Shown here: positions 1 through 64,000 of the stretch, in pieces
Numbering within the stretch: position 1 is the first letter of the stretch
How the letters are laid out: the number at the start of each line of letters is the position of its first letter
Assembly: GCF_016907815.1 (NCBI RefSeq)
Contig: NZ_JAFBCQ010000001.1
Span: 558,001-622,000 of the forward strand
Reading direction: 5' to 3'
Length of the DNA stretch: 64,000 nt
From: Microbacterium aurum
Lineage (GTDB): Bacteria > Actinomycetota > Actinomycetes > Actinomycetales > Microbacteriaceae
Program-made: the position numbers and the translations under genes
Notes under the pieces: model-generated
Database searches by the model: none
What the model saw: only the letters and a program-made list of their open reading frames with translations
What the model was told of the DNA's origin: nothing

Positions 1-126
1 GTGCACGCCGTCTTCCGGGTGTAGCCGGTTCGGCGGGGCGTGGCGCGGGATGCCGGGAGCGACGCGGTGTCGATGGGATACTCGGAGCGCCGCGCCGCGC
101 CGAACGCACCCGACAGAAAGGCTCCC

Positions 127-1647
127 GTGGGAACCGTCACCTCCGAACCGATCGTGCACCTCACCTCGAACACGCTCGCCCACATCCATGTGGCCGGTGA
201 GGTCGACGAGGTCTTCGCGTCGACCGAGGAGGGCCTGCGCGGCCGCATCGTCGAGTCGATCCGCCAGCTCGCGGCCTCGGCGGGCGAGCCCGTCACGGCG
301 ATCGTCGTCGACGGCGACGTGCGCTGGCCGCTGATCGTCCACCCCGACGGCGCCTTCATCGAGGCCACGGCCCTCGCCGAGCACGTCGACGGCGAGCCCG
401 CGCCCGCGCCCCACCCGGTGCGCACCGGCGAGGTGCCCGTCCTCGCGGAGGCCGCGGCTGCGGCGGTCGCGGGCGCGGTCGCCGAGGTGCCCGCCTCGGT
501 CGAAGAACCCGCCCCCGTCGAGGAGCCCGCCCGCGTCGAGGTGCCTGCCTCGGTCGAGGCACCCGTTACCGCCTCCGTCGCGGAGCCCGTTCCCGCCCCC
601 GTGGCTGCGCAGCTGGAGCCTGCCGCCGCCCCCGCAGGGCACCTCCGCAGCGACCTGTCCCGGAGCGATCTCGCCCGTCGCGAGAGCGCGCACCGCGACC
701 CCGCACAGCGGGCGACGCCAACCGTCGAGGATCTGCTGAACTCCCGCGCCGATCGCACCAAGCCCCGCGCGACCGAGGGCTGGCAGGGCGCCGTGCGCCG
801 TGCGACCGGTGGGGCGATCTCGCCGCGCCCCGGCAAGGCCGAGCAGTCCCGCCTCGATCGCGAGCGCACGGTGCAGCGGCGGCTCGACGCATCCCGCACG
901 ATCGTCGTGCTCAACCCGAAGGGCGGCGCGCACAAGACGACGTCGACGCTGCTCCTCGCCGCGACCTTCGGCACGCAGCGCGGCGGCGCGACGCTCGCGT
1001 GGGACAACAACGAGACCCGCGGAACGCTCGGCTGGCGCGCGCAGAACGCGCCGCACCACCGCACCGCGGTCGACCTGCTCGAGCACCTCGACCAGTTCAC
1101 CGAGCCGAGCCAGGCGAGCCTCGCCGCGCTCGACACGTACGTGCGCACGCAGGTCGACGCCCGCTTCGATGTGCTCGCGTCGGATGAGGATGCCGCGGCA
1201 TCCTCCACGATCGACGCGGCCGCGTTCGACCGCCTCCACGGTGTGCTGTCGCGCTACTACCGCCTCCTGATCGTCGACACGGGCAACAACATGCGCGCGT
1301 CGAACTGGGTCGCCGCCGTCGCGGCCGCCGATCAGCTCGTGATCGTCTCGACGGTGCGCGAGGACACCGCCGCGAGCGCCGCGTGGCTGCTCGACGGGCT
1401 GCGCGAGAAGGGCTTCGACGCGAAGATCGACGACGCGGTCACGATCCTCGCCGCGCCGTCGGCGAAGCCCGACCGCAAGCTCGCCGAGCGGCTGGAGCGC
1501 CACTTCTCGCAGGTGACGGGCGACGTCGTGCACGTGCCGTTCGACCCGGCGCTGGTCGATGGCGGCCCGATCGACTTCGACGCGCTGTCGCCCGAGTCGC
1601 GCGACGCCTGGCTCACGGCCGCCGCGGCGATCGCCGAGCGGCTCTGA
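127..1647 (+). CDS. ParA/MinD-like P-loop ATPase with long Ala/Pro/Val/Glu-rich linker
   Basis: A 506-residue protein. The GTG at 127 was chosen because AGAAAGG lies just upstream; an in-frame GTG at 40 has no such site. A short N-terminal globular part is followed by a low-complexity stretch (about residues 95-185) built from repeated PVEEPA / PASVE units. The C-terminal half is a ParA/MinD-type ATPase with the deviant Walker A KGGAHKTT near residue 265 and NNETRGTLGW after it. Family members position or partition DNA or surface machinery using ATP. No ParB partner or parS-like site is visible next to it, so the cargo is unknown. A shortened echo of this gene lies at 21952-22008. Confidence 0.8.
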   Translation: MGTVTSEPIVHLTSNTLAHIHVAGEVDEVFASTEEGLRGRIVESIRQLAASAGEPVTAIVVDGDVRWPLIVHPDGAFIEATALAEHVDGEPAPAPHPVRTGEVPVLAEAAAAAVAGAVAEVPASVEEPAPVEEPARVEVPASVEAPVTASVAEPVPAPVAAQLEPAAAPAGHLRSDLSRSDLARRESAHRDPAQRATPTVEDLLNSRADRTKPRATEGWQGAVRRATGGAISPRPGKAEQSRLDRERTVQRRLDASRTIVVLNPKGGAHKTTSTLLLAATFGTQRGGATLAWDNNETRGTLGWRAQNAPHHRTAVDLLEHLDQFTEPSQASLAALDTYVRTQVDARFDVLASDEDAAASSTIDAAAFDRLHGVLSRYYRLLIVDTGNNMRASNWVAAVAAADQLVIVSTVREDTAASAAWLLDGLREKGFDAKIDDAVTILAAPSAKPDRKLAERLERHFSQVTGDVVHVPFDPALVDGGPIDFDALSPESRDAWLTAAAAIAERL

Positions 1648-1659
1648 CCCGCGACCCCC

Positions 1660-1720
1660 GTTCATCCGTCCCTCGGGGTCGCTTCCGCGCACGCGTAGCG
1701 GTACGACGGGCCGGATGAAC
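1660..1720. repeat. Copy A of a dispersed ~57-bp palindromic intergenic repeat
   Basis: The ends GTTCATCCG (1660-1668) and CGGATGAAC (1712-1720) are inverted copies, with a CGTAGCGGTAC-like core between them. The same CATCCGTCCCT...TAGCGG...CCGGATGA layout recurs at 21736 and 21821. It sits between two converging genes and could also end transcription on both strands. Confidence 0.65.
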
Positions 1721-1754
1721 GGATGCGGGCCGAGCACCGCCCGCGCCCCGCGGC

Positions 1755-2948
1755 TCAGACCGCGCGCAACCCGCCGCCGAGGTCGACGGGGGTGCCGTCG
1801 ATGTTGCCCACGATCCCGCGGATGATGCCAACACCGTCGGCGCCGCGCAGGCTCTCGTACCAGGCCTCGGTGGCGTCCACGTCGAACGCGTGCGTCTCGT
1901 AGCCGCGCTTGCGCGCCCGCAGCACGAGGTCGCCCGCGCGCTCCGCGCGCATCTGCTCGTACCGCTTCAGGGTGTCTTCGACGCTCACGGTGTTCGTCGC
2001 GAACGCGATGCCGAGCGCGAAGGCATCCTCGAGCGCCGAGCACGCGCCCTGCCCGATGTCGGGCGCCGTGTTGTGCGCCGCATCGCCGAGGATCGCGACG
2101 CGCCCTTTCGCCCACGTCGAGAACGGCGTGATGTCCCAGATCTCGACGCGATTGAGGGATGCCTCGGGATCGATGGCATCCACCAGTGCCTGCACGCCGG
2201 GAGCCCACCCGTCGAACGCCGCACGCAGCGGTGCGACGCCGTCGGCGCGGTCGTACTCGAGCCCCGCCGGCTGCGGCACGTCGAACCAGAAGTAGAACCG
2301 GTCGCCCGCGACGGGCATGACCGCCGCGCGCTTGCCGTCGGCGACGTAGGTGGTCCACGCGGTGGCGCGGCCGATCGCGGCATCCGCCGGGATCAGCCCG
2401 TTGAAGTTGGTGTACCCGGAGTACTCGCGCACGATCTCGGGCGCGCCGTCGGGCTGCACGTAGTCGCGCGTGATCGAACGCGCGCCGTCGGCGCCGATCA
2501 GCAGGTCGCCCGTGTCGGTCGTGCCGTCGGCGAAGGTCACCGTGACCTTCGTGCCGTCATCGGCGATGCCGACCACCTGCCGCCCGAGGTGGATGCGATC
2601 CATCCCGACGCGCTCCATCAGCAGCGCCTGCAGGTCGGCGCGCGCGACGGGGTAGGGCTTCTGCCCTGCCATCGCCGTGACCGGGGCGAGCGAGAAGTCG
2701 CACATCGTCTCACCGGTGTGTCCCTCGAGGTAGACCATGTCGGCCATGTCGCCGCCGAGGGCGGCGACTTCGGCGCCGACGCCGAGCCAGTTGAGCACCT
2801 TGACGCCGTTGGACCACAGCGACAGCGCCGCGCCGACCGGCTTGTTCTCACGCATCCGGTCGTAGATGACGACCTCGTGTCCGAGTCGTGCGAGCGCGAT
2901 CCCCGCGCTCGTCCCGCCGATGCCCGCGCCCACGATGATGACCTTCAC
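1755..2948 (-). CDS. hpxO: FAD-dependent urate hydroxylase
   Basis: A 397-residue flavoprotein monooxygenase that converts urate to 5-hydroxyisourate with NAD(P)H and O2 in the cytosol. The FAD-binding GAGIGG is at residues 7-12, GADGARS lies mid-protein, and the second FAD motif GDAAHNTAPDIGQGA is near residue 290. The overall sequence reads like HpxO rather than a salicylate or aromatic hydroxylase. It is the last gene of a leftward operon uraD-uraH-hpxO, 63 bp after uraH, so the three successive steps from urate to allantoin are encoded together. Confidence 0.88.
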   Translation of the reverse strand: MKVIIVGAGIGGTSAGIALARLGHEVVIYDRMRENKPVGAALSLWSNGVKVLNWLGVGAEVAALGGDMADMVYLEGHTGETMCDFSLAPVTAMAGQKPYPVARADLQALLMERVGMDRIHLGRQVVGIADDGTKVTVTFADGTTDTGDLLIGADGARSITRDYVQPDGAPEIVREYSGYTNFNGLIPADAAIGRATAWTTYVADGKRAAVMPVAGDRFYFWFDVPQPAGLEYDRADGVAPLRAAFDGWAPGVQALVDAIDPEASLNRVEIWDITPFSTWAKGRVAILGDAAHNTAPDIGQGACSALEDAFALGIAFATNTVSVEDTLKRYEQMRAERAGDLVLRARKRGYETHAFDVDATEAWYESLRGADGVGIIRGIVGNIDGTPVDLGGGLRAV

Positions 2949-3011
2949 ATCCGCAGGCTACGGAGGCTGTGTCACCGTCAGGTTTCGTCGCGCTACCGGA
3001 GCGTTACGCCG

Positions 3012-3332
3012 TCACGACCCGCGATACGTCGAGTACGCGAACGGGCTCAGCAGCAACGGCACGTGGTAGTGCGGACCGTCTGCGACGGTGAACGCGACCG
3101 TCACCGACGGGTAGAAGGTCTCGACTCCCTGCGCCGCGAAGTACGGCCTGGTGTCGAACCTCAGCGAGTAGTCGCCCGGCTCCAGCACGTCCGGACCGAG
3201 CGCGAGCCGCCCGTCGGCGTCGGTCTGTCCCGACGCGACGGCGACGCCGTCGGGTCCCGCCAGGGTCACCGCGACGCCCGTCGCCGGCACACCCGCGGTC
3301 GCGTCGAGGATGTGGGTCGTCAGGTGGCTCAT
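3012..3332 (-). CDS. uraH: 5-hydroxyisourate hydrolase (transthyretin-like)
   Basis: A 106-residue protein hydrolysing 5-hydroxyisourate to OHCU. It begins MSHLTTHILD, the usual family start with its active-site histidine, and ends in the signature YRGS tetrapeptide. The ATG at 3332 has GGAGG just upstream and lies one base from the uraD stop, so the two are translationally coupled. Length and both ends match the family well. Confidence 0.93.
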   Translation of the reverse strand: MSHLTTHILDATAGVPATGVAVTLAGPDGVAVASGQTDADGRLALGPDVLEPGDYSLRFDTRPYFAAQGVETFYPSVTVAFTVADGPHYHVPLLLSPFAYSTYRGS

Positions 3333-3333
3333 G

Positions 3334-3831
3334 TCAGTCCTCCAGGCTTGAGCGCAGGCGCAGCAGCGCGATCTGGCGCAGCTGATCGCGCGCCTCGGCG
3401 GCCTCCGCGGCGTCGTCGTTGCCCAGGCGGCGGCGCACTTCGGCGAGCATCTCTTCGGCACTGCGGCCCGCGGCGCGGATCAGGAACACGCGCCCGAACC
3501 GGGCCTCGTAGTCGGCGTTGGCCTGTGCCATGGCATCCGTCGCCGACACGGATGCCGTCGCCATCGCCGCCTGCTCGCGGGTGCTCGCTGCGGCTTCCGC
3601 CCCCGACCCCGCGGGCTTCTGCCCGATGCGCGGGTGGTGAGCGAGCGCGGCATCCAGGTCGGCGTCGCTCCAGCCGCGGGCGAGCGCGTCGGCGCGCGCG
3701 GCAGCCTCGTCGACCGAGGCGTACGGACGTGCTGCGACGACCGCGTCGACCCACGTGGGGACCGCCGCCCACACCGCGACCGTCGCCGTGGCCGTCTCGC
3801 GGTCGGTGGCGTTGAACTCGTCGAGTCTCAT
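3334..3831 (-). CDS. uraD: OHCU decarboxylase
   Basis: A 165-residue enzyme decarboxylating 2-oxo-4-hydroxy-4-carboxy-5-ureidoimidazoline to S-allantoin. The catalytic-histidine motif HHPRIG is present around residue 75, with the conserved NADYEARFGRVFLIRAAG helix further on. The ATG at 3831 was chosen because the protein then starts with the family's typical short acidic N-terminus and a TANNNT -10 lies six bases upstream. It is the first gene of the uraD-uraH-hpxO operon. Confidence 0.92.
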   Translation of the reverse strand: MRLDEFNATDRETATATVAVWAAVPTWVDAVVAARPYASVDEAAARADALARGWSDADLDAALAHHPRIGQKPAGSGAEAAASTREQAAMATASVSATDAMAQANADYEARFGRVFLIRAAGRSAEEMLAEVRRRLGNDDAAEAAEARDQLRQIALLRLRSSLED

Positions 3832-3837
3832 GCACCG

Positions 3838-3858
3838 ACCGTATCGCCGCGGCGTTTC
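3838..3858 (-). promoter_or_regulatory. Probable uraD operon promoter with GAAAC element
   Basis: Read on the minus strand this is GAAAC, eight bases, then GATACGGT. TACGGT fits the actinobacterial -10 TANNNT and ends six bases before the uraD ATG, so the transcript should be leaderless. The same GAAAC-N8 spacing occurs in front of the LOG and deaminase genes at 14961 and 15055. Confidence 0.55.
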
Positions 3859-3890
3859 GGCCCCGTAACGTGCGCTCAGCGCCCCGGGTC

Positions 3891-3998
3891 GACGGTGTCG
3901 CGTCGGCTGTGGGCCTCGCGACCGCGATGGTGCGGATGGGCCTGAAGACGAGCAAGCGCAGCGAGTACGTGAGCCCGCCCCGCCTCGTCGCTGTGTGA
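3891..3998 (+). other. Short open frame, possible 3' remnant of a gene
   Basis: On the plus strand an open frame ends at TGA 3996-3998 and encodes a tail ending KTSKRSEYVSPPRLVAV. It has no credible start and lies over the promoter of the leftward uraD operon. The residue pattern looks like a real protein tail rather than shadow, but I cannot name the family; it may be chance. Confidence 0.25.
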
Positions 3999-4019
3999 GG
4001 CGCTGCCCCGCGGCCGGGG

Positions 4020-4808
4020 TCACGCGTGATCGCCTGCGCCGTGCACCAGGTCGGAGATCTCGCGCTTGTACGCGTTGAACGCGGGGGTCGTGACATCCCG
4101 CGGCTCCGGCAGGTCGATCGGCACGGTGCGCGCGATGTGCCCGGGCACGCCGTGCGAGGCCCCACCGGTCATCACCACCACGCGGTCGGCGAGGAACACG
4201 GCCTCTTCGATCGAGTGCGTCACGAAGACGACGGTTGTGCGGGTCTCGAGGTGGATGCGCTTGAGCTCGGCCTGAAGATCCGACCGCGTCAGCGCATCCA
4301 GCGCGCCGAACGGCTCATCCATCAGCAGCACGCTCGGCTCGTTCGCGAGGACGCGGGCGATCGCGACCCGCTGCTGCATGCCGCCGGACAGCTCGCCCGG
4401 GTAACGGTCGGCGAAGCGGCTCAGCCCGACGGTCTCGGTGAACCGGTCCGCAAGCTCGCGCACACGTGCGCGCGGCAGGCGCCGCCGTTTCGGGCCGTAG
4501 GCGATGTTCTCGCGCACCGTGAGCCAGGGGAACAGCCCGTAGTCCTGGAAGACGACCCCCCGGTCCGGACCGGGGGCGGTCACGGGCCGCCCGCCGACGG
4601 TGACGCTGCCGCTCGTGGCGGGCTCGAATCCGGCGAGGATGCGCAGCACGGTGCTCTTGCCGCAGCCGGATGCGCCGACGACGGCGATGAACTCGCCCGC
4701 CGCGATGTCGATGTCGACGTCGGCGACGGCCTGCACGCCGGCCCATTCCGGACCGTAGCGCTTGCCGAGATCCTGCAGGACGACGTCGGCGGTGGTCAGA
4801 TCGGTCAT
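4020..4808 (-). CDS. ABC transporter ATPase, SsuB/TauB type
   Basis: A 262-residue ATPase energising import across the membrane. Walker A is GASGCGKST, the signature is LSGGMQQR, Walker B is [11 protein letters not shown], followed by the H-loop THSIEEA. This layout is typical of nitrate/sulfonate/taurine and pyrimidine-precursor importers. It starts at the ATG 4808, just 14 bp after the permease stop, and its gene order (binding protein, permease, ATPase) lies inside the purine block. A purine-derived or ureide substrate is an inference from location only. Confidence 0.85.
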
Positions 4809-4822
4809 GTGCTGTGCTCCCG

Positions 4823-5689
4823 TCACTTCACCAGGGGGCGCCCGCGCGTGAGCAGGCGGAAGGCTCCGACGAGGATGCGGTCGGAGAGGAAGCCGGCGAG
4901 GCCGATCACGATCATGCCGACGACGATCATGTCGGTGCGCACCACGTCGCGGGCGAGGATGATCGCAGAGCCGAGGCCGACGTTGACGCCGACGCTCTCG
5001 CCGAGCACGAGCACGACCCAGGCGAGCCCGAGCCCGACGCGCATTCCGTTGATGACGGCTGCCGCCGAGGCGGGCACGACGATCTGGCCGAGGATCTCCC
5101 ACCGCCTGGCGCCGAGCATCTGCCCGGCCTCGATGAGCCGACCCGGGACCTCTTTGGATCCGCTGATCGCGCCGAGCACGATCGGGAAGAACGAGGAGAG
5201 GGCGATCAGGAAGATCGTCGCCTGGTCGCCCCAGCCGATGAGGAGGCCGACGAGGGGCACCCACGCCGTCGCCGGAATCGGCCGGAACAGGTTGATGAAC
5301 GGATCGAACATCGCGTCCATCTTGTAGTAGCGGCCCATCAGGATGCCGAGGGGGATGGCCAGCACCGACGCGATGAGGAAGCCGATGAGCACCCGCAGCG
5401 ACGACGCCCCGAGGTTGACCCACAGGTCGCCGGAGAAGGCGTCGTCGTGGATGCCCCCGAATGCGTAGTCCCACAGCGACGCGACGACGTCGCCGGGGGC
5501 GGGCAGGTACCCCATCCGGATGCCGATGAGGGGAATCTCCCACGCCTGGTCGCGCCCGACCTGCCACAAGACGAGGAAGAGGAACGGGATCGGGATCCCG
5601 AGGAGGATCCGCGTGAGGAGTGCGCGCTGATTGGGTCGTTGCGCGGGAGGGCGTCGGCGCACGGGTCGCGCCGTCGTCTGCGTGGCCAT
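4823..5689 (-). CDS. ABC transporter permease, SsuC/TauC type
   Basis: A 288-residue permease with an N-terminal hydrophobic segment (ILLGIPIPFLFLVLW), about six membrane spans and the EAA-like loop EAGQMLGARRWEILGQIVVP that contacts the ATPase. The ATG at 5689 is preferred because GAAGGGCGG precedes it. A GTG at 5746 overlaps the previous stop but would put a strong hairpin inside the coding region and has no ribosome site. It functions with the adjoining ATPase and lipoprotein. Confidence 0.84.
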   Translation of the reverse strand: MATQTTARPVRRRPPAQRPNQRALLTRILLGIPIPFLFLVLWQVGRDQAWEIPLIGIRMGYLPAPGDVVASLWDYAFGGIHDDAFSGDLWVNLGASSLRVLIGFLIASVLAIPLGILMGRYYKMDAMFDPFINLFRPIPATAWVPLVGLLIGWGDQATIFLIALSSFFPIVLGAISGSKEVPGRLIEAGQMLGARRWEILGQIVVPASAAAVINGMRVGLGLAWVVLVLGESVGVNVGLGSAIILARDVVRTDMIVVGMIVIGLAGFLSDRILVGAFRLLTRGRPLVK

Positions 5690-5704
5690 GCGGCCGCCCT
5701 TCTG

Positions 5705-5738
5705 GCGTGCGGGGGAGGCCGCAGCCGCCCCCGCACGC
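5705..5738 (-). terminator. Strong intergenic hairpin between binding protein and permease
   Basis: An 11-bp perfect stem (GCGTGCGGGGG at 5705-5715 with its complement at 5728-5738) closes a 12-base loop. It lies between the binding-protein stop and the permease ribosome site, with no T-run. Such hairpins commonly act as mRNA stabilisers or partial terminators that give more binding protein than permease. Confidence 0.6.
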
Positions 5739-5742
5739 GCGA

Positions 5743-6699
5743 TCACGAGGTGAAGGAGGTGTCCACGATGTCGTCGCCCGTGGGCGTCGTGGTGATGAGC
5801 CCGATCGAGGCCATCGCCTCGGCGAGGGCGGAGAGCTGTCCGACGTACTCGTCGGACAGATCCGAGCGCAGCCAGAAGTTCGCCAGCGCCGACGTGAACA
5901 CGTCCTCGTCACCGCCGAACTCCTCGACCATGCCGGGCAGCCACTCCTCGATGTTGTCGGCCATGTAGGCGGTCGTCGCGGCGTGCGTGTCGACGACCTT
6001 CTGCACGAGCTCGGGGTTCTCCTCGATGAGCTTGCCGGTGGTGACCAGGCCGATGTTGACCTTGCCGATGGGCGTCGAGTACGGATCGACGACCTCGGTG
6101 CCGCCCGCGTTCTTCGCGATCGAGACGCCGATCTCGACGCCCATGAACGCGTCGATGTCGCCCGCGATGAACGCCGACGCCATCTCGGGCACGGGGATCA
6201 CCGACAGCTCGAAGTCCTCGGGGGTGAGGCCGGCCTCATCGATCAGCAGGCGGAGGGCGACCTCCTGGGCCGAACCCTGGACGATGCCGATCTTCTTGCC
6301 GACGAGCTCGTCGAGGCTCGACTCGCCGTTGCCGATGAAGCCGGATCCGCCGTCGGCGGCGCTCGCGATGATCTTGAGGTCGCGGCCCTGCGCGATGGAG
6401 GAGATCGTCGGGGTGACACCCGAGATCGCGAAGTCGATCGACCCCGACACGAGCGCGTCGGACAGGGCGGGCGTCGTGTCGAGCGTGACGACCTCGAACT
6501 TCACACCGTCGACGGCGTGGTCGTCGTAGAGGAACGGCTGGTAGAAGTGCGGCTGGCCGCGCAGGGTGCCGATCTTGACGGTGACGGTCTCGGCGGCATC
6601 CGACGACGCGGGTGTCGTGTCACCCGAGCTGCAGGCGGACAAGATGAGGACGGATGCCACGGCCAGCGCGGCGGCGATGCGAGGACGGAATCGTGCCAT
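5743..6699 (-). CDS. ABC transporter substrate-binding lipoprotein, NMT1/TauA-like
   Basis: A 318-residue lipoprotein. The signal ends in the lipobox LSAC with the lipidated Cys near residue 22. The fold is that of SsuA/TauA/NMT1 proteins: VKIGTLRGQPHFYQP at the start, GSIDFAISGVTPTI, then GKKIGIVQGSAQE. It begins at ATG 6699 with GGGAGTCC upstream. It faces the XRE-cupin regulator across a 191-bp shared promoter region and heads the importer operon. The ligand cannot be read from sequence; allantoin, urate or another purine derivative would fit the location. Confidence 0.83.
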   Translation of the reverse strand: MARFRPRIAAALAVASVLILSACSSGDTTPASSDAAETVTVKIGTLRGQPHFYQPFLYDDHAVDGVKFEVVTLDTTPALSDALVSGSIDFAISGVTPTISSIAQGRDLKIIASAADGGSGFIGNGESSLDELVGKKIGIVQGSAQEVALRLLIDEAGLTPEDFELSVIPVPEMASAFIAGDIDAFMGVEIGVSIAKNAGGTEVVDPYSTPIGKVNIGLVTTGKLIEENPELVQKVVDTHAATTAYMADNIEEWLPGMVEEFGGDEDVFTSALANFWLRSDLSDEYVGQLSALAEAMASIGLITTTPTGDDIVDTSFTS

Positions 6700-6817
6700 G
6701 TGAAGGACTCCCGGGGTCGGTCCGCCGACGACACGGCCGACGGACGGTGCGAGGTGCTGTGTGGCCCCAGTAAAGCGAGCGCGGTCGCGCTCGCCATGAA
6801 GGCGGTGTAACGGTTGT

Positions 6818-6835
6818 GTTAAGTCATGACTGAAC
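6818..6835. promoter_or_regulatory. Palindrome in the divergent importer/regulator promoter region
   Basis: GTTAAGTCATGACTGAAC pairs in eight of nine positions about its centre. It lies midway between the leftward importer operon and the rightward XRE-cupin gene, where an autoregulating dimer would bind. A looser palindrome sharing the GTTAAG half is at 7563-7579 in front of the allantoinase operon. Confidence 0.5.
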
Positions 6836-6890
6836 ACACGCGCAGTCGGTCGCGCATACGATGGGTCGCGCACGAGGACCGGAGGATGCC

Positions 6891-7511
6891 GTGGAAGAGA
6901 GCCCCCTGCCCGCACAGATCGGTGCGCGACTGCGTCGGCTGCGGACGGCCTCGGGCCGCTCCCTCGCGTCGGTCGCACAGCAGCTCGGCATCTCGTCGAG
7001 CGCGCTGTCGCAGATCGAGACGGGCACGATGCGTCCCTCGGTCAACCGGCTCGTCGAGCTCGTCGCCGTGCTGGGCGCTCCCGTGTCGGCGATCTTCGAT
7101 GATCTCGATCTGTTCGCACCCGACCTCGATCACGCCGCAGGTGACGTCGCCGAGCCCGTCCCGGGGGTCCTCGTCACCGGGCCGGGCGAGGCTGCCCCCG
7201 CACAGCTGGACCAGGGCGTCGTCTACCGGCGGCTGTCGCCGGCGCCTCTTCCCGGCGTGGACTTCTTCGAGTCGATCTACCCGCCTGGCTCCGCGTCGAG
7301 CGCCGACGGTGCGATGCTCGTGCATGACGGCCTCGAGTCGGGTTACGTGCGGTCGGGCGAGCTCACGTTCGAGTTCACGGAAGGCGCCGTGCGGCTCGGC
7401 GCAGGCGGGTCGCTCTCGTTCGCCGCGTCGCGGCCGCACCGCGTCGTCAACCAGACGGCGGAGGTCGCCTCGGCGATCTGGCTGACGATCCTCCCGGCGC
7501 GCGGCGCGTGA
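6891..7511 (+). CDS. XRE-family regulator with C-terminal cupin
   Basis: A 206-residue transcription factor. Residues about 10-65 are a helix-turn-helix of XRE type (SLASVAQQLGISSSALSQIE). Residues about 120-200 form a cupin barrel that in this family senses a small ligand. The GTG at 6891 follows GGAGG by five bases and is preferred over an ATG at 6861 with no site. Sitting between the importer and allantoinase operons, it is the likely local regulator of ureide uptake and breakdown. Confidence 0.8.
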   Translation: MEESPLPAQIGARLRRLRTASGRSLASVAQQLGISSSALSQIETGTMRPSVNRLVELVAVLGAPVSAIFDDLDLFAPDLDHAAGDVAEPVPGVLVTGPGEAAPAQLDQGVVYRRLSPAPLPGVDFFESIYPPGSASSADGAMLVHDGLESGYVRSGELTFEFTEGAVRLGAGGSLSFAASRPHRVVNQTAEVASAIWLTILPARGA

Positions 7512-7563
7512 ACCCCGCGGCGTTTCACACGCCCGTTACGTGGGGGTAATCGCTCGCGTCACG

Positions 7564-7579
7564 TTAAGCAATAGCTTTA
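7564..7579 (+). promoter_or_regulatory. Operator/promoter candidate of the allantoinase operon
   Basis: TTAAGCAATAGCTTTA is an imperfect palindrome and contains TAGCTT (7573-7578), a TANNNT -10 six bases before the GTG at 7585. A repressor binding here would cover the -10. The motif shares GTTAAG with the palindrome at 6818. Confidence 0.45.
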
Positions 7580-7584
7580 GAAGC

Positions 7585-8973
7585 GTGAAGACCGGTGAAG
7601 TGCAGGTGGATGCCGCGGAGCTCGTGATCCGTGCGGAGCGCGCGTGGATCGACGGTGCGTTCCGCCCGGCCGAGGTCGTCGTGCGCGGCGGCGTCATCGC
7701 CGACGTGGGGGTGCCCCACGGTGCCCCGCGCGGCGCTGTCGAAGTGCCCGAGGATGCGGCCCTCGTCCCCGGTCTCGTCGACTCGCACGTGCACGTCAAC
7801 GAACCCGGCCGCACCGAATGGGAGGGCTTCCGGTCGGCGACCCTCGCCGCGGCCGCGGGCGGCGTGACGACCCTCGTCGACATGCCGCTCAACTCGATCC
7901 CGCCGACGACGACGACCGAGGCCCTCGAGATCAAGCGGGCGGCGGCCGCGGCATCCGCCTATGTCGACATCGGGTTCTGGGGCGGCGCCGTCCCCGAGAA
8001 CCTCGGTGCGCTCGGGCCGGTCCACGACGCCGGGGTGTACGGGTTCAAGTGCTTCCTCGCACCGAGCGGCGTTGACGAGTTCGGCCACCTCGATCGCGCC
8101 CAGCTCGACCGGGCGATGGCCGAGGTCGCGTCGATCGGCTCGCGCCTGATCGTCCATGCGGAAGACCCCGACCTCCTCTCCGGTGACGGGTCGCTCGGGC
8201 GCGGCTACGCCGCCTTCCTCGCGTCGCGCCCGCCGGCGAGCGAGGAGGCCGCGATCGACGCCGTCATCGCCGCCGCGCGGCGTCACGGCGCACGCGCCCA
8301 CATCCTGCACTTGAGCGACGCCCGGGCTCTGCCCGCGATCGCCGCGGCGAAGGCCGACGGGGTCGACCTCACCGTCGAGACCTGCCCGCACTACCTGACG
8401 ATCACCGCCGAGGAGATCCCCGACGGCGCGAGCGAGTTCAAGTGCTGCCCGCCGATCCGCGAAGCGGGCAATCAGGACCTGTTGTGGCAGGGCATCCTCG
8501 ACGGAACGATCGACGCGATCGTGAGCGACCACTCGCCCTCCACCGTCGACCTCAAGCGCTCGGGGAACGGCGACTTCGGTCTCGCGTGGGGCGGCATCGC
8601 GGGCCTGCAGGTGGGGCTCTCGGCCGTCTGGACCGAGGCGCGCCGCCGCGGCATCCCGCTCGACACCCTCCTGCCGCTGTTCACGACCGGTCCCGCGCGC
8701 GTCGCGGGGCTGACGGGCGTCGGCGAGATCGTCGTCGGCGCGCCGGCGCACCTCGCGGTGTTCGGCCTCGACGACACCCTGCGCATCGAGGCGCGCGCCC
8801 TGCAGCACCGCAACCCCATCTCGGCCTACGACGGCAAGCTCCTCACGGGGCGCGTGCGCCGGACGTGGCTGCGAGGGCAGAGCGTGTACGACGCGAGTGA
8901 AGGCGGCGCCGGTGAGGCGCCGTGGCTGAGGCGCCCGCCGGCGGGTCGCCTCCTGTCGAGAGGTGCGGCATGA
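7585..8973 (+). CDS. allB: Allantoinase
   Basis: A 462-residue cyclic amidohydrolase opening allantoin to allantoate. Metal ligands are visible: HVH at residues 68-70 within DSHVHVNEPGR, the carboxylated lysine in GFKCFLAPSG at 155, and SDHSP at about 314-318. DSHVHVNEPGRTEWEGF and VETCPHYL are allantoinase hallmarks. The start is uncertain: GTG 7585 is six bases from a -10 and would be leaderless, while GTGs at 7600 and 7606 are alternatives. It heads a five-gene operon whose next start overlaps its stop (ATGA). Confidence 0.9.
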   Translation: MKTGEVQVDAAELVIRAERAWIDGAFRPAEVVVRGGVIADVGVPHGAPRGAVEVPEDAALVPGLVDSHVHVNEPGRTEWEGFRSATLAAAAGGVTTLVDMPLNSIPPTTTTEALEIKRAAAAASAYVDIGFWGGAVPENLGALGPVHDAGVYGFKCFLAPSGVDEFGHLDRAQLDRAMAEVASIGSRLIVHAEDPDLLSGDGSLGRGYAAFLASRPPASEEAAIDAVIAAARRHGARAHILHLSDARALPAIAAAKADGVDLTVETCPHYLTITAEEIPDGASEFKCCPPIREAGNQDLLWQGILDGTIDAIVSDHSPSTVDLKRSGNGDFGLAWGGIAGLQVGLSAVWTEARRRGIPLDTLLPLFTTGPARVAGLTGVGEIVVGAPAHLAVFGLDDTLRIEARALQHRNPISAYDGKLLTGRVRRTWLRGQSVYDASEGGAGEAPWLRRPPAGRLLSRGAA

Positions 8974-10055
8974 GCGAGATCCTTCAGCCCGGAATCGGGC
9001 CCATCCCCGGCGACCACTACGTCGCCGCGTCGCCGCAGACGGTGCTGTGGGGGAGGTTGCCGTGCGAGACGGATGCCCCGGTGCTGGCCGTTCCGGCCGG
9101 GGCGACCGTCACGTTCGACACCGTCAGCCACGAAGGCATCCTGCCTGATCAGGGGCAGGATCCGTTCGCCTACTTCACGGGACACGGGGTCGCGCCCGAG
9201 GCCGTGCTCACCGACGCGATCGAGATCGCGGCATCCGTCCCCCGCGACGCCGCCGCCGACGGGCCGCACGTCGTCACGGGTCCCGTCTTCGTTGAGGGAG
9301 CCGAGCCCGGCGACCTGCTCAAGATCACGGTCGTCGATCTCGCACCGCGCGTGCCGTACGGCGTCATCTCGAACCGGCACGGCAAGGGGGCCCTGCCCGG
9401 CACGCTGCCGCGCGGCCCCGAGAACGTCAGCGTCTTCACGCCGGTGGCCGGCGGCGCGGGACACCTGCCGCTCGTCGAGGGTGGTGAGCGCGTCGTGGGC
9501 TTTCCGCTCGCGCCGTTCCTCGGCACGATGGGCGTCGCCGTAGCGGGTCCGGAGCGCCCGCACTCGGTGCCCCCCGGGTCGCACGGCGGCAACATCGACA
9601 TCAACCTTCTCGTGGAGGGCACGGTCCTGTACCTGCCCGTGCAGGTGCCGGGCGCCCTCGCCTACGTCGGCGACCCGCACTTCGCGCAGGGCGACGGCGA
9701 AGTAGCCCTGACGGCGCTCGAGGCATCCCTGCGCGCGACGCTGCGCTTCGAGGTCGTGCCGCGCGCCGAGGCGCTCGCCGCCTTCGGCGAGGTCACCGGC
9801 CCCCTCGTGCGGACGGGCGAGTACCTCGTGCCGACGGGCCTCGACCCCGACCTCAACGAGGCGATGCGCAAGGCAGTGCGCGCGGCGCTCGACCTGCTCG
9901 CAGCCCGGTACGGCATGGCCGAGCACCTCGCCTACGCGTACCTGTCGGCGGCCACCGACTTCGACATCTCGCAGGTCGTCGACATCGTGTGCGGCGTGCA
10001 CGCCCGCATCCGCGAGGCCGACTTCGCCGGCGTCGAGACGGCGGGTGACGCGTGA
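8970..10055 (+). CDS. Acetamidase/formamidase-family (FmdA-type) amidase
   Basis: A 361-residue protein of the FmdA/AmdA family, which hydrolyses small amides to ammonia and acid. Recognisable features are SHEGILPDQG, GPVFVEGAEPGDLLKI, and the metal-site region GSHGGNIDINLL followed by PVQVPGALAYVGDPHFAQGDGE. It overlaps the allantoinase stop by four bases. Placed inside the ureide operon, the likely amides are oxamate or another one-nitrogen product of allantoin breakdown; this substrate is inferred, not seen. Confidence 0.78.
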   Translation: MSEILQPGIGPIPGDHYVAASPQTVLWGRLPCETDAPVLAVPAGATVTFDTVSHEGILPDQGQDPFAYFTGHGVAPEAVLTDAIEIAASVPRDAAADGPHVVTGPVFVEGAEPGDLLKITVVDLAPRVPYGVISNRHGKGALPGTLPRGPENVSVFTPVAGGAGHLPLVEGGERVVGFPLAPFLGTMGVAVAGPERPHSVPPGSHGGNIDINLLVEGTVLYLPVQVPGALAYVGDPHFAQGDGEVALTALEASLRATLRFEVVPRAEALAAFGEVTGPLVRTGEYLVPTGLDPDLNEAMRKAVRAALDLLAARYGMAEHLAYAYLSAATDFDISQVVDIVCGVHARIREADFAGVETAGDA

Positions 10056-10060
10056 GCGCG

Positions 10061-10136
10061 GCGCATAACTCAGGCTGTTCGGGGCTCAAGCCGGGGTTTC
10101 GACGTCCGCGGGCGGGGTTCTGCCTGAGTTGTGCGC
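10061..10136. repeat. Inverted-repeat element between operon genes
   Basis: GCGCATAACTCAGGC (10061-10075) and GCCTGAGTTGTGCGC (10122-10136) pair in 14 of 15 positions, or all 15 with one G-U, around a 46-base loop. It fills the only sizeable gap (106 bp) in the otherwise overlapping ureide operon. It has the look of a dispersed palindromic element rather than a terminator. Confidence 0.5.
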
Positions 10137-10161
10137 CCGCGTCGGCGGAGAGGGATGACGC

Positions 10162-11736
10162 ATGACCGAGATCCCCGCCGACCTGCGCGCGGCTTTCGAC
10201 GCGTACGAGGCCGCGATCCTCGCGAACGACCTCGATGCGCTGGATGCCGCGTTCGCGCCCGGCGCCGAAACGATGCGCGGCGACGGTGCGGGCCTGCTCG
10301 TCGGGCACGACACGATCAGCGCGTTCCGCGGCGTGCGCGGCGGGGTTCCGCCCCGGACGATCGAGCGCATCGAGTACCGCCCGCTGGCAGACGACGTCGC
10401 GCTGCTCGTGTCGGTCTCGCGCTTCCGCGGTGGTGGCACGGGACTGCAGACGCAAGTCTGGGAGCGCCTCGACGGGCGCTGGCTCATCACGGCCGCCCAC
10501 GTCACGCCGCGCGCGCAGGCGCTCGACCGGTCGGTCTGGCGGTCGGTCGGTGACCCGCTGTTCCAGGGCGCGTGGGAGGGTCCGCTCGAGGGCCTCACCG
10601 TCGCCGTCAAGGACCTCTTCGCGATCAAGGGCTACCGCATCGGCGCCGGCAACCCCACCTACCTCGACTCGGCGCGCGCCGAGACGACGACGGCTCCCGC
10701 CGTCGCCGACCTGCTCCGCGGCGGCGCGTCGCTGCGCGGCATCGCCCGCACCGACGAGTTCGCGTACTCGATCGCGGGCGACAACGCGCACTACGGCACC
10801 CCGCCCAACGGAGCCCTCCCGGGAGCCCTGCCCGGCGGCTCGTCGAGCGGACCGGCGACCGCCGTCGCGACGGGCCAGGCCGACATCGGCCTCGCGACCG
10901 ACACCGCCGGCAGCGTGCGCGTGCCCGCGTCGTACCAGGGGCTGTGGGGTCTGCGCACGACGCACGGCCTCGTGCCGCGGCAGGGCCTACTCCCGCTCGC
11001 GCAGAGCTTCGACGCCGTCGGCTGGCTCACGCGCGACGGCGTGACCCTGCAGCGCGTCGCGGACTGGTGCCTCAGCTACGACGGGTCGGACTCGACCGAG
11101 TCGGTCTTCGGTGAGTCCGGCACCGACCTGCCGTGGCGCTTCGTCATCCCGGCCGAGGCGCTGGATGCCGCAGATGCCGCCACGCGCGCCGCGTTCGAGG
11201 CCTTCGTCGCGGCATCCGCTCTGCCGGTCGAGACCGCCTCGATCGGCGACCTCGACGACTACCTCGTGCCGTTCCGCACGGTGCAGGGCGCGGAGGCCTG
11301 GCGCAACAACGGCGACTGGCTGCGCTCGCACCCGGGCGCCACGGGACCGGCCGTCGCCGAGCGGTTCCGTGCGGCCGCCGCCGTCACGGCCGCCGACGAG
11401 GCCGCAGCCCGCACCGCCCTCGCCCCGTTGCGCGCGCGGCTGATCGACCTCGTAACGGATGCCGTCCTGATCCTGCCGACCGCGCCCGGCCCTGCCCCCG
11501 CGCGCACGGCCGGCGGCGCGGGCATCGACGCCGTGCGCCAGGCGACGCTGCGGCTCACGACCCCCGCCGCCGCCGCCGGGTTGCCCGCCCTGTCGGTGCC
11601 GCTGCTCACGGTCGCCTCGCCCCTCGGCCCCGCACCCGTCGGCGTCTGCCTCGTCGCGCGCGCCGGAACTGACATCGCCCTCGTGCGCCAGGGCCTCGCC
11701 CTGCACGCCCTCACCACCGGAACGGAAGCACCATGA
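10162..11736 (+). CDS. AtzH/HpxZ-like domain fused to an amidase-signature enzyme
   Basis: A 524-residue fusion. Residues 1-125 are a SnoaL-like domain of the AtzH/HpxZ (DUF3225) kind, with TMRGDGAGLLVGHDTISAFR. From about 140 it is an amidase-signature hydrolase with the Ser-Ser-Lys triad: Lys150 in VAVKDLF, cis-Ser at 227-229 in GGSSSGPA, and nucleophile Ser251 in TDTAGSVRVPAS. AtzE/HpxY enzymes hydrolyse carboxybiuret-type or ureido-acid amides. No AtzG/HpxX partner is present. It starts after GGAGAGGG and overlaps pucG by four bases. Oxalurate is a plausible substrate. Confidence 0.8.
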   Translation: MTEIPADLRAAFDAYEAAILANDLDALDAAFAPGAETMRGDGAGLLVGHDTISAFRGVRGGVPPRTIERIEYRPLADDVALLVSVSRFRGGGTGLQTQVWERLDGRWLITAAHVTPRAQALDRSVWRSVGDPLFQGAWEGPLEGLTVAVKDLFAIKGYRIGAGNPTYLDSARAETTTAPAVADLLRGGASLRGIARTDEFAYSIAGDNAHYGTPPNGALPGALPGGSSSGPATAVATGQADIGLATDTAGSVRVPASYQGLWGLRTTHGLVPRQGLLPLAQSFDAVGWLTRDGVTLQRVADWCLSYDGSDSTESVFGESGTDLPWRFVIPAEALDAADAATRAAFEAFVAASALPVETASIGDLDDYLVPFRTVQGAEAWRNNGDWLRSHPGATGPAVAERFRAAAAVTAADEAAARTALAPLRARLIDLVTDAVLILPTAPGPAPARTAGGAGIDAVRQATLRLTTPAAAAGLPALSVPLLTVASPLGPAPVGVCLVARAGTDIALVRQGLALHALTTGTEAP

Positions 11737-12980
11737 CCACCGTCATCCCCGGCCCTGCGATCCCCGGCCCGGTGGACCCGCCCGCACGCCTGCTGATGGG
11801 CCCTGGCCCCATCTCGGCCTACCCCAGCGTCCTGCGCGCGATGTCGGCACCGCTCGTCGGGCAGTACGACCCGTTCATGACGACCGCGATGGCCGAGACG
11901 CAGGAGCTGTATCGGGCCGTCTGGAACACCACCAACGACGCGACCCTGCTGGTCGACGGCACGAGCCGCGCCGGCATCGAGGCGGCCATCGTCTCGCTCG
12001 TGCGCCCCGGCGACCGCGTGCTCGTGCCCGTCTTCGGCCGGTTCGGGCACCTGCTCGCCGAGATCGCCGAGCGCGCGCAGGCCGAGGTGCACACGATCGA
12101 GACCGAGTGGGGACAGGTGTTCCCGGCATCCGTCATCGAAGAGGCGATCGTCCGCGTGAAGCCCACCCTGCTCGCGCTCGTGCAGGGCGACACCTCGACG
12201 ACGATGAACCAGCCGCTCGAGGACATCGGCGCGATCTGCGCCCGCCATGGGGTCCTGTTCTACTCCGACGCGACCGCGTCGCTCGGCGGCAACGCGTTCG
12301 ATGCGGATGCGTGGGGACTGGATGCCGCGACCGCCGGCCTGCAGAAGTGTCTCGGCGGGCCGTCGGGCTCGTCGCCGATCACGCTGTCGGAGCGCGCCGT
12401 CGAGGTCATCCGCTCGCGCGGCCGCATCGAGGCGGGCATCCGCGAGGCGGGCGACGTCGCGGCATCCGACTTCGTGCTCTCGAACTACTTCGACCTCGGC
12501 ATGATCCTCGACTACTGGGGGCCGCGGCGGCTCAACCACCACACCGAGGCGACGAGCATGCTGTACGCGGCGCGCGAGTGCGCGCGCGTGCTGCTGCTCG
12601 AGGGGCGTGACGACGTCATCGCCCGGCACGAGCTCGCCGGCCGCGCGATGCTCGCGGGCGTGCGGGGCCTCGGCCTCGGCGTCTTCGGCGACGTCGCGCA
12701 CAAGATGACCAACGTCGTCGCCGTCGAGATCCCCGAGGGCGTGCCGGGGGATGCCGCGCGTTCGGCCCTGCTGGAGGACTTCGGCATCGAGATCGGCACC
12801 TCGTTCGGACCCCTGCACGGACGCGTCTGGCGCATCGGGACGATGGGCTACAACGCCCGCAAGGACGCCGTGCTCACGACGCTCGCCGCCCTCGAGGCCG
12901 TGCTGCGGCGGTTCGGGGCAGCCGTGCCCGCAGGCGGCGGTGTCGAGGCGGCCGTCGACATCTACGCGGGGGCCGCGTGA
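11733..12980 (+). CDS. pucG: (S)-ureidoglycine-glyoxylate aminotransferase
   Basis: A 415-residue class V PLP aminotransferase of the PucG/alanine-glyoxylate type. It transfers the amino group of ureidoglycine to glyoxylate, giving glycine and oxalurate. MGPGPISAYPSVLRAM is the family opening, DATASLGG holds the cofactor aspartate, and the PLP lysine is Lys205 in GLQKCLGGPSG. It overlaps both neighbours (ATGA before, GTGA after), tying it to the amidase fusion and allC. Serine-glyoxylate aminotransferase is the main alternative, made unlikely by the operon. Confidence 0.85.
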   Translation: MTTVIPGPAIPGPVDPPARLLMGPGPISAYPSVLRAMSAPLVGQYDPFMTTAMAETQELYRAVWNTTNDATLLVDGTSRAGIEAAIVSLVRPGDRVLVPVFGRFGHLLAEIAERAQAEVHTIETEWGQVFPASVIEEAIVRVKPTLLALVQGDTSTTMNQPLEDIGAICARHGVLFYSDATASLGGNAFDADAWGLDAATAGLQKCLGGPSGSSPITLSERAVEVIRSRGRIEAGIREAGDVAASDFVLSNYFDLGMILDYWGPRRLNHHTEATSMLYAARECARVLLLEGRDDVIARHELAGRAMLAGVRGLGLGVFGDVAHKMTNVVAVEIPEGVPGDAARSALLEDFGIEIGTSFGPLHGRVWRIGTMGYNARKDAVLTTLAALEAVLRRFGAAVPAGGGVEAAVDIYAGAA

Positions 12981-14305
12981 GCGCTGCGTCCCGCCGGCTC
13001 ACCGCGTCGCCGGATGCCGTCGCGGCAGCAGCGCGCCGCGTCATGGCGCGCTGCGACGAGCTCGCCCGCGTCACCGCGACGCCCGGGCGCATCGAGCGCG
13101 TCTACCTCTCGCCCGAACACGCCCGCGTCAACCGCCTCGCCGCCGAGTGGATGCGCGAGGTCGGCATGCGCACGTGGCAGGATGCCGCCGGCAACCAGGT
13201 CGGGCGGATCGAGGCGGTCCTGGGTCACCCCGCCGGCGTATCGAGACCATCCGACGCCCCCGCCCTGCTGCTGGGGTCCCACCTCGACACGGTCATCGAC
13301 GCGGGCCGCTTCGACGGCATCGCCGGCGTGCTCATCGCGCTCGAGGTCGTGCGGCTGCTGCGGGTGCCGACCGACACCGGCTGGGCGGTGCCGCTGCCGT
13401 TCCCGATCGAGGTCGTCGCCTTCTCAGACGAAGAGGGCACCCGGTTCGGCAAGGCACTGCTGGGTTCGTCGGCGGTCGCCGGTTCGTGGAACGACGCGTG
13501 GTGGACGCTGACGGATGCCGACGGCGTGAGCCTGCGGCAGGCGTTCCTCGAGTTCGGACTCGACCCCGCGCGCATCGGCGAGGCGGCCCGCCGCCCCGAC
13601 GAACTCGTCGCCTACCTCGAGGCCCACATCGAGCAGGGCCCCGCGCTCGACCGCGCCGGCGAACCCCTCGCAGTCGTGTCATCGATCGCGTCGGCACGCC
13701 GGTTCCAGCTCGTCGTCGAGGGTGAGGCGCGGCACGCCGGCGGCACCCCCTACGACATGCGCCGCGATGCCCTGCTGGGCGCAAGCGAAGCGGCACTCGC
13801 CGTCGAGCGCGTCTGCGCGGCGGAGCACCACATCATCGGCACGGTGGGCCGGTTCGAGGCCTTTCCCGGCGCCGTCAACGTGATCCCCGGCGAGGTGCGG
13901 TTCTCGCTCGATCTGCGCGGCGAGTTCGACGGCGAGCGCGACCGCGTGTGGGACGTGCTCGCGCGCGACCTCGACGAGATCATGGGCCGTCGTGGCCTGC
14001 GCTGGTCGGCGCGCGAGGTGCACAGCGCCCCCGCCGTGTTCTGCGCGCCCCTGCTGCAGGACGTCGTGGCCGCCGGCATCCGCGCGACTCTTCCCGTGCG
14101 CTCCGACGCGGCGCCGGTGCTGTTCAGCCCGGCCGGCCACGACGGCATGGCGCTCGGCGCGATCACCGACGTGGGGATGCTGTTCCTGCGCAATCCCGAT
14201 GGCATCAGCCATCACCCCGACGAGTTCGTGTCGGCCGGTGACGTGGCCCACGGCATCCGCGCCCTCGCCGAATCGATCCTGCACCTCGCCGCCGAGCCGC
14301 GCTGA
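12977..14305 (+). CDS. allC: Allantoate amidohydrolase (M20 family)
   Basis: A 442-residue M20-type metallo-amidohydrolase releasing ammonia and CO2 from allantoate to yield ureidoglycine. Metal-site motifs are GSHLDTV, DGIAGV, SDEEGTRFG and HIEQGPALD, and RHAGGTPYDMRRD lies in the dimerisation domain. The GTG start overlaps the pucG stop. N-carbamoyl-amino-acid hydrolases share these motifs, so the allantoate role rests on the operon. It is the last gene, ending the chain allantoin to ureidoglycine. Confidence 0.86.
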   Translation: MSAASRRLTASPDAVAAAARRVMARCDELARVTATPGRIERVYLSPEHARVNRLAAEWMREVGMRTWQDAAGNQVGRIEAVLGHPAGVSRPSDAPALLLGSHLDTVIDAGRFDGIAGVLIALEVVRLLRVPTDTGWAVPLPFPIEVVAFSDEEGTRFGKALLGSSAVAGSWNDAWWTLTDADGVSLRQAFLEFGLDPARIGEAARRPDELVAYLEAHIEQGPALDRAGEPLAVVSSIASARRFQLVVEGEARHAGGTPYDMRRDALLGASEAALAVERVCAAEHHIIGTVGRFEAFPGAVNVIPGEVRFSLDLRGEFDGERDRVWDVLARDLDEIMGRRGLRWSAREVHSAPAVFCAPLLQDVVAAGIRATLPVRSDAAPVLFSPAGHDGMALGAITDVGMLFLRNPDGISHHPDEFVSAGDVAHGIRALAESILHLAAEPR

Positions 14306-14343
14306 CCCGCTGCCCGTGCAGCGCGCGGCCCGCGCCCGCCGCG

Positions 14344-14961
14344 TCAGGGCCGCACGGGAAGCGACAGCGCGCCGGTCATCTCGGCGCCCGGGGATGCCTC
14401 GCTGTGCGCCGGCGGCACGTAGTCGCGCAACCGCGCGAGGGCCTCGTCGGCCTCGGTCGCCACGACGAGCATGTCGGTGTAGCGAGGGTGGGTGAATCCG
14501 CGGTCGCGCATGTTCGCGACGAACGCGAGCAGCGGGTCGAAGTAGCCGTCGATGTTGAGCAGGCCGACGGGCTTGGTGTGGATGCCCAGCTGCGCCCACG
14601 TCCACTGCTCGGTGAGTTCCTCGAGCGTGCCCGGCCCGCCGGGCAGCGCCAGGAACGCGTCGGCCCGGTCGGCCATCATCATCTTGCGCTCGTGCATCGT
14701 GTCGACGATGACGAGCTCGGCGATGTTGTGGTTGACGGCCTCGCGCGCCTGCAGTGCGCGCGGGATGACGCCCGTGACGTGCGCGCCGGCTGCCACCGCG
14801 GCATCCGCCACCGTGCCCATGAGCCCGACGTGTCCGCCGCCGTAGACGAGATTCATGCCGGCGCGACCGATCGCGGTGCCGACCTCGCGGGCGGCGTCGA
14901 CGTAGATCGGGTCGAACCCCGGCGAGGATCCGCAGAAGACCGTGACTGTGAACCGTTCCAT
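14344..14961 (-). CDS. LOG-family nucleotide phosphoribohydrolase
   Basis: A 205-residue Rossmann-like protein with the LOG signature PGGPGTLEE at residues 107-115 and YGGGHVGLMG near 40. Characterised LOG proteins split cytokinin riboside monophosphates or AMP into free base and ribose 5-phosphate. The ATG at 14961 sits six bases from a TAGCGT -10. It diverges from the deaminase gene and shares its GAAAC promoter elements, suggesting it supplies free purine bases to this pathway. Confidence 0.82.
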   Translation of the reverse strand: MERFTVTVFCGSSPGFDPIYVDAAREVGTAIGRAGMNLVYGGGHVGLMGTVADAAVAAGAHVTGVIPRALQAREAVNHNIAELVIVDTMHERKMMMADRADAFLALPGGPGTLEELTEQWTWAQLGIHTKPVGLLNIDGYFDPLLAFVANMRDRGFTHPRYTDMLVVATEADEALARLRDYVPPAHSEASPGAEMTGALSLPVRP

Positions 14962-14967
14962 GGATAG

Positions 14968-15047
14968 ACGCTAGAACCCGCGTGTTTCCGGGGTGTGCCT
15001 GCGTGTTTCCAGGCCGTGACAGCGCGGAAACATCGCCCGGATACCGT
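14968..15047. promoter_or_regulatory. Divergent promoter region with three phased TGTTTCC boxes
   Basis: TGTTTCC occurs at 14983-14989 and 15004-15010, and its complement GGAAACA at 15026-15032, spaced 21 and 22 bp. The outer boxes each lie exactly eight bases from their own extended -10: TAGCGT (minus, 14968-14973) for LOG and GATACCGT (15040-15047) for the deaminase. Both -10s end six or seven bases from the start codons. The spacing of two helical turns fits a cooperating regulator. Confidence 0.6.
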
Positions 15048-15054
15048 GACGAGC

Positions 15055-16422
15055 ATGTCTCTCCTCGTCACCCACGCGCGTCTCATCACGATCCCCGCCG
15101 GCACCGCCGACCCCGGGTACATCGAAGACGGCTGGATGCTGATCGAAGACGGCCGCATCGCCGCGATCGGGTCGGGGACGCCGGATGCCGCGGCCGACGA
15201 GACCCTCGACGTCGCGGGCGCCTTCGTCGCGCCCGGCTTCGTCTCGAGCCATTCGCACCTGTTCACGAGCGGCCTGCGCGGCCTCGGCGTCGCCGACACG
15301 CTCTACGGCTGGTGCGACGCGATGCTCGGCACGACCGCGCACATGACGCCCGAGCAGCTGTACTGGTCGACGCTGCACGGGTCGCTCGACTTCCTGTCCA
15401 ACGGCGTCACGACGGCGTACAACTTCACCGACCCGCTGCAGGCGTGGGAGTCGATGGTCGACGGCAAGCGCACGGGCACCGCGGGCATCCGCGGACTCGA
15501 GTACCACTACCGGCAGCCCGACGGGACGCTTGATGCGGGCATCCGCTTCGTGGATGCCTCGGGCATGGACGTCACGGTCGGCAGCTCCGACGAGGTTTTC
15601 GACCGCTTCGCCGCCGAGGTCGCGCACACCCGAGCGATGGACGCCGACTTCGCCCTCGGCTCGTCGATCATGGGCCAGGTGCAGTGGTCGCCGCATCCTG
15701 AGGCCGCCGAGTTCGAGGTCGAGGCGATGCGTCGCTACGGCGTGACGAACCAGGCGCACTTCCTCGAGTCGCCCGAGGCGGTCGAGCACCAGCAGTCCAA
15801 GTTCGCGCTGTATCGGGATGCCGGGGCCCTCGGCCTCGGGCTCATGTTCGGGCATTTCATCCAGACGACCCCCGAGATCATCGCCGAGTCGGTGGCCGGC
15901 GGTGCGTCGATGTCGTGGCAGCCGGCATCCAACGGTCGCCTCGCGTCGGGTGTCGCGCTGGTGCCCGAGATGCTCGAGATGGGGATGAAGGTCGGTGTCG
16001 GGCTCGACGATCAGGCGTGCACCGATGTGAGCGATCCGTGGCAGAACATGCGGATGGGCATCTACATGCAGCGGGCGCGCACGAAGGATCCGCTGTCGAT
16101 GATGCCCGAGCTCATGCTTCGCCTGCACACGCTCGGCGGTGCCGAGATCATGGGCGTCGACGACCGCGTCGGATCGCTCGAGGTGGGCAAGTTCGCCGAC
16201 TTCGTCGTCGTCGACCCGCGGATGCCGGATGTCGGACCGCTGTGGCATCCCGTCCGCTCGTACGTGCTCGCGATGAGTCCCCGCAACCTCAAGGCCGTCT
16301 ACGTCGGCGGCCGCCTCGTGAGCGAGAATGGGGTGTCGACCAACCCGCTGGCCGCCGAGGCGTCGGCGAAGGTGCACGAACTGCCGGCGGCAGTCATCCC
16401 GCTGCGCGGTCACCCGCACTGA
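15055..16422 (+). CDS. Amidohydrolase, guanine/8-oxoguanine deaminase-like
   Basis: A 455-residue metal-dependent amidohydrolase of the AtzB/TrzN/guanine-deaminase group. The first metal pair is His66-x-His68 in [11 protein letters not shown]; later ligand regions are QAHFLES and [11 protein letters not shown], where most relatives read GTDG. The C-terminus has the usual beta-sandwich with [15 protein letters not shown]. Deaminating guanine to xanthine would feed the dehydrogenase beside it, but the altered second-shell motif leaves the substrate open. The final 29 bases overlap the convergent dehydrogenase gene. Confidence 0.75.
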
Positions 16423-19150
16423 GTTCCGCGGCCAGCCGCCACACGCGGTCGCGGCTGAAGGGCTGAGTGAAGGGGCGGATGCCGAGGGCGCGCGCGATCG
16501 CGTTGCCGATCGCGGGTGCCACGGGGTTGTACGGCGACTCGCTCATCGACTTCGCGCCGAACGGGCCCAGGTCGTCGCTCGTGTCGGCGAAGTACACCTC
16601 GGTCTCGGGCACGTCGGCGAACTGCGGCACGCGATACGTGCGGAAGACGGGCGTCGTGACCTTGCCCTCGGGCGAGACCATGACCTCTTCGTACAGCGCG
16701 CTGCCGATGCCCTGCGCGACGCCGCCCTCGATCTGGCCGCGGCACTGCGCGGGGTTCATGACGAACCCGGCATCCGCCGACTGGATCGACTGCAGGATGC
16801 GCACCGTGCCGGTCGTCGGGTCGACGGCGACGCGCACGGCGTGCACGTTGAACGCGAGCGAGCGCTGCTCGCCGAGCTCGCTGCCGTCGGCGGTGAGCTC
16901 ACCGTCGGCGCACAGCTCGGCGAAGCCGACGAGCCCGGCGATCGTCTCGACTCCCGTCGAGGTGAGCGAAGCGGATGCCGCGTCGGTGCCGGTCAGCGCC
17001 GCTGCGCGCTCGCGCATCCGCCGCGCGAGCGTCAGGCACGCGGCGTGCAGGGCCTTGCCCGCGACCGTGATGCCGGCCGAGGCGAACGCGCCGGTGTCGT
17101 GCGCGACGGCATCCGTGTCGGCGTGCCACAGCTCGATGCGGTCGAAGTCGGCGGCGAGATCGGTCGCCCCGATCTGACGCAGGACCGTCGTCGTGCCGTT
17201 GCCGAACTCGGCCGTGCCGGCCCGCAGCAGGTACGTGCCGTCGGCGCGCAGGGTCGCGGTCGTGTGCGCGATGTGGCCGAACGGGGCCATCGTCGCGATC
17301 ATCGCGGCCGCCATCCCCTCGCCGACGAGCCAGCCGTCGGGGGCGGTCGCGCCGTTGCCGCGCGCCAGGGCGTCCTGCGCGAGGTCGAGGCACTGGTCGA
17401 ACCCGTAGCTACCCCACACGAGGTCGTCGTGCCCGGGGTCGTCACCCGACCGGATCGCATTGATCCGCCGCAGGTCGAACGGGTCGATCCCGAGCCGCTC
17501 GGCGAGCATGTCCATCGCCGATTCGACGCCGAGCACAACCTGCCCGAGGCCGTACCCGCGGAACGCACCGGACGGGATGTTGTTCGTGTAGACGACCTCG
17601 GCGTCGACGCGCTTCAGCGGCACCCGGTAGATCGTCGTCGACTCGGCGAGCGAGTGGAACATGACGCCGCGCGAGTGGTTGCCGTAGGCGCCGGTGTCGC
17701 TCAGCAGGTCGATCTGCATCGCGGTGAGCGTGCCATCCGCATCCGCCCCGAGCGTCACCGTGACGCGCATCGGGTGCCGCACCGCGGCACGCAGGAACTC
17801 GTCGGTGCGGGTGAACTCGTACGCGACAGGGCGCCGGGTGCGCAGCACCGCGAGGGCGACGAGGTCTTCCGTGAAGATCTCCTGCTTGCCGCCGAAACCG
17901 CCGCCGAGCCTGGCCGCATGTACACGCACGCGGTCGCGCTCGAGGTCGAACAGTCGCGCGATCTCGTCGCGCGCAAGGAACGGCACCTGCGTCGACGAGC
18001 GGATGACCAGGCGCCCCTCGTCGTCGAGCCAGCCGACCGAGCCGTGCGTCTCGAGCTGCGCGTGCGTCACGCGCGAGGTCTGCCACGTGCCCGTGACGGT
18101 CACGGCGCTTGCGGCGAGGGCGGATGCCACGTCGGGCCCCGCGTGCACGCTCGCGATGACGTTGCGGTGCGCCTCGTCGACGCGGTCGTCCGGCGTGCGA
18201 TCGGGGTGGATGAGCGGCGCGCCGGGCATCCGCGCCTCGTCGGGGTCGAAGACGGCCGGGAGCACGTCGTAGGTGATGTCGACGAGGCGGCACGCGGCAT
18301 CCGCCGCTTCGGCCGTCTCGGCGACGACCGCGACGACGCGCTGGCCGATGTAGCGCACGACGTCGTCGAGCATGCGGGTGTCGTCGGGGTCGTCGGTGCG
18401 GTGCTCGTGGCGACCCGACGAGTAGCGCACCTGCGGGACGTCCTCGTGCGTGAAGACGGCGACGACGCCGGCAACGGCGCGCGCGGCGGTGGTGTCGATC
18501 GCGGTGACGCGCGCGTGCGCGTGCGGGCTCGCGACGACGCGCAGCACGAGCGCATCCGTCGCGGGGTGATCCGGCGGCAGATCGAACGTGAACGGCTCGC
18601 GGCCCTGCACGATGCGGCGCGCGGCCTCGGGGCGGGCGGAGGTGCCGACGCGCTGCGGGGCCGCCGTGGCCGGTGCCGTCGTCGCGGATTCGGCTCGCGG
18701 CCCCGTCTCGCGCACCTCGCCGAGCACCGACGCGCGGATCGCCTCGCGGATGGGGCGGTAGCCCGTGCAGCGGCAGAGGTTGCCCTTCATGCGGCGGTCG
18801 AGGTCGTCGAGATCATCGCCGCACAGCGTCGAGGCGGTCACGGTCATGCCGGGCGTGCAGAATCCGCACTGGAAGCCGAAGCCGTCGGCGATCGCCTCCT
18901 GCACGGGATGCAGCTCATCGGCGGGCGCGAGGGCGGCGGCCGTCGTGACGGCGCGGCCCTCGACGCGCACGGCGGGGATGAGGCACGAGTGCACGGGCAC
19001 TCCGTCGAGCAGCACCGAGCATGCGCCGCAGTCGCCCGCGTCGCAGCCCTTCTTGACCTCGGTGTGGCCCGTTTCGCGCAGCAGGGTCCGCAGGCACTGG
19101 CCCGCGCGCGGGTCGGCCTCGACCGGCTCACCGTCGACGTCGAAGATCAT
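16394..19150 (-). CDS. Xanthine-dehydrogenase-type protein: 2Fe-2S and molybdopterin parts fused
   Basis: A 918-residue oxidoreductase. Residues 1-150 bind two [2Fe-2S] clusters: Cys36, 41, 44 and 56, then Cys95, 98, 126 and 128 ([14 protein letters not shown]). After a linker, residues about 185-918 are the molybdopterin-cytosine-dinucleotide domain with [16 protein letters not shown] and the glutamate region [12 protein letters not shown]. Classical enzymes keep these as separate subunits or join all three. It should oxidise hypoxanthine/xanthine towards urate. Its start overlaps the FAD subunit stop (ATGA). Confidence 0.85.
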
Positions 19151-19950
19151 GCGAGCTCCGCCCGGATGCGTGACGCGAGCTCGATGCTGACCGCCCGCCG
19201 CCAGTCCGCGGCACCGAGCGGGTCGGTGTAGTAGCCGGGGGCGGATGCCACGGCATCCGCCAGATCCGTCTCGGTCGGCAGCTGCGCGAATCGCAGCACC
19301 GTCGGCGTCGCCGTCGCAGCCGTCACGGTGAAGACGCTCGTGCCGTCGGGGTCGACGCGGCCCGTCACGACGGCGCCGGAGCGGCCGTGCTCGGCGAGGG
19401 CGATCTTGCGCAGCAGGGCGCGCGAGGCGAGCGCGTGCGCGGGGATCTCGACGGCGCGTAGCACGTCGTCGCGGCCGAGGATCGTGGTGCCGTTGCCCGT
19501 CACGAGATCGGCCACCGGCATCCGCCGCTCATCGTCTTTTGTCCAGATGACGGCGACGGCGTCGAGTGCGACGCTGAGCGACACCATCGCTCCGGCGGCG
19601 AACGCGCGGCAGATGTTGCCGCCCACGGTCGCGGTGTTCCAGATCTTGAAGGATGCCAGCAGGGCGTTCGCGGCCGCCGGCACGAGCTGCGCGGCGGGCC
19701 AGTGCGCGGGAGCTGTCGCGGCCCACGCGACGAGGTTCGCGATCGTGCACGTCGCTGCGACGCGCAGGCCCTCGGGGGTCTCCTCGAGGTCGGGCCAGGC
19801 GAGCCCGGTGAGATCGACGAGGCCGGTCGTGGCGGGCTGCGGCTCGCTCATGATCCAGGTGCCCCCGGCGAGGAGAGCCTCGCCGGGGGCAAGCTGCAGA
19901 TCCTCCCGAGAACGGGCGACGCGGTACGCCTGCACCGACGTGATGTCCAT
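19147..19950 (-). CDS. Xanthine-dehydrogenase-type FAD-binding subunit
   Basis: A 267-residue CoxM/XdhB-like subunit passing electrons from the iron-sulfur clusters to the final acceptor. FAD-contact motifs are ALLAGGTWI near residue 25 and [11 protein letters not shown] in the middle. The ATG at 19950 has GCAGGAC upstream. It is first in the pair with the fused Fe-S/Mo subunit. It diverges from xdhC-like gene 20078 across a 127-bp region with CGTTTCG and TGTTTCA 11 bp apart, so both sides are probably co-regulated. Confidence 0.83.
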
Positions 19951-20015
19951 GTTGTCCTGCTCTCCGGATCGCGGCCCTAGCTCGCTGTCGCGCCCGATCG
20001 AGTGAAGCAGGCCCC

Positions 20016-20070
20016 CGTTTCGCGGGTGTTTCATGGCCGCAACACGGCCGCAATCCGGGGCGCATACCGT
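20016..20070. promoter_or_regulatory. Divergent promoter region between the FAD subunit and XdhC-like genes
   Basis: CGTTTCG (20016-20022) and TGTTTCA (20027-20033) are spaced one helical turn. CATACCGT (20063-20070) gives a TANNNT -10 ending seven bases before the ATG at 20078. The boxes resemble the TGTTTCC elements at 14983-15032. Confidence 0.45.
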
Positions 20071-20077
20071 GAATGGC

Positions 20078-21181
20078 ATGCGTGAGATCCTGCCTGTCGC
20101 CGCCCGTTGGGCGGATGCGGAGCAGGCGTTCGCGATCGCGACGGTTGTCGGCGTCGGCGGCAGTGCGCCGCGCGAGATCGGCGCGAGCATGGTCGTCTCG
20201 GCGAGCGGCGAGGTGTTCGGCACGGTGTCCGGCGGATGCGTCGAGGGCGCCGTCTACGAGCGCTGCCTCGAGGTACTGGCCGGTGCCGCACCTCACGTCG
20301 ACCGGTTCGCGTACAGCGACGCCGACGCGTTCGCCGTCGGGCTGACATGCGGCGGGACGATCGATGTCCTCGTGCGGGCCGTGCCCCCGGGGAGTGCCGC
20401 CGCGGCCGATCTGCAGCTGCTCGCGGCGCGCGAGGCCGCCGCGATCCCGACGGGGTTCGCGCTCGTGACCGCGGGGCCGGAACTCGGCGTCGGGCGAGTC
20501 GTGTCGTCGGACGCCGCAGCGCCCGCGGCGGTGCCGGGTGTCGTCTCGCTGCGGGTCGGGGTTCCGGCGCGGTTGATCGTCGTCGGCGCGGTCGAGTTCG
20601 CCGTCGCGCTCGCGCGGCTGGGCGCCGCGATGGGGATGCGGGTGACCGTCGTCGATCCGCGCGAGGTGTTCGCGACCGAGGCCCGATTCCCGGGTGCCGA
20701 GGTCGTCGTCGACTGGCCCGACCGGTACCTCGCGGGGGAGCGGCTGGATGCCGGAACCGCCGTCTGCGTCTTGACGCACGACCCCAAGATCGATGTCCCC
20801 GCGCTGCGCGCGGCGCTCGCGTCGCCGGCCGGATACATCGGGGCGATGGGCAGTCGCCGGACCCACGACGACCGCATGCGGCGCCTCGGTGACGCCGAGG
20901 TGCCGCCGGCGGCGCGGATGCGCGTGCGCTCGCCGATCGGACTGGATCTGGGCGGACGCAGCCCCGAGGAGACGGCCCTGTCGATCCTCGCGGAGATCGT
21001 CGCCGACCGGCACGGTGGCACGGGGGCCCGGTTGTCGGGGCTGTCCGGGCCTGTGCACGCTGCGGTCGGGCCGGGGGCGGGTTCGGGTTCTGATGCGGCT
21101 ACCCAGGTGCCTGCCGCGGTGCCTTCGTCGGTGCCCTCGATCGAGTGCGCCTGGATGCCCGACGTCCCCGCCCGCTCATGA
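20078..21181 (+). CDS. XdhC/CoxI-family maturation factor
   Basis: A 367-residue protein that helps insert sulfurated molybdenum cofactor into xanthine-dehydrogenase-type enzymes. The N-terminal part has GVGGSAPREIGASMVV and VSGGCVEGAVYE; the C-terminal Rossmann part has the AMGSRRTHDDR motif and ends with GLDLGGRSPEETALSILAEI. It starts leaderlessly at ATG 20078 and shares four bases with the MocA-like gene. A Ser/Ala/Gly-rich tail of about 60 residues lies beyond the usual family end. Confidence 0.83.
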   Translation: MREILPVAARWADAEQAFAIATVVGVGGSAPREIGASMVVSASGEVFGTVSGGCVEGAVYERCLEVLAGAAPHVDRFAYSDADAFAVGLTCGGTIDVLVRAVPPGSAAAADLQLLAAREAAAIPTGFALVTAGPELGVGRVVSSDAAAPAAVPGVVSLRVGVPARLIVVGAVEFAVALARLGAAMGMRVTVVDPREVFATEARFPGAEVVVDWPDRYLAGERLDAGTAVCVLTHDPKIDVPALRAALASPAGYIGAMGSRRTHDDRMRRLGDAEVPPAARMRVRSPIGLDLGGRSPEETALSILAEIVADRHGGTGARLSGLSGPVHAAVGPGAGSGSDAATQVPAAVPSSVPSIECAWMPDVPARS

Positions 21182-21771
21182 GCGTCGTCGGCATCGTGCT
21201 CGCCGCCGGCGCGGGCACGCGGTACGGCCACCCGAAGGCGCTCGCGACGGATGCCGACGGGCGAGGGTGGATCGCTTCTGCCGTCGAGACGCTGACGGAT
21301 GCCGGATGCGCGCCCGTGCTCGTCGTGCTCGGCGCCCGACACGACGAGGCGACCGCGCTCGTCCCCGCCGCCGCGACGATCGTCGTCGCGGCGGACTGGT
21401 CCGACGGGTTGTCGGCCTCGGTGCGGGCGGGACTCGCCGTCGCGGCGGAGACCGCCGCGACGGCCGCACTCGTGGTCCCCGTGGATGTGCCCGAGCTGCC
21501 GGCATCCGCGTGCATCCGCGTCTCGGCGGATGCATCCGCCGAGACGCTGCGGCAGGCGGCCTACGGCGGCGAGGTGGGCCACCCCGCGCTCATCGGGCGG
21601 GCGCACTGGGGCGCGCTCGCCGCCGAGCTTGAGGGCGACCGCGGCGCGGGCGGATACCTGCGTGCGCACGGTGCCGCCCTCGTCGAGTGCGGTGACCTGT
21701 GGCGCGGCCGCGACGTCGACACCCCGCCCCCGCGGCATCCGTCCCTTCGCGCCGCATTCGCACGCCCGTAG
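21178..21771 (+). CDS. MocA-like molybdenum cofactor nucleotidyltransferase
   Basis: A 197-residue NTP-transferase-3 protein with the nucleotide-binding opening VLAAGAGTRYGHPKAL and PVDVPELP. Relatives add CMP (or GMP) to molybdopterin, which fits the cofactor of the neighbouring dehydrogenase. It is translationally coupled to the xdhC-like gene (ATGA). Its last dozen residues (PPRHPSLRAAFARP) are encoded by the start of repeat copy B, so the C-terminus may have been changed by the repeat's arrival. Confidence 0.78.
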   Translation: MSVVGIVLAAGAGTRYGHPKALATDADGRGWIASAVETLTDAGCAPVLVVLGARHDEATALVPAAATIVVAADWSDGLSASVRAGLAVAAETAATAALVVPVDVPELPASACIRVSADASAETLRQAAYGGEVGHPALIGRAHWGALAAELEGDRGAGGYLRAHGAALVECGDLWRGRDVDTPPPRHPSLRAAFARP

Positions 21772-21877
21772 CGGCACGGGCGGCCGGATGAGCCCCGCGC
21801 GCGGCGCGCCGCCCCCGCGGCATCCGTCCCTTCCCGCCGCATCCGCGCGCCGATAGCGGCACCAACGGCCGGATGAG
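21736..21877. repeat. Tandem copies B and C of the ~57-bp palindromic repeat
   Basis: Copy B is 21736-21792 and copy C 21821-21877, offset by 85 bp. Both read CATCCGTCCCTT, a CGC-rich arm, TAGCGGCAC, then GGCCGGATGAG. The similarity continues upstream into CGCCCCCGCGG. Copy B overlaps the end of the preceding gene. Copy A is at 1660-1720. Confidence 0.7.
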
Positions 21878-21910
21878 CCCGCCGCCGTGTAGCGTCACCA
21901 CCAGGACCCG

Positions 21911-21953
21911 ACGCATCCAGGAGGCGACGATGATTCCCGAGATCAACTATTGA
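21911..21953 (+). pseudogene. Truncated 5' remnant of the DUF1761 gene
   Basis: A ribosome site CAGGAGG and ATG are followed by codons for MIPEINY and then TGA (21951-21953). The intact gene at 23198 begins MIPEINYW with CAGGAGG at the same distance. The similarity stops where the second fragment begins, so this is a broken copy of that gene's start. Confidence 0.6.
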
Positions 21954-22008
21954 GGATGCCGCGGCATCCTCCACCATCGACGCCGCCGCCATCGCCGAGC
22001 GCCTGTAG
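21952..22008 (+). pseudogene. Deleted remnant of the ParA-like gene
   Basis: The frame reads EDAAASSTIDAAAIAERL then TAG. The first gene of the window contains EDAAASSTIDAAA (about residues 355-367) and ends AAAIAERL. At the DNA level 36 of 39 bases match 1189-1227. It looks like an internal piece of a ParA-like gene joined by deletion to its last codons. Confidence 0.5.
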
Positions 22009-22217
22009 CCCCGCTCCGGCCGGGACCACAGGCGGGTCGCGCGGCCGGGTGCGCGGGTGGGCCGGTCCCTCACCCAGTCTCCTCGCGCCGGATCCGGCTG
22101 TCTGAGCCCGCTGGGGCGCCACGAGCACCAGAGCAGACTGAATTGTGCCCGCTCGCTCCCGCGCACCGCGCCCGCGCCGCACCGCGCCCGCGCCCGAGCA
22201 CCGCGCCCGCGCGGGCC

Positions 22218-23135
22218 TCAGGTGCGGATGACGATGTTCTCCGGCTCCTCGTCGGCGAGCAGGTGCGCGATCTGGCGCTTCACAAGCGCCGCGATGCGCG
22301 GGTGCATGGCGCTGGAGGCTCCGCCGACGTGCGGCGCGATGAGCACGCCCGGAAGCCCCCAGAGCGGGTGCCCCTCGGGCAGCGGTTCGGGGTCGGTGAC
22401 ATCGAGCGCCGCGCGGATGCGCCCCGCCCGCACGTGCCGCACGAGCGCGTCGGTGTCCACGAGCGGTCCGCGCCCGACGTTGACGATCAGCGCGCCGTCG
22501 GGAAGGGCGGCGAGCTCGGCGTCTCCGATGATGTGCCGCGTCGCATCTCCGCCGGGAAGGGTCAGCACGACGATCTCCGCCGTCGGCAGCAGTTCCGGCA
22601 GCTCGTCGATGCCGTGCACGCGGATGCCGTCCTCGTCGCGCGCCCGCGACGCCACCGGCACTAGGTCCACCTCGAAGGGCGCCAGCCGTGCGGCGACCGC
22701 CTTGCCGACGCCGCCGTAGCCGAGCAGCAGCACCCGCCGGTCCGCGAGGCTCTGGGCGTAGCGCGGATGCCACACCCCCGCGCGGGTGTCGACGGCGAAC
22801 GCGTCGAGGTGCCGCTGCGCGGCGAGGGTCAGCCCCACCGCGAGCTCGGCGGTGGAGGTCTCGTGCACAGTCGCGGCGTTGGCGAAGACGATCCCGGGCG
22901 GGAGCTTCTCCGCGGTGCCCTCGTAGCCGATGGACTGGCCCTGCACGAGTCGGGTCGTCACCCCCGCCAGCAGCGACAGCCCGTTGCCGCCGGACATGTA
23001 GGGCGGTACGACCAGGTCGATGCGGTCGCGCGGGGCTGCGGCATCCATCGCCCATACGATCACCTCGACGCCGTCCGGGAGCGGCTCGAGGTCGCGGGCG
23101 AGTTCGGGGCGGGGGACGGAGACGACGAGGCTCAT
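22218..23135 (-). CDS. D-2-hydroxyacid dehydrogenase family protein
   Basis: A 305-residue NAD(P)-dependent dehydrogenase of the D-isomer-specific group. The dinucleotide site is GYGGVGKAVAARL. The catalytic set is visible as NVGRGPLVDT (Arg), DVTDPEPLPEGHPLW (Glu) and APHVGG (His). The substrate, for example glyoxylate/hydroxypyruvate or 2-ketogluconate, cannot be told. The ATG lies seven bases after TAGCGT, so the message is probably leaderless. Glyoxylate reduction would suit the nearby purine pathway, but this is only a guess. Confidence 0.82.
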   Translation of the reverse strand: MSLVVSVPRPELARDLEPLPDGVEVIVWAMDAAAPRDRIDLVVPPYMSGGNGLSLLAGVTTRLVQGQSIGYEGTAEKLPPGIVFANAATVHETSTAELAVGLTLAAQRHLDAFAVDTRAGVWHPRYAQSLADRRVLLLGYGGVGKAVAARLAPFEVDLVPVASRARDEDGIRVHGIDELPELLPTAEIVVLTLPGGDATRHIIGDAELAALPDGALIVNVGRGPLVDTDALVRHVRAGRIRAALDVTDPEPLPEGHPLWGLPGVLIAPHVGGASSAMHPRIAALVKRQIAHLLADEEPENIVIRT

Positions 23136-23197
23136 GACCTCGACGCTACCCGCCCGTGCGACGGGCGCGCCCAGTATCCTCGCCCCAGGAGGTGCGC

Positions 23198-23629
23198 ATG
23201 ATTCCGGAGATCAACTACTGGGCGGTGCTGCTGGCGACGGTGGCCGCCATCGTCATCGGGTCGGTCTGGTACACGCCTCGCGTGTTCGGCGACCGGTGGA
23301 AGAAGTGGGGGCAGGTCACCGATCCCGAGACCTCGGCGCAGGCGTGGCTGCCGATCCTGGTGTCGGTCGCGCTGGCGTTCCTGCTGGCCTGGGTGCTCGC
23401 CGGCTCCGTCGCGATCGCATGGCACTTCTACGCCGGCGGATACCTCGGCTCCGCGATCGTGACCGGGCTGACGCTGTGGGCCGGCTTCACGGCCGGTCGC
23501 TTCATCACGCACGACGTCTTCGCCGGGCGCCCGTCGCAGCTGACGATCCTCAACATCTCCTACGAGCTGGTGCTCGTGCTGGTGATGTCGGTGATCATCG
23601 GTGTGTGGCCACCCGCGGGCACCGTCTGA
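23198..23629 (+). CDS. DUF1761 membrane protein
   Basis: A 143-residue protein with four hydrophobic segments (INYWAVLLATVAAIVIG, WLPILVSVALAFLLAW, the GGYLGSAIV region, and LVLVLVMSVIIG). The short YTPRVFGDRWKKWGQ loop is typical of DUF1761, a family of unknown role. A clear GGAGG precedes ATG 23198. A broken copy of its beginning lies 1.3 kb upstream at 21911. Confidence 0.75.
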   Translation: MIPEINYWAVLLATVAAIVIGSVWYTPRVFGDRWKKWGQVTDPETSAQAWLPILVSVALAFLLAWVLAGSVAIAWHFYAGGYLGSAIVTGLTLWAGFTAGRFITHDVFAGRPSQLTILNISYELVLVLVMSVIIGVWPPAGTV

Positions 23630-23633
23630 CCGG

Positions 23634-23658
23634 CGGATGCCGCGGCGCGCGGCATCCG
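23634..23658. terminator. Bidirectional terminator-like hairpin
   Basis: A perfect 11-bp stem (CGGATGCCGCG at 23634-23644 and its complement at 23648-23658) closes a three-base loop. It lies between the stops of the converging DUF1761 and purQ genes. There is no T-run, as is usual for such high-GC hairpins. Confidence 0.6.
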
Positions 23659-23680
23659 TGCGTGTATCGCGCGGCGCGGG

Positions 23681-24384
<704 letters not shown>

Positions 24385-24388
<4 letters not shown>

Positions 24389-24630
24389 TCGACGACCTCG
24401 ATGCCCACGACATCCTCGATCACGGAGTTCGAGAGCACCTCGTCGGCGAGCTTGCGGGCCACCGCGAGCGTCTCCTCGGAGGCGTCGGCGACGGTCAGCT
24501 CGAAGCGCTTGCCGATGCGGACGGCCGAGAAGCCCTCGACGCCCATGCGGTCCAGGGCGCCGGCGACGGCCTTCCCCTGCGGATCCAGCAGCTCGGCCTT
24601 GGGCATGACGTCGACGACGATGGTGGGCAT
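24385..24630 (-). CDS. purS: Phosphoribosylformylglycinamidine synthase, PurS subunit
   Basis: An 81-residue PurS protein that bridges PurL and PurQ. It opens [21 protein letters not shown] and contains [16 protein letters not shown], both standard. The ATG at 24630 gives the normal family length; upstream codons give a non-conserved extension. It is the first gene of the purS-purQ pair. Confidence 0.93.
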
Positions 24631-24747
24631 TCGAGGCTCCGGGATCTGACGGGAACGGGTCGCCTCCAGTCTACGGGCGCCGCGCTGCCGCGCCGCCACT
24701 GCGGAGCAGGATGCCGGTCCTCGCCGTTACCGAACCGTGACCGCCGT

Positions 24748-24817
24748 ATGGAGCGCTCCCTTGACATCCTTGGGAGCGCTCCCGTAACGTCGGGGCTGTC
24801 CGGTGAGAGCGCTCCCA
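24748..24817 (+). promoter_or_regulatory. Sugar operon promoter with three LacI-type operators
   Basis: TTGACA (24761-24766) and TAACGT (24785-24790) are 18 bp apart. Three palindromes built on GGAGCGCTCC are centred near 24754, 24777 and 24810: one upstream of the -35, one in the spacer, one past the start site. This central CG half-site pattern is typical of LacI-family operators; the regulator at 29740 closes the operon. Confidence 0.8.
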
Positions 24818-24887
24818 TCCCGAATCACGCGCTGGGTAACGGGAAAGCGGCCCACGCACCAGTAACACACCCACAAAGGAGTGACAC

Positions 24888-26162
24888 GTGAACACACGCG
24901 CACTGCGACGCATCGGTCTCGTTGCCGGCGTCGCGACCACCTCCGCCATCGTCCTCGCCGGCTGCGCCGGTGGCAGCGGCGGCGGCGCCACGGCAGACCC
25001 GAACGAGAAGGTCACGTTGACCATCGCGACGTTCAACGACTTCGGCTAAAGCGACGAGCTGCTGAAGGAGTACACCGACGCCCACCCGAACGTGACGATC
25101 GTCCACAATAAGGCCGCGACCAGCAACGACGCGCGCGCCAACTACTTCCAGAAGCTCGGCAAGACCGGTCTCGCCGACATCGAGGCGATCGAGGTGGACT
25201 GGCTGCCCGAGGTCATGAAGTACTCCGACATGCTCGCTCCCGTCCCTGCCGAGCTGAAGGGTCGCTGGCTGGACTGGAAGGAGAAGGCGGCGACGGATGC
25301 CGACGACAACCTCATCGGCTACGGCACCGACATCGGCCCGGAGGCCATCTGCTACCGTGCTGACCTCTTCGAGGCGGCAGGCCTTCCCACCGACCCGACC
25401 GAGGTCGCGACGCTCCTCGACGGCGACTGGGCGAAGTACTTCGACGTCGGCGCGCAGTACTCCTCCGCGACCGGCAAGGCGTTCTTCGACTCCGCCGGCG
25501 GCACCTACCAGGGCATGATCAACCAGGTCGAGGCCGCCTACGAGAACCCGGACTCCGGCGAGATCGACATCGACCCCGCGGTCGAGGACCTCTACAACCA
25601 GGTTCTGGACGCCAGCGCGACGCAGTCGGCCCACCTCGGCCAGTGGTCGGATGACTGGTTCGCCGGTCTGTCCAACGGCGCCTTCGCCACGATGCTGTGC
25701 CCGGGCTGGATGCTCGGCGTGATCTCCGGAAACGCGGAGGGTGTCGATGGCTGGCGCATCGCCAACACGTTCCCCGGCGGCGGCGGCAACTGGGGCGGCT
25801 CGTACCTGACCGTTCCCGCCAACGGCGAGCACGTCGCGGCCGCTCAGGAGCTCGCGGACTGGCTGACCAGCCCCGAGACCCAGATCAAGGCGTTCGAGAA
25901 CGCGGGCATCTTCCCCAGCCAGAACGACGCGCTGACCGATGACACGCTGCTGGGAAGCACGAACGCGTTCTTCGGCGACGCGAAGGTCGGCGAGATCTTC
26001 TCCGAGCGCGCCAAGGCGGTGACGGTGTCTCCGTTCAAGGGCCAGTACTACTTCCAGATCAACGACGCGATGCAGAAGGCTCTGACCCGCGTCGAGGACG
26101 GCACGCAGGACAAGGCCGCCTCCTGGGATCAGTGGAAGTCTGAAGTCGACGCGATCGGCTGA
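24888..26162 (+). pseudogene. Sugar ABC transporter substrate-binding lipoprotein, interrupted by TAA
   Basis: GTG 24888, with AAAGGAG seven bases upstream, starts a signal peptide ending in the lipobox LAGC. Codon 54 (25047-25049) is TAA in FNDFG-stop-SDELLKEYTD, and the same frame then continues to 26162 as a good family-1 sugar-binding protein. Relatives usually have Tyr here, so TAC or TAT to TAA would explain it. TAA is the rarest stop in such GC-rich DNA. Everything else in the gene and operon looks intact, so the change is recent or a base-call error. A product restarted downstream would lack the signal. Confidence 0.82.
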
Positions 26163-26169
26163 TCGGATG

Positions 26170-26217
26170 CCGTGGGTCCGGGCGCTGTGCTCCGGCACCG
26201 CCTCCGGGCCCACGGCT
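26170..26217 (+). terminator. Intergenic hairpin after the binding-protein gene
   Basis: GCCGTGGGTCCGG (26170-26182) and CCGGGCCCACGGC (26205-26217) pair in 12 of 13 positions. It is followed by CTCTTCTC and sits in the 119-bp gap before the first permease gene. It may lower permease expression relative to the binding protein. Confidence 0.5.
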
Positions 26218-26281
26218 CTTCTCCCGGCGAACGCGCCGGCACCCGGCATCCCCCCATCGCACACCTGGATCGAGGCACGAC

Positions 26282-27328
26282 GTGAGCGCGACGGCGACCA
26301 AGCGCATCGGGTTCGGCACCAAGCTGAGCTCGTGGGACCTCAAGGTCTCGCCCTATCTGTACATCTCCCCGTTCTTCATCCTCTTCGTGATCGTGGGACT
26401 CTTCCCGATCGGCTACACCGCCGTCATCTCTTTCATGAACTGGGACCTCGTCCGAGGGTCGGGTGAGTTCATCGGCTTCGACCAGTACGGGTGGATCCTG
26501 TCCAACCCGAAGTTCTGGATTGCGCTGCGCAACACCTTCAGCATCTTCCTGCTCTCGAGCGTTCCGCAGCTGATCGTCGCGATCTTCATCGCCGCACTGC
26601 TCGACCAGAACATCCGCGCCAAGACCTTCTGGCGCATGGGCGTGCTGCTGCCCTACGTCATGGCGCCGGTGGCCGTGGCTCTGATCTTCTCCAACATGTT
26701 CGGCGACCAGTACGGGATCGTGAACACCTGGCTCGGCAACATCGGGATCGAGCCCGTGAAGTGGCACTCGAATGCCTTCGCCAGCCACATCGCCATCGCC
26801 ACGATGGTCAACTTCCGCTGGACCGGATACAACAGCCTCATCCTTCTCGCCGCGATGCAGGCGATCCCGCGCGACTACTACGAGGCCGCGACGGTGGACG
26901 GTGCCGGCAAGGCACGTCAGTTCTTCTCGATCACCCTGCCGAGCCTGCGCCCCACCCTCATTTTCGTCATCATCACCTCAACGATCGGCGGACTGCAGAT
27001 CTTCGATGAGCCCCGCATGTACGACCAGTACGGCACCGGCGGGGCGAACTCGCAGTGGCTGACGATCACGCTCTGGCTCTACAACATCGGCTGGGGCGAG
27101 TGGAACTTCGGCCGAGCTGCGGCACTGGCGTGGATCCTGTTCCTCATCATCTTGGTGATCGGCCTGATCAACCTCCTTGTCACGAAGAGTCTCGTCCGCG
27201 ACGAAGGCAGCAGATCGACCATGACGCGCGCACAACTGCGCGCCGCACAGCGCAGCGCGAAGGCCGATGTCGCACGGCGCCGCACCGCCCACAACGCCGC
27301 CACCGAGACCCGTGAGGTGATCCGATGA
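26282..27328 (+). CDS. Sugar ABC transporter permease (MalF/LacF type)
   Basis: A 348-residue permease with six membrane spans and the cytoplasmic loop EAATVDGAGKARQFFSITLP that docks the ATPase. A charged C-terminal tail of about 50 residues follows the last span. No ATPase gene is in this operon, so a shared MsmK/MsiK-type ATPase elsewhere must power it, as is normal for actinobacterial CUT1 systems. It overlaps the next permease by ATGA. Confidence 0.87.
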   Translation: MSATATKRIGFGTKLSSWDLKVSPYLYISPFFILFVIVGLFPIGYTAVISFMNWDLVRGSGEFIGFDQYGWILSNPKFWIALRNTFSIFLLSSVPQLIVAIFIAALLDQNIRAKTFWRMGVLLPYVMAPVAVALIFSNMFGDQYGIVNTWLGNIGIEPVKWHSNAFASHIAIATMVNFRWTGYNSLILLAAMQAIPRDYYEAATVDGAGKARQFFSITLPSLRPTLIFVIITSTIGGLQIFDEPRMYDQYGTGGANSQWLTITLWLYNIGWGEWNFGRAAALAWILFLIILVIGLINLLVTKSLVRDEGSRSTMTRAQLRAAQRSAKADVARRRTAHNAATETREVIR

Positions 27329-28233
27329 GCGCCCTCGACGCCCACCCCATCGTCCTGTCCGAGGAAGAGCCGGAGCCGCCCCGCCCGGCACGCCGGCCCC
27401 GGCGCGTCAAGGGGTCACGCCCTGGCTGGTTCGTGTACGGATGCCTCGGGGTCGTGCTCCTGGCGAGCATCTTCCCCTTCTACTGGTCGCTGCTGATCGG
27501 GTCGGGCACCTCGTACACGATCCGCGACCCCAACATGTCGTGGCTCCCGGGCGGAAACTTCTTCAGCAACGCCGCGAAGGTGATCAACGATCCCGCGGTG
27601 AACTTCTGGGTTGCGCTGTGGAACTCGATCGTCAGCTCGGGACTCATCGCCCTGTCGGTCGTGTTCTTCTCCACACTTGCGGGTTGGGCCTTCGCGAAGC
27701 TGCGGTTCAAGGGCTCGAGTGTCCTGCTGGTCTTCGTCATCGCGACGATGGCGGTCCCGATGCAGCTGGGTGTCGTGCCGCTGTACATCCTGTTCAGTGA
27801 GATCGGCTGGACCGGCAACCTCGGCGCCATCATCATCCCCGCCCTCGTCAGCGCGTTCGGCGTGTTCTGGATGACGCAGTACATCCGCCAGGCCGTCCCC
27901 GATGAGCTCATCGAGGCCGCGCGGGTCGACGGGGCGACCGCCTTCCGGACGTTCCTGACGGTCGGCGTGCCCGCCGCGCGTCCTGCCGCAGCGATGCTGG
28001 GCCTGTTCACCTTCGTGTCGGCGTGGAACAACTTCTTCTGGCCGTTCATCGTGCTGGACCGGCAAAGCCCCACCCTGCCCGTCGCGCTGTCGCTGCTGCA
28101 GTCGAACTACTTCATCGACTACTCGATCGTGCTGGCCGGCGTGCTGCTGTCGACCATCCCGCTCATCATCCTGTTCGTCTTCGCCGGCAAGCAATTGGTC
28201 AGCGGCATCATGCAGGGTGCGGTCAAGGGCTGA
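27325..28233 (+). CDS. Sugar ABC transporter permease (MalG/LacG type)
   Basis: A 302-residue permease, the second of the pair. A proline/arginine-rich N-terminus of about 35 residues precedes six spans. The EAA loop is EAARVDGATAFRTFLTVGVP and the end is GKQLVSGIMQGAVKG, typical of MalG-type proteins. It is followed 29 bp later by the glycosidase gene. Confidence 0.88.
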   Translation: MSALDAHPIVLSEEEPEPPRPARRPRRVKGSRPGWFVYGCLGVVLLASIFPFYWSLLIGSGTSYTIRDPNMSWLPGGNFFSNAAKVINDPAVNFWVALWNSIVSSGLIALSVVFFSTLAGWAFAKLRFKGSSVLLVFVIATMAVPMQLGVVPLYILFSEIGWTGNLGAIIIPALVSAFGVFWMTQYIRQAVPDELIEAARVDGATAFRTFLTVGVPAARPAAAMLGLFTFVSAWNNFFWPFIVLDRQSPTLPVALSLLQSNYFIDYSIVLAGVLLSTIPLIILFVFAGKQLVSGIMQGAVKG

Positions 28234-28262
28234 GGCCGCCGCGCCTGGAGAAAGGGACCACT

Positions 28263-29732
28263 ATGTCTGACACCGCGCGCCCCTTCCCGTCCGGATTCCT
28301 GTTCGGCGCGGCGACCGCGGCCTACCAGATCGAGGGCGCGGCCTTCGAGGACGGCCGGACGGCATCCATCTGGGACACGTTCAGCCGGGAACCCGGCGCC
28401 GTGATCAACGCCGACAACGGCGACGTCGCGTGCGACCACTACCACCGGTTCCGCGACGACGTCGCGCTCATGAAGGACCTGGGGCTCGACACCTACCGTT
28501 TCTCGGTGTCGTGGGCGCGCGTCCGCCCCGACGGCGGAGCGGTCAACCAGAAGGGCCTGGACTTCTACAAGCGGCTCGTCGACGAGCTGCACGGTGCCGG
28601 CATCCTGCCCTGGCTGACGCTCTACCACTGGGACCTGCCGCAGGCGCTGCAGGACCGCGGCGGCTGGACGGTGCGCGAGACGAGTGACCTGTTCACCGAG
28701 TACGCGCTGAGCGTGCACGACGCCCTCGGCGACCGCGTGCAGAACTGGACGACGCTCAATGAGCCGTGGTGCTCGTCGTTCTTGAGCTACACCGGCGGCA
28801 TCCACGCCCCCGGGCACTTCTCGATCACCGAGGGCGTCCTCGCGGCGCACCACCTGCTGCTCGGCCACGGTCAGGTCGTGCGCGAGCTGCGGGCACGCGA
28901 TGCGTCGCTGGATCTCGGGATCACGCTGAACCTCACCGTCGCCGACCCGGTCGACCCGTCCGACGCCGGCGATCTCGACGCGGCGCGGCGCATCGACGGC
29001 CAGTTCAACCGCTGGTTCCTCGACCCGATCTTCCGCGGGCAGTACCCCGCCGACATCGTCGCCGACATCCGCGCCGTGGATGCCGGGGCCATCGACGCCC
29101 TCGACGCCGCGACCCTGCCGGGCGACCTCGAGACGATCGCCCAGCCGCTGCAGGCGCTGGGCGTCAACTACTACCACGGCGAGTTCGTCGGTGCCGCGCC
29201 CGACCCGCATCCGCCGGTCCCGGGCGACGCTCCCACCGACCGGGCGACGGGGTCGCCGTGGCCTGCGGGGGTGGACATCCACTGGCACGAGCGGGGCCTG
29301 CCGCGCACCAACATGGGCTGGGAGGTGCAGCCGGAGGGACTCACTCGGCTGCTGCAGCGGGTGTGGACGGAGTACGCCCAGCCGGCGGGCACGGTCCTGT
29401 ACGTCACCGAGAACGGCGCCGCCTACGATGACGAGCTCGTCGTCGAGGATGGCGTCGGGCGGGTGCACGACACGGAGCGGGTCGCGTTCCTGCGGGGGCA
29501 CCTCGGTGCGATCGCGGATGCCGCGGAGTCGGGCGTCGACGTGCGCGGCTACTTCTACTGGTCGCTGCTGGACAATTTCGAGTGGGCGTGGGGGTACGCC
29601 AAGCGGTTCGGCATCGTCCGCGTGGACTACGACACCCAGGAGCGCACGGCGAAGGACAGCGCGCTGGAGTATCGTCGGGTCATCGCCGCCCGCGCGATCG
29701 ACGTCCCATCCGCACTTCTTGCACCGAGGTAG
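28263..29732 (+). CDS. GH1 beta-glucosidase
   Basis: A 489-residue glycoside hydrolase family 1 enzyme acting inside the cell on imported beta-linked disaccharides. The acid/base Glu167 is in TLNEPW and the nucleophile Glu383 in YVTENGAAYDD; GFLFGAATAAYQIEG is the standard opening. There is no signal peptide. GGAGAAAGG precedes ATG 28263. Its place behind the importer suggests cellobiose or similar beta-glucosides as the imported sugars. Confidence 0.92.
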   Translation: MSDTARPFPSGFLFGAATAAYQIEGAAFEDGRTASIWDTFSREPGAVINADNGDVACDHYHRFRDDVALMKDLGLDTYRFSVSWARVRPDGGAVNQKGLDFYKRLVDELHGAGILPWLTLYHWDLPQALQDRGGWTVRETSDLFTEYALSVHDALGDRVQNWTTLNEPWCSSFLSYTGGIHAPGHFSITEGVLAAHHLLLGHGQVVRELRARDASLDLGITLNLTVADPVDPSDAGDLDAARRIDGQFNRWFLDPIFRGQYPADIVADIRAVDAGAIDALDAATLPGDLETIAQPLQALGVNYYHGEFVGAAPDPHPPVPGDAPTDRATGSPWPAGVDIHWHERGLPRTNMGWEVQPEGLTRLLQRVWTEYAQPAGTVLYVTENGAAYDDELVVEDGVGRVHDTERVAFLRGHLGAIADAAESGVDVRGYFYWSLLDNFEWAWGYAKRFGIVRVDYDTQERTAKDSALEYRRVIAARAIDVPSALLAPR

Positions 29733-29739
29733 GCCTCAC

Positions 29740-30753
29740 GTGAGCATCGACACGCCGCGCGCGGTCGCCACGATCGAAGAGGTCGCCGCGGCCGCCGGGG
29801 TCTCGCGTTCGACGGTGTCTCGGGTCGTGAACGGATCGACGGCGGTCAGCCCGGCCGCCCTCGAGGCCGTGCAGCGCGCGATCTCCGAGCTCAACTACGT
29901 GCCCAACCGCGCCGCCCGCTCGCTCGCCAGCCGCGCCACGATGGCGATCGCGCTCGTCGTGCCCGAGGACACGACGCGGTTCTTCGGCGACCCGTTCTTC
30001 GCGTCGATCGTGTCGGGGATCAACGCGCGCCTCAGCCGCTCGGACTACGTGCTGAACCTCATCATCGCCAGCGACGATCCCCGCGACAAGACGACGGCGT
30101 ACGTGCGCAGCGGCGCCGTCGACGGGGCCATCGTGGTCTCCCACCACACCAGCGACACGTTCATCGACCGCATCGCCGCCGCGGTCCCGGTCGTCTACGG
30201 CGGCCGCCCGGTGCGCGATCGGAAGAGCGCGTACTACGTCGATGTCGACAACGCCGCTGGCGCCCGCGACGCGACGGCGTACCTGGTGGGCAAGGGCTTC
30301 CGCCGCATCGGCACCATCACGGGGCCGCTGACGATGCCGGCCGGCGTCGACCGCCTGAGCGGGTTCCGCGAGGCGCTCGCCGCCGCGGGGCTCGAGCCGG
30401 TCGCCGTCGAGGACGGCAACTTCACGGCGGATGGCGGAGCCGCCGCGATGCGCCGGATGATCGACGCCGGCGCCGAGCCCGACGCCCTGTTCGTCGCGAG
30501 CGACCTCATGGCGCGCGGTGCCTTCGCGACGCTCGGACGCGCCGGCATCCGCGTGCCCGAAGACGTCGCGATCGTCGGCTTCGACGATTCGCCGGTGGCG
30601 ACGAGCGTCAACCCGCAGCTGACCACGATGCGTCAGCCGTCCCACGAGCAGGGCGAGGCGATGGCCGACATCCTGCTGTCGCTGCTGGCCGGCGGACAGC
30701 CGCCGCACGTGACAATCCTGCAGACCGAGCTGGTCCTCCGCGCCTCGGCATGA
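29740..30753 (+). CDS. LacI-family repressor
   Basis: A 337-residue regulator. The N-terminal helix-turn-helix is TIEEVAAAAGVSRSTVSRVV and the hinge YVPNRAARSLASR; the remainder is a periplasmic-binding-like sugar sensor ending in the typical VGFDDSPVATSVNPQLTTMRQP. It starts seven bases after the glycosidase stop, so it is the last gene of the operon it presumably controls through the operators at 24748-24817. Confidence 0.9.
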   Translation: MSIDTPRAVATIEEVAAAAGVSRSTVSRVVNGSTAVSPAALEAVQRAISELNYVPNRAARSLASRATMAIALVVPEDTTRFFGDPFFASIVSGINARLSRSDYVLNLIIASDDPRDKTTAYVRSGAVDGAIVVSHHTSDTFIDRIAAAVPVVYGGRPVRDRKSAYYVDVDNAAGARDATAYLVGKGFRRIGTITGPLTMPAGVDRLSGFREALAAAGLEPVAVEDGNFTADGGAAAMRRMIDAGAEPDALFVASDLMARGAFATLGRAGIRVPEDVAIVGFDDSPVATSVNPQLTTMRQPSHEQGEAMADILLSLLAGGQPPHVTILQTELVLRASA

Positions 30754-30828
30754 GGCCGCGGCATGCGGCAGGCATGACCGCCACGGTGGACTCGGTGGAC
30801 GCGGTGCCGCGCGACCGAGCGGTGGCCG

Positions 30829-31707
30829 TCAGACGACGGACGCGTGCAGCAGGTTGTTCCACGGGTCGGTGAACGCGACTGTGCGGCCGTCGTCGCGCAC
30901 TGCGATGCCGTTGTGACGCAGGCGCTCGGTCAGGGCGCCGAGACCGTCGGCATCCGGCAGGGCGAGATCGACGCGACCGAGGCCGAGCGCCGGCATCCGC
31001 GGACCCGCGCCGCGGGAGTTCCACACGTTCATGGCCATGTGGTGGTGGTAGCCGCCGGCGCTGACGAACAGGGCCTGAGAGCCGAGCGCCGCGGTCGTGT
31101 CGAACCCGAGCGCGTCGACGTAGAACGCGCGCGCCGTCGCGATGTCGCCGACCGAGAGGTGCACATGGCCGATGGCCGCGGCATCCGTCGCCGTCGCACC
31201 GTTCGCGGCGGCCTCGGTGAGGTGCTCGGTGAGGAACGCGTTCGGGTCGAGGTACAGCGTGTCCATCTCGACCTGGCCGTGGGTCCACGACCACTCGGTG
31301 CGGTCGCGGTCCCAGTACAGCTCGATGCCGTTGCCCTCGGGGTCGGTGAGGTAGAACGCCTGGCTGACGAGGTGGTCGGCGCTTCCGGTGAAGGTGCGCG
31401 GCGCGCGCTGGGCGACGGAGTACAGCGCCGCCGCGAGGGCGGGCTGCGTCTCGAAGAGGATCGCGGTGTGGAACAGGCCCGCGGAACCGGCGGGCGCGTG
31501 CCGCAGCGCCGGCTCGTGCCGGAGGATCACCAGCGGGCGCCCGGCACGGCCGAGGGTGACGGTGTCGCCGGCGGCATCCTGCACCTCGAGCGTCACGACG
31601 TCGCGGTAGAACGCGGTCTGCGCGTCGAGGTCGCCGACGAGGAGGGTGACGGCATCCATCCGCGTGGCCGCGTGAAGGCGGGCGGATGCCGGGGCGAGAT
31701 CAGTCAT
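30829..31707 (-). CDS. Two-domain VOC protein, catechol-2,3-dioxygenase-like
   Basis: A 292-residue protein made of two vicinal-oxygen-chelate domains. Metal-ligand candidates are His in IGHVHLSVGD, the YHHHMAMNVW run, and an acidic residue in DPEGNGIELYWDR. The sequence resembles CatE-type ring-cleaving enzymes, but many two-domain VOC proteins have other roles. It stands alone between the sugar operon and the NCS2 permease gene. The substrate is unknown. Confidence 0.72.
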   Translation of the reverse strand: MTDLAPASARLHAATRMDAVTLLVGDLDAQTAFYRDVVTLEVQDAAGDTVTLGRAGRPLVILRHEPALRHAPAGSAGLFHTAILFETQPALAAALYSVAQRAPRTFTGSADHLVSQAFYLTDPEGNGIELYWDRDRTEWSWTHGQVEMDTLYLDPNAFLTEHLTEAAANGATATDAAAIGHVHLSVGDIATARAFYVDALGFDTTAALGSQALFVSAGGYHHHMAMNVWNSRGAGPRMPALGLGRVDLALPDADGLGALTERLRHNGIAVRDDGRTVAFTDPWNNLLHASVV

Positions 31708-31754
31708 GTGTAGCTACAACTAATCCGCGCCCCGGCGCATTCCCGCGGGCTGCG

Positions 31755-33095
31755 TTACTGCGGGTCGCCGCCGAGCTGGCCGATCGGGACGATGGGGCCG
31801 CCGTCGTCGGTGCCGGTGTTGCGCCAGCGGGCGATCGCGTTGCCGCCGTGGTAGATCACGAGGGCCGCGACGGTGCCGAGCACGATCGCCGAGAACGTCA
31901 GCGTGCCGAGGTTCATCGTGAAGCCCGCGATCGCGATGACGAAGGCCACCGCGGCGGTGTACTGGTTGACGGGGCGCGAGAAGTCGACCTGGTTGTCGAC
32001 CCAGATCTTGATGCCGATGACGCCGATGAGGCCGTACAGCGCGGTCGTCGCGCCGCCGATGACGCCCGCGGGGATCGTGTTGATGACCGCGCCGAACGCG
32101 GGCGAGAACGACAGCAGGATCGCGAAGGCGCCCGCGACCCAGTACGCCGCCGTCGAATAGACGCGGGTCGCCGCCATGACGCCGATGTTCTCGCCGTAGG
32201 TCGTCGTCGCCGAGCCGCCGAACAGGCCCGCGAGCGTGCTCGCGACGCCGTCGGCGGTGAGCGCGCGGCCGGTGTGCCGGTTGATCGTGGGGTCACCGGT
32301 CATGGTCGCGACGCCCCGCACGTGGCCGACGTTCTCGGCGATGAGGACGAGGACGACCGGCAGGAAGATCGGCAGCAGGCTCCACGAGACCGGGTCGCCG
32401 AACGCGGGGAGGTGGAACTCGGGCAGGCCCACCCAGGCCGCCTGCGACACCGCGTCGAACGACACCTGACCGGTGATCGCCGCGAAGACGTAGCCGACGA
32501 CGACGCCGAGGAAGATCGAGATGCGTCCGAGGAACCCGCGGAACAGCACGCTGAACAGGATGATCGCGGCGAGGGTGATGGTCGCGACGCCCGGCTGCAC
32601 GGTGAAGTTGTTCCAGGCCGCGGGGGCGAGGTTGAGGCCGATCAGGGCGACGATGGCGCCCGAGACGACCGGCGGCATGAGCTTCTCGATCCAGCGCGTG
32701 CCGATCTTCTGCACGAGCAGGCCCACGAGCGCGAGGATCACACCCGTGACCGCGACGCTGACCATCGCCTGCGTGATCTGCTGCGTCGTCTCGAGGGTCT
32801 TACCGCCGTTGTACGCCTGGATCGGGGCGATGAACGCGAACGAGGAGCCGAGGTAGCTGGGCAGCTTGTTGCGCGTGAGCAGCAGGAACAGGATCGTGCC
32901 GACGCCCGAGAAGAAGAGGGTCGTCGTCACGGGGAAGCCGGTGAGGATCGGCACGAGGAACGTCGCGCCGAACATCGCCACGACGTGCTGCGCGCCGATC
33001 GCGATCGTTGCCGGCCAGCCGAGGCGCTCGGTGGGCGTGACGACGGCGCCGGGCTCGACGGTGCGGCCGTCGCCGTGCAGGGTCCAGATGGGCAT
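31755..33095 (-). CDS. NCS2 uracil/xanthine permease (UraA/RutG-like)
   Basis: A 446-residue nucleobase transporter with about 12-14 spans. The family signature region appears as AENVGHVRGVATMTGDP and TTTYGENIGVMAATRV; the second favours uracil-type substrates over xanthine/urate. The ATG at 33095 gives the usual N-terminus TERLGWPATIAIGAQHVVAMFG. It could supply pyrimidines or purines, but lies outside the purine-breakdown operons. Confidence 0.85.
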   Translation of the reverse strand: MPIWTLHGDGRTVEPGAVVTPTERLGWPATIAIGAQHVVAMFGATFLVPILTGFPVTTTLFFSGVGTILFLLLTRNKLPSYLGSSFAFIAPIQAYNGGKTLETTQQITQAMVSVAVTGVILALVGLLVQKIGTRWIEKLMPPVVSGAIVALIGLNLAPAAWNNFTVQPGVATITLAAIILFSVLFRGFLGRISIFLGVVVGYVFAAITGQVSFDAVSQAAWVGLPEFHLPAFGDPVSWSLLPIFLPVVLVLIAENVGHVRGVATMTGDPTINRHTGRALTADGVASTLAGLFGGSATTTYGENIGVMAATRVYSTAAYWVAGAFAILLSFSPAFGAVINTIPAGVIGGATTALYGLIGVIGIKIWVDNQVDFSRPVNQYTAAVAFVIAIAGFTMNLGTLTFSAIVLGTVAALVIYHGGNAIARWRNTGTDDGGPIVPIGQLGGDPQ

Positions 33096-33224
33096 GCGGG
33101 TGCTCCTCGACGTTCGGGTGGTGGATGCCTGGGGTGGCGGATGCCTGGGGTCAGCGTATCTGGGAGATGGCTGTGAGGCCGGCATCCCGCGCCTCTGGCG
33201 TCGAGTGCATCCGGCGTCGAGTGC

Positions 33225-33297
33225 GCCCGTTTGCGTCGAGAGCGCCCGCTGTTGTGCGCAGATAACGGGCCCGGTGGGTGACAACGGGCGCAGTCGG
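33225..33297. repeat. 73-bp repeat R1 flanking the quinone-oxidoreductase-like gene
   Basis: It runs from GCCCGTTTGCGTCGAGAGCG to CAACGGGCGCAGTCGG. Copy R2 at 34322-34394 matches at 67 of 73 positions in the same orientation. Inside, GCCCGTT and AACGGGC, and CCCGCTGTTG and its near complement, can pair, giving a palindromic element. Confidence 0.7.
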
Positions 33298-33314
33298 TGT
33301 GCCGGGAGCGGTGC

Positions 33315-34244
33315 TCAGACCGCGGTGGTGACGACGAGCTTGCCGCGGGTGTGGCCCTGCTCGAGCGCCGCATACGCGGCAGCCGCCTCGTCGAGGGGGT
33401 AGGTCGCGGCGATCTCAACGCGCAGCGCACCGTCGGCGACGAGGTGCGCGAGCTCGGCGAGCTGCGCGGCATCCGGTCGCACCCACACGTAGTGGCCGCC
33501 GAACTCGCTGCGGGCGCGCGGATCGGCGATAGAGACGACGGTGCCCGCGGATGCCAGGAGGTGAGGCACCGAGTCGAGCGATGCGCCGCCGGCGTAGTCG
33601 ACGATCACGTCGAAACCCTCCGGCGCGAGGGCGCGCGCCGCATCGACCACACCGTCGCCGTAGGCGATCGGTTCGGCGCCGAGTGAGCGCAGGTACTCGT
33701 GATTCGCCGGCGATGCGGTTCCCACGACGCGTGCGCCGCGCAGCACCGCGAGCTGCACGCCGAACGATCCCACTCCGCCCGCGGCGCCGTGGATGAGCAC
33801 GGTCTGGCCCGACCGCACACCGGCGCGCTCGAGCGACTGCAGGGCCGTGAGCCCCGTCAGCGGCAGCGCGGCGGCCTGTTCGAACGAGACGCCCTCGGGC
33901 TTGTGCGCGGCGGTGCGCACCGGCACGGGCATGTACTCGGCGAGCGAGCCATGCTGCACCACGTCGGCGCGGGCATAGGCCAGCACGGCGTCGCCGACGG
34001 CGAACTTCGGGGTGTCGAGCCCTGTCTTCTCCACGATGCCGGCGACGTCCCAGCCCGGCACCGCCGGCAGCAGGGTGTCGATCGCGCCGCGCAGGTATCC
34101 CTCGCGCACCTTGTAGTCGACGGGGTTGAGGCCCGCGGCCACGACCCGCACGACAAGCGTGTCGGGGCCGTTGTGGGGCATCTCCCGGTCGACGATCTGG
34201 AAGCGGTCGTTGCCGCCGAAGTCGGAGTACACGAGTGCCTTCAT
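33315..34244 (-). CDS. Quinone-oxidoreductase-like NADP-dependent MDR protein
   Basis: A 309-residue zinc-free medium-chain dehydrogenase/reductase. The GroES-like half has GLNPVDYKVREGYLRG; the Rossmann half has the NADP motif GAAGGVGSFGVQLAV and reads like QOR/zeta-crystallin proteins, which reduce quinones or enones. No zinc-binding cysteine cluster is visible. It is monocistronic and lies precisely between two 73-bp direct repeats, suggesting a mobile or recently rearranged cassette. Confidence 0.82.
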   Translation of the reverse strand: MKALVYSDFGGNDRFQIVDREMPHNGPDTLVVRVVAAGLNPVDYKVREGYLRGAIDTLLPAVPGWDVAGIVEKTGLDTPKFAVGDAVLAYARADVVQHGSLAEYMPVPVRTAAHKPEGVSFEQAAALPLTGLTALQSLERAGVRSGQTVLIHGAAGGVGSFGVQLAVLRGARVVGTASPANHEYLRSLGAEPIAYGDGVVDAARALAPEGFDVIVDYAGGASLDSVPHLLASAGTVVSIADPRARSEFGGHYVWVRPDAAQLAELAHLVADGALRVEIAATYPLDEAAAAYAALEQGHTRGKLVVTTAV

Positions 34245-34321
34245 GTGAGTGCGAACGTTGCCCGCCCGGCATCCATTCCACTGCCCCTCGCCCTCGCCCC
34301 GTCGTCTCCACCGCCGACCGG

Positions 34322-34394
34322 GCCCGTTCGCGTCGAGAGCGCCCGCTGTGGTGCGCGGATAACCGGCCCGGTGGGCGACAACGGGCGCACTCGG
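34322..34394. repeat. 73-bp repeat R2
   Basis: Direct copy of R1 (33225-33297) with six mismatches spread along it. It lies between the quinone-oxidoreductase-like start and the purC stop. Confidence 0.7.
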
Positions 34395-34427
34395 CGTCAG
34401 AGGCGTGCGCGACGCAGGACGCTGGCG

Positions 34428-35372
34428 CTACGCGGTGAGCTTCTCGAGGAGTTCGCGGTATTTCGCGGCGGTGCGCTCGACGATCTCGGCGGGGAGCTCG
34501 GGCGGGGTGCCGGTCTGGTCCCACGCCGCGGCGAGCCAGTCGCGGACGATCTGCTTGTCGAAGCTCGCCATCCGCTCCGCCGGAGTTGCGCCCGTGGCCC
34601 ACGCCGCGGCATCCCAGTACCGGGACGAGTCGCTCGTGAGCACCTCGTCGGCGAGGGTCAGCGTGCCTGCGGCATCCACCCCAAACTCGAATTTCGTGTC
34701 GGCGAGGATGAGCCCCTTCGCCTCGGCGGTCGCGGCGGCCCGACGGTAGATCGCGAGCGAGGCGTCGCGCAGCTCGGCCGCGCGATCCGGTCCGACGAGC
34801 TCCTCGGCGCGTGCGAACGAGATGTTCTCGTCGTGCTCCCCCATCGGCGCCTTGTACGCAGGCGTGAAGATCGGCTCGGGCAGGCGGTCGCCGTCCGCGA
34901 GACCCGCCGGCAGCGGGATGCCGCACACCGTCCCCGACACGCGGTACTCCTTCCACCCCGATCCCGTGAGGTAGCCGCGGACGACGCACTCGATCGGGAG
35001 CATCTCGAGCTCGCGCACCACCATCGCGCGGCCCGCGACGGCCGCCGGGATGAGGTCCACGACATCGTCGGCGGTGTTCGCCTCGCCGTCGGCCCCGAGG
35101 GTCAGCTCGTGCGACGGGGCGAGGTGGTTCGGGATCCGCGGTCCGCCGTCGGCGCCGGCGAGCTGGTCGAACCACCACAGGCTGAGCGTCGTCAGCAGTT
35201 CGCCCTTTCCCGGGATGCCGGGGGAGAGCACATGGTCGAACGCGCTCACCCGGTCGCTGGCGACGACGAGCATCCTGTCCTTGGGGATGTCGCCGGCCGG
35301 GCGGTACAGGTCCCGCACCTTGCCGGAGTACACGTGGGTCCAGCCGGGCAGGTCGAGAGCAGCATCCGTCAC
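34428..35372 (-). CDS. purC: SAICAR synthase
   Basis: A 314-residue phosphoribosylaminoimidazole-succinocarboxamide synthase, joining CAIR and aspartate with ATP. GKVRDLYRP near the N-terminus, the VASDRVSAFDHVL motif and LPIECVVRGYLTGSGWKEY are all standard. It uses GTG at 35372, six bases after GATAAT. It is not in an operon with purS/purQ or purD, so these genes are scattered. Confidence 0.94.
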   Translation of the reverse strand: MTDAALDLPGWTHVYSGKVRDLYRPAGDIPKDRMLVVASDRVSAFDHVLSPGIPGKGELLTTLSLWWFDQLAGADGGPRIPNHLAPSHELTLGADGEANTADDVVDLIPAAVAGRAMVVRELEMLPIECVVRGYLTGSGWKEYRVSGTVCGIPLPAGLADGDRLPEPIFTPAYKAPMGEHDENISFARAEELVGPDRAAELRDASLAIYRRAAATAEAKGLILADTKFEFGVDAAGTLTLADEVLTSDSSRYWDAAAWATGATPAERMASFDKQIVRDWLAAAWDQTGTPPELPAEIVERTAAKYRELLEKLTA

Positions 35373-35466
35373 CCGTCCATTATCGCGGGGAGCTCGCGAG
35401 CCGTGTCAGCACGGACTCATAGCCGGGCCACAGCGCACGCCTGTGCTGGCGGGTCAGGCTGGGTGC

Positions 35467-36434
35467 ATGATCCCCGAACCCGAGCAGACCCCGGACGGCC
35501 CCCGCTATCAGGGCCGCCTCCTCGACCGCCCGGACGACGAGGTCGTCGACCAGGGCGCCGGCTTCGACCTGCGCACGCTCGTCTCGCGCCGCGGCATCCT
35601 CGGCATCGCGGGACTGGGTGTCGGCGCGGTCGCGCTCGCGGCCTGCTCGGCGGTGACCGACGCGGTGGCCTCCCCGGCGGCGACGCGCACGCCGACCCCC
35701 TCGGCCACCCCGAGCGCGACGTCTGCGCCGACCGCGAGCGACGCCCTCCCGACCGCGGAGATCCCCGACGAGACCGCCGGACCCTACCCGGGCGACGGAT
35801 CGAACGGCCCCGACGTGCGGGAGCGGTCCGGCATCGTCCGCTCGGACATCCGCAGCTCGATCTCCGGGGCGGGGTGGCCGACGGAGTCCCGTTGCAGTTC
35901 ACCCTGCGGATCACCGACATGGCGAACGGCGACGCCCCGTTCGCCGGCGTCGCCGTGTACGCCTGGCACTGCACGGCGCAGGGCGAGTATTCGATGTACT
36001 CGGCCGGCATCGAGGACGAGACCTATCTGCGCGGCGTGCAGGTGACGGATGCCGACGGTCAGGTCACCTTCACTTCGATCGTGCCCGGGTGCTACTCGGG
36101 TCGCTGGCCGCATATCCACTTCGAGGTCCATCCCTCGGCATCCGCGATCACCGACTCCGCAAATGCCATCGCGACCTCGCAGCTCGCCCTCCCCGAAAGC
36201 ATGCTCGGCGCGGTATATGCACTGGCGGCCTACGACGGGTCGGCGCGCAACCTGTCGCAGGTCACCCTGGCGTCCGACAACGTCTTTGGCGACGACGGCG
36301 GCGTGCTGCAGGTCGCGACGGTCACGGGAGACGTGACCGCCGGGTTCGCGGCGACCCTGGTGTGCCGCGTCGACGCGACGACGACGCCGACGGCCGGGAG
36401 CGCGCCCGGCGGCGGCGGACCGGGCGGGCGCTGA
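35467..36434 (+). pseudogene. Intradiol ring-cleavage dioxygenase-like protein, frameshifted
   Basis: ATG 35467 starts a protein with a twin-arginine-type signal (SRRGILGIAGLGVGAVAL) ending at the lipobox LAAC. Around 35871-35874 (GGGG) the frame is lost: the first frame stops at 36045, while the conserved enzyme continues one base over, from LQFTLRITDMANGDAPF to 36434. One missing G in the G-run would rejoin them. The second part has the iron-site residues of intradiol dioxygenases in GCYSGRWPHIHFEV. Mutation and sequencing error are both possible. Confidence 0.78.
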
Positions 36435-36472
36435 GCGGGAGCGCGGGGGCGCGGTCGGCCGCACGCGGCGGG

Positions 36473-36814
36473 TCAGCTACGCGGCGTGATCGAGTCGACG
36501 AATGCGTACGCCTCGTCGACGAGGTCGGACCAGGCGGGCGCGTGCGCGGCATCCACGAACGCCCACTCCTTCATGGGGCGACCGCGCATCACGACGCGCC
36601 GCGCGGTGCCCTCAGCCTCGAGCTCGTCGATCCGATCGCGGGGGAGTTTCAGCATGAGGTCGGAGTCGTAGCCGACGCAGGCGAACACCTTACCCCGCAC
36701 GCGCACCCCCTCGACGCCGAACATCGGCCCGAGGTCGACGCCATCGCGCAGCAGAAGCCGTTGCGCAAGGGGGTCGAAGATCTCGTGCGCCTGCTGCTGA
36801 GACTCTGCGTCCAC
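36473..36814 (-). CDS. TfoX N-terminal-domain protein
   Basis: A 113-residue protein with the TfoX/Sxy N-terminal fold: PMFGVEGVRVRGKVFACVG and LMLKLPRDRIDELE, ending MKEWAFVDAAHAPAWSDL. GTG 36814 is preferred because TACGTT lies six bases upstream and the length then suits the family; GTG 36850 is an alternative. In Gammaproteobacteria TfoX governs competence, but actinobacterial single-domain versions are uncharacterised. Confidence 0.72.
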   Translation of the reverse strand: MDAESQQQAHEIFDPLAQRLLLRDGVDLGPMFGVEGVRVRGKVFACVGYDSDLMLKLPRDRIDELEAEGTARRVVMRGRPMKEWAFVDAAHAPAWSDLVDEAYAFVDSITPRS

Positions 36815-36850
36815 GCACCAAACGTACCGCTGGCGCGCGACGCTTTGCAC

Positions 36851-36866
36851 ATGAGAGAACTCTCAT
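36851..36866. promoter_or_regulatory. ATGAGA-N4-TCTCAT palindrome, copy 1
   Basis: ATGAGAGAACTCTCAT pairs over seven bases on each side of AA. It lies in the divergent gap between the TfoX-like and DUF222-HNH genes. A near-identical 16-mer is at 57519-57534. Confidence 0.45.
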
Positions 36867-36914
36867 GCACGAGTCTGGTTTCTCGGGTTCGATCGGGGGT
36901 TTTCTGGCCGGTGA

Positions 36915-38360
36915 ATGTCGGTGGCCCTCACCACAATGGAGGGTATGGACCTCCTCACCGCCTCGTTGCATGACCTGCTCGCGCAGGCATCCCAGCTGGT
37001 GCGGGATGCCGCCGCGGGACGGGTGTTGGAGCGGGCGACGGAGCATGAACTCGCCCTCCAGGTGTCCGCGATCGGTGACCTGGCTCGTCTGACGGAGGCG
37101 CTGCTGGTCGACGCGGTGGGGGAGATCACCCGCCGGTCCGAGCACGGCTGCCGGGACGATTTCATGACCTCACATTTGGGATGTCGGAACGTGACCGAAC
37201 TGGTCGAGAACCTCACCCGCGTCGACCCGCGCACCGCGACCCGATTGCAGCGCGCCGCCCGCGCCGTCCGGCCGGAGGTCTCCGGCACGACCGGGGAGGT
37301 CCTGGACGCGGCGTTCCCGCAGGTCCGCTCGGCGATGCTCGACGGGGTGGTCGGGGTGGACGGGATCCTCGCGATCTGCGAGCCGCTGCAGGCGTCCAGC
37401 CCGCGGATCGCCCCGTCGGCCCGGCGGCACGCCGAGGAGATCGTCGTCGCGGAAGCCCGCGGGAAGGGCCCGCACGGGGCGCCCCCGGCATCAGCGGGGA
37501 TCCTCCGGGTCCACGCACAGGCGTGGGCGCTCGCCCTGGACGCGGACGGTGCCGAACCCCGCGAACGTGCCGCGCTGCGCGCCCGCGGGCTCACCCTCGG
37601 GACAGCGACCCCCACCGGCGTCCCCATCCGCGGGACCCTGCTGCCGGAGGTCGCCGCGCAGCTGCAGACCATCTTCGACGCGCACCTCGCCCCGAAGGTC
37701 ACCTTCGATAACCCTGAAGCGGAAGCCGCGTATGACGACGGGTCGCCGCTTCTCACTGCGGAAGACACCCGCACGAGGGCGCAGAAACAGCATGACGTCC
37801 TCGCCGCCGCGCTCAGTGTTGCCGCGTCCAGTGGGCTGCTGCCCACCATCGGGGGTCACGCTCCCACTCTCGTGGTGTCGGTCACCGCGGAAGATCTCGA
37901 GTCCGGCCGGGGGTACGCGCACGCGCAGGGGTGTGAGCAGCCGGTGACGGTGTCCCTTGCCCGGCATGTGGCGTGTGCGGGGACGATCCAACGCGTCACC
38001 AGCCGTGATGACGGGAGGATCATCCGGATCGATGTCCGCGACCGGGTGTTCAACCGGTACCAGCGGCGCGCGATCGCGCTCCGCGACGGCGGGTGCGTCA
38101 TCCCCGGATGCGGGGTCCCGGCATCCTGGTGCGAGATCCACCACGTCACCGAACACGCAGGCGGCGGCCCCACCCACACCGACAACGGCGTCCTCCTGTG
38201 CTGGTACCACCACCGCTACCTCGACCGCATCGGCTGGCAGATCCGCATGAACCACGGCATCCCCGAAGTCAAAGCCCCCGGCTGGTGGGGAACCGACCAC
38301 CAATGGCGACCCGCCACCACCTCACCCACCCGACTCCACCGCACCATCCTGAAGACCTGA
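36915..38360 (+). CDS. DUF222 protein with C-terminal HNH nuclease domain
   Basis: A protein of about 481 residues. The long helical N-terminal part is the DUF222 (13E12-type) domain, common in actinobacteria and often present in many copies. The C-terminal HNH motif has paired zinc cysteines in CVIPGCGVPASWC, the catalytic region EIHHVTEH and the ending LLCWYHHRYLD. The start is unsure (ATGs at 36915, 36936, 36945). Its stop codon lies within the first copy of a 49-bp repeat. The cellular role of this family is unknown. Confidence 0.82.
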   Translation: MSVALTTMEGMDLLTASLHDLLAQASQLVRDAAAGRVLERATEHELALQVSAIGDLARLTEALLVDAVGEITRRSEHGCRDDFMTSHLGCRNVTELVENLTRVDPRTATRLQRAARAVRPEVSGTTGEVLDAAFPQVRSAMLDGVVGVDGILAICEPLQASSPRIAPSARRHAEEIVVAEARGKGPHGAPPASAGILRVHAQAWALALDADGAEPRERAALRARGLTLGTATPTGVPIRGTLLPEVAAQLQTIFDAHLAPKVTFDNPEAEAAYDDGSPLLTAEDTRTRAQKQHDVLAAALSVAASSGLLPTIGGHAPTLVVSVTAEDLESGRGYAHAQGCEQPVTVSLARHVACAGTIQRVTSRDDGRIIRIDVRDRVFNRYQRRAIALRDGGCVIPGCGVPASWCEIHHVTEHAGGGPTHTDNGVLLCWYHHRYLDRIGWQIRMNHGIPEVKAPGWWGTDHQWRPATTSPTRLHRTILKT

Positions 38361-38493
38361 TCTCGATACGCCCGCTCATCCCACGCGGGCACTCGATCAC
38401 CGGGGGGCGAGGAGGCGCGCCAGAGCCAGCCGGACGAAACGGCATGATCTCGATACGCCCGCTCGTCCCTCGCGCGCACTCGATCACCGGGGG
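38358..38493. repeat. Pair of 49-bp direct repeats after the HNH gene
   Basis: Copies at 38358-38406 and 38445-38493 share TGATCTCGATACGCCCGCTC ... ACTCGATCACCGGGGG with only a few mismatches. Each is internally palindromic (TGATC and GATCA ends, GCCCGC/GCGGGC in the first). Position right behind a nuclease gene suggests a dispersed repeat family. Confidence 0.6.
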
Positions 38494-38587
38494 TAGCGCG
38501 GGCACGCATCCACCGGAAGGAGCGCGACGCGTCACCGCCTCCTCCACCAGACTCCGACGCGACGTTCTCAAGCCCGACATGGGGGTA

Positions 38588-38603
38588 TAGTCCATGTGGA
38601 CTA
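38588..38603. promoter_or_regulatory. PadR operator candidate
   Basis: TAGTCCATGTGGACTA is a perfect 7-base inverted repeat about TG. It lies 17 bp before the PadR gene start and overlaps the probable -10 (TATAGT), so binding would block transcription of the padR-MFS pair. Confidence 0.65.
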
Positions 38604-38620
38604 GTCGATACGGAGCAATG

Positions 38621-39244
38621 ATGAAGGATGCCGTCGCACGCCTCACCCCGTTGGGGGTCATGGTGCTCGCGCTGCTGCGCGAAGACGATATGCACCCCTA
38701 CGAGATGATCCGGCTGATGCGCCAGCGGCACGACGACCGCATCGTCTCGCTCACCAACGGCACGATGTACCACACGGTGGGCCGTCTCGAGCGGGGAGGG
38801 CTGCTCGCCGAGGTCGGCACCGACCGGGAGGGAAACCGCCCGGAGCGGACGACCTACACCCTCACCGATGCCGGCCGGCAGGTCGTGCTCGACTGGGTGC
38901 GCCGCGAGATCCCGCGGATCGACCGACCGGTCGAGTTCCGCGTCGCGCTCGCCGAGGTCCACAACCTCGAGCGCGACGAAGCCGTCAGCCTGCTGCGCGA
39001 GCGCGAGACCGCCCTGGCCGCCTCGCTCGAGCTGCACCAGGGCGGACGGGCGAAAGCGCTCGCCAAGGGCGTTCCCGACCAGTACCTCATCGAAGTCGAG
39101 CGGGAAGGCATCCTGCTCGAGGCCGAACTGACCTGGCTGCGCGAGCTCATCGCGCGCGTGGCCGACACCGACTATCCGTGGGGCGATGCCGCCGGCATGC
39201 CCACCGACCGTTACCTCGCTCAGAGAGAGGCTGCACGCCGATGA
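38621..39244 (+). CDS. PadR-family regulator
   Basis: A 207-residue transcription factor. Winged-helix residues 1-95 include LGVMVLALLREDDMHPYEM and GTMYHTVGRLERGGLL; a C-terminal helical dimerisation part follows. ATG 38621 has GGAG at a good distance; ATG 38618 is the other choice. Its stop overlaps the MFS pump start (ATGA), the classic repressor-pump layout in which a drug-like ligand lifts repression. Confidence 0.86.
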   Translation: MKDAVARLTPLGVMVLALLREDDMHPYEMIRLMRQRHDDRIVSLTNGTMYHTVGRLERGGLLAEVGTDREGNRPERTTYTLTDAGRQVVLDWVRREIPRIDRPVEFRVALAEVHNLERDEAVSLLRERETALAASLELHQGGRAKALAKGVPDQYLIEVEREGILLEAELTWLRELIARVADTDYPWGDAAGMPTDRYLAQREAARR

Positions 39245-40845
39245 CCGATCCCTCGACCACCTCCGGAGCGGCTCCGGAGCCCGCGGGCGCCGCCGCCGCA
39301 TCCGCCCCCGCATCCGCCCCCGCCGCGCCTGCCGCGTCCGCCGCCGCCGCAACCGCCGCGCCTGCCGCATCCGGGCCTGCCGCGCCCGCCGCCCCCGCAC
39401 CCGAGGGCAACGCCAACCCGTGGCCCGCCCTCTGGGCGCTCGTCATCGGGTTCTTCATGATCCTCGTCGACACGACGATCGTCTCGGTCGCGAACCCCGC
39501 GATCAAGGCCGCGCTCGACCCGACGACGAACAACCTCGACAACGTCGTGTGGGTGACCTCGGCGTACCTCCTCGCCTACGCCGTGCCGCTCCTGATCACC
39601 GGACGCCTCGGCGACCGGTTCGGACCCAAGCGCGTGTACCTGATCGGCCTCGCGATCTTCACCCTCGCCTCGCTCGGCTGCGGACTGTCCGGCTCGCTCG
39701 AGATGCTCATCGCGTTCCGTGCCGTCCAGGGCCTCGGCGCCTCGGTCATGACGCCGCAGACGATGGCGGTCATCACGCGCACCTTCCCCGCCCACCGCCG
39801 CGGTGCGGCGATGGGCCTGTGGGGGGCGACCTCCGGCGTCGCCATGCTCGTCGGTCCCCTCGCCGGCGGCCTTCTCGTCGACGGCCTCGGCTGGGAGTGG
39901 ATCTTCTTCGTGAACCTCCCCGTCGGCGTCATCGGATTCGTCCTGGCATGGATGCTGGTGCCGAACCTGACGACGCACGAGCACCGGTTCGACGTCGTCG
40001 GCGTCGTTCTCAGCGCCGCGGCGCTCTTCCTCATCGTGTTCGGCCTGCAGGAGGGCGAGCACTACGACTGGGCGCCGTGGGTGTGGACCATGCTCGCCGC
40101 CGGCGTCGTCGTCATGGCGGTGTTCATCTGGCAGCAGGCGAAGACCAAGAGCGAGCCCCTCGTGCCACTCGACCTCTTCCGCGACCGCAACTTCTCCGTC
40201 GCCAACATCGGCATCGCGACCGTCGGGTTCACGGTGACGGCGATGTCGCTGCCGATGATGTTCTTCTACCAGCTCGCCCGGGGCCTCACCCCGACCGAGT
40301 CGGCGCTGCTGCTCATCCCGATGGCGGTGCTCTCGGGTGTGCTCGCGCCGTTCGCCGGACGCCTGCTCGACCGCGTCGACCCCCGGATGCTCCTCGTGCC
40401 TGGCCTGCTGCTGACGGTGATCTCGCTCTTCTGGTACGCCGCGCTGATGAACCCCGACACCGAGATCTGGATGTTCCTGCTGCCCTCGGCGCTCATGGGC
40501 ATCGGCCAGTCCGGCATGTGGGGACCGCTGGCGACCACTGCGACCCGCAACCTGCAGCCCCGGCAGGCCGGCGCCGGTTCGGGCATTTACAACACGACCC
40601 GCACGATCGGCTCGGTGCTCGGCTCGGCCACGATCGCCGCGCTCATGCAGAACCGCCTCGAGGCGAACCTGCCCGGCGCGTCCGACGCCGGCGGCGACTT
40701 CACCTCGGGTCAGCTCCCCGCCTTCGTGGTGCCCGGGTTCTCCGATGCCATGGCGCAGTCGATCCTGCTCCCGGCATCCGTCCTGCTCATCGGCGTCATC
40801 GCGGTGCTGTTCATGCAGCGCCCCGCGCACCTCGCGAAGCGCTGA
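39241..40845 (+). CDS. DHA2-family MFS efflux pump
   Basis: A 534-residue drug:H+ antiporter with 14 predicted spans. The first 58 residues are an Ala/Pro/Ser low-complexity tail in the cytoplasm, unusual in length. Family motifs follow: LVDTTIVSVANPAI at span 1, GRLGDRFGPKRVYL (motif A) and the WRW-like GLGWEWIFFVNLPVG. It is co-transcribed with the PadR regulator. The exported compound is unknown. Confidence 0.87.
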   Translation: MTDPSTTSGAAPEPAGAAAASAPASAPAAPAASAAAATAAPAASGPAAPAAPAPEGNANPWPALWALVIGFFMILVDTTIVSVANPAIKAALDPTTNNLDNVVWVTSAYLLAYAVPLLITGRLGDRFGPKRVYLIGLAIFTLASLGCGLSGSLEMLIAFRAVQGLGASVMTPQTMAVITRTFPAHRRGAAMGLWGATSGVAMLVGPLAGGLLVDGLGWEWIFFVNLPVGVIGFVLAWMLVPNLTTHEHRFDVVGVVLSAAALFLIVFGLQEGEHYDWAPWVWTMLAAGVVVMAVFIWQQAKTKSEPLVPLDLFRDRNFSVANIGIATVGFTVTAMSLPMMFFYQLARGLTPTESALLLIPMAVLSGVLAPFAGRLLDRVDPRMLLVPGLLLTVISLFWYAALMNPDTEIWMFLLPSALMGIGQSGMWGPLATTATRNLQPRQAGAGSGIYNTTRTIGSVLGSATIAALMQNRLEANLPGASDAGGDFTSGQLPAFVVPGFSDAMAQSILLPASVLLIGVIAVLFMQRPAHLAKR

Positions 40846-40888
40846 GCCCGCGCTTCCCCATCCGCCGGCCCCTCATCCCCACGTCGAG

Positions 40889-40920
40889 CCCTCACCCCTG
40901 TGCGCGCCTGGGCGTGAGGG
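40889..40920. terminator. Hairpin between converging MFS and purD genes
   Basis: CCCTCAC (40889-40895) pairs with GTGAGGG (40914-40920), with further inner pairing. It is followed by more GC-rich sequence and no T-run. It is the likely end of both transcripts. Confidence 0.4.
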
Positions 40921-41004
40921 TTCGGTGGGGGAGCGAGGGTTCGGCGGGGCCGCGCGCGGGCAGGGACCCGAACCCGTCCCCGAACCCGAAACCGAAACCC
41001 GGAC

Positions 41005-42276
41005 TCAGGCGACGGCGGCGGCGATGTCGCGGCGGAAGTGCGCGCCCTCGAGGGTGATCTCGGCCAGGGCGGCGTAGGCGCGCTCCCGCGCCTGCGCGAA
41101 GTCCGCGGCGGTCGCCACGACGTTCAGCACCCGGCCGCCCGTCGCGACGAGCGCGCCCTCGCGATCGCGCGCGGTGGCGGCGTGCGCGAGGTGGACGCCG
41201 GGGACGGATGCCGCGGCCTCCGTCCCGTCGATGAGGCGACCCGTGACGGGGCTCTCCGGGTATCCCTCGCTCGCGAGGACGACGGTGATCGCCGCCGTGT
41301 CGGCGAAGCTCGGCGCGGGCTCGTCCTCCAGATGGCCGGATGCCGCGGCCATCAGCAGCTGCGACAGCGGACTCGTCAGGCGGGCGAGCACGACCTGGGT
41401 CTCCGGGTCGCCGAACCGCGCGTTGAACTCGATGACCTTCACGCCCTGCTCGGTGAGGATCAGGCCCGCGTAGAGCAGACCGATGAAGGGGGTGCCCTCG
41501 GCATCGAGCTGCCGGATCACCGGCTCGGCGACCTCGCGCGTGACCTGCTCGACGAACGCCTGCTCGCTGCCGAACCGATCGGCCAGCCACGGCAGCGGGG
41601 AGTATGCCCCCATGCCGCCGGTGTTGGGACCGGCGTCGCCGTCGTACGCGCGCTTGAAGTCCTGCGCGGGGCTGAGTGCCCGCACGGTGTCGCCGTCGCT
41701 GACGAAGAACAGCGACACCTCCGGGCCGGAGAGGAACTCCTCGACGAGCACGGGGCCGGAGGGAAGGTACGCGTCGGCGTGGGCGAGGGCGGCGGCGCGG
41801 TCCTCCGTGACGATGACGCCCTTGCCGGCCGCCAGGCCGTCGGCCTTCACGACATACGGTGCGCCGTACGCGTCGAGTGCGGCTTCGACGTCCGCGCGGG
41901 TCGCGGCGCGGGTGGCCTGCCCGGTCGGGACGCCCGCGGCATCCATCACCCGCTTCGCGAACGCCTTGGAGCCCTCGAGGGCGGCGGCGGCGCGTGCCGG
42001 CCCGAACACCGGGATGCCGCGCTCGCGCAGCGCATCGGCGACCCCTGCGACGAGCGGCGCCTCGGGGCCGATGATCACGAGGTCGATGTGCTCGTCATTG
42101 GCGTAGTCCGTGACGGCGCCCGGGCTGTTCGCATCGAGGCCCTCGGCGATGGCCGCGTCGGCGGCGATCCCGGCGTTGCCGGGCGCCGCGAACAGCTCGT
42201 GGCCGGCATCCTCCCCCTTCAGCGCGAGGAGGATGGCGTGCTCGCGGGCACCGGAACCGAGGACGAGAATGCGCAC
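41005..42276 (-). CDS. purD: Phosphoribosylamine-glycine ligase
   Basis: A 423-residue GAR synthetase with the ATP-grasp fold. It opens [16 protein letters not shown] and contains [18 protein letters not shown], the [13 protein letters not shown] motif and [16 protein letters not shown], all diagnostic. GTG 42276 lies six bases after TAGGCT, so the transcript is probably leaderless. Confidence 0.95.
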
Positions 42277-42318
42277 CCGGCCAGCCTACCGACGCGGGCC
42301 GCGCACTACCGTGGAGGG

Positions 42319-42687
42319 ATGGCCCGCAAGATCTCCACCGAGGACGGTCGCGCCGCGCTGTCCGCCGTTGCCGGGGCGGCGGATGCCGGCGCCACACCCG
42401 CCCGCACCGATCTTGGGACCGCGGTCCGCTACCTCCTGCAGCTGCTCGCGGAGAAGGCGCCGGGCAACACCGTCGAGGTGCGGGTGCCCCCGTTCGGCGC
42501 CGTCCAGGTGATCGAGGGCCCGCGGCACACCCGCGGCACCCCGCCGAACGTCGTGGAAACGGATGCCGCGACGTGGATCGCCCTCGCCACGGGCACCGAG
42601 GCGTGGGCGGAGGCCGCGGCATCCGGTCGCATCCTCGCCTCGGGCACCCGCGCCGATCTCGCCGCCCTGCTGCCGCTGCGCCCCTGA
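42319..42687 (+). CDS. Sterol-carrier-family protein
   Basis: A 122-residue protein like the actinobacterial SCP-2-type small proteins, with VEVRVPPFGAVQVIEGPRHTRGTPPNVVETD and the ATWIALATG motif. These may bind a hydrophobic ligand or the dUTP-like fold's relatives; no function is proven. GGAGG precedes the ATG. It diverges from purD. A 23-bp piece of its 3' end is repeated at about 42763, just before the next gene. Confidence 0.65.
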   Translation: MARKISTEDGRAALSAVAGAADAGATPARTDLGTAVRYLLQLLAEKAPGNTVEVRVPPFGAVQVIEGPRHTRGTPPNVVETDAATWIALATGTEAWAEAAASGRILASGTRADLAALLPLRP

Positions 42688-42796
42688 CCCGCCCGGCCCC
42701 TCCCGCCCGGCCCCTGCCGCCCCGGGCGCCGCCCAGACCCGACCCTCCCGCCCGGGCCCCCGCCGCTGCGCCCCTGACCCGCCCTATCGTGGTCGG

Positions 42797-43786
42797 GTGA
42801 TCAGAATCGCGACCATCGGGACCAGTGTCATCACCGAGACTTTCGCCGACGCGGTCGCGGCGGCTGAGGTCGGCGAGGGCATCGCGATCACCGCCGTGAC
42901 CTCCCGCGATGCCGCCAAGGCCCGCGCCTTCGCCGACCGCATCGGGCTCACGACGGCCACCGCGACCGACGACCTCGACGCGCTCCTGCGCAGCGGCGCC
43001 GTCGACGCGGTGTACATCGCCTCGCCGAACGGCGCCCACGCCGCGCAGGCGCGCACCGCCATCGCCGCCGGCGTGCACGTGTTCGTCGAGAAGCCCGCGA
43101 CGACGGCGTCGGCCGAGTGGGACGAGCTGGTCGCGGCGGCCCACGCCGCCGGCGTCGTCGTGTTCGAGGGGATGCGAAACGTCTACGACCCCGGCTTCGC
43201 CGCCCTCCGCGACGTGCTGCCGGAGCTCGGGACGCTCCGTCGCGCCTCGTTCTCATACTGCCAGCGCTCCGCCCGCTACGACCGCGTCCTCGCCGGCGAG
43301 ACTCCCGCGATCTTCGATCCGGCGCTCGGCGGCGGTGCCCTCTGGGACCTGGGCGTCTACCCGATCAGCGCCATGGTCGCGTTGTTCGGCGAGCCGGATG
43401 CCGTGGCCGCGGTCTCCCCGCGCATCGCCACGGGTGTCGAGGGCGCGGGCACGGCCCTCCTCGCCTACCCCGGCGCGGCCGGCGACGGCATGATCGGCGA
43501 GGTCACCTACTCCAAGATCACCCGGTCGGACGTCCCGAGCGAGATCCAGGGTGAGCTCGGCACGCTCGAGATCGACCACATCGCCCAGCCGCGGCATCTC
43601 GTGCTCACGACGATCGACGGCGCGCGGCGCGAGATCCCGATCGACGCCGCGGCGAACAACATGCGGTACGAGGTCGAGCGCTTCGCCGCGCTCGTCGCGG
43701 GCGCCGACCCGGCCGCCGATCAGGCGCGCACGGCGGGCGTGCTCCGGGTGATCGAGCGCATCCGCGCCGACGGGATTCTCGTCTGA
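42797..43786 (+). CDS. Gfo/Idh/MocA-family oxidoreductase
   Basis: A 329-residue NAD(P)-dependent oxidoreductase. The Rossmann part ends in the family motif GVHVFVEKPATT, with the lysine used in catalysis, and FDPALGGGALWDLGVYPI lies in the second domain. Substrates in this family are sugars and polyols; none can be assigned. GTG 42797 is six bases after TATCGT. Confidence 0.85.
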   Translation: MIRIATIGTSVITETFADAVAAAEVGEGIAITAVTSRDAAKARAFADRIGLTTATATDDLDALLRSGAVDAVYIASPNGAHAAQARTAIAAGVHVFVEKPATTASAEWDELVAAAHAAGVVVFEGMRNVYDPGFAALRDVLPELGTLRRASFSYCQRSARYDRVLAGETPAIFDPALGGGALWDLGVYPISAMVALFGEPDAVAAVSPRIATGVEGAGTALLAYPGAAGDGMIGEVTYSKITRSDVPSEIQGELGTLEIDHIAQPRHLVLTTIDGARREIPIDAAANNMRYEVERFAALVAGADPAADQARTAGVLRVIERIRADGILV

Positions 43787-43855
43787 CGGCGCGGACCGTG
43801 GCATCCGGGATCGACCTCATCCGCATCCAGCAGATCGTGAACACGGAGGACTGAC

Positions 43856-44293
43856 ATGGCAGACACGAAGAGCGGGTTCAGCGCCGACGAGCGCGCCGCG
43901 ATGAAGCAGCGCGCCGAGGAGCTGCGCGCGACCAAGGGCCTGAAGGGCGCCGCGAAGCTCGCCAAGGAGCTCGAGGCCTGCGTCGAGGCGATCGAGGCCC
44001 TCACCGGCGTCGACGGCGATCTCGCCCGCGCCGTGCACCGCATCGTCGGCGACGTCGCGCCGCACCTCAACCCGAAGACGTTCTACGGCTTCCCGGCCTA
44101 TGCCGCCGACGGCAAGGTCGTGCTGTTCGTTCAGCCCGCGTCGAAGTTCGACACCCGGTATCCGACGCTGAACTTCGACGAGCCCGCGCACCTCGACGAC
44201 GGACCGATGTGGCCGGTCTCGTTCGCGGTGGTCGAGGTGACGGATGCCGTCGAGAAGCGCATCCGCGACCTCGTCGCCGCGGCGGTGGCCTGA
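43856..44293 (+). CDS. DUF1801-like small protein
   Basis: A 145-residue protein with a lysine/alanine-rich helical start and a C-terminal region TFYGFPAYAADGKVVLFVQPASKF, similar to DUF1801 (frataxin-like-fold) proteins of unclear role. GGAGG precedes ATG 43856. A second DUF1801-type protein is encoded at 57590. Confidence 0.6.
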   Translation: MADTKSGFSADERAAMKQRAEELRATKGLKGAAKLAKELEACVEAIEALTGVDGDLARAVHRIVGDVAPHLNPKTFYGFPAYAADGKVVLFVQPASKFDTRYPTLNFDEPAHLDDGPMWPVSFAVVEVTDAVEKRIRDLVAAAVA

Positions 44294-44368
44294 ACCCGGC
44301 GGGGGCACGGCGGACGGGACGACCTAGACTGGAGGGGTTTGATCCCTTCCCGTCTGGATGAGCCCCAC

Positions 44369-44989
44369 GTGACCGATGCAGCAGAGCGCGCCTTCGAGGT
44401 GCGCCACGTGCAGCTGGGCCGTGCCCTGCTGGCTGCCGTCGCCGCCGTCATGGTCACCTTCTCCCCGGACCATTCGGCCGGCGTGGGACTGGCGATCTTC
44501 AGCGGCTGGGCGATCGCGACCGCGCTGATCCTCCTGATCGCGGCCTGGCTGGTCTACCCGCAGGGCCGTCGCGGCGCCCCGATCCTCCTCGGCGCGCTGA
44601 CGCTCGTCGCGGGCATGATCACGGGTCTTCCCGGCATCCGCTCGGTGACGCTGTTCTTCGTCGTCGTGATCGTCTGGGCGCTCGCGACGGGCGCCGCCGA
44701 GCTCGCCGTCGGCATCCGCTCCCGCCGCGCCGAGGGACCCGCCCGCGACGAGGCGCGCGACCGCATCCTCATCGGGGCGTTCACCCTCGCGCTCGGCGTC
44801 GGACTGCTGCTGGTGAACCCGGCCTACAGCCTGGATTACTTCATCTCCGACGCGAATCAGACGTTCACCCTCACGGGCATCACGATCGGCGTCGGCCTGT
44901 TCGGCGGCTACGCCGCGATCATCGCCGTGTTCCTGGGCATCGCGGGGCTCTCGCCTCGCCGCCCGGCCACGGTGGAGGAGTCCGCATGA
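44369..44989 (+). CDS. Membrane protein of unknown function
   Basis: About 206 residues with six hydrophobic segments in pairs, a short RSRRAEGPARDEARD loop in the middle and no recognised motif. TAGACT at 44325-44330 is a good -10. The start is unsure: GTG 44369 is preferred, while a TTG at 44339 is closer to the -10. It overlaps the next small membrane gene by ATGA, so the two products may act together. Confidence 0.6.
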   Translation: MTDAAERAFEVRHVQLGRALLAAVAAVMVTFSPDHSAGVGLAIFSGWAIATALILLIAAWLVYPQGRRGAPILLGALTLVAGMITGLPGIRSVTLFFVVVIVWALATGAAELAVGIRSRRAEGPARDEARDRILIGAFTLALGVGLLLVNPAYSLDYFISDANQTFTLTGITIGVGLFGGYAAIIAVFLGIAGLSPRRPATVEESA

Positions 44990-45330
44990 CAGACCAGCGC
45001 CCCACCCGCCGCGACCTGCTCAAGCCCGTGCAGCTGCTGGGCTTCGCATTCGCAGCCGCGGCCTTCGGCGGCATCATCGCCCTCGTGTCGATGGGCTTCT
45101 TCCAGGACCTCACCGGCCCCGAGCGCGAGCACGTCGTGGTCGTCTCGCTCGTGGTGGCGGGCATCTCCTTCATCGCGACGCTGGTGATCATCGCGCTGCT
45201 GATGCTCGCCGTCGACCCGGCGCAGATCACGCAGGAAGTCGACCGCGGCGTGCTGATGGACGAGCCGGATGCCGCGGCATCCGCCACCGGCGACGACGAC
45301 GCGACGCCGGGCGCCCCGACCGCGCACTGA
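44986..45330 (+). CDS. Small two-span membrane protein
   Basis: A 114-residue protein with two spans (LLGFAFAAAAFGGIIALVSM and VVVVSLVVAGISFIATLVII) and an acidic, alanine-rich tail. It is translationally coupled to the preceding membrane gene. No family was recognised with confidence. Confidence 0.6.
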   Translation: MTDQRPTRRDLLKPVQLLGFAFAAAAFGGIIALVSMGFFQDLTGPEREHVVVVSLVVAGISFIATLVIIALLMLAVDPAQITQEVDRGVLMDEPDAAASATGDDDATPGAPTAH

Positions 45331-45415
45331 CGGCGGGCGCCTGACCGCGCGCGCGGCCGGCGCGCCCGTCGCCCGGCGGCCCGCCGACCGAACGGCGCGG
45401 GCCGTTCGCGTTCCG

Positions 45416-45479
45416 AAAGCAGGCTGAATCGGCCGCGGCAGGCGCTGCGGCGCCCGTTCGGTTAGGTTCAGCCTGCTTT
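45416..45479. terminator. Bidirectional terminator between converging genes
   Basis: AAAGCAGGCTGAA (45416-45428) and TTCAGCCTGCTTT (45467-45479) form a perfect 13-bp stem around 38 bases, itself GC-rich. The T-run on either strand after the stem is what intrinsic termination needs. It separates the plus-strand membrane pair from purB. Confidence 0.7.
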
Positions 45480-45495
45480 TGCGACGCGCGGCGGG

Positions 45496-46899
45496 TCAGA
45501 CCCGGTCGACCAGCGCGTCGGCGAGGCCGATGTAGCCGGCCGGCGTCAGCGCCAGCAGGCGCTCCTTCGCCTCGTCGCCGATGTCGAGGCCGCCCACGAA
45601 CTCCGCCAGCTCGGGGCCGCCGACGCGGCGCCCGCGGGTCAGCTCCTTCAGCAGCGCGTACGGGTCGGTGATCTGCGAGCGCCCGGCGACGATCTCGGCG
45701 CGCACGACGGTCTGGATCGCCTCGGCGAGCACCTCCCAGTTCGCGTCGAGGTCGGCCAGCAGCACGTCGCGGCTGAGCGAGATCTCCTTGAGGCCGCGCT
45801 GCAGGTTGTCCAGCGCCAGTAGGGAGTGGCCGAAAGCGACGCCGATGTTCCGCTGCGTCGTCGAGTCGGTGAGGTCGCGCTGCATGCGGCTCGTCACGAG
45901 CGTCGAGGCGAGCGTCGTGAACAGACCCGCCGCGATCTCGAGGTTCGCCTCGGCGTTCTCGAACCGGATCGGGTTGATCTTGTGCGGCATGGTCGACGAC
46001 CCGGTCGCGCCCGCGACGGGGATCTGGGCGAAGAAGCCCATCGCGATGTACGTCCAGATGTCGGTCGCGAGATTGTGCAGGATGCCGCCGGCGTGACGCA
46101 CCCGGTCATACAGCTCGACCTGCCAGTCGTGCGATTCGATCTGCGTCGTCAGCGGGTTGAACCCGATGCCCAGGCCCTCGATGAACGTGCGCGACAGCTC
46201 CGGCCAGTCGATGTCCGGGGCGGCGGCGAGGTGCGCCGACCAGGTGCCGGTCGCGCCGGAGAACTTCGCGAGATACTCGCCGCCCTCGATCTGCGTCGCG
46301 ACGCGCTCGAGACGCCACGCGAAGACGGCGAGCTCCTTGCCCATCGTCGACGGCGTGGCGGGCTGGCCGTGCGTGCGGGAGAGCATCGCGGCATCGCGGT
46401 GCTCGCGCGCGAGCGCCGACAGCGCCTCGATCACGGCGCGCAGCTTCGGCAGCCAGACGTTCTCGACGGCGCGGCGGACGGTGAGGGCGTACGCCGCGGA
46501 GTTGATGTCCTCGCTCGTGCAGGCGAAGTGGGTGAGCTCGGCGACGGCGTCCAGGCCCAGCGACGCGAGCCGGTCGCGGACGAGGTACTCCACGGCCTTG
46601 ACGTCGTGGCGGGTGACCGACTCGGTCGAGGCGAGCCAGTCGATCTCGGTCTGCCCAAAGTCGCGGTACAGCGCCCGCAGCTGCTCCTGCTGGTCGGCGG
46701 TCAGCGGCGCCGAGCCGAACAGCGACCGGTCGGTCAGTGCGATGATCCACTCGACCTCGACCTCGACGCGGGCACGGTTCAGCCCCGCCTCCGACAGGTA
46801 GTCGGACAGCCCTGCGACGGCGCCGCGGTAGCGGCCGTCGAGGGGGCTCAGGGGCTGGTCGGCCAGGGTGGCCGAAGCCTTGGGGGTCGCTGTCGACAT
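45496..46899 (-). CDS. purB: Adenylosuccinate lyase
   Basis: A 467-residue fumarase/aspartase-fold lyase acting twice in purine synthesis. It opens LSPLDGRYRGAVAGLSDYLSE, has the CTSEDINSAAYAL motif and the signature GSSTMPHKINPIRFENAEA. This is the E. coli-like PurB class. The gene is followed at its start by the phosphatase gene in the same direction. Confidence 0.94.
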   Translation of the reverse strand: MSTATPKASATLADQPLSPLDGRYRGAVAGLSDYLSEAGLNRARVEVEVEWIIALTDRSLFGSAPLTADQQEQLRALYRDFGQTEIDWLASTESVTRHDVKAVEYLVRDRLASLGLDAVAELTHFACTSEDINSAAYALTVRRAVENVWLPKLRAVIEALSALAREHRDAAMLSRTHGQPATPSTMGKELAVFAWRLERVATQIEGGEYLAKFSGATGTWSAHLAAAPDIDWPELSRTFIEGLGIGFNPLTTQIESHDWQVELYDRVRHAGGILHNLATDIWTYIAMGFFAQIPVAGATGSSTMPHKINPIRFENAEANLEIAAGLFTTLASTLVTSRMQRDLTDSTTQRNIGVAFGHSLLALDNLQRGLKEISLSRDVLLADLDANWEVLAEAIQTVVRAEIVAGRSQITDPYALLKELTRGRRVGGPELAEFVGGLDIGDEAKERLLALTPAGYIGLADALVDRV

Positions 46900-46943
46900 G
46901 GCACGGGCTCCGATCGCAGGGTGGGGTCGGCGTGCGAGGGCGC

Positions 46944-47450
46944 TCACGACGGAGGTCGGATCGCCGGTTCGAGCTGCCGGAAGAGCGCCCGGCTCGCGCT
47001 CTCGATCATACCGAGCACCTCGTCGAACATCGGCGGCCCGGCATAGTAGGGGTCGGGCACGTCGAGGTTGCCGCCCGCGCCGGGGTCGAACGACAGCAGG
47101 AGCGCGAGCTTGTCGGCATCCGCCTGCGTGCGCGCCCAGCTGGACAGGATGCGCTCGTGCGACCGGTCGAGCGCGACGACGAGGTCATGGCGGTCGAAAT
47201 CGTCGAGCGTGAACTGCCGCGCGCGGTGGCGGGCGCCGTCGTAGCCGCGACGGGCGAGCGCATCGAGGGTGCGCGCGTCGGCGCGCTCGCCGACGTGCCA
47301 GTCGCCGGTGCCGGCGCTGGCCGAGACGACGTGCGTGCCGAGGCCGGTGCGGTCGGCGAAGCCGCGGAAGACGATCTCGGCCATCGGCGACCGGCAGATG
47401 TTGCCCGTGCACACGAACAGCACGCGGAAGGGCTCGACACTGCGGGGCAC
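46944..47450 (-). CDS. Low-molecular-weight protein-tyrosine phosphatase
   Basis: A 168-residue phosphatase. The P-loop FVCTGNICRSPMAE near residue 14 carries the nucleophile cysteine and arginine, and the general-acid motif is VPDPYYAG. GTG 47450 lies six bases after CAGAAT. It precedes purB by 44 bp on the same strand. In actinobacteria such enzymes act on signalling or surface-polysaccharide regulators. Confidence 0.88.
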   Translation of the reverse strand: MPRSVEPFRVLFVCTGNICRSPMAEIVFRGFADRTGLGTHVVSASAGTGDWHVGERADARTLDALARRGYDGARHRARQFTLDDFDRHDLVVALDRSHERILSSWARTQADADKLALLLSFDPGAGGNLDVPDPYYAGPPMFDEVLGMIESASRALFRQLEPAIRPPS

Positions 47451-47591
47451 CCGTTCATTCTGGCCGAGGTCGCCCGGTGTGCACAGGCCGGGAGGTCATC
47501 GCCTCCTCCCCAGCGGACCATCCGCGCCGATTGTCCACCGATCGGGGTCGCCCGCGCCCACGGCCGGCGGCGCGCGGGCACGCTGGCAGGC

Positions 47592-47882
47592 ATGCACCCC
47601 TCGTCGTCTCCCGCTGCCGATGCCGTCCTCGCCGCGCTCGCCGCCGCCCGCGGCCTCGTCCGCGATGCGCGGGCGGATGCCGCCGACCTGCGGCTGCGCG
47701 CGATGGGCATCGCCGACGGCACGCGGTGGCGCTCGCGCGCGGCCGATGACTACCGGGCCGCCATGCACGAATTCATCGCGCGCCTCGACCGGCTGGTGTC
47801 CGAGCTCGGCGCGTGCGACGGCGACCTCGCCGACATGCAGCGGACCGAGTCCGCCGCCGCGCTGACCGGGGTGAGCCCGTGA
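47592..47882 (+). CDS. Small helical protein, WXG100-like
   Basis: A 96-residue protein, mostly helix, with the turn TRWRSRAADDYRAAM. A Trp-x-Ser followed by AAxxYR is the kind of hairpin turn seen in WXG100 proteins that travel through type VII secretion. It overlaps the next gene by four bases (GTGA). No secretion genes are near, so the assignment is tentative. Confidence 0.5.
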   Translation: MHPSSSPAADAVLAALAAARGLVRDARADAADLRLRAMGIADGTRWRSRAADDYRAAMHEFIARLDRLVSELGACDGDLADMQRTESAAALTGVSP

Positions 47883-49147
47883 CCGGCCCCGATGACATCG
47901 AGATCTCCAGCGGCGGCGCGGTCGCGGTCGACACCGAGAGCCTCCGCGGTGCGGCGGCTCAGCTGCGGTTGCTGGCGGACGGGTGCGAGCGCGTGCGCGA
48001 CGGGCTGGCCCGCGCCGAGAGCGTCATGATGGTGCAGGGCCGGCGGTTCCTGTTCACTCCGACGAGGGAGGCGCGGGAGTGCGCGGAGGCCGCCGCGGCC
48101 GTCGCCGGCGGCCTGACGATGCTCGCCGACACCTACGAGTACGTGGAGCTGTCGGCCCAGGCCGAGGCGGCCCGCGCCGGCGGCGACGTGCGGCTGGCCG
48201 AGATGCTCGAGAAGCGCCGGCGCGAACTGGCGGGATTCGATCCGGAGCTGCCCGCGCGCGCCGAGCAGGTCTCCGACGCGTGGCGCCACGGCCGCGACGA
48301 CGCGCTCACGACCCACCTCGGCCGCTACGCCTTCCTCCTCGGCGGGGGACTGGGCAGCTTCCTCGTCGGACCGGCGTACGTCGGCCTCATCGACCGGGTC
48401 GGCCGCGGCACGCCCTCGGCGCCCCCGACGGGGGAGCCCCGCCGGATCGAGCTCACCCCCGTGCGCGAAGGGCGGACGACGGCGCCGGACTCGGTGACGG
48501 CGCTCGCCCGCCGCATCCCCTCCGGTGACGGCCGCGTGCGCGTGGAGCGCTACCGGCGGGCCGACGGCTCGCGGGAGTTCACCGTCTACGCCGCCGGAAC
48601 GCAGCGGATGCTCCCGGGGGCGGAGCCGTTCGACATGGCGTCGAACCTCGAGCTGTACACCGGGGCGCGGTCGACGTCGTACGACGCCATCACGCAGGCG
48701 TTGACGGATGCCGGGGCGCGCCCCGGTGCGACCGTCAACCTCGTCGGGTACTCGCAGGGCGCGATGGCGGTGACGGCGGTCGCCCTGTCGGGGACGTACG
48801 AGGTGCCGATGCTCGTCACGTTCGGCAGCCCGGTGCAGGCCGACGTGGGGGAGGGCACGCTCAGCGTCGCCCTCCGCCACGGCGACGACCTGGTGTCGGC
48901 GCTCGCCGCCGGCGGGCTCGCGGGCGGCGCGGGGGCGGCGGGCAGCTTCGTCGCCGAGCGGACGGTGGCGAGCCCCCTGACGCAGGACGGTCTGCTGGTG
49001 GCGCCGCACATGATGGGCGAGTACCTCGAGACCGCGCGGGCGCTCGACGACTCGACCGACCCGCGCATGGCCGCCGTCCGCGATCGCCTCGCCGGCTGGG
49101 GGGACGCGGCATCCGCCGACGTCACGGTCTACGCCGCGACGGAGTGA
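47879..49147 (+). CDS. Helical N-terminus plus alpha/beta hydrolase-like protein
   Basis: A 422-residue protein. About 140 helical residues resemble type VII secretion (LXG/WXG) leader parts; a hydrophobic stretch around 148-175 (FLLGGGLGSFLVGPAYVGLI) follows. The C-terminal half is an alpha/beta hydrolase with nucleophile elbow GYSQGAMA. It starts at GTG overlapping its small partner. A secreted or surface effector with a helper is one reading; a cytosolic esterase is another. Confidence 0.6.
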   Translation: MTGPDDIEISSGGAVAVDTESLRGAAAQLRLLADGCERVRDGLARAESVMMVQGRRFLFTPTREARECAEAAAAVAGGLTMLADTYEYVELSAQAEAARAGGDVRLAEMLEKRRRELAGFDPELPARAEQVSDAWRHGRDDALTTHLGRYAFLLGGGLGSFLVGPAYVGLIDRVGRGTPSAPPTGEPRRIELTPVREGRTTAPDSVTALARRIPSGDGRVRVERYRRADGSREFTVYAAGTQRMLPGAEPFDMASNLELYTGARSTSYDAITQALTDAGARPGATVNLVGYSQGAMAVTAVALSGTYEVPMLVTFGSPVQADVGEGTLSVALRHGDDLVSALAAGGLAGGAGAAGSFVAERTVASPLTQDGLLVAPHMMGEYLETARALDDSTDPRMAAVRDRLAGWGDAASADVTVYAATE

Positions 49148-49153
49148 GGCGCC

Positions 49154-49549
49154 TCAGCGGCGCTTCAGCTGCGGGCGCAGGATGATGCCGAAGATCCAGT
49201 TGATGAGGGAGATGACGAGCGCGGCGACGACGCCGAGCCAGAAGTCCTCGACGCGCAGCCCCCAGCCCCACCAGTGGGTGAGCCACGCCGTCAGCCACAG
49301 CAGGAACCCGTTGATGACGAGCGAGATGAGCCCCAGGGTCAGGATGTACAGCGGGAACGCGATGATCTTCACCACGGTCCCGATGATCGTGTTGACGATC
49401 GCGAAGATCGCCGCGACCGCGAGCAGGGTGAGCACGAGCTGCAGCGTCTCGCCCGGCGGGAACGGGATGACCGTGACGCGGAGAGCCGCGATCAGAGTGA
49501 CGACCCAGATCGCGAAGGCGTTGACGATGACGCGGATGAGGAAGCGCAT
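49154..49549 (-). CDS. Phage-holin-IV-type four-span membrane protein
   Basis: A 131-residue protein with four spans and the pattern of PF04020 (mycobacterial four-span 'phage holin'): ETLQLVLTLLAVAAIFAIVN, then LISLVINGFLLWLTAWL and LVISLINWIFGIILRP. Despite the name, most members are chromosomal with unknown roles. Its stop lies seven bases from the hydrolase stop on the other strand. Confidence 0.75.
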   Translation of the reverse strand: MRFLIRVIVNAFAIWVVTLIAALRVTVIPFPPGETLQLVLTLLAVAAIFAIVNTIIGTVVKIIAFPLYILTLGLISLVINGFLLWLTAWLTHWWGWGLRVEDFWLGVVAALVISLINWIFGIILRPQLKRR

Positions 49550-49599
49550 AGTGCCGCCAGTCTGACACGGCGGCGGGGCGCAGGGAATGGGCGATGGCG

Positions 49600-49968
49600 T
49601 CAGCGAGGCACGCGATGCGCCGCGATCCGATGCTCTGCCTCATCGAGGTCGATGCGGCCTTCGGCGACACCGACGACGAGGTCGAAGGCCACATCGGTCG
49701 TGAAGTTGTGCACGTACCCATTGATCCAGAGGAAGGAAACCATGAGCGTCCATCCGCTGCGCTTGTTGCCGTCGAAGAAGGGCTGGTTCTTCACCACACT
49801 TTCCAGTAGCGCGGCGGCCTTCCGATCCAGCGACGGGTACGCGTCCGCGCCGAAAACCGTCGTGGCAGGGCGTGCGAGCGCCGACGCCAGGAGGCCGTGA
49901 TCCCGGACATGGAATCCGAATTCCTGCGCGACGAGAAGCGCGTCGTCGAGGGTCACATACTCCGTCAT
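49600..49968 (-). CDS. doc: Doc-type Fic toxin with altered active-site histidine
   Basis: A 122-residue death-on-curing-like protein. The Fic motif, normally H-P-F-x-D-G-N-x-R, reads NQPFFDGNKRSG at residues 61-72: Gln62 replaces the catalytic histidine, while Asp66, Gly67, Asn68 and Arg70 remain. Doc kinases modify elongation factor Tu; loss of the histidine would abolish or change that. Its start overlaps the antitoxin stop (ATGA). Confidence 0.8.
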   Translation of the reverse strand: MTEYVTLDDALLVAQEFGFHVRDHGLLASALARPATTVFGADAYPSLDRKAAALLESVVKNQPFFDGNKRSGWTLMVSFLWINGYVHNFTTDVAFDLVVGVAEGRIDLDEAEHRIAAHRVPR

Positions 49969-50171
49969 GCGTCTTCCAACCGTTGCAACAGCTCGGCGTC
50001 GTGGGTACGCACGAAGTCGATCGCTCCGCGGATCTCGCCCCGTCGTCCGCTGCGCGCGACGATCGCCTCCGCGGCTTGAATGAGCAGGGCATGCTTAGAG
50101 ATGTGCTGTTCCGCCGCCAGGGTTTCGAGCTTGCGGTCGAGGTCTTCGGGCAGTCGCAGTGTCATGGCCAT
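49965..50171 (-). CDS. Ribbon-helix-helix antitoxin
   Basis: A 68-residue protein. MTLRLPEDLDRKLETLA is a ribbon-helix-helix DNA-binding start, and the C-terminal part IDFVRTHDAELLQRLEDA would wrap the toxin. ATG 50171 is used here, with ATG 50165 possible. It is first in the operon, as is usual for Doc partners, and the palindromes overlapping its start are probable autoregulatory operators. Confidence 0.78.
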   Translation of the reverse strand: MAMTLRLPEDLDRKLETLAAEQHISKHALLIQAAEAIVARSGRRGEIRGAIDFVRTHDAELLQRLEDA

Positions 50172-50202
50172 ACCAAAATGGTATTGCCACCGATTCGATA
50201 CC
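50171..50202. promoter_or_regulatory. Operator of the toxin-antitoxin pair
   Basis: TACCA-AAA-TGGTA (50171-50183) is a perfect palindrome overlapping the antitoxin start. GGTAT (50180-50184) and ATACC (50198-50202) add a second inverted pair 18 bp away. Such paired boxes suit a ribbon-helix-helix dimer repressing its own operon. Confidence 0.6.
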
Positions 50203-50252
50203 ACAAGGCTCGCGGCCCGCGCTCAGAGAATCCCCGCTCCTAGAATCGAGGC

Positions 50253-51320
50253 GTGACCGACTTCCCCGTCCGCATCCGCCCGGAGATCGCCGCCCTGCCC
50301 GCCTATAAGCAGGGCCGGCAGGCCGGGGCCGAGGCGTTCAAGCTCTCCAGCAACGAGAACCCCTTCGACCCGCTGCCGGGGGTGGTCGAGGCCGTCAGCG
50401 CCGCCGGCGCGTTCAACCGGTACCCCGACGCGTCGTCGCCGCGCCTGCGCGCGCGGCTCGCGGAGCGGTACGGCGTCGCCGACGACGCGGTGCACGTCGC
50501 CGCCGGATCGGTGTCGATCCTGTACCAGCTCGCCCAGGCCACGAGCGGCCCCGGCGACGAGATCCTCTTCTCGTGGCGCTCGTTCGAGGCCTACCCCGGA
50601 CTCGCCACGGTCGCCGGCGCGAGGGCGGCCACGGTGCCCAACGACGCCGCAGGCGGTCATGACCTCGATGCGATGGCGGATGCCGTCACCGACCGGACGC
50701 GCATGATCATCGTCTGCAGTCCGAACAATCCGACCGGTCCCGTCGTCACGCAGGACGCGTTCGACGCGTTCCTCGCCCGCGTGCCGGGCGATGTGCTCGT
50801 GGTCCTCGACGAGGCCTACGCCGAGTTCGTCACGCAACCCGGCGCCGTCGACGGCCGCCGTGTGGTCGCGACGGGGCACCCGAACGTCGTCGTGCTGCGC
50901 ACCTTCTCCAAGGCGTACGGCCTCGCGGGGCTGCGTGTCGGATACGCCGTGGGCGACCCCCGCATCCTGTCCGCCGCCCGCACCACCGGCATCCCGCTGT
51001 CGGTGACGGCGGCCGCCGAGGAGGCGGCGCTGGCGAGCCTGGATGCCGAGGACGAGCTCCTGGAGCGCGTCGGCGTCATCGCGCAGCGCCGCGACCGGCT
51101 GGCCGCGCGGCTGCGCGAGGCCGGCTGGGACGTCCCGGAGGCGCAGGGCAACTTCGTGTGGCTGCCCGCCGGCGACCGCGCGCTCGAGGTGGCCGCCGCG
51201 TTCGAGGCGCAGGACCTCATCGTGCGTCCCTTCGCCGGTGACGGCGTGCGCATCACGGTGGGCGAGGAGGAGTCCCTCGACCGGGTCGTCGACGTCGCGG
51301 CATCCGTCGCCCCGCGCTGA
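50253..51320 (+). CDS. HisC-like PLP aminotransferase
   Basis: A 355-residue class I/II aminotransferase. [14 protein letters not shown] is the HisC opening, [10 protein letters not shown] and VLDEAYAEF bind PLP, and Lys220 in [15 protein letters not shown] holds the cofactor. HisC (histidinol phosphate) and aromatic aminotransferase Pat are equally possible; no his genes lie nearby. GTG 50253 follows TAGAAT by six bases, so the transcript is leaderless. Confidence 0.84.
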
Positions 51321-51366
51321 CGCGCTGCGCCTGCCCCGCCCCTGTCGCGCACCGCCCCTGTCGCGT

Positions 51367-51430
51367 GAGACGCGGTCTCTGCACCGAGACCGACTCTGTG
51401 CACCGGTGTCTCGGTGCAGGAACGGTGTCT
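51367..51430. repeat. Nested inverted repeat in an intergenic gap
   Basis: CTGCACCGAGAC (51379-51390) and GTCTCGGTGCAG (51408-51419) are perfect complements, enclosed by GAGAC (51367-51371) and GTCTC (51426-51430). The gap 51321-51589 otherwise contains CCTGTCGCGCACCGCCCCTGT-like direct repeats and nothing coding. It may be the aminotransferase terminator or a dispersed element. Confidence 0.5.
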
Positions 51431-51589
51431 CGCGGCTGGAGCGGTGGGGATGGGTGCGGTGGGCGCCGCCGGTCGCGGCCGGCCGCCGCCGGGCGACGGA
51501 TGCCGGTTGTCGGCCGGCTACGGAGGATTCCGGCATCCGTTGTCCCGCTCATGCAGAGCCGCGCATGTGATCGGGTCTAGCGTGGGAGG

Positions 51590-52720
51590 ATGACCCCGCC
51601 TGACGACCCGGCACTCGTGCGCGTCCTGGCCTCCGACGGGACGTTCGCTCCCACCCCCGAAGCCGAGCGCTACCTGCCGCTCATCGACGCGCTCGCCGAC
51701 AGCGATCTCGAGATGTTCTACCGCGACATGGTGATGGTGCGCGCCTTCGACCAGCAGGCGACGAACCTGCAGCGACAGGGACAGCTCGCGCTGTGGCCGC
51801 CGTCCCTCGGGCAGGAGGCCGCGCAGGTCGGATCGGTGCGCGCCGCCCGCGCGCAGGACCACATCTTCCCGTCGTACCGCGAGCACGTCGTCGCGACGAC
51901 GCGCGGCGTCGACCCGATCGACATCATCCGTGTGATGCGCGGCCTCACGCACGGCGGCTGGGATCCGACGGACCCCCGCAACGGCAACGTGCACATCTAC
52001 ACGCTCGTGCTCGGGTCGCAGACCCTGCACGCGACGGGATACGGCATGGGGCTCGTGTTCGACAAGCGCTGCGGCACGGGCGACCCCCAGCGCGACGAGG
52101 CCGTCATCGTCTACTACGGCGACGGCGCATCGAGCCAGGGCGACGTGCACGAGGCGATGGTCTTCGCGAACACGTACCGCACGCCGCAGGTGTTCTTTCT
52201 GCAGAACAACCAGTGGGCGATCTCGGTGCCGGTCGCGACCCAGTCGCGGGGCCCGCTGTACCGCCGCGGCGCGGGCTACGGCATGCCGTCCGCCCTTGTC
52301 GACGGCAACGACGTGCTCGCCAGCTACGCCGTCAGCAAGCTCGCGCTCGACGAGGCGCGCGCCGGCGGCGGCCCGCAGGCGATCGAGGCGATGACCTACC
52401 GCCTGGGCGCCCACACCACGAGCGATGACCCCACGAAGTACCGCACCACCGACGAGGAGCAGTCGTGGGTGCGCCGCGATCCCATCGCCCGCATGCGCGC
52501 GTACCTCGAGGGACGGGGAGCCGCGGCATCCTTCTTCACCGAGGTGGATGCCGAGGCGCAGGCCTACGCCGACGACGTGCGCGTGCGCACGAACGCGCTC
52601 GGCGGACTCAAGCCCGACGCGATGTTCGCGCACGTGTACAGCGAGGCGCACTCGCTGATCGAGGAGCAGCAGCGCTGGCTTACGGAGTACGAGGCCTCGT
52701 TCGAGGGAGGTGCGGCATGA
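51590..52720 (+). CDS. 2-oxoacid dehydrogenase E1 alpha subunit
   Basis: A 376-residue thiamine-diphosphate-dependent decarboxylase subunit of a pyruvate or branched-chain 2-oxoacid dehydrogenase complex. The cofactor motif runs from GDG at 177-179 to NN at 206-207, with HIFPSYREH and TYRLGAHTTSDDPTKYR also conserved. GGGAGG precedes the ATG. It overlaps the E1 beta gene by four bases. The separate alpha/beta form differs from the single-chain AceE that actinobacteria use for pyruvate, favouring branched-chain acids. Confidence 0.88.
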   Translation: MTPPDDPALVRVLASDGTFAPTPEAERYLPLIDALADSDLEMFYRDMVMVRAFDQQATNLQRQGQLALWPPSLGQEAAQVGSVRAARAQDHIFPSYREHVVATTRGVDPIDIIRVMRGLTHGGWDPTDPRNGNVHIYTLVLGSQTLHATGYGMGLVFDKRCGTGDPQRDEAVIVYYGDGASSQGDVHEAMVFANTYRTPQVFFLQNNQWAISVPVATQSRGPLYRRGAGYGMPSALVDGNDVLASYAVSKLALDEARAGGGPQAIEAMTYRLGAHTTSDDPTKYRTTDEEQSWVRRDPIARMRAYLEGRGAAASFFTEVDAEAQAYADDVRVRTNALGGLKPDAMFAHVYSEAHSLIEEQQRWLTEYEASFEGGAA

Positions 52721-53694
52721 CGGAGTCGATGGCGCTCGCGAAGGCGCTCACGGCGGGCATGCGCGCCGCGATGGCCGCCGACGACCACGTCGTGCTGATG
52801 GGTGAGGACATCGGCAAGCTCGGCGGCGTCTTCCGCGTGACCGAGGGGCTGCAGGCCGAGTTCGGCGAGCAGCGCGTGATCGACAGCCCGCTCGCCGAGT
52901 CGGGCCTCGTCGGCACCGCGATCGGTCTCGCGCTGGCCGGCTTCCGCCCGGTCGTGGAGATCCAGTTCGACGGGTTCGTCTTCCCGGCGTTCGACCAGAT
53001 CACGACGCAGCTGGCGAAGCTGACGAACCGGCTCGAGGGCGCAGCATCCCTCCCCGTCGTGATCCGCATCCCGTACGGCGGGCACATCGGCGCGATCGAG
53101 CACCACCAGGAGAGCCCCGAGGCATACTTCGCGCACACCCCGGGCCTGCGGGTGGTGTCGCCGTCGACCCCGAACGACGCGTACTGGATGATCCAGGACG
53201 CTATTCGCTCGCCCGACCCGGTGATCTTCCTCGAGCCGAAGGCGAAGTACTGGCTGAAGGGCGAGGTCGACACCGCCGAGCGTGCGCTGCCGCTGCACGC
53301 GTCGCGCGTCGTCCGCCGCGGCACCGACGTGACCCTCGTCGGCCACGGCGCCATGGTCACGACGCTCCTGCAGGCGGCCGCGCTCGCCGAGAGTGAGGGG
53401 ACCTCGTGCGAGGTCGTCGACGTGCGCTCGCTGTCGCCGATCGACTACGGACCGATCCTCGACTCGGTGCGGCGCACGGGTCGCATGGTCTACGCGCAGG
53501 AGGCGCCGGGCAACGTCTCGGTGGGCTCGGAGGTCGCCGCGACCGTCATGGAGCGGGCGTTCTTCGCGCTGGAGGCGCCCGTCCTGCGCGTGTCGGGCTT
53601 CGACGTGCCGTTCCCGCCCGCCAAGCTCGAGGGCACGTACCTGCCCGATGCCGACCGCATTCTCGAGGCCGTGGACCGCGCCCTCGCCTACTGA
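52717..53694 (+). CDS. 2-oxoacid dehydrogenase E1 beta subunit
   Basis: A 325-residue transketolase-like beta subunit. MGEDIGKLGGVFRVTEGL, DSPLAESGLVGTAIGLALAG and EIQFDGFVFPAFDQI are all characteristic. It makes the E1 heterotetramer with the preceding gene and is 12 bp from E2. Confidence 0.92.
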   Translation: MTESMALAKALTAGMRAAMAADDHVVLMGEDIGKLGGVFRVTEGLQAEFGEQRVIDSPLAESGLVGTAIGLALAGFRPVVEIQFDGFVFPAFDQITTQLAKLTNRLEGAASLPVVIRIPYGGHIGAIEHHQESPEAYFAHTPGLRVVSPSTPNDAYWMIQDAIRSPDPVIFLEPKAKYWLKGEVDTAERALPLHASRVVRRGTDVTLVGHGAMVTTLLQAAALAESEGTSCEVVDVRSLSPIDYGPILDSVRRTGRMVYAQEAPGNVSVGSEVAATVMERAFFALEAPVLRVSGFDVPFPPAKLEGTYLPDADRILEAVDRALAY

Positions 53695-53706
53695 CCGGGA
53701 GTCTCC

Positions 53707-55053
53707 ATGAGCACGCAGACCTTCCACCTGCCCGACGTCGGCGAGGGACTGACCGAGGCCGAGATCGTCCAGTGGCGCGTCGCGCCGGGCGATGCCGTCG
53801 CCGTCAACGACGTGCTGGTCGAGATCGAGACCGCCAAGTCGCTCGTCGAGCTGCCGTCGCCGTTCGCCGGCACCGTCGGCGAGCTCCTCGCGCCCGAGGG
53901 CGAGACCGTCACCGTCGGCGCGCCGATCATCACGATCGCCGGTGCCGCCAGTGAGCCGGATGCCGCCGCGGGCCGTTCCGACCACGGAGAGCCGGCCGCG
54001 GCATCCGTCGAGGGGGAGGGGGCCGTGCTCGTCGGGTACGGCACCGGCGCGGGCGCGACGTCGCGGCGGAAGCGCCCCGCGGAGCGCACCGAGACCGTCC
54101 GCGCGTCGGTCGGGGTCGTCGCCAAGCCCCCCGTCCGCAAACTCGCGCGCGACCTGGGCGTGACGCTCGCCGACGTGTCGCCGTCGGGACCGGCCGGGGA
54201 GGTGACCCGCGACGACGTCGTGCGCCACGCCGAGCAGGCCAGCGTCTTCCGCAACATCGCGACGCCTGACGCCCCCGCCGAGCGGGAGCGGACGATCGCG
54301 GTGGCGCCGGCATCCGCCCCCGCTGCGTCGGCTCCGCCGGCGGTCGCCGGACGCGAGGAGGCGATCCCGGTCAAGGGGGTGCGCAAGGCCACGGCATCCG
54401 GCATGGTGCGCTCGGCCTACACCGCGCCGCACGTGTCGGTGTGGACCGACGTCGACGCGACGCGCACGATGGAGCTCGTCAAGCGCCTGAAGGCATCGCC
54501 CGACTTCGCCGACATCAAGGTCTCGCCGCTGCTGATCATGGCGCGCGCCGTCATCTGGGCCGTCCGCCGTACGCCCATGGTCGGCGCGGCGTGGGTCGAC
54601 AAGGAGGACGGCTCGGCCGAGATCCGCGTGCGCAACTACGTCAACCTCGGCATCGCCGCGGCGACGCCGCGCGGGCTGCTCGTCCCGAACATCAAGGACG
54701 CCCAGGACCTGTCGATGCGCGAGCTCGCGCGCGCCCTCGAGAAGCTCACGCTCACGGCGCGCGAAGGCCGCACGACGCCCGCCGACCAGCAGGGCGGCAC
54801 GATCACGATCACAAACATCGGCGTCTTCGGGATGGATGCCGGGACCCCGATCATCAACCCGGGCGAGTCCGGGATCGTCGCGATGGGTACGATCCGGCAG
54901 AAGCCCTGGGTCGTCGACGGCGAGGTGCGCCCGCGCTTCGTCACGACGGTGTCGGGGTCGTTCGACCACCGCGTCATCGACGGCGACGGCATGAGCCGCT
55001 TCATCGCCGACATCGCCTCGATCCTCGAGGAGCCGGCGCTGCTGCTCGACTGA
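53707..55053 (+). CDS. 2-oxoacid dehydrogenase E2 acyltransferase
   Basis: A 448-residue dihydrolipoamide acyltransferase. The single lipoyl domain has Lys44 in [12 protein letters not shown]; an E3-binding domain is around 135-175 ([22 protein letters not shown]); the catalytic domain ends with His421 and Asp425 in [10 protein letters not shown]. Alanine/proline linkers separate them. No E3 gene follows, so a shared lipoamide dehydrogenase elsewhere is needed. Confidence 0.92.
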
Positions 55054-55088
55054 TATGGGCGGGCGCGACCGGCGGGTACTCTCGGGCC

Positions 55089-55340
55089 ATGACGAGTCGC
55101 CGCGTGAGCGCCCCCGTGATCGCCCCGGGCGAGAAGCCCAAGGGGCCGGCGTCGTACTTCCCGAGCATCGAGAAGACCTACGGCAGGCCGGTGCAGGACT
55201 GGATCGACATCGTGGTCGAGCGCCTCGACGACGGCGCCGCGCACATGGCGGTGGTGGACGCGCTCAAGACCGAGCACGGCCTCGGGCACGGCCACGCCAA
55301 CGCGATCGTCGCGTACGTCCGCGCCCAGCTCGCGGACTGA
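55089..55340 (+). CDS. DUF4287 protein
   Basis: An 83-residue protein with SYFPSIEKTYGRPVQDWIDI and the AALKTEHGLGHGHANAIV-like helix that mark DUF4287, often fused to DUF1801-type domains. Role unknown. TACTCT six bases before ATG 55089 suggests its own leaderless message. Confidence 0.75.
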   Translation: MTSRRVSAPVIAPGEKPKGPASYFPSIEKTYGRPVQDWIDIVVERLDDGAAHMAVVDALKTEHGLGHGHANAIVAYVRAQLAD

Positions 55341-55375
55341 CGCGGCACGCCCGCGCGCCCCGGCGGGCGCGTGCG

Positions 55376-55963
55376 TCAGCCCGCGGTCAGGTGCTCGATG
55401 AGGATCTGCGTGCCGATGCCGATCAGCACGAGCCCGCCGAGGATCTCCGCCGGGCGGCGGAAGCGCGTGCCGATCCGGTAGCCCACGAACACCGCCACGA
55501 ACGACAGGGCGAAGGTCACGAGGCCGATGGCCGCCACGGCGACGCCGACGTTGACGTCGAGGAACGCGAACGAGACGCCCACCGCGAGCGCGTCGATGCT
55601 CGTCGCGACCGCGAGCAGCACGACCTCGCGCACCGTGAACGCCTCGGTGTCGTGTACGTGCTCCGGATGCTGCGCGTCCGCCGGCGCGTCGGGGGTCAGC
55701 GCCTCCCACAGCATCTTGCCGCCGACGAGGGCGAGTAGGCCGAACGAGATCCAGTGGTCGAACGGCGCGATCGCCTCCGCGAACGCCGACCCGAGCAGCC
55801 ATCCGAGGAGCGGCATGATCGCCTGCGCCAGGCCGAACGCCGCGCCGAAGACGAGCGCCGTGCGCAGCACGTGCGCGCGCAGCTGCAGGCCCTTGCCGAG
55901 GGCGACCGCGAACGCGTCGGCGGACAGGCCGAGGGCGAGCAGGACGAGGGTCCAGGGGGTCAT
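55376..55963 (-). CDS. mntP: Manganese efflux pump MntP
   Basis: A 195-residue six-span protein exporting Mn2+. Conserved aspartates appear in LGLSADAFAVALGKGL (span 1) and VATSIDALAVGVSFAFLDV (span 4), the typical internal duplication. A histidine-containing loop AQHPEHVHD separates the halves. GGAG lies before the start. I looked for a yybP-ykoY manganese riboswitch upstream and saw no convincing match. Confidence 0.9.
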   Translation of the reverse strand: MTPWTLVLLALGLSADAFAVALGKGLQLRAHVLRTALVFGAAFGLAQAIMPLLGWLLGSAFAEAIAPFDHWISFGLLALVGGKMLWEALTPDAPADAQHPEHVHDTEAFTVREVVLLAVATSIDALAVGVSFAFLDVNVGVAVAAIGLVTFALSFVAVFVGYRIGTRFRRPAEILGGLVLIGIGTQILIEHLTAG

Positions 55964-56090
55964 CGGCGCTCCGAAACCGTCAGGGGAATCGGCGCCGGCG
56001 CCGGGGGGACTCCTCTACTTTCGCGGCGAGACCACGCTGGATTCAAGCCAAGCGCACGATTGTCAGCATTTCGGGTCTCCGAAGCGGAGT

Positions 56091-56132
56091 GTTGTTCCTG
56101 GACTGAGTTTCGCAGGTCAGTCCAGGAACAAC
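56091..56132. terminator. 16-bp perfect hairpin downstream of the PH-domain gene
   Basis: GTTGTTCCTGGACTGA (56091-56106) and TCAGTCCAGGAACAAC (56117-56132) are exact complements around ten bases. It starts five bases past the stop of the leftward gene at 56137, the position of a terminator, but lacks a T-run. Confidence 0.6.
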
Positions 56133-56136
56133 GTGC

Positions 56137-56508
56137 TCACTGGCTCTGCAGTACGGCCCATCCGATCAGGGCGTCGAGTCGGCGCACATCGACGCCCTTG
56201 GCCAGCTTGACCTTGATGTGGCCGGCCCTCGTCCACAGTTCGAGCTCGGAGTTCCAATCGAGGGTGCCGGCATTCTCGCTTGACCACATGTTGATCGCGG
56301 AGTACGGCAGCGAATATATCTCGACCTTCTTCCCGGTCATCCCCTGTGCGTCGCGCACGATGAGGCGTTTGGTCGTGAAGATTGCTGAATCGCGGAAGGT
56401 GGCGAATGCGGCGACGGCGTTCTCGCCCTGCAGCAGCAGGGTCGAGACATCCGCCGGAATCGGGATCTCACGCTGAAGTGTCCACGTGAGGATGGCGCCA
56501 GTTTCCAT
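56137..56508 (-). CDS. PH-domain-like small protein
   Basis: A 123-residue protein resembling bacterial pleckstrin-homology (bPH) domains, with DSAIFTTKRLIVRDAQGMTGKKVEIYSLPYSAI. It has no membrane span. It is second in a leftward pair with the TM2-Ltp gene, 29 bp after it. Its base composition is visibly less GC-rich than its neighbours. Confidence 0.68.
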   Translation of the reverse strand: METGAILTWTLQREIPIPADVSTLLLQGENAVAAFATFRDSAIFTTKRLIVRDAQGMTGKKVEIYSLPYSAINMWSSENAGTLDWNSELELWTRAGHIKVKLAKGVDVRRLDALIGWAVLQSQ

Positions 56509-56537
56509 GGTTGTTCCTTTCGGTGATTACCGAGGTG

Positions 56538-57491
56538 TCAATAGCCGACGGCGGCGGTGCCGAACTCTGCCTGCTCGGGCGTGAACCCCTCGTAGATCAA
56601 TTGGTCGATAAGTCCTTGGCGTGAGAAGGACGTGTAGTCGAGGTAGGACTGAGCCGACAGCGCCGCCTGCTGGTTCCAGTCAGGAGCAAGGTGATCGACG
56701 GCGAACTCAGCATCAGCGGTTGCGTACCCCTCGTACTCGAGTTGGCCGATCAGCCCGGAGCGCGAGAAGGCTGTGTAGTCGAGGTACTGCGATGCGGACC
56801 GCACGGCGTTCTGCTGCGAGAGAGTGAGCTCGGGCGCTGCGGGCGCAGGCGCGACGGCCTGGACGGGCGGAGCTACGGTGGCCGTGGCTTCAGGGGTCGT
56901 GGCGGGCTCGGTCTCCACAACGGCCGTCTCGTCGTCGGCCGCCTCTTCGACGACGGTCGTCGAAGACGCCGGTGCAGGCAGGCTACTGGGAGACGCCTTC
57001 GGCGAGACCGCTCCGATGATGAGTCCCAGCGCCACCAGCGCGCCTGTCACGATCCACGCGATCTTCTTGTGCTGGTCGTAACCGACCAGCCCGCGACCCC
57101 AGCGGTCCTTCTGCGAACCCGTGAGAGTGAGGATCAGGTCGACCAGCCACCAGATCCCGGCCCCACCCAGGGTGATCAACTTCAGGATGCCGGTGCCGAC
57201 TTTGCCGAGGTAGAAACGGTCGACACCGATCACTCCGAGGAAGTAGGAGAGAAGCCAGGTCGTCAAGAAGCTCTTGCCCTGTCCGGCCGGCGCAGTAGAT
57301 CCGGCGAGGGCCGCAGGCGCGCCCATAAGGGCTGTTGGAGCTCCGGCATACGGCGGCGGGGTCGGCCCGGCGTGTGGCGGGGGCGTCGGCCCGAGGGGAG
57401 GTGGGGTCGGCCCCGCGGGGGGAGGGGTCGGGCCCGCGTAAGGCGGTACGGGACCTTGCGGGTGAGGCGGGGGAACGGGGACGTCGGACAT
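56538..57491 (-). CDS. TM2-domain protein with two C-terminal Ltp repeats
   Basis: A 317-residue membrane protein in three parts. Residues 1-70 are proline-rich repeats of GPTPPP type. About 72-150 is a TM2 domain ([21 protein letters not shown] and [12 protein letters not shown]). After one more span and a Ser/Thr/Ala/Glu linker come two tandem Ltp-type helical repeats ([20 protein letters not shown] and [20 protein letters not shown]). In phage TP-J34, Ltp repeats block DNA entry of competing phages; the role here is unknown. Confidence 0.78.
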
Positions 57492-57518
57492 GTGGACTCC
57501 TGTGGTGCCAAGCGAATT

Positions 57519-57534
57519 ATGAGAAACCTCTCAT
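57519..57534. promoter_or_regulatory. ATGAGA-N4-TCTCAT palindrome, copy 2
   Basis: ATGAGAAACCTCTCAT matches the site at 36851 in 14 of 16 positions. It lies 28 bp before the TM2-Ltp start, a position suiting an operator. Confidence 0.45.
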
Positions 57535-57589
57535 CTTTCTCACGGTACCGCGGTGCGCCGACATCACCCTGCTGAGGTCAAGTGACGTT

Positions 57590-58015
57590 TCAGATCGGCT
57601 CCGGATCGTCCTGCCGCGTCCAGGCGATCCCGATGAGCCGCCGGAGCACCTCCTCATCGATGTCCGCGAGCTTCTTGACGTAGACGCACCCTGTGCCCTC
57701 GGTGTAGCGGCCGAGCTCGGGCAGCAGTTCCGCGCCCTCGGGCACGTCCTTCAGCCCGTACAGCGACAACTGCGCCTTCCGCGGCGAGAAACCCGTCTTC
57801 GGCCAGTCGCCCCGTCGACGCGGGTCGGAGGGGGAGACGTAACGGTAACTGCCGTACCCCACGATCGACGGACCCCACATCACCGGATCGGCACCGGTCG
57901 CCTCGCGAAAGATCTCGGCAAGCCGGATGCCGTCGTCCCGCCGCACCGCGGGTGCCACGGCATCGAGGAACGCGTCCACATCGGCATCCGTCGGCACGGT
58001 CTTCGGCTCGCTCAT
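57590..58015 (-). CDS. DUF1801 domain protein
   Basis: A 141-residue protein with DPVMWGPSIVGYGSYRYVSPSD and the KAQLSLYGLKD strand of DUF1801. The ATG 58015 follows GATAAT by seven bases. It diverges from znuA and its upstream region contains the Zur-like box, so zinc could influence it. Its reaction is not known. Confidence 0.72.
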   Translation of the reverse strand: MSEPKTVPTDADVDAFLDAVAPAVRRDDGIRLAEIFREATGADPVMWGPSIVGYGSYRYVSPSDPRRRGDWPKTGFSPRKAQLSLYGLKDVPEGAELLPELGRYTEGTGCVYVKKLADIDEEVLRRLIGIAWTRQDDPEPI

Positions 58016-58054
58016 GCGCCCCATTATCGTCAGGGCGTCAGACGTCTCGTCGAT

Positions 58055-58071
58055 TTGAGAACGATTATCAA
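58055..58071. promoter_or_regulatory. Zur-like operator upstream of znuA
   Basis: TTGAGAACGATTATCAA pairs at nearly all positions about its centre and matches the TGANAANNNTTNTCA form of actinobacterial and other Zur boxes. It lies 20 bp before the znuA start and within the promoter of the leftward gene. The zur gene itself is at 60855 in the same block. Confidence 0.75.
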
Positions 58072-58090
58072 TAGACGTAAGCTTGTGGTC

Positions 58091-59101
58091 ATGCCTCGCA
58101 AGAACCTCGTCTCCGCCGCGCTCGCCGCGGCATCCGTCCTCGCCCTCGCCGGCTGCGCCGGTGCCACCCCCGGCTCGAGCGGCTCATCCGCCGCGGCGGA
58201 CGGCAAGGTCCAGGTCGTCGCGTCGACCAACGTCTACGGCGACATCGCAACGGCGATCGGCGGTGACCGGGTCGACGTGACGTCGATCATCAGCTCGACG
58301 GCGCAGGACCCGCACTCCTACGAGGCGTCGGCGAAGGACCAGCTCACGATCTCCCGCGCCGGACTCATCATCGAGAACGGCGGCGGCTACGACAGCTTCA
58401 TGGACAGCCTCATCGACGCGACCGGCACCGAGGCCCCCGTCATCACCGCCGTCGAGTTCTCGCACGACTACCCCGGCGCCGAGGCGCACAGCGACGACGA
58501 CCATGACCACGGCGACGAGACCGACGCGGCCACCCCGACGGACGACCACGATCACGAGGGCCACGACCACATCGAGGGCTTCAATGAGCACGTCTGGTAC
58601 GACCCCCACACCATCGCCCACGTCGCCGAGGAGATCGCGCACGAGCTCGGCGAGATCGACGCCGCGGGCGCCGCGACGTACGAGCAGAACTACGCCACCT
58701 TCGCCGCTGGCATCGACGACCTCGAGGCGAGCCTCGCGGACATCGCGGCTGCCCACACCGGACAGAAGGTCTTCGTGACCGAGCCCGTCCCGCTGTACCT
58801 GATCGCCGCGGCGGGGCTCGAGAACGCGACCCCGCCGGCCTTCAGCGAAGCCGTCGAAGAGGGCCAGGACGTGCCCCCCGCGACCCTGCTCGAGGCGCTG
58901 AACATCCTGAAATCGGGCGACGTGAGCACGGTCATCATCAACGCGCAGACCGGCGGTGCCGAGACGACGCAGGTGACGGATGCCGCGAAGGCCGCGGGCA
59001 TCCCGGTGCTCGAGTTCACCGAGCTCGTCCCGGAGGGGGACACCTACCTCACCTGGATGGCGCAGAACATCAGCGATCTCGCCGGTACGCTGACCCGGTG
59101 A
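58091..59101 (+). CDS. znuA: Zinc ABC transporter substrate-binding lipoprotein
   Basis: A 336-residue cluster A-I metal-binding lipoprotein. The lipobox LAGC ends the signal peptide. Metal ligands fit DPHSYE, the NEHVWYDPHT His motif and the C-terminal region. Between them is a His/Asp-rich loop (DDDHDHGDE and DDHDHEGHDH), which is characteristic of zinc rather than manganese systems. It is translationally coupled to znuC (GTGA). Confidence 0.9.
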   Translation: MPRKNLVSAALAAASVLALAGCAGATPGSSGSSAAADGKVQVVASTNVYGDIATAIGGDRVDVTSIISSTAQDPHSYEASAKDQLTISRAGLIIENGGGYDSFMDSLIDATGTEAPVITAVEFSHDYPGAEAHSDDDHDHGDETDAATPTDDHDHEGHDHIEGFNEHVWYDPHTIAHVAEEIAHELGEIDAAGAATYEQNYATFAAGIDDLEASLADIAAAHTGQKVFVTEPVPLYLIAAAGLENATPPAFSEAVEEGQDVPPATLLEALNILKSGDVSTVIINAQTGGAETTQVTDAAKAAGIPVLEFTELVPEGDTYLTWMAQNISDLAGTLTR

Positions 59102-59934
59102 CCGCCGCAACAGCCGACCCGCAGGACGCGCCCGCGCCGCTGACGATCAGCGGCGCGGCGCTGCGCCGCGGCGACCGCGAGCTGTGGGCGGGGCTCGACC
59201 TCGAGGTCGCCCCCGGAGAGCTCATCGCGGTCCTCGGCCCGTCCGGGTCGGGCAAGACGACCCTGCTGCGCGCGATCCTCGGCCTTGAACCGCTGAGCGC
59301 CGGATCGATCACGGCACTCGGCGCACCGGTGCACCATCGCGGCAACCGCCGCATCGGATACCTGCCCCAAGCCCGCCCGCTGCCGCGCGAGACCGCGATG
59401 CGGGGGCGCGACCTCGTCGCGCTCGGCGTCGACGGGCACCGGTTCGGCCTGCCCCTGCCGCGCCGCCGCGACCGGCAGCGCGTCGAGGAGCTCATCGAGG
59501 CCGTCGGCGCCCGCAGCTTCGCCGATCAGCCGGTGGGCGTGCTCTCCGGCGGCGAGCAGCAGCGACTGCGCGTCGGCCAGGCCCTCGCCGACGACCCGCG
59601 TCTGCTGCTGTGCGACGAGCCGCTCACGAGCCTCGACCTCGCCAACCAGCAGGCCGTCGTCCGGCTCATCGACGATCACCGCAAGACCGGCGCCGCGGTG
59701 CTCCTGGTGACCCACGACATCAACCCGGTGCTCGGCAAGGTCGACCGCATCCTGTACATCGCGAACGGACGCTTCACCCTCGGCACGCCCAAGGACGTCC
59801 TCACCTCGCCCGTGCTCACCGACCTCTACGGCGCCCCCGTCTTCGTGCTGCGCGCCGGCGACCGGCTCGTGGTCGTCGGAGCTCCGGATGCCGAGGCCTC
59901 CCACCACCATCACGATCACGAGGCCCACGCGTGA
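59098..59934 (+). CDS. znuC: Zinc ABC transporter ATPase with histidine-rich tail
   Basis: A 278-residue ATPase: Walker A GPSGSGKTT, signature LSGGEQQRL, Walker B LLLCDEPLTSLD. The last 15 residues are SHHHHDHEAHA, a metal-binding tail not normally part of ZnuC ATPases. It overlaps both neighbours by four bases. The tail may sense cytoplasmic zinc or help its release. Confidence 0.88.
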   Translation: MTAATADPQDAPAPLTISGAALRRGDRELWAGLDLEVAPGELIAVLGPSGSGKTTLLRAILGLEPLSAGSITALGAPVHHRGNRRIGYLPQARPLPRETAMRGRDLVALGVDGHRFGLPLPRRRDRQRVEELIEAVGARSFADQPVGVLSGGEQQRLRVGQALADDPRLLLCDEPLTSLDLANQQAVVRLIDDHRKTGAAVLLVTHDINPVLGKVDRILYIANGRFTLGTPKDVLTSPVLTDLYGAPVFVLRAGDRLVVVGAPDAEASHHHHDHEAHA

Positions 59935-60791
59935 ACTGGTCAGACATCGGAGACGCGATGTTCGGCGGACTCGCCGACTACGGCGACATCCTCGCGCTCG
60001 TCTCGAACTCGATCTGGGCCGGCGCCGTGCTGGGACTCGTCGGCGGTCTCATCGGCGTCTTCGTCATGCAGCGTGACATGGCGTTCGCGGTCCACGGCAT
60101 CAGCGAGCTGTCGTTCGCCGGCGCCGCGGCAGCCCTGCTCGTCGGAGCGGACGTCGTCACCGGCTCGATCGTCGGCTCGCTGATCGCCGCCGGCCTCATC
60201 GGCTGGCTCGGCGCCCGCGCGCGCGACCGCAACTCGATCATCGGTGTGCTCATGCCGTTCGGCCTCGGCCTCGGCATCCTGTTCCTCTCCCTCTACGACG
60301 GCCGCAGCGCCAACCGATTCGGCCTGCTCACCGGGCAGATCGTCTCGGTGCAGAATGCGCAGCTAGGTTGGCTGATCGGGATCTCCGCGTTCGTCCTCAT
60401 CGCGCTGCTGCTCATCTGGCGGCCGTTGCGGTTCGACTCGCTCGACCCGCAGTCCGCCGCCGCGCGGGGCGTGCCAACAGTCGCGGTGTCGCTCGGGTTC
60501 ATGCTGCTGCTCGGGCTCGTCGTCGCCGTCGCGGTCCACATCATCGGCGCGCTTCTCGTGATGGCGCTCGTCGTGACCCCCGCCGCCGCCGCGACGCGGG
60601 TCACGTCCGGTCCCGTCGCGGTGCCCGTCCTGTCCGCGGTGTTCGGCATCGTCGCCGCGGTCGGCGGCATTCTCCTCGCCGTCATGGGGACCCTGCCGGT
60701 GAGCCCCTACATCACGACGATCTCGTTCGCGATCTACCTCGTTTGCCGCCTCATCGGCAACCGTCGCGGTGCCGTCACGCGGGCGCGATGA
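59931..60791 (+). CDS. znuB: Zinc ABC transporter permease
   Basis: A 286-residue permease of the ABC-3 (ZnuB/TroC) family with about eight to nine spans. FVMQRDMAFAVHGISELSFAGAAAALL near the start and MALVVTPAAAATRVTSGPV are conserved positions. GTG 59931 overlaps the ATPase stop. Together with znuA and znuC it forms the high-affinity uptake system. Confidence 0.9.
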   Translation: MNWSDIGDAMFGGLADYGDILALVSNSIWAGAVLGLVGGLIGVFVMQRDMAFAVHGISELSFAGAAAALLVGADVVTGSIVGSLIAAGLIGWLGARARDRNSIIGVLMPFGLGLGILFLSLYDGRSANRFGLLTGQIVSVQNAQLGWLIGISAFVLIALLLIWRPLRFDSLDPQSAAARGVPTVAVSLGFMLLLGLVVAVAVHIIGALLVMALVVTPAAAATRVTSGPVAVPVLSAVFGIVAAVGGILLAVMGTLPVSPYITTISFAIYLVCRLIGNRRGAVTRAR

Positions 60792-60854
60792 CCGCGCCGT
60801 CCCGCGGGCGCCGCACCCAGCCGCCTCCAAGAGCCCGCGAGTAGACTCCCCGGC

Positions 60855-61247
60855 ATGGCTCAGCGCAACACCTGGCAACGCGACCGCGTGCGTGAGGCGC
60901 TGACCGACGCACCCGGCTTCGTCAGCGCGCAGACGCTTCACGCGACCCTTCGCGGCGAGAACACCGGCATCGGACTGGCGACCGTCTACCGGGCGCTCGC
61001 CACCCTCGCCGCCAGCGGCGAGGCCGACCAGCTGCAGAGCCCCGACGGCGAGGCCATCTACCGCGCGTGCTCCACCGCCGGACACCACCACCACCTCATC
61101 TGCCGCTCGTGCGGCCTCGCCGTCGAGATCGAGGCGCACGAGGTCGAAGCGTGGGCGCAGCGCACCGCCGCCGCGCACGGCTTCACTCAGGCCGAGCACG
61201 TCGTGGACATCTTCGGACTCTGCGCGAACTGCGCCGCGGCGTCGTGA
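60855..61247 (+). CDS. zur: Fur-family regulator, zinc type
   Basis: A 130-residue Fur-family repressor. The DNA-binding half has SAQTLHATLRGENTGIGLATVYRALATLA. The sensor has HHHHLICRSCG and the structural CxxC pairs CRSC and CANC. It starts leaderlessly (TAGACT seven bases upstream) 63 bp after znuB and overlaps the permease gene. Position beside znuABC and the operator at 58055 support a zinc sensor. Confidence 0.87.
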   Translation: MAQRNTWQRDRVREALTDAPGFVSAQTLHATLRGENTGIGLATVYRALATLAASGEADQLQSPDGEAIYRACSTAGHHHHLICRSCGLAVEIEAHEVEAWAQRTAAAHGFTQAEHVVDIFGLCANCAAAS

Positions 61248-62302
61248 GCCGCATCGACGCGCCGCGCGCCGCGTCGCGGAGGGGGCGTCCGAGCGCTGTG
61301 CCGACGGATGCCGGGCGCTCGGTCGGCCGCACCGCCACCCTCGTGGGGCTCGGCGTCGTCGTCGTCGGGGTCCTCGTCGCGCTGGCGCTGATGAACCCCG
61401 GGCCGTCGCTGCCGACGCGGCTGCAGGACGGCCTGACGCTGTCGATCAGCGTGCTGATCGAATCGCTGCCGTTCGTCGTGCTCGGCGTGCTGCTGTCGAT
61501 CGTCGTGCAGGTGTGGGTGCCCCCGGGCGTGATCGAGCGCTGGATGCCGCGCGCGGCATGGGCACGCCGCGCCGTGCTGTCTCTGCTCGGCATGCTGATC
61601 CCGGTGTGCGAGTGCGGCAACGTCCCGTTCGCCCGCGGCCTCATGATGCGGGGGTTCGGCGTCTCCGAGACGATGACCTTCCTCATCGCCGCACCCATCG
61701 TCAACCCGATCGTCATCATCACGACGCACCAGGCGTTCGGCTTCGACGACGGCATCCTCATCGCGCGGCTCCTCGGCGGCTACGCCGTGGCGAACCTCAT
61801 CGGATGGCTGTACAGCCGGCATCCCGACCCCGACGCCCTCCTCACCGACCGCTTCCGCGACAGCTGCGCGGTCTCGCTGGAGGCCGGGCACGACCGCGCC
61901 GGTCGTGGACAGCGCAGCCTCGCCCAGTTCGTCGTGGAGCTACGGGCGGTCATGCCCGCCCTCGTCATCGGATCGGCGCTCGCCGGCGCCGTGCAGGTGC
62001 TCGTCCCGCGCGACGCGCTGCTGGCGATCGGTTCCAACCCGGCGCTGTCGATCATCGCGATGATCGCGCTCGCCATGATCGTCTCGATCTGCTCGAACGT
62101 CGACGCGTTCTTCGCGCTGTCGTTCGCCTCGACCTTCACGCCCGGATCGATCGTCGCCTTCCTGCTGGTCGGTCCCCTCGTGGACGTCAAGATGCTGGCG
62201 CTGCTGCGCACGACCTTCCGCACCCGCGTGCTCGCGGGCCTCGTCGTGATCGTCGTGCTGTTCGCCATCGCCGTCGGATCGGTGGTGAACCTCCTTGCGT
62301 AG
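61244..62302 (+). CDS. YraQ/DUF318-family permease
   Basis: A 352-residue protein with about eight spans and the defining motif IPVCECGNVPFARGLMMRG, plus FLIAAPIVNPIVIITT and ICSNVDAFFALSFAS. This family is predicted to move metal ions or small solutes and is often next to DUF1980 (TIGR03943) proteins, as here. Co-occurrence with zur and znuABC points to metal handling. The GTG overlaps the zur stop. Confidence 0.82.
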   Translation: MSRIDAPRAASRRGRPSAVPTDAGRSVGRTATLVGLGVVVVGVLVALALMNPGPSLPTRLQDGLTLSISVLIESLPFVVLGVLLSIVVQVWVPPGVIERWMPRAAWARRAVLSLLGMLIPVCECGNVPFARGLMMRGFGVSETMTFLIAAPIVNPIVIITTHQAFGFDDGILIARLLGGYAVANLIGWLYSRHPDPDALLTDRFRDSCAVSLEAGHDRAGRGQRSLAQFVVELRAVMPALVIGSALAGAVQVLVPRDALLAIGSNPALSIIAMIALAMIVSICSNVDAFFALSFASTFTPGSIVAFLLVGPLVDVKMLALLRTTFRTRVLAGLVVIVVLFAIAVGSVVNLLA

Positions 62303-63167
62303 CCTCATCGGGTCGCGCCTGCTGGGCGTGGGACTCGCGGCGGGCCTCGCCGCCGTCACCCTCGCGCTCTGGCTGACCGGGCAGCTCGGCCTCTACATCA
62401 ACCCGGAATCGTCGTGGTTCGCGGTGTCGATGGCGATCGTCGCGCTCGCCGGCGCCGCAGCGAGCTTCGCCCCGCCGCGGGGCGCGGAGAACGACCACGG
62501 GCATGACCACGGGCACGAGCCGGCGGCCGGCGCACCCGGTTCATCCGACGCAAATGGTGGTCACCGCGCCGCGGACGCGCATTCTGCGCCGGATGAGCAG
62601 CGGGGTCAGCTCCGTCGCGCGGATGCCGCGTCGCCCCGATCCCGTCCGCACCACCACCACCACGGGCCCGGCGTGCTGGGAACCGCGGCGACGGTGACCG
62701 GCGGCATCCTCGCCACGGGGATCGTCGCGGTCATCGTGCTGACGCCGCCGGCGACCCTGTCGGCCGAGCTCGCCATGCAACGCGACACCGGCGCACCCCC
62801 CCTGTTCCAGGGCGCCGACACCGTCGCGCTCGCGGCAACCGGCGACACCGCGTCGTTCGGCGTCGGGGAGTGGGCGAGCGTCTTCGCGACGGCGACCAAT
62901 CCCGAGGCGTTCGACGGCGACGAGATCACCCTCACCGGATTCGTCACCCCCGGCGACGAGGGGTTCTCGCTCACGCGCCTGGTCATCACGCACTGCGTCA
63001 TCGACGCTCAGCCCGCGAGCCTGCCGATCGCCGCGGACGGCACCGCGCCCGGCACCGGCACGTGGGTCACCGTCACCGGCACGATCCGCGACGCGGACGG
63101 GCGCTTGCAGGTGCAGGCCTCGGACGTGACGGTCATCGATCAGCCCAAGGACCCGTATGAGTACTGA
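62295..63167 (+). CDS. DUF1980/TIGR03943-like membrane protein, histidine-rich
   Basis: A 290-residue protein starting at TTG 62295 eight bases inside the permease gene. Two spans (residues about 8-30 and 40-60) come first. A cytoplasmic linker with DHGHDHGHE and RPHHHHHGPG follows, then a third span and a C-terminal extracytoplasmic domain with LTGFVTPGDEGFSLTRLVITHCVIDAQP and VTGTIRDADGRL. This tail is the DUF1980 pattern, in which the conserved Cys in HCVIDA may bind metal. It is paired with YraQ-type permeases in many bacteria. Confidence 0.8.
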   Translation: MRSLIGSRLLGVGLAAGLAAVTLALWLTGQLGLYINPESSWFAVSMAIVALAGAAASFAPPRGAENDHGHDHGHEPAAGAPGSSDANGGHRAADAHSAPDEQRGQLRRADAASPRSRPHHHHHGPGVLGTAATVTGGILATGIVAVIVLTPPATLSAELAMQRDTGAPPLFQGADTVALAATGDTASFGVGEWASVFATATNPEAFDGDEITLTGFVTPGDEGFSLTRLVITHCVIDAQPASLPIAADGTAPGTGTWVTVTGTIRDADGRLQVQASDVTVIDQPKDPYEY

Positions 63168-64000
63168 GGTCCGCACCCGCCGCGAGCAGGCGCGGCGGCG
63201 ACGCTCGCGCGCGTTCATCGGGGCCTTCGGCCTCGTCGTCGCGGTGCTCGGCGTCGTCGGTCTCGCCGGGGCGGCCGTCACGACGGCGCAGGGTCCGCGC
63301 GTCACGCACGTCAGCGTCGACCCGGATGCCGCCATCAGCGCCGCCGGATCCCGCATGATCTTCACGACGACGCAGTCCCTGGCCGACGTCGATCCGGCGC
63401 AGGTGACCGTGACCCCCGCGGCGGACTTCACCGTCGACACGTCGGGTCGCAGCGTCGGCGTGCGCTTCACCCAGCCGCTGTGGGACGACACCGCGTACAC
63501 CGTGACGATCGACGGCCTCACCGGCGTCGGCGGGGGACCCGCGGCATCCGTCCGGGAGTCGTTCACCACCCCGCCGCTGCAGTTCTTTCTGCTGCAGCGC
63601 GGCGGCGACGGCGACACCATCTTCCGCACCGATCTCGCGGGAGACGCGGCCATCCCGGTCTACACGAACGCGCACATCGAGGACTTCCGCGCGACGGCGA
63701 GCCACCTCGTGGTCGCCACGCTCGGCGACGACGGCGACTCGCACCTGATCGTCACCGACCTCGACGGTCAGGACGAGCGGGAGCTGCCGCTGCCGGGCGC
63801 GGGCACCGTCACCAACCTGCAGAGCGCCGACAAGGGCGACCTCATCGGCTACACGTTCACCGACGCCGCCGTCGGCACCGCCGGCGCCCGGGAGGCGCTG
63901 CTGTTCACGGCGTCGCTCACCGCCGCCCAGCAGGACGCCGAGCCCACCCCGGTGCTCCGCACCGGCGGGGAGTCGCGGGTGGATGACTGGCGGTTCGTGC
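63157..64000 (+). CDS. Membrane-anchored protein, cut by the window end
   Basis: At least 281 residues, running off the edge. An arginine-rich start (RREQARRRRSR) precedes one span (FIGAFGLVVAVLGVVGLAG), then extracytoplasmic beta-rich sequence with an Ig-like part (DPAQVTVTPAADFTVDTSG) and the start of a repeated-blade region (LIVTDLDGQDERELPLPG). It overlaps the DUF1980 gene by 11 bases, so it belongs to the same operon. Its role in metal handling is unproven. Confidence 0.7.
   Translation, partial: MSTEVRTRREQARRRRSRAFIGAFGLVVAVLGVVGLAGAAVTTAQGPRVTHVSVDPDAAISAAGSRMIFTTTQSLADVDPAQVTVTPAADFTVDTSGRSVGVRFTQPLWDDTAYTVTIDGLTGVGGGPAASVRESFTTPPLQFFLLQRGGDGDTIFRTDLAGDAAIPVYTNAHIEDFRATASHLVVATLGDDGDSHLIVTDLDGQDERELPLPGAGTVTNLQSADKGDLIGYTFTDAAVGTAGAREALLFTASLTAAQQDAEPTPVLRTGGESRVDDWRFV

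Follow-up and report, generated by a model that had tools for sequence, protein, structure and literature searches.

Which enzymes act on oxalurate after the aminotransferase PucG in Actinobacteria is the question raised by a Microbacterium locus in which genes for an FmdA-type amidase and for an AtzH/HpxZ-amidase fusion lie between allB and pucG. This placement, proposed in the initial annotation, agrees with both the domain matches and the coordinates obtained across the window, the whole 64,000-nucleotide stretch of DNA that was analysed (Table 1). Our preferred reading, to which we assign a probability of roughly 60%, is an hpx-type uric acid/allantoin route that proceeds via oxamate and whose two final enzymes are the fusion and FmdA.

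The ureide locus and its expected product

Oxalurate is the expected product of this region, since the window encodes xanthine dehydrogenase-like proteins, HpxO, HIU hydrolase, OHCU decarboxylase, AllB and AAH together with a PucG that resembles UGXT. Comparison with the PDB placed this PucG closest to 3nnk (571.3 bits), a structure named ureidoglycine-glyoxylate aminotransferase (UGXT) and presumably from K. pneumoniae, followed by the PucG structure 3isl (421.3 bits) and then 1vjo (277.4 bits). The xanthine dehydrogenase-like chain has XdhA as its best NCBIfam match (472.3 bits), below the cut-off of 780, while the PF00941 domain of the FAD subunit begins only at residue 112, which makes a start further downstream probable for this gene. 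The ABC transporter could possibly serve ureide or purine uptake.

Table 1. Features of the window and the matches on which they rest.
Feature	Position	Strand	Evidence
HpxO-type FAD urate hydroxylase, upstream pathway	1755..2948	-	NF033623, 552.2 bits (cut-off 500); closest PDB entry 3rp6
Hydroxyisourate (HIU) hydrolase	3012..3461	-	TIGR02962, 115.8 bits (cut-off 87.45); ORF start may be overcalled
OHCU decarboxylase	3334..4023	-	TIGR03180, 162.3 bits (cut-off 139.4)
ABC transporter: ATPase, permease, NMT1/SsuA-type binding protein	4020..6978	-	Pfam and NCBIfam matches
HTH-cupin regulator, operon head	6861..7511	+	PF13560, PF07883
Allantoinase AllB	7540..8973	+	TIGR03178, 522 bits (cut-off 357.85)
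FmdA/AmdA-family amidase, putative oxamate amidohydrolase	8970..10055	+	PF03069, 112.3 bits
Inverted repeat, fmdA-fusion gap	10060..10137	.
AtzH/HpxZ domain, putative N-carboxyoxamate decarboxylase	10162..10521	+	PF11533; PDB 2rcd, AtzH 6bjt; pocket residues
PRK08310-like amidase domain, putative oxalurate amidohydrolase	10522..11736	+	PF01425; PRK08310; clade; Lys150-Ser227-Ser251
Ureidoglycine-glyoxylate aminotransferase PucG, predicted to make oxalurate	11733..12980	+	3nnk, 571 bits; 3isl, 421 bits
Allantoate amidohydrolase (AAH)	12977..14305	+	NF006775, 483.2 bits (cut-off 479)
Guanine/8-oxoguanine deaminase-like amidohydrolase	14995..16422	+	PRK08204, 174.5 bits; PRK08203, 151.9 bits; both below cut-off
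Xanthine dehydrogenase-like, Fe-S and molybdopterin subunits in one chain	16394..19150	-	PF02738, PF20256, PF01315, PF01799
Xanthine dehydrogenase-like FAD subunit	19147..20223	-	PF00941

A Pfam domain search located the AtzH and amidase halves in a single ORF with the AtzH domain N-terminal. The genes had been described as all coupled, which holds for allB/fmdA, fusion/pucG and pucG/AAH, each overlapping by 4 nt, but not for fmdA and the fusion, where 106 nt separate stop from start. This gap contains an inverted repeat that is clade-specific and lies outside the operon core; among 75 relatives in which both parts were matched, the estimated gap has a median of 50 nt, and in 30 of them it does not exceed 30 nt. 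A sample of 80 related loci, albeit biased toward near kin, preserves the gene order in 72, which argues that the arrangement is not due to chance. Locus L104 is an exception for which a contig end does not account, and in L085 and L110 the operon lacks fmdA.

Domains of the fusion and the FmdA-type protein

The N-terminal domain of the fusion matches PF11533 well above the cut-off (64.9 versus 27 bits; residues 3-115), but falls short of the NCBIfam HpxZ equivalog model (53.9 bits, cut-off 135), on which a free HpxZ from Caballeronia reaches 185 bits. Eight of the nine residues of the AtzH pocket are present in the window protein, and seven, the equivalents of AtzH Tyr22, Arg46, Arg63, Arg66, Arg73, Gln106 and Gln108, are invariant in all 36 orthologues; Arg96 is found in 28 of the 36 and Phe94 is not conserved. 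AtzH activity requires Tyr22 and Arg46 (PMC6219798). The domain nevertheless appears dispensable, since it has been lost repeatedly: it is missing from six whole genomes (G034, G036, G039, G053, G066 and G070), as well as from the FmdA-amidase species G542 and G543. Such losses are compatible with a step that also runs spontaneously, and equally with a minor role.

For the amidase half (PF01425, 160.4 bits, residues 139-507), the best model is PRK08310 (NF006169), at 345.6 bits against a cut-off of 391. An AtzE lineage was rejected, both because the two AtzE models score only 152.7 and 147.3 bits (cut-offs 461 and 425.75) and because the fusions fall inside a 39-row group of the amidase tree (100/100), with three AtzE proteins in a starred group of their own; the tree contained AtzE but no Klebsiella HpxY, so this separation applies to AtzE only. 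The earlier description of Z and Y as one chain, Z first, was therefore borne out for a Z-type domain followed by an amidase, whereas the equation of that amidase with HpxY was not supported. Lys150, Ser227 and Ser251, which we take from their spacing to be the Ser-cisSer-Lys triad of the amidase signature family, occur in 36 of 36 orthologues. As initially annotated, the window holds no HpxX/AtzG (DUF4089) partner: a profile built from three AtzG proteins found none here or in the loci of 80 relatives, and its matches at E ≤ 1 were just the three source records.

The FmdA-type protein belongs to the FmdA_AmdA superfamily (PF03069, 112.3 bits, cut-off 27) and scores far below the cut-off of the formamidase equivalog NF045496 (76.5 versus 500 bits). 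Its GGN and GDxHxxxGDGE stretches align with 2ii1, 3tkk and 2f4l. To compare residues, 120 FmdA stretches including that of the window were collected, and four containing a stop (L015, L018, L022 and L118), probably a match overshoot, were dropped. Arg127, Arg136 and His137 occur in all of the remaining 116 and Arg196 in 114, in a set that includes repeat loci from one organism, such as the window and L006. Of the five solved family structures shown, Arg-His is absent from the four that align at positions 136-137, and none has Arg at 196, a pattern that would fit an anionic substrate.

Based on these assignments, PucG would produce oxalurate, from which the amidase domain, using its Lys-Ser-Ser residues, would release the terminal ureido NH2 as ammonia to leave N-carboxyoxamate. 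The AtzH domain of the same chain is predicted to decarboxylate this intermediate to oxamate, much as AtzH decarboxylates 1,3-dicarboxyurea in cyanuric acid breakdown (PMC6219798), and FmdA would then convert oxamate to oxalate and ammonia in place of Klebsiella HpxW. If right, this reading would indicate which enzymes act on oxalurate downstream of PucG in Actinobacteria, give the HpxZ/AtzH domain a chemical role in purine breakdown, add to the oxamate amidohydrolases a second family unrelated to the first, and allow more precise names for proteins now labelled 'amidase' or 'acetamidase/formamidase family protein' in many genomes. Among the titles and abstract openings of the matches listed, which cover few subscription papers, none describes an AtzH-amidase fusion or an FmdA protein acting as an oxamate hydrolase.

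Comparison with known systems

A close parallel is the Klebsiella hpxWXYZ gene set, which forms the oxalurate-to-oxalate branch of the hpx route (PMC3560190). Both regions feature HpxO-type urate oxidation, a preceding UGXT-type aminotransferase, and an AtzH/HpxZ-family domain and amidase adjoining a candidate for the oxamate step. In the window, however, Z is fused to a PRK08310-like amidase that is not AtzE, HpxX/AtzG is missing, and FmdA occupies the place of the GGT-family HpxW. The AtzH-amidase and FmdA probably replace the separate Klebsiella enzymes and so supply a missing step in Actinobacteria.

The two-step logic that we propose here, with an amidase and AtzH, is the same as for atzG-atzE-atzH of Pseudomonas sp. 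ADP, which encode 1-carboxybiuret hydrolase and a dicarboxyurea decarboxylating amidohydrolase (PMC6219798), and the catalytic residues of AtzH are retained in the window domain. The Pseudomonas proteins differ in being separate chains, in the presence of AtzG, in their substrate, and in having an amidase from another clade. Among PRK08310 amidases, a Caballeronia member (526.1 bits) likewise adjoins a free hpxZ, whereas the window protein stays below the cut-off of this model and carries an N-terminal AtzH domain. The FmdA protein shares the family domain and both conserved stretches with acetamidase/formamidase FmdA, but departs from formamidase in its low equivalog score and in its subfamily-specific Arg136-His137 and Arg196. 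E. coli AllFGH, the oxamic transcarbamylase, also consumes oxalurate and forms oxamate (PMC11326118), but does so phosphorolytically with unrelated proteins.

Distribution with pucG

Across 150 genomes of the family, counted at E ≤ 1e-70 for the amidase and, in the genus comparison, E ≤ 1e-60 for fmdA, pucG was present in 42. The amidase was found in every one of these, versus 3 of the 108 genomes without pucG (G039, G066 and G139; Fisher p 4.6e-34, uncorrected for kinship). For fmdA the corresponding counts were 39 of 42 and 3 of 108: G040, G109 and G123 have pucG but no fmdA match, and the match in G034, one of the 39, is distant, unlinked and 55% identical, similar to those of three fmdA-only genomes (54–55%). 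Amidase matches in G054, G114 and G124 (33–34% identity) pass 1e-30 but not 1e-70 and were excluded. At least seven genera among the matches listed contain one genome with and one without pucG; here fmdA tracks pucG in 7/7 and the amidase in 5/7, being retained without pucG in G066 and G139. The association of these genes with the oxalurate branch is therefore well supported and bears out that part of the initial annotation's claim that they finish this branch, while oxalurate as the substrate, like the order of the steps, is what we infer.

A fusion occurring mostly outside ureide operons had been named in advance as an outcome that would speak against this claim, yet in 34 of the 42 genomes no more than 2 kb separates the amidase from pucG. 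The two genes also co-occur when unlinked: they are 457 kb apart in G007 and 22 kb apart in G070, and on separate contigs in G031, G042 and G105, as well as in G090, where the amidase opens a 6.7-kb contig and an assembly break could be responsible. In a phylum sample, 27 of 396 gave amidase matches at E ≤ 1e-30, mostly distant amidases matched in the amidase part only and not counted as the fusion. A pucG search of this sample found nine; an amidase match accompanies each of the five close ones but none of the four distant ones (40–43% identity), which may be other aminotransferases.

The distribution also bears on what each protein does. Since either bond is in principle open to cleavage by an amidase of this family, oxalurate could be cut directly to oxalate and urea, with FmdA acting on another small amide and a structural AtzH domain whose loss is tolerated. 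We consider this unlikely, as a mere spacer would not be expected to keep seven invariant pocket positions, the frequency of fmdA in pucG genomes and its fusion to the amidase in two species would stay unexplained, and published oxalurate routes go via oxamate (PMC11326118 and PMC5270733). Neither gene order nor fusions alone fix the reaction sequence, and FmdA might act first on oxalurate, leaving oxamate or a carboxylated intermediate to the AtzH-amidase. This reversal appears quite improbable: it is the amidase that accompanies pucG throughout, whereas fmdA is unmatched or distant in four of these genomes, E. coli stops at oxamate (PMC11326118), and AtzE-type chemistry targets the ureido end before AtzH decarboxylation (PMC6219798).

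Natural fusions link the same parts further. In four other genomes FmdA and the amidase share one open frame: Microbacterium sp. AK009 and M. kunmingense have an FmdA-amidase chain, and in G035 and G098 the frame reads FmdA-AtzH-amidase. Returning to the route via oxamate, these chains could reflect a modular three-part oxalurate-to-oxalate machine in Actinobacteria, comprising an oxalurate amidohydrolase from an amidase clade not assigned before, an AtzH-fold N-carboxyoxamate decarboxylase and, in place of the unrelated HpxW, an oxamate amidohydrolase of the FmdA family. We regard this extension as evenly balanced; in it, the shuffling of parts among AtzH-amidase, FmdA-amidase and FmdA-AtzH-amidase chains would mean that an unstable intermediate is handed on within one protein. 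By contrast, general amide scavenging genes travelling with the ureide operon would have no pathway role, and although both families are common (FmdA in 4 and amidase in 12 of 14 control genomes), the conserved order, the co-occurrence when unlinked and the fusions make this far-fetched.

On Rhodococcus plasmids, the fusion and fmdA occur with an LLM monooxygenase and an ABC transporter and pucG is not nearby, while in G434 the fusion lies beside an amidohydrolase and a creatininase. In view of these other nitrogen-compound settings, the enzyme may not be confined to oxalurate. The settings also favor another ureide or imide of the operon, such as carboxylated ureides, ureidoglycolate or damage products, as the actual substrate; this is very unlikely, however, because the co-occurrence is with pucG itself, even when unlinked, and because neither AllG nor the GGT family of HpxW (PF01019, 0 matches), the known kinds of oxalurate or oxamate enzyme, was matched in the window's own genome. 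Elsewhere, GGT-family genes were considered as possible stand-ins for fmdA: one is present in all seven genomes with a missing or distant fmdA (G034, G039, G040, G066, G109, G123 and G139), and also in 6 of 13 genomes whose fmdA adjoins the operon or lies close to it. Six of these GGT-family proteins were scanned and two compared with the PDB: one is closest to 6j3a, a GGT, and that of G123 is HpxW-like, matching the 5hft chains at 158 and 178 bits, but 2nlz more strongly, at 289 bits.

Gene content and operon order

In this Microbacterium, the window carries an hpx-type route from purines to oxalurate, like that of Klebsiella, since the allantoinase (allB) operon lies with genes for HpxO, HIU hydrolase and OHCU decarboxylase and with deaminase-like and xanthine-dehydrogenase-like genes; the initial annotation makes no mention of this route. 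With HpxO, this actinobacterium has a Klebsiella-type FAD urate hydroxylase. The closest named locus, from M. saccharophilum NBRC 108778, is 98% identical over the fusion of an AtzH/HpxZ domain with an amidase. The LOG-family gene was matched in 11 of 80 related loci.

Features of the window, and FmdA-AtzH-amidase frames in two compared loci
Feature	Position (nt)	Strand	Remark
HpxO urate hydroxylase, HIU hydrolase, OHCU decarboxylase, ABC transporter	1755-6978	-	divergent from allB operon
HTH-cupin regulator	6861-7511	+	domain matches
allB	7540-8973	+	
fmdA	8970-10055	+	
AtzH-amidase fusion	10162-11736	+	
pucG	11733-12980	+	
allantoate amidohydrolase (AAH)	12977-14305	+	
LOG-family gene	14344-14961		between AAH and deaminase genes
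guanine-deaminase-like enzyme; xanthine-dehydrogenase-like subunits			farther along window
FmdA-AtzH-amidase open frame	L135 5151-8498		
FmdA-AtzH-amidase open frame	L132 6260-9226		

The initial annotation described the genes as all coupled, which holds for three of the four junctions in the allB-fmdA-fusion-pucG-AAH run (4-nt overlaps) and fails between fmdA and the fusion, where a 106 nt gap contains an inverted repeat. This repeat (10060-10137) folds with 16-pair arms (equally good fold in 2 of 200 shuffles; RNA fold z -2.45). When 215 loci were searched for exact copies of its arm, L036 was the only match besides L003 and L006, both of which are copies of the window place; the repeat thus seems to be a local element and not a component of the system.

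The order allB-fmdA-amidase-pucG-AAH is kept on one strand in 72 of 80 related loci, which are the best 80 of 93 found with window-protein patterns and are biased towards near kin. Five of the eight exceptions are truncated by a contig end (L044, L069, L072, L075 and L107), and two, L085 and L110, lack fmdA at the operon place; the L085 genome carries an fmdA elsewhere (78% identical). In the last, L104, allB is not present in the 2 kb upstream of fmdA. There (1-2000), a membrane-transporter-like gene precedes fmdA-fusion-pucG-AAH on a contig labelled Chloroflexota, which may be misbinned because its fusion is 71% identical to that of the window.

Co-occurrence of fmdA and the amidase with pucG

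The proposal that both genes finish the oxalurate branch is well supported as an association, by co-occurrence with pucG, while the substrates and reaction order are what we infer: the amidase would convert oxalurate to N-carboxyoxamate, the AtzH domain would form oxamate and FmdA would release oxalate. In a sample of 150 family genomes (E ≤ 1e-100 for pucG, ≤ 1e-70 for the amidase and ≤ 1e-60 for fmdA), the three genes had 42, 45 and 42 carriers, respectively. The amidase accompanied pucG in 42 of 42 genomes, with three carrying the amidase alone and 105 neither; pucG and fmdA occurred together in 39, with three genomes for each alone and 105 with neither (Fisher p = 4.6e-34 and 7.7e-29, respectively, kinship ignored). 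Of the 42 fmdA matches, four show just 54-55% identity and count as distant: those in G044, G056 and G101, which lack pucG, and an unlinked one in G034. Among the matches listed, seven genera have one genome with pucG and one without it; fmdA tracks pucG in all seven and the amidase does so in five.

The amidase lies less than 2 kb from pucG in 34 of 42 genomes, and its distance from fmdA is no more than about 600 nt in 36 of 39. In G007, fmdA adjoins pucG and the amidase is 457 kb away; G090 is similar, but there the amidase gene stands at the start of a small contig. For G031, G042 and G105, fmdA and the fusion are together and pucG lies on a separate contig. Given the split arrangements in G007, G031, G042 and G105, where all parts are retained, the parts tend to remain together in a genome even when relocated. 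In genome G123 (L007, 3074-3361), the only trace of fmdA is a pair of pieces next to the fusion and pucG, and an HpxW-like protein (L205) is encoded in the same genome.

Amidase lineage, AtzH domain and FmdA

The amidase lineage, the AtzH chemistry and the proposed replacement of HpxW by FmdA extend the original idea, the decarboxylase role of the AtzH domain being a putative one. The earlier description of Z and Y as one chain stands for the Z-type domain, which shares an open reading frame with an amidase, but this amidase is not AtzE. Among NCBIfam models it scores highest on PRK08310 (345.6 bits, under the cut-off of 391), against 152.7 and 147.3 bits on AtzE models, and in a 50-row tree three AtzE proteins group by themselves, with the fusions inside a 39-row group (100/100). 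AtzE identity was ruled out on these scores and groupings. As also noted previously, the window gave no match for AtzG. The 39-row group includes a Caballeronia PRK08310 amidase whose gene lies immediately 3' of a free hpxZ; therefore, the Z/amidase pairing also occurs unfused.

Eight of nine pocket residues of AtzH from pADP-1 are kept in the window protein. Equivalents of Tyr22, Arg46, Arg63, Arg66, Arg73, Gln106 and Gln108 are invariant in all 36 orthologues, that of Arg96 occurs in 28 of 36, and Phe94 is substituted. A study of AtzH (PMC6219798) describes Tyr22 as essential and Arg46 as important. Six genomes that retain the amidase (G034, G036, G039, G053, G066 and G070) gave no AtzH-domain match genome-wide, and across 31 rows of the amidase tree there are seven or more switches between presence and absence of the domain, with weak support on some branches. 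Catalysis of N-carboxyoxamate decarboxylation by the domain would be helpful but dispensable, because this compound would lose CO2 only once, giving the wanted product. By contrast, AtzH would prevent a dead end with its own substrate, 1,3-dicarboxyurea.

FmdA scores 76.5 bits on the formamidase model, against a cut-off of 500. Arg127, Arg136 and His137 occur in all 116 stretches, and Arg196 and His198 each in 114. Among five solved family members compared by alignment (3b9t, 5ubu, 3tkk, 2ii1 and 2f4l), all four aligned at Arg136-His137 differ there, and all five differ at 196. This pattern fits, but does not show, action on an anionic substrate such as oxamate. No GGT-family protein was matched in the organism's own genome, which therefore has no HpxW; AllG was likewise unmatched there.

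Fusion variants and other genomic settings

The AtzH domain shares the amidase frame in 39 of 45 family genomes. Among 142 loci whose amidase match exceeds 150 bits, several of which represent the same place, it does so in 124. The 124 comprise 112 with fmdA nearby, ten without and two with FmdA also in frame; in the remainder the domain was not found (17) or is separate (one). FmdA, AtzH and amidase share one open frame, as read from sequence, in G035 and G098. Two Microbacterium species join FmdA and amidase in a single open frame (L114, 6771-9218; L115, same place) through Gly/Ala/Pro-rich linkers of different lengths, and no AtzH-like domain was matched in either whole genome.

In plasmids of Rhodococcus sp. 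PD04 and R. rhodochrous GD02, fmdA lies immediately 5' of the fusion amid ABC transporter, MFS and LLM monooxygenase genes, and in G434 genes near the fusion encode a luciferase-like monooxygenase, an ABC transporter of the NMT1 type, an amidohydrolase and a creatininase. Given these settings, the fmdA/fusion pair may serve other routes whose end product is oxalurate or an acyl urea like it. Rhodococcus linear plasmids L136 and L194 (around 5573-11029) carry fmdA and the fusion beside LLM monooxygenase and transporter genes, a candidate route for some other ureide or for an imide. On a Caballeronia plasmid (L137, 7772-10568), xanthine-dehydrogenase-like genes are followed by a free hpxZ and by genes for a DUF1116 (AllG-like) protein and a PRK08310 amidase, which may make up another pathway of the oxalurate type.
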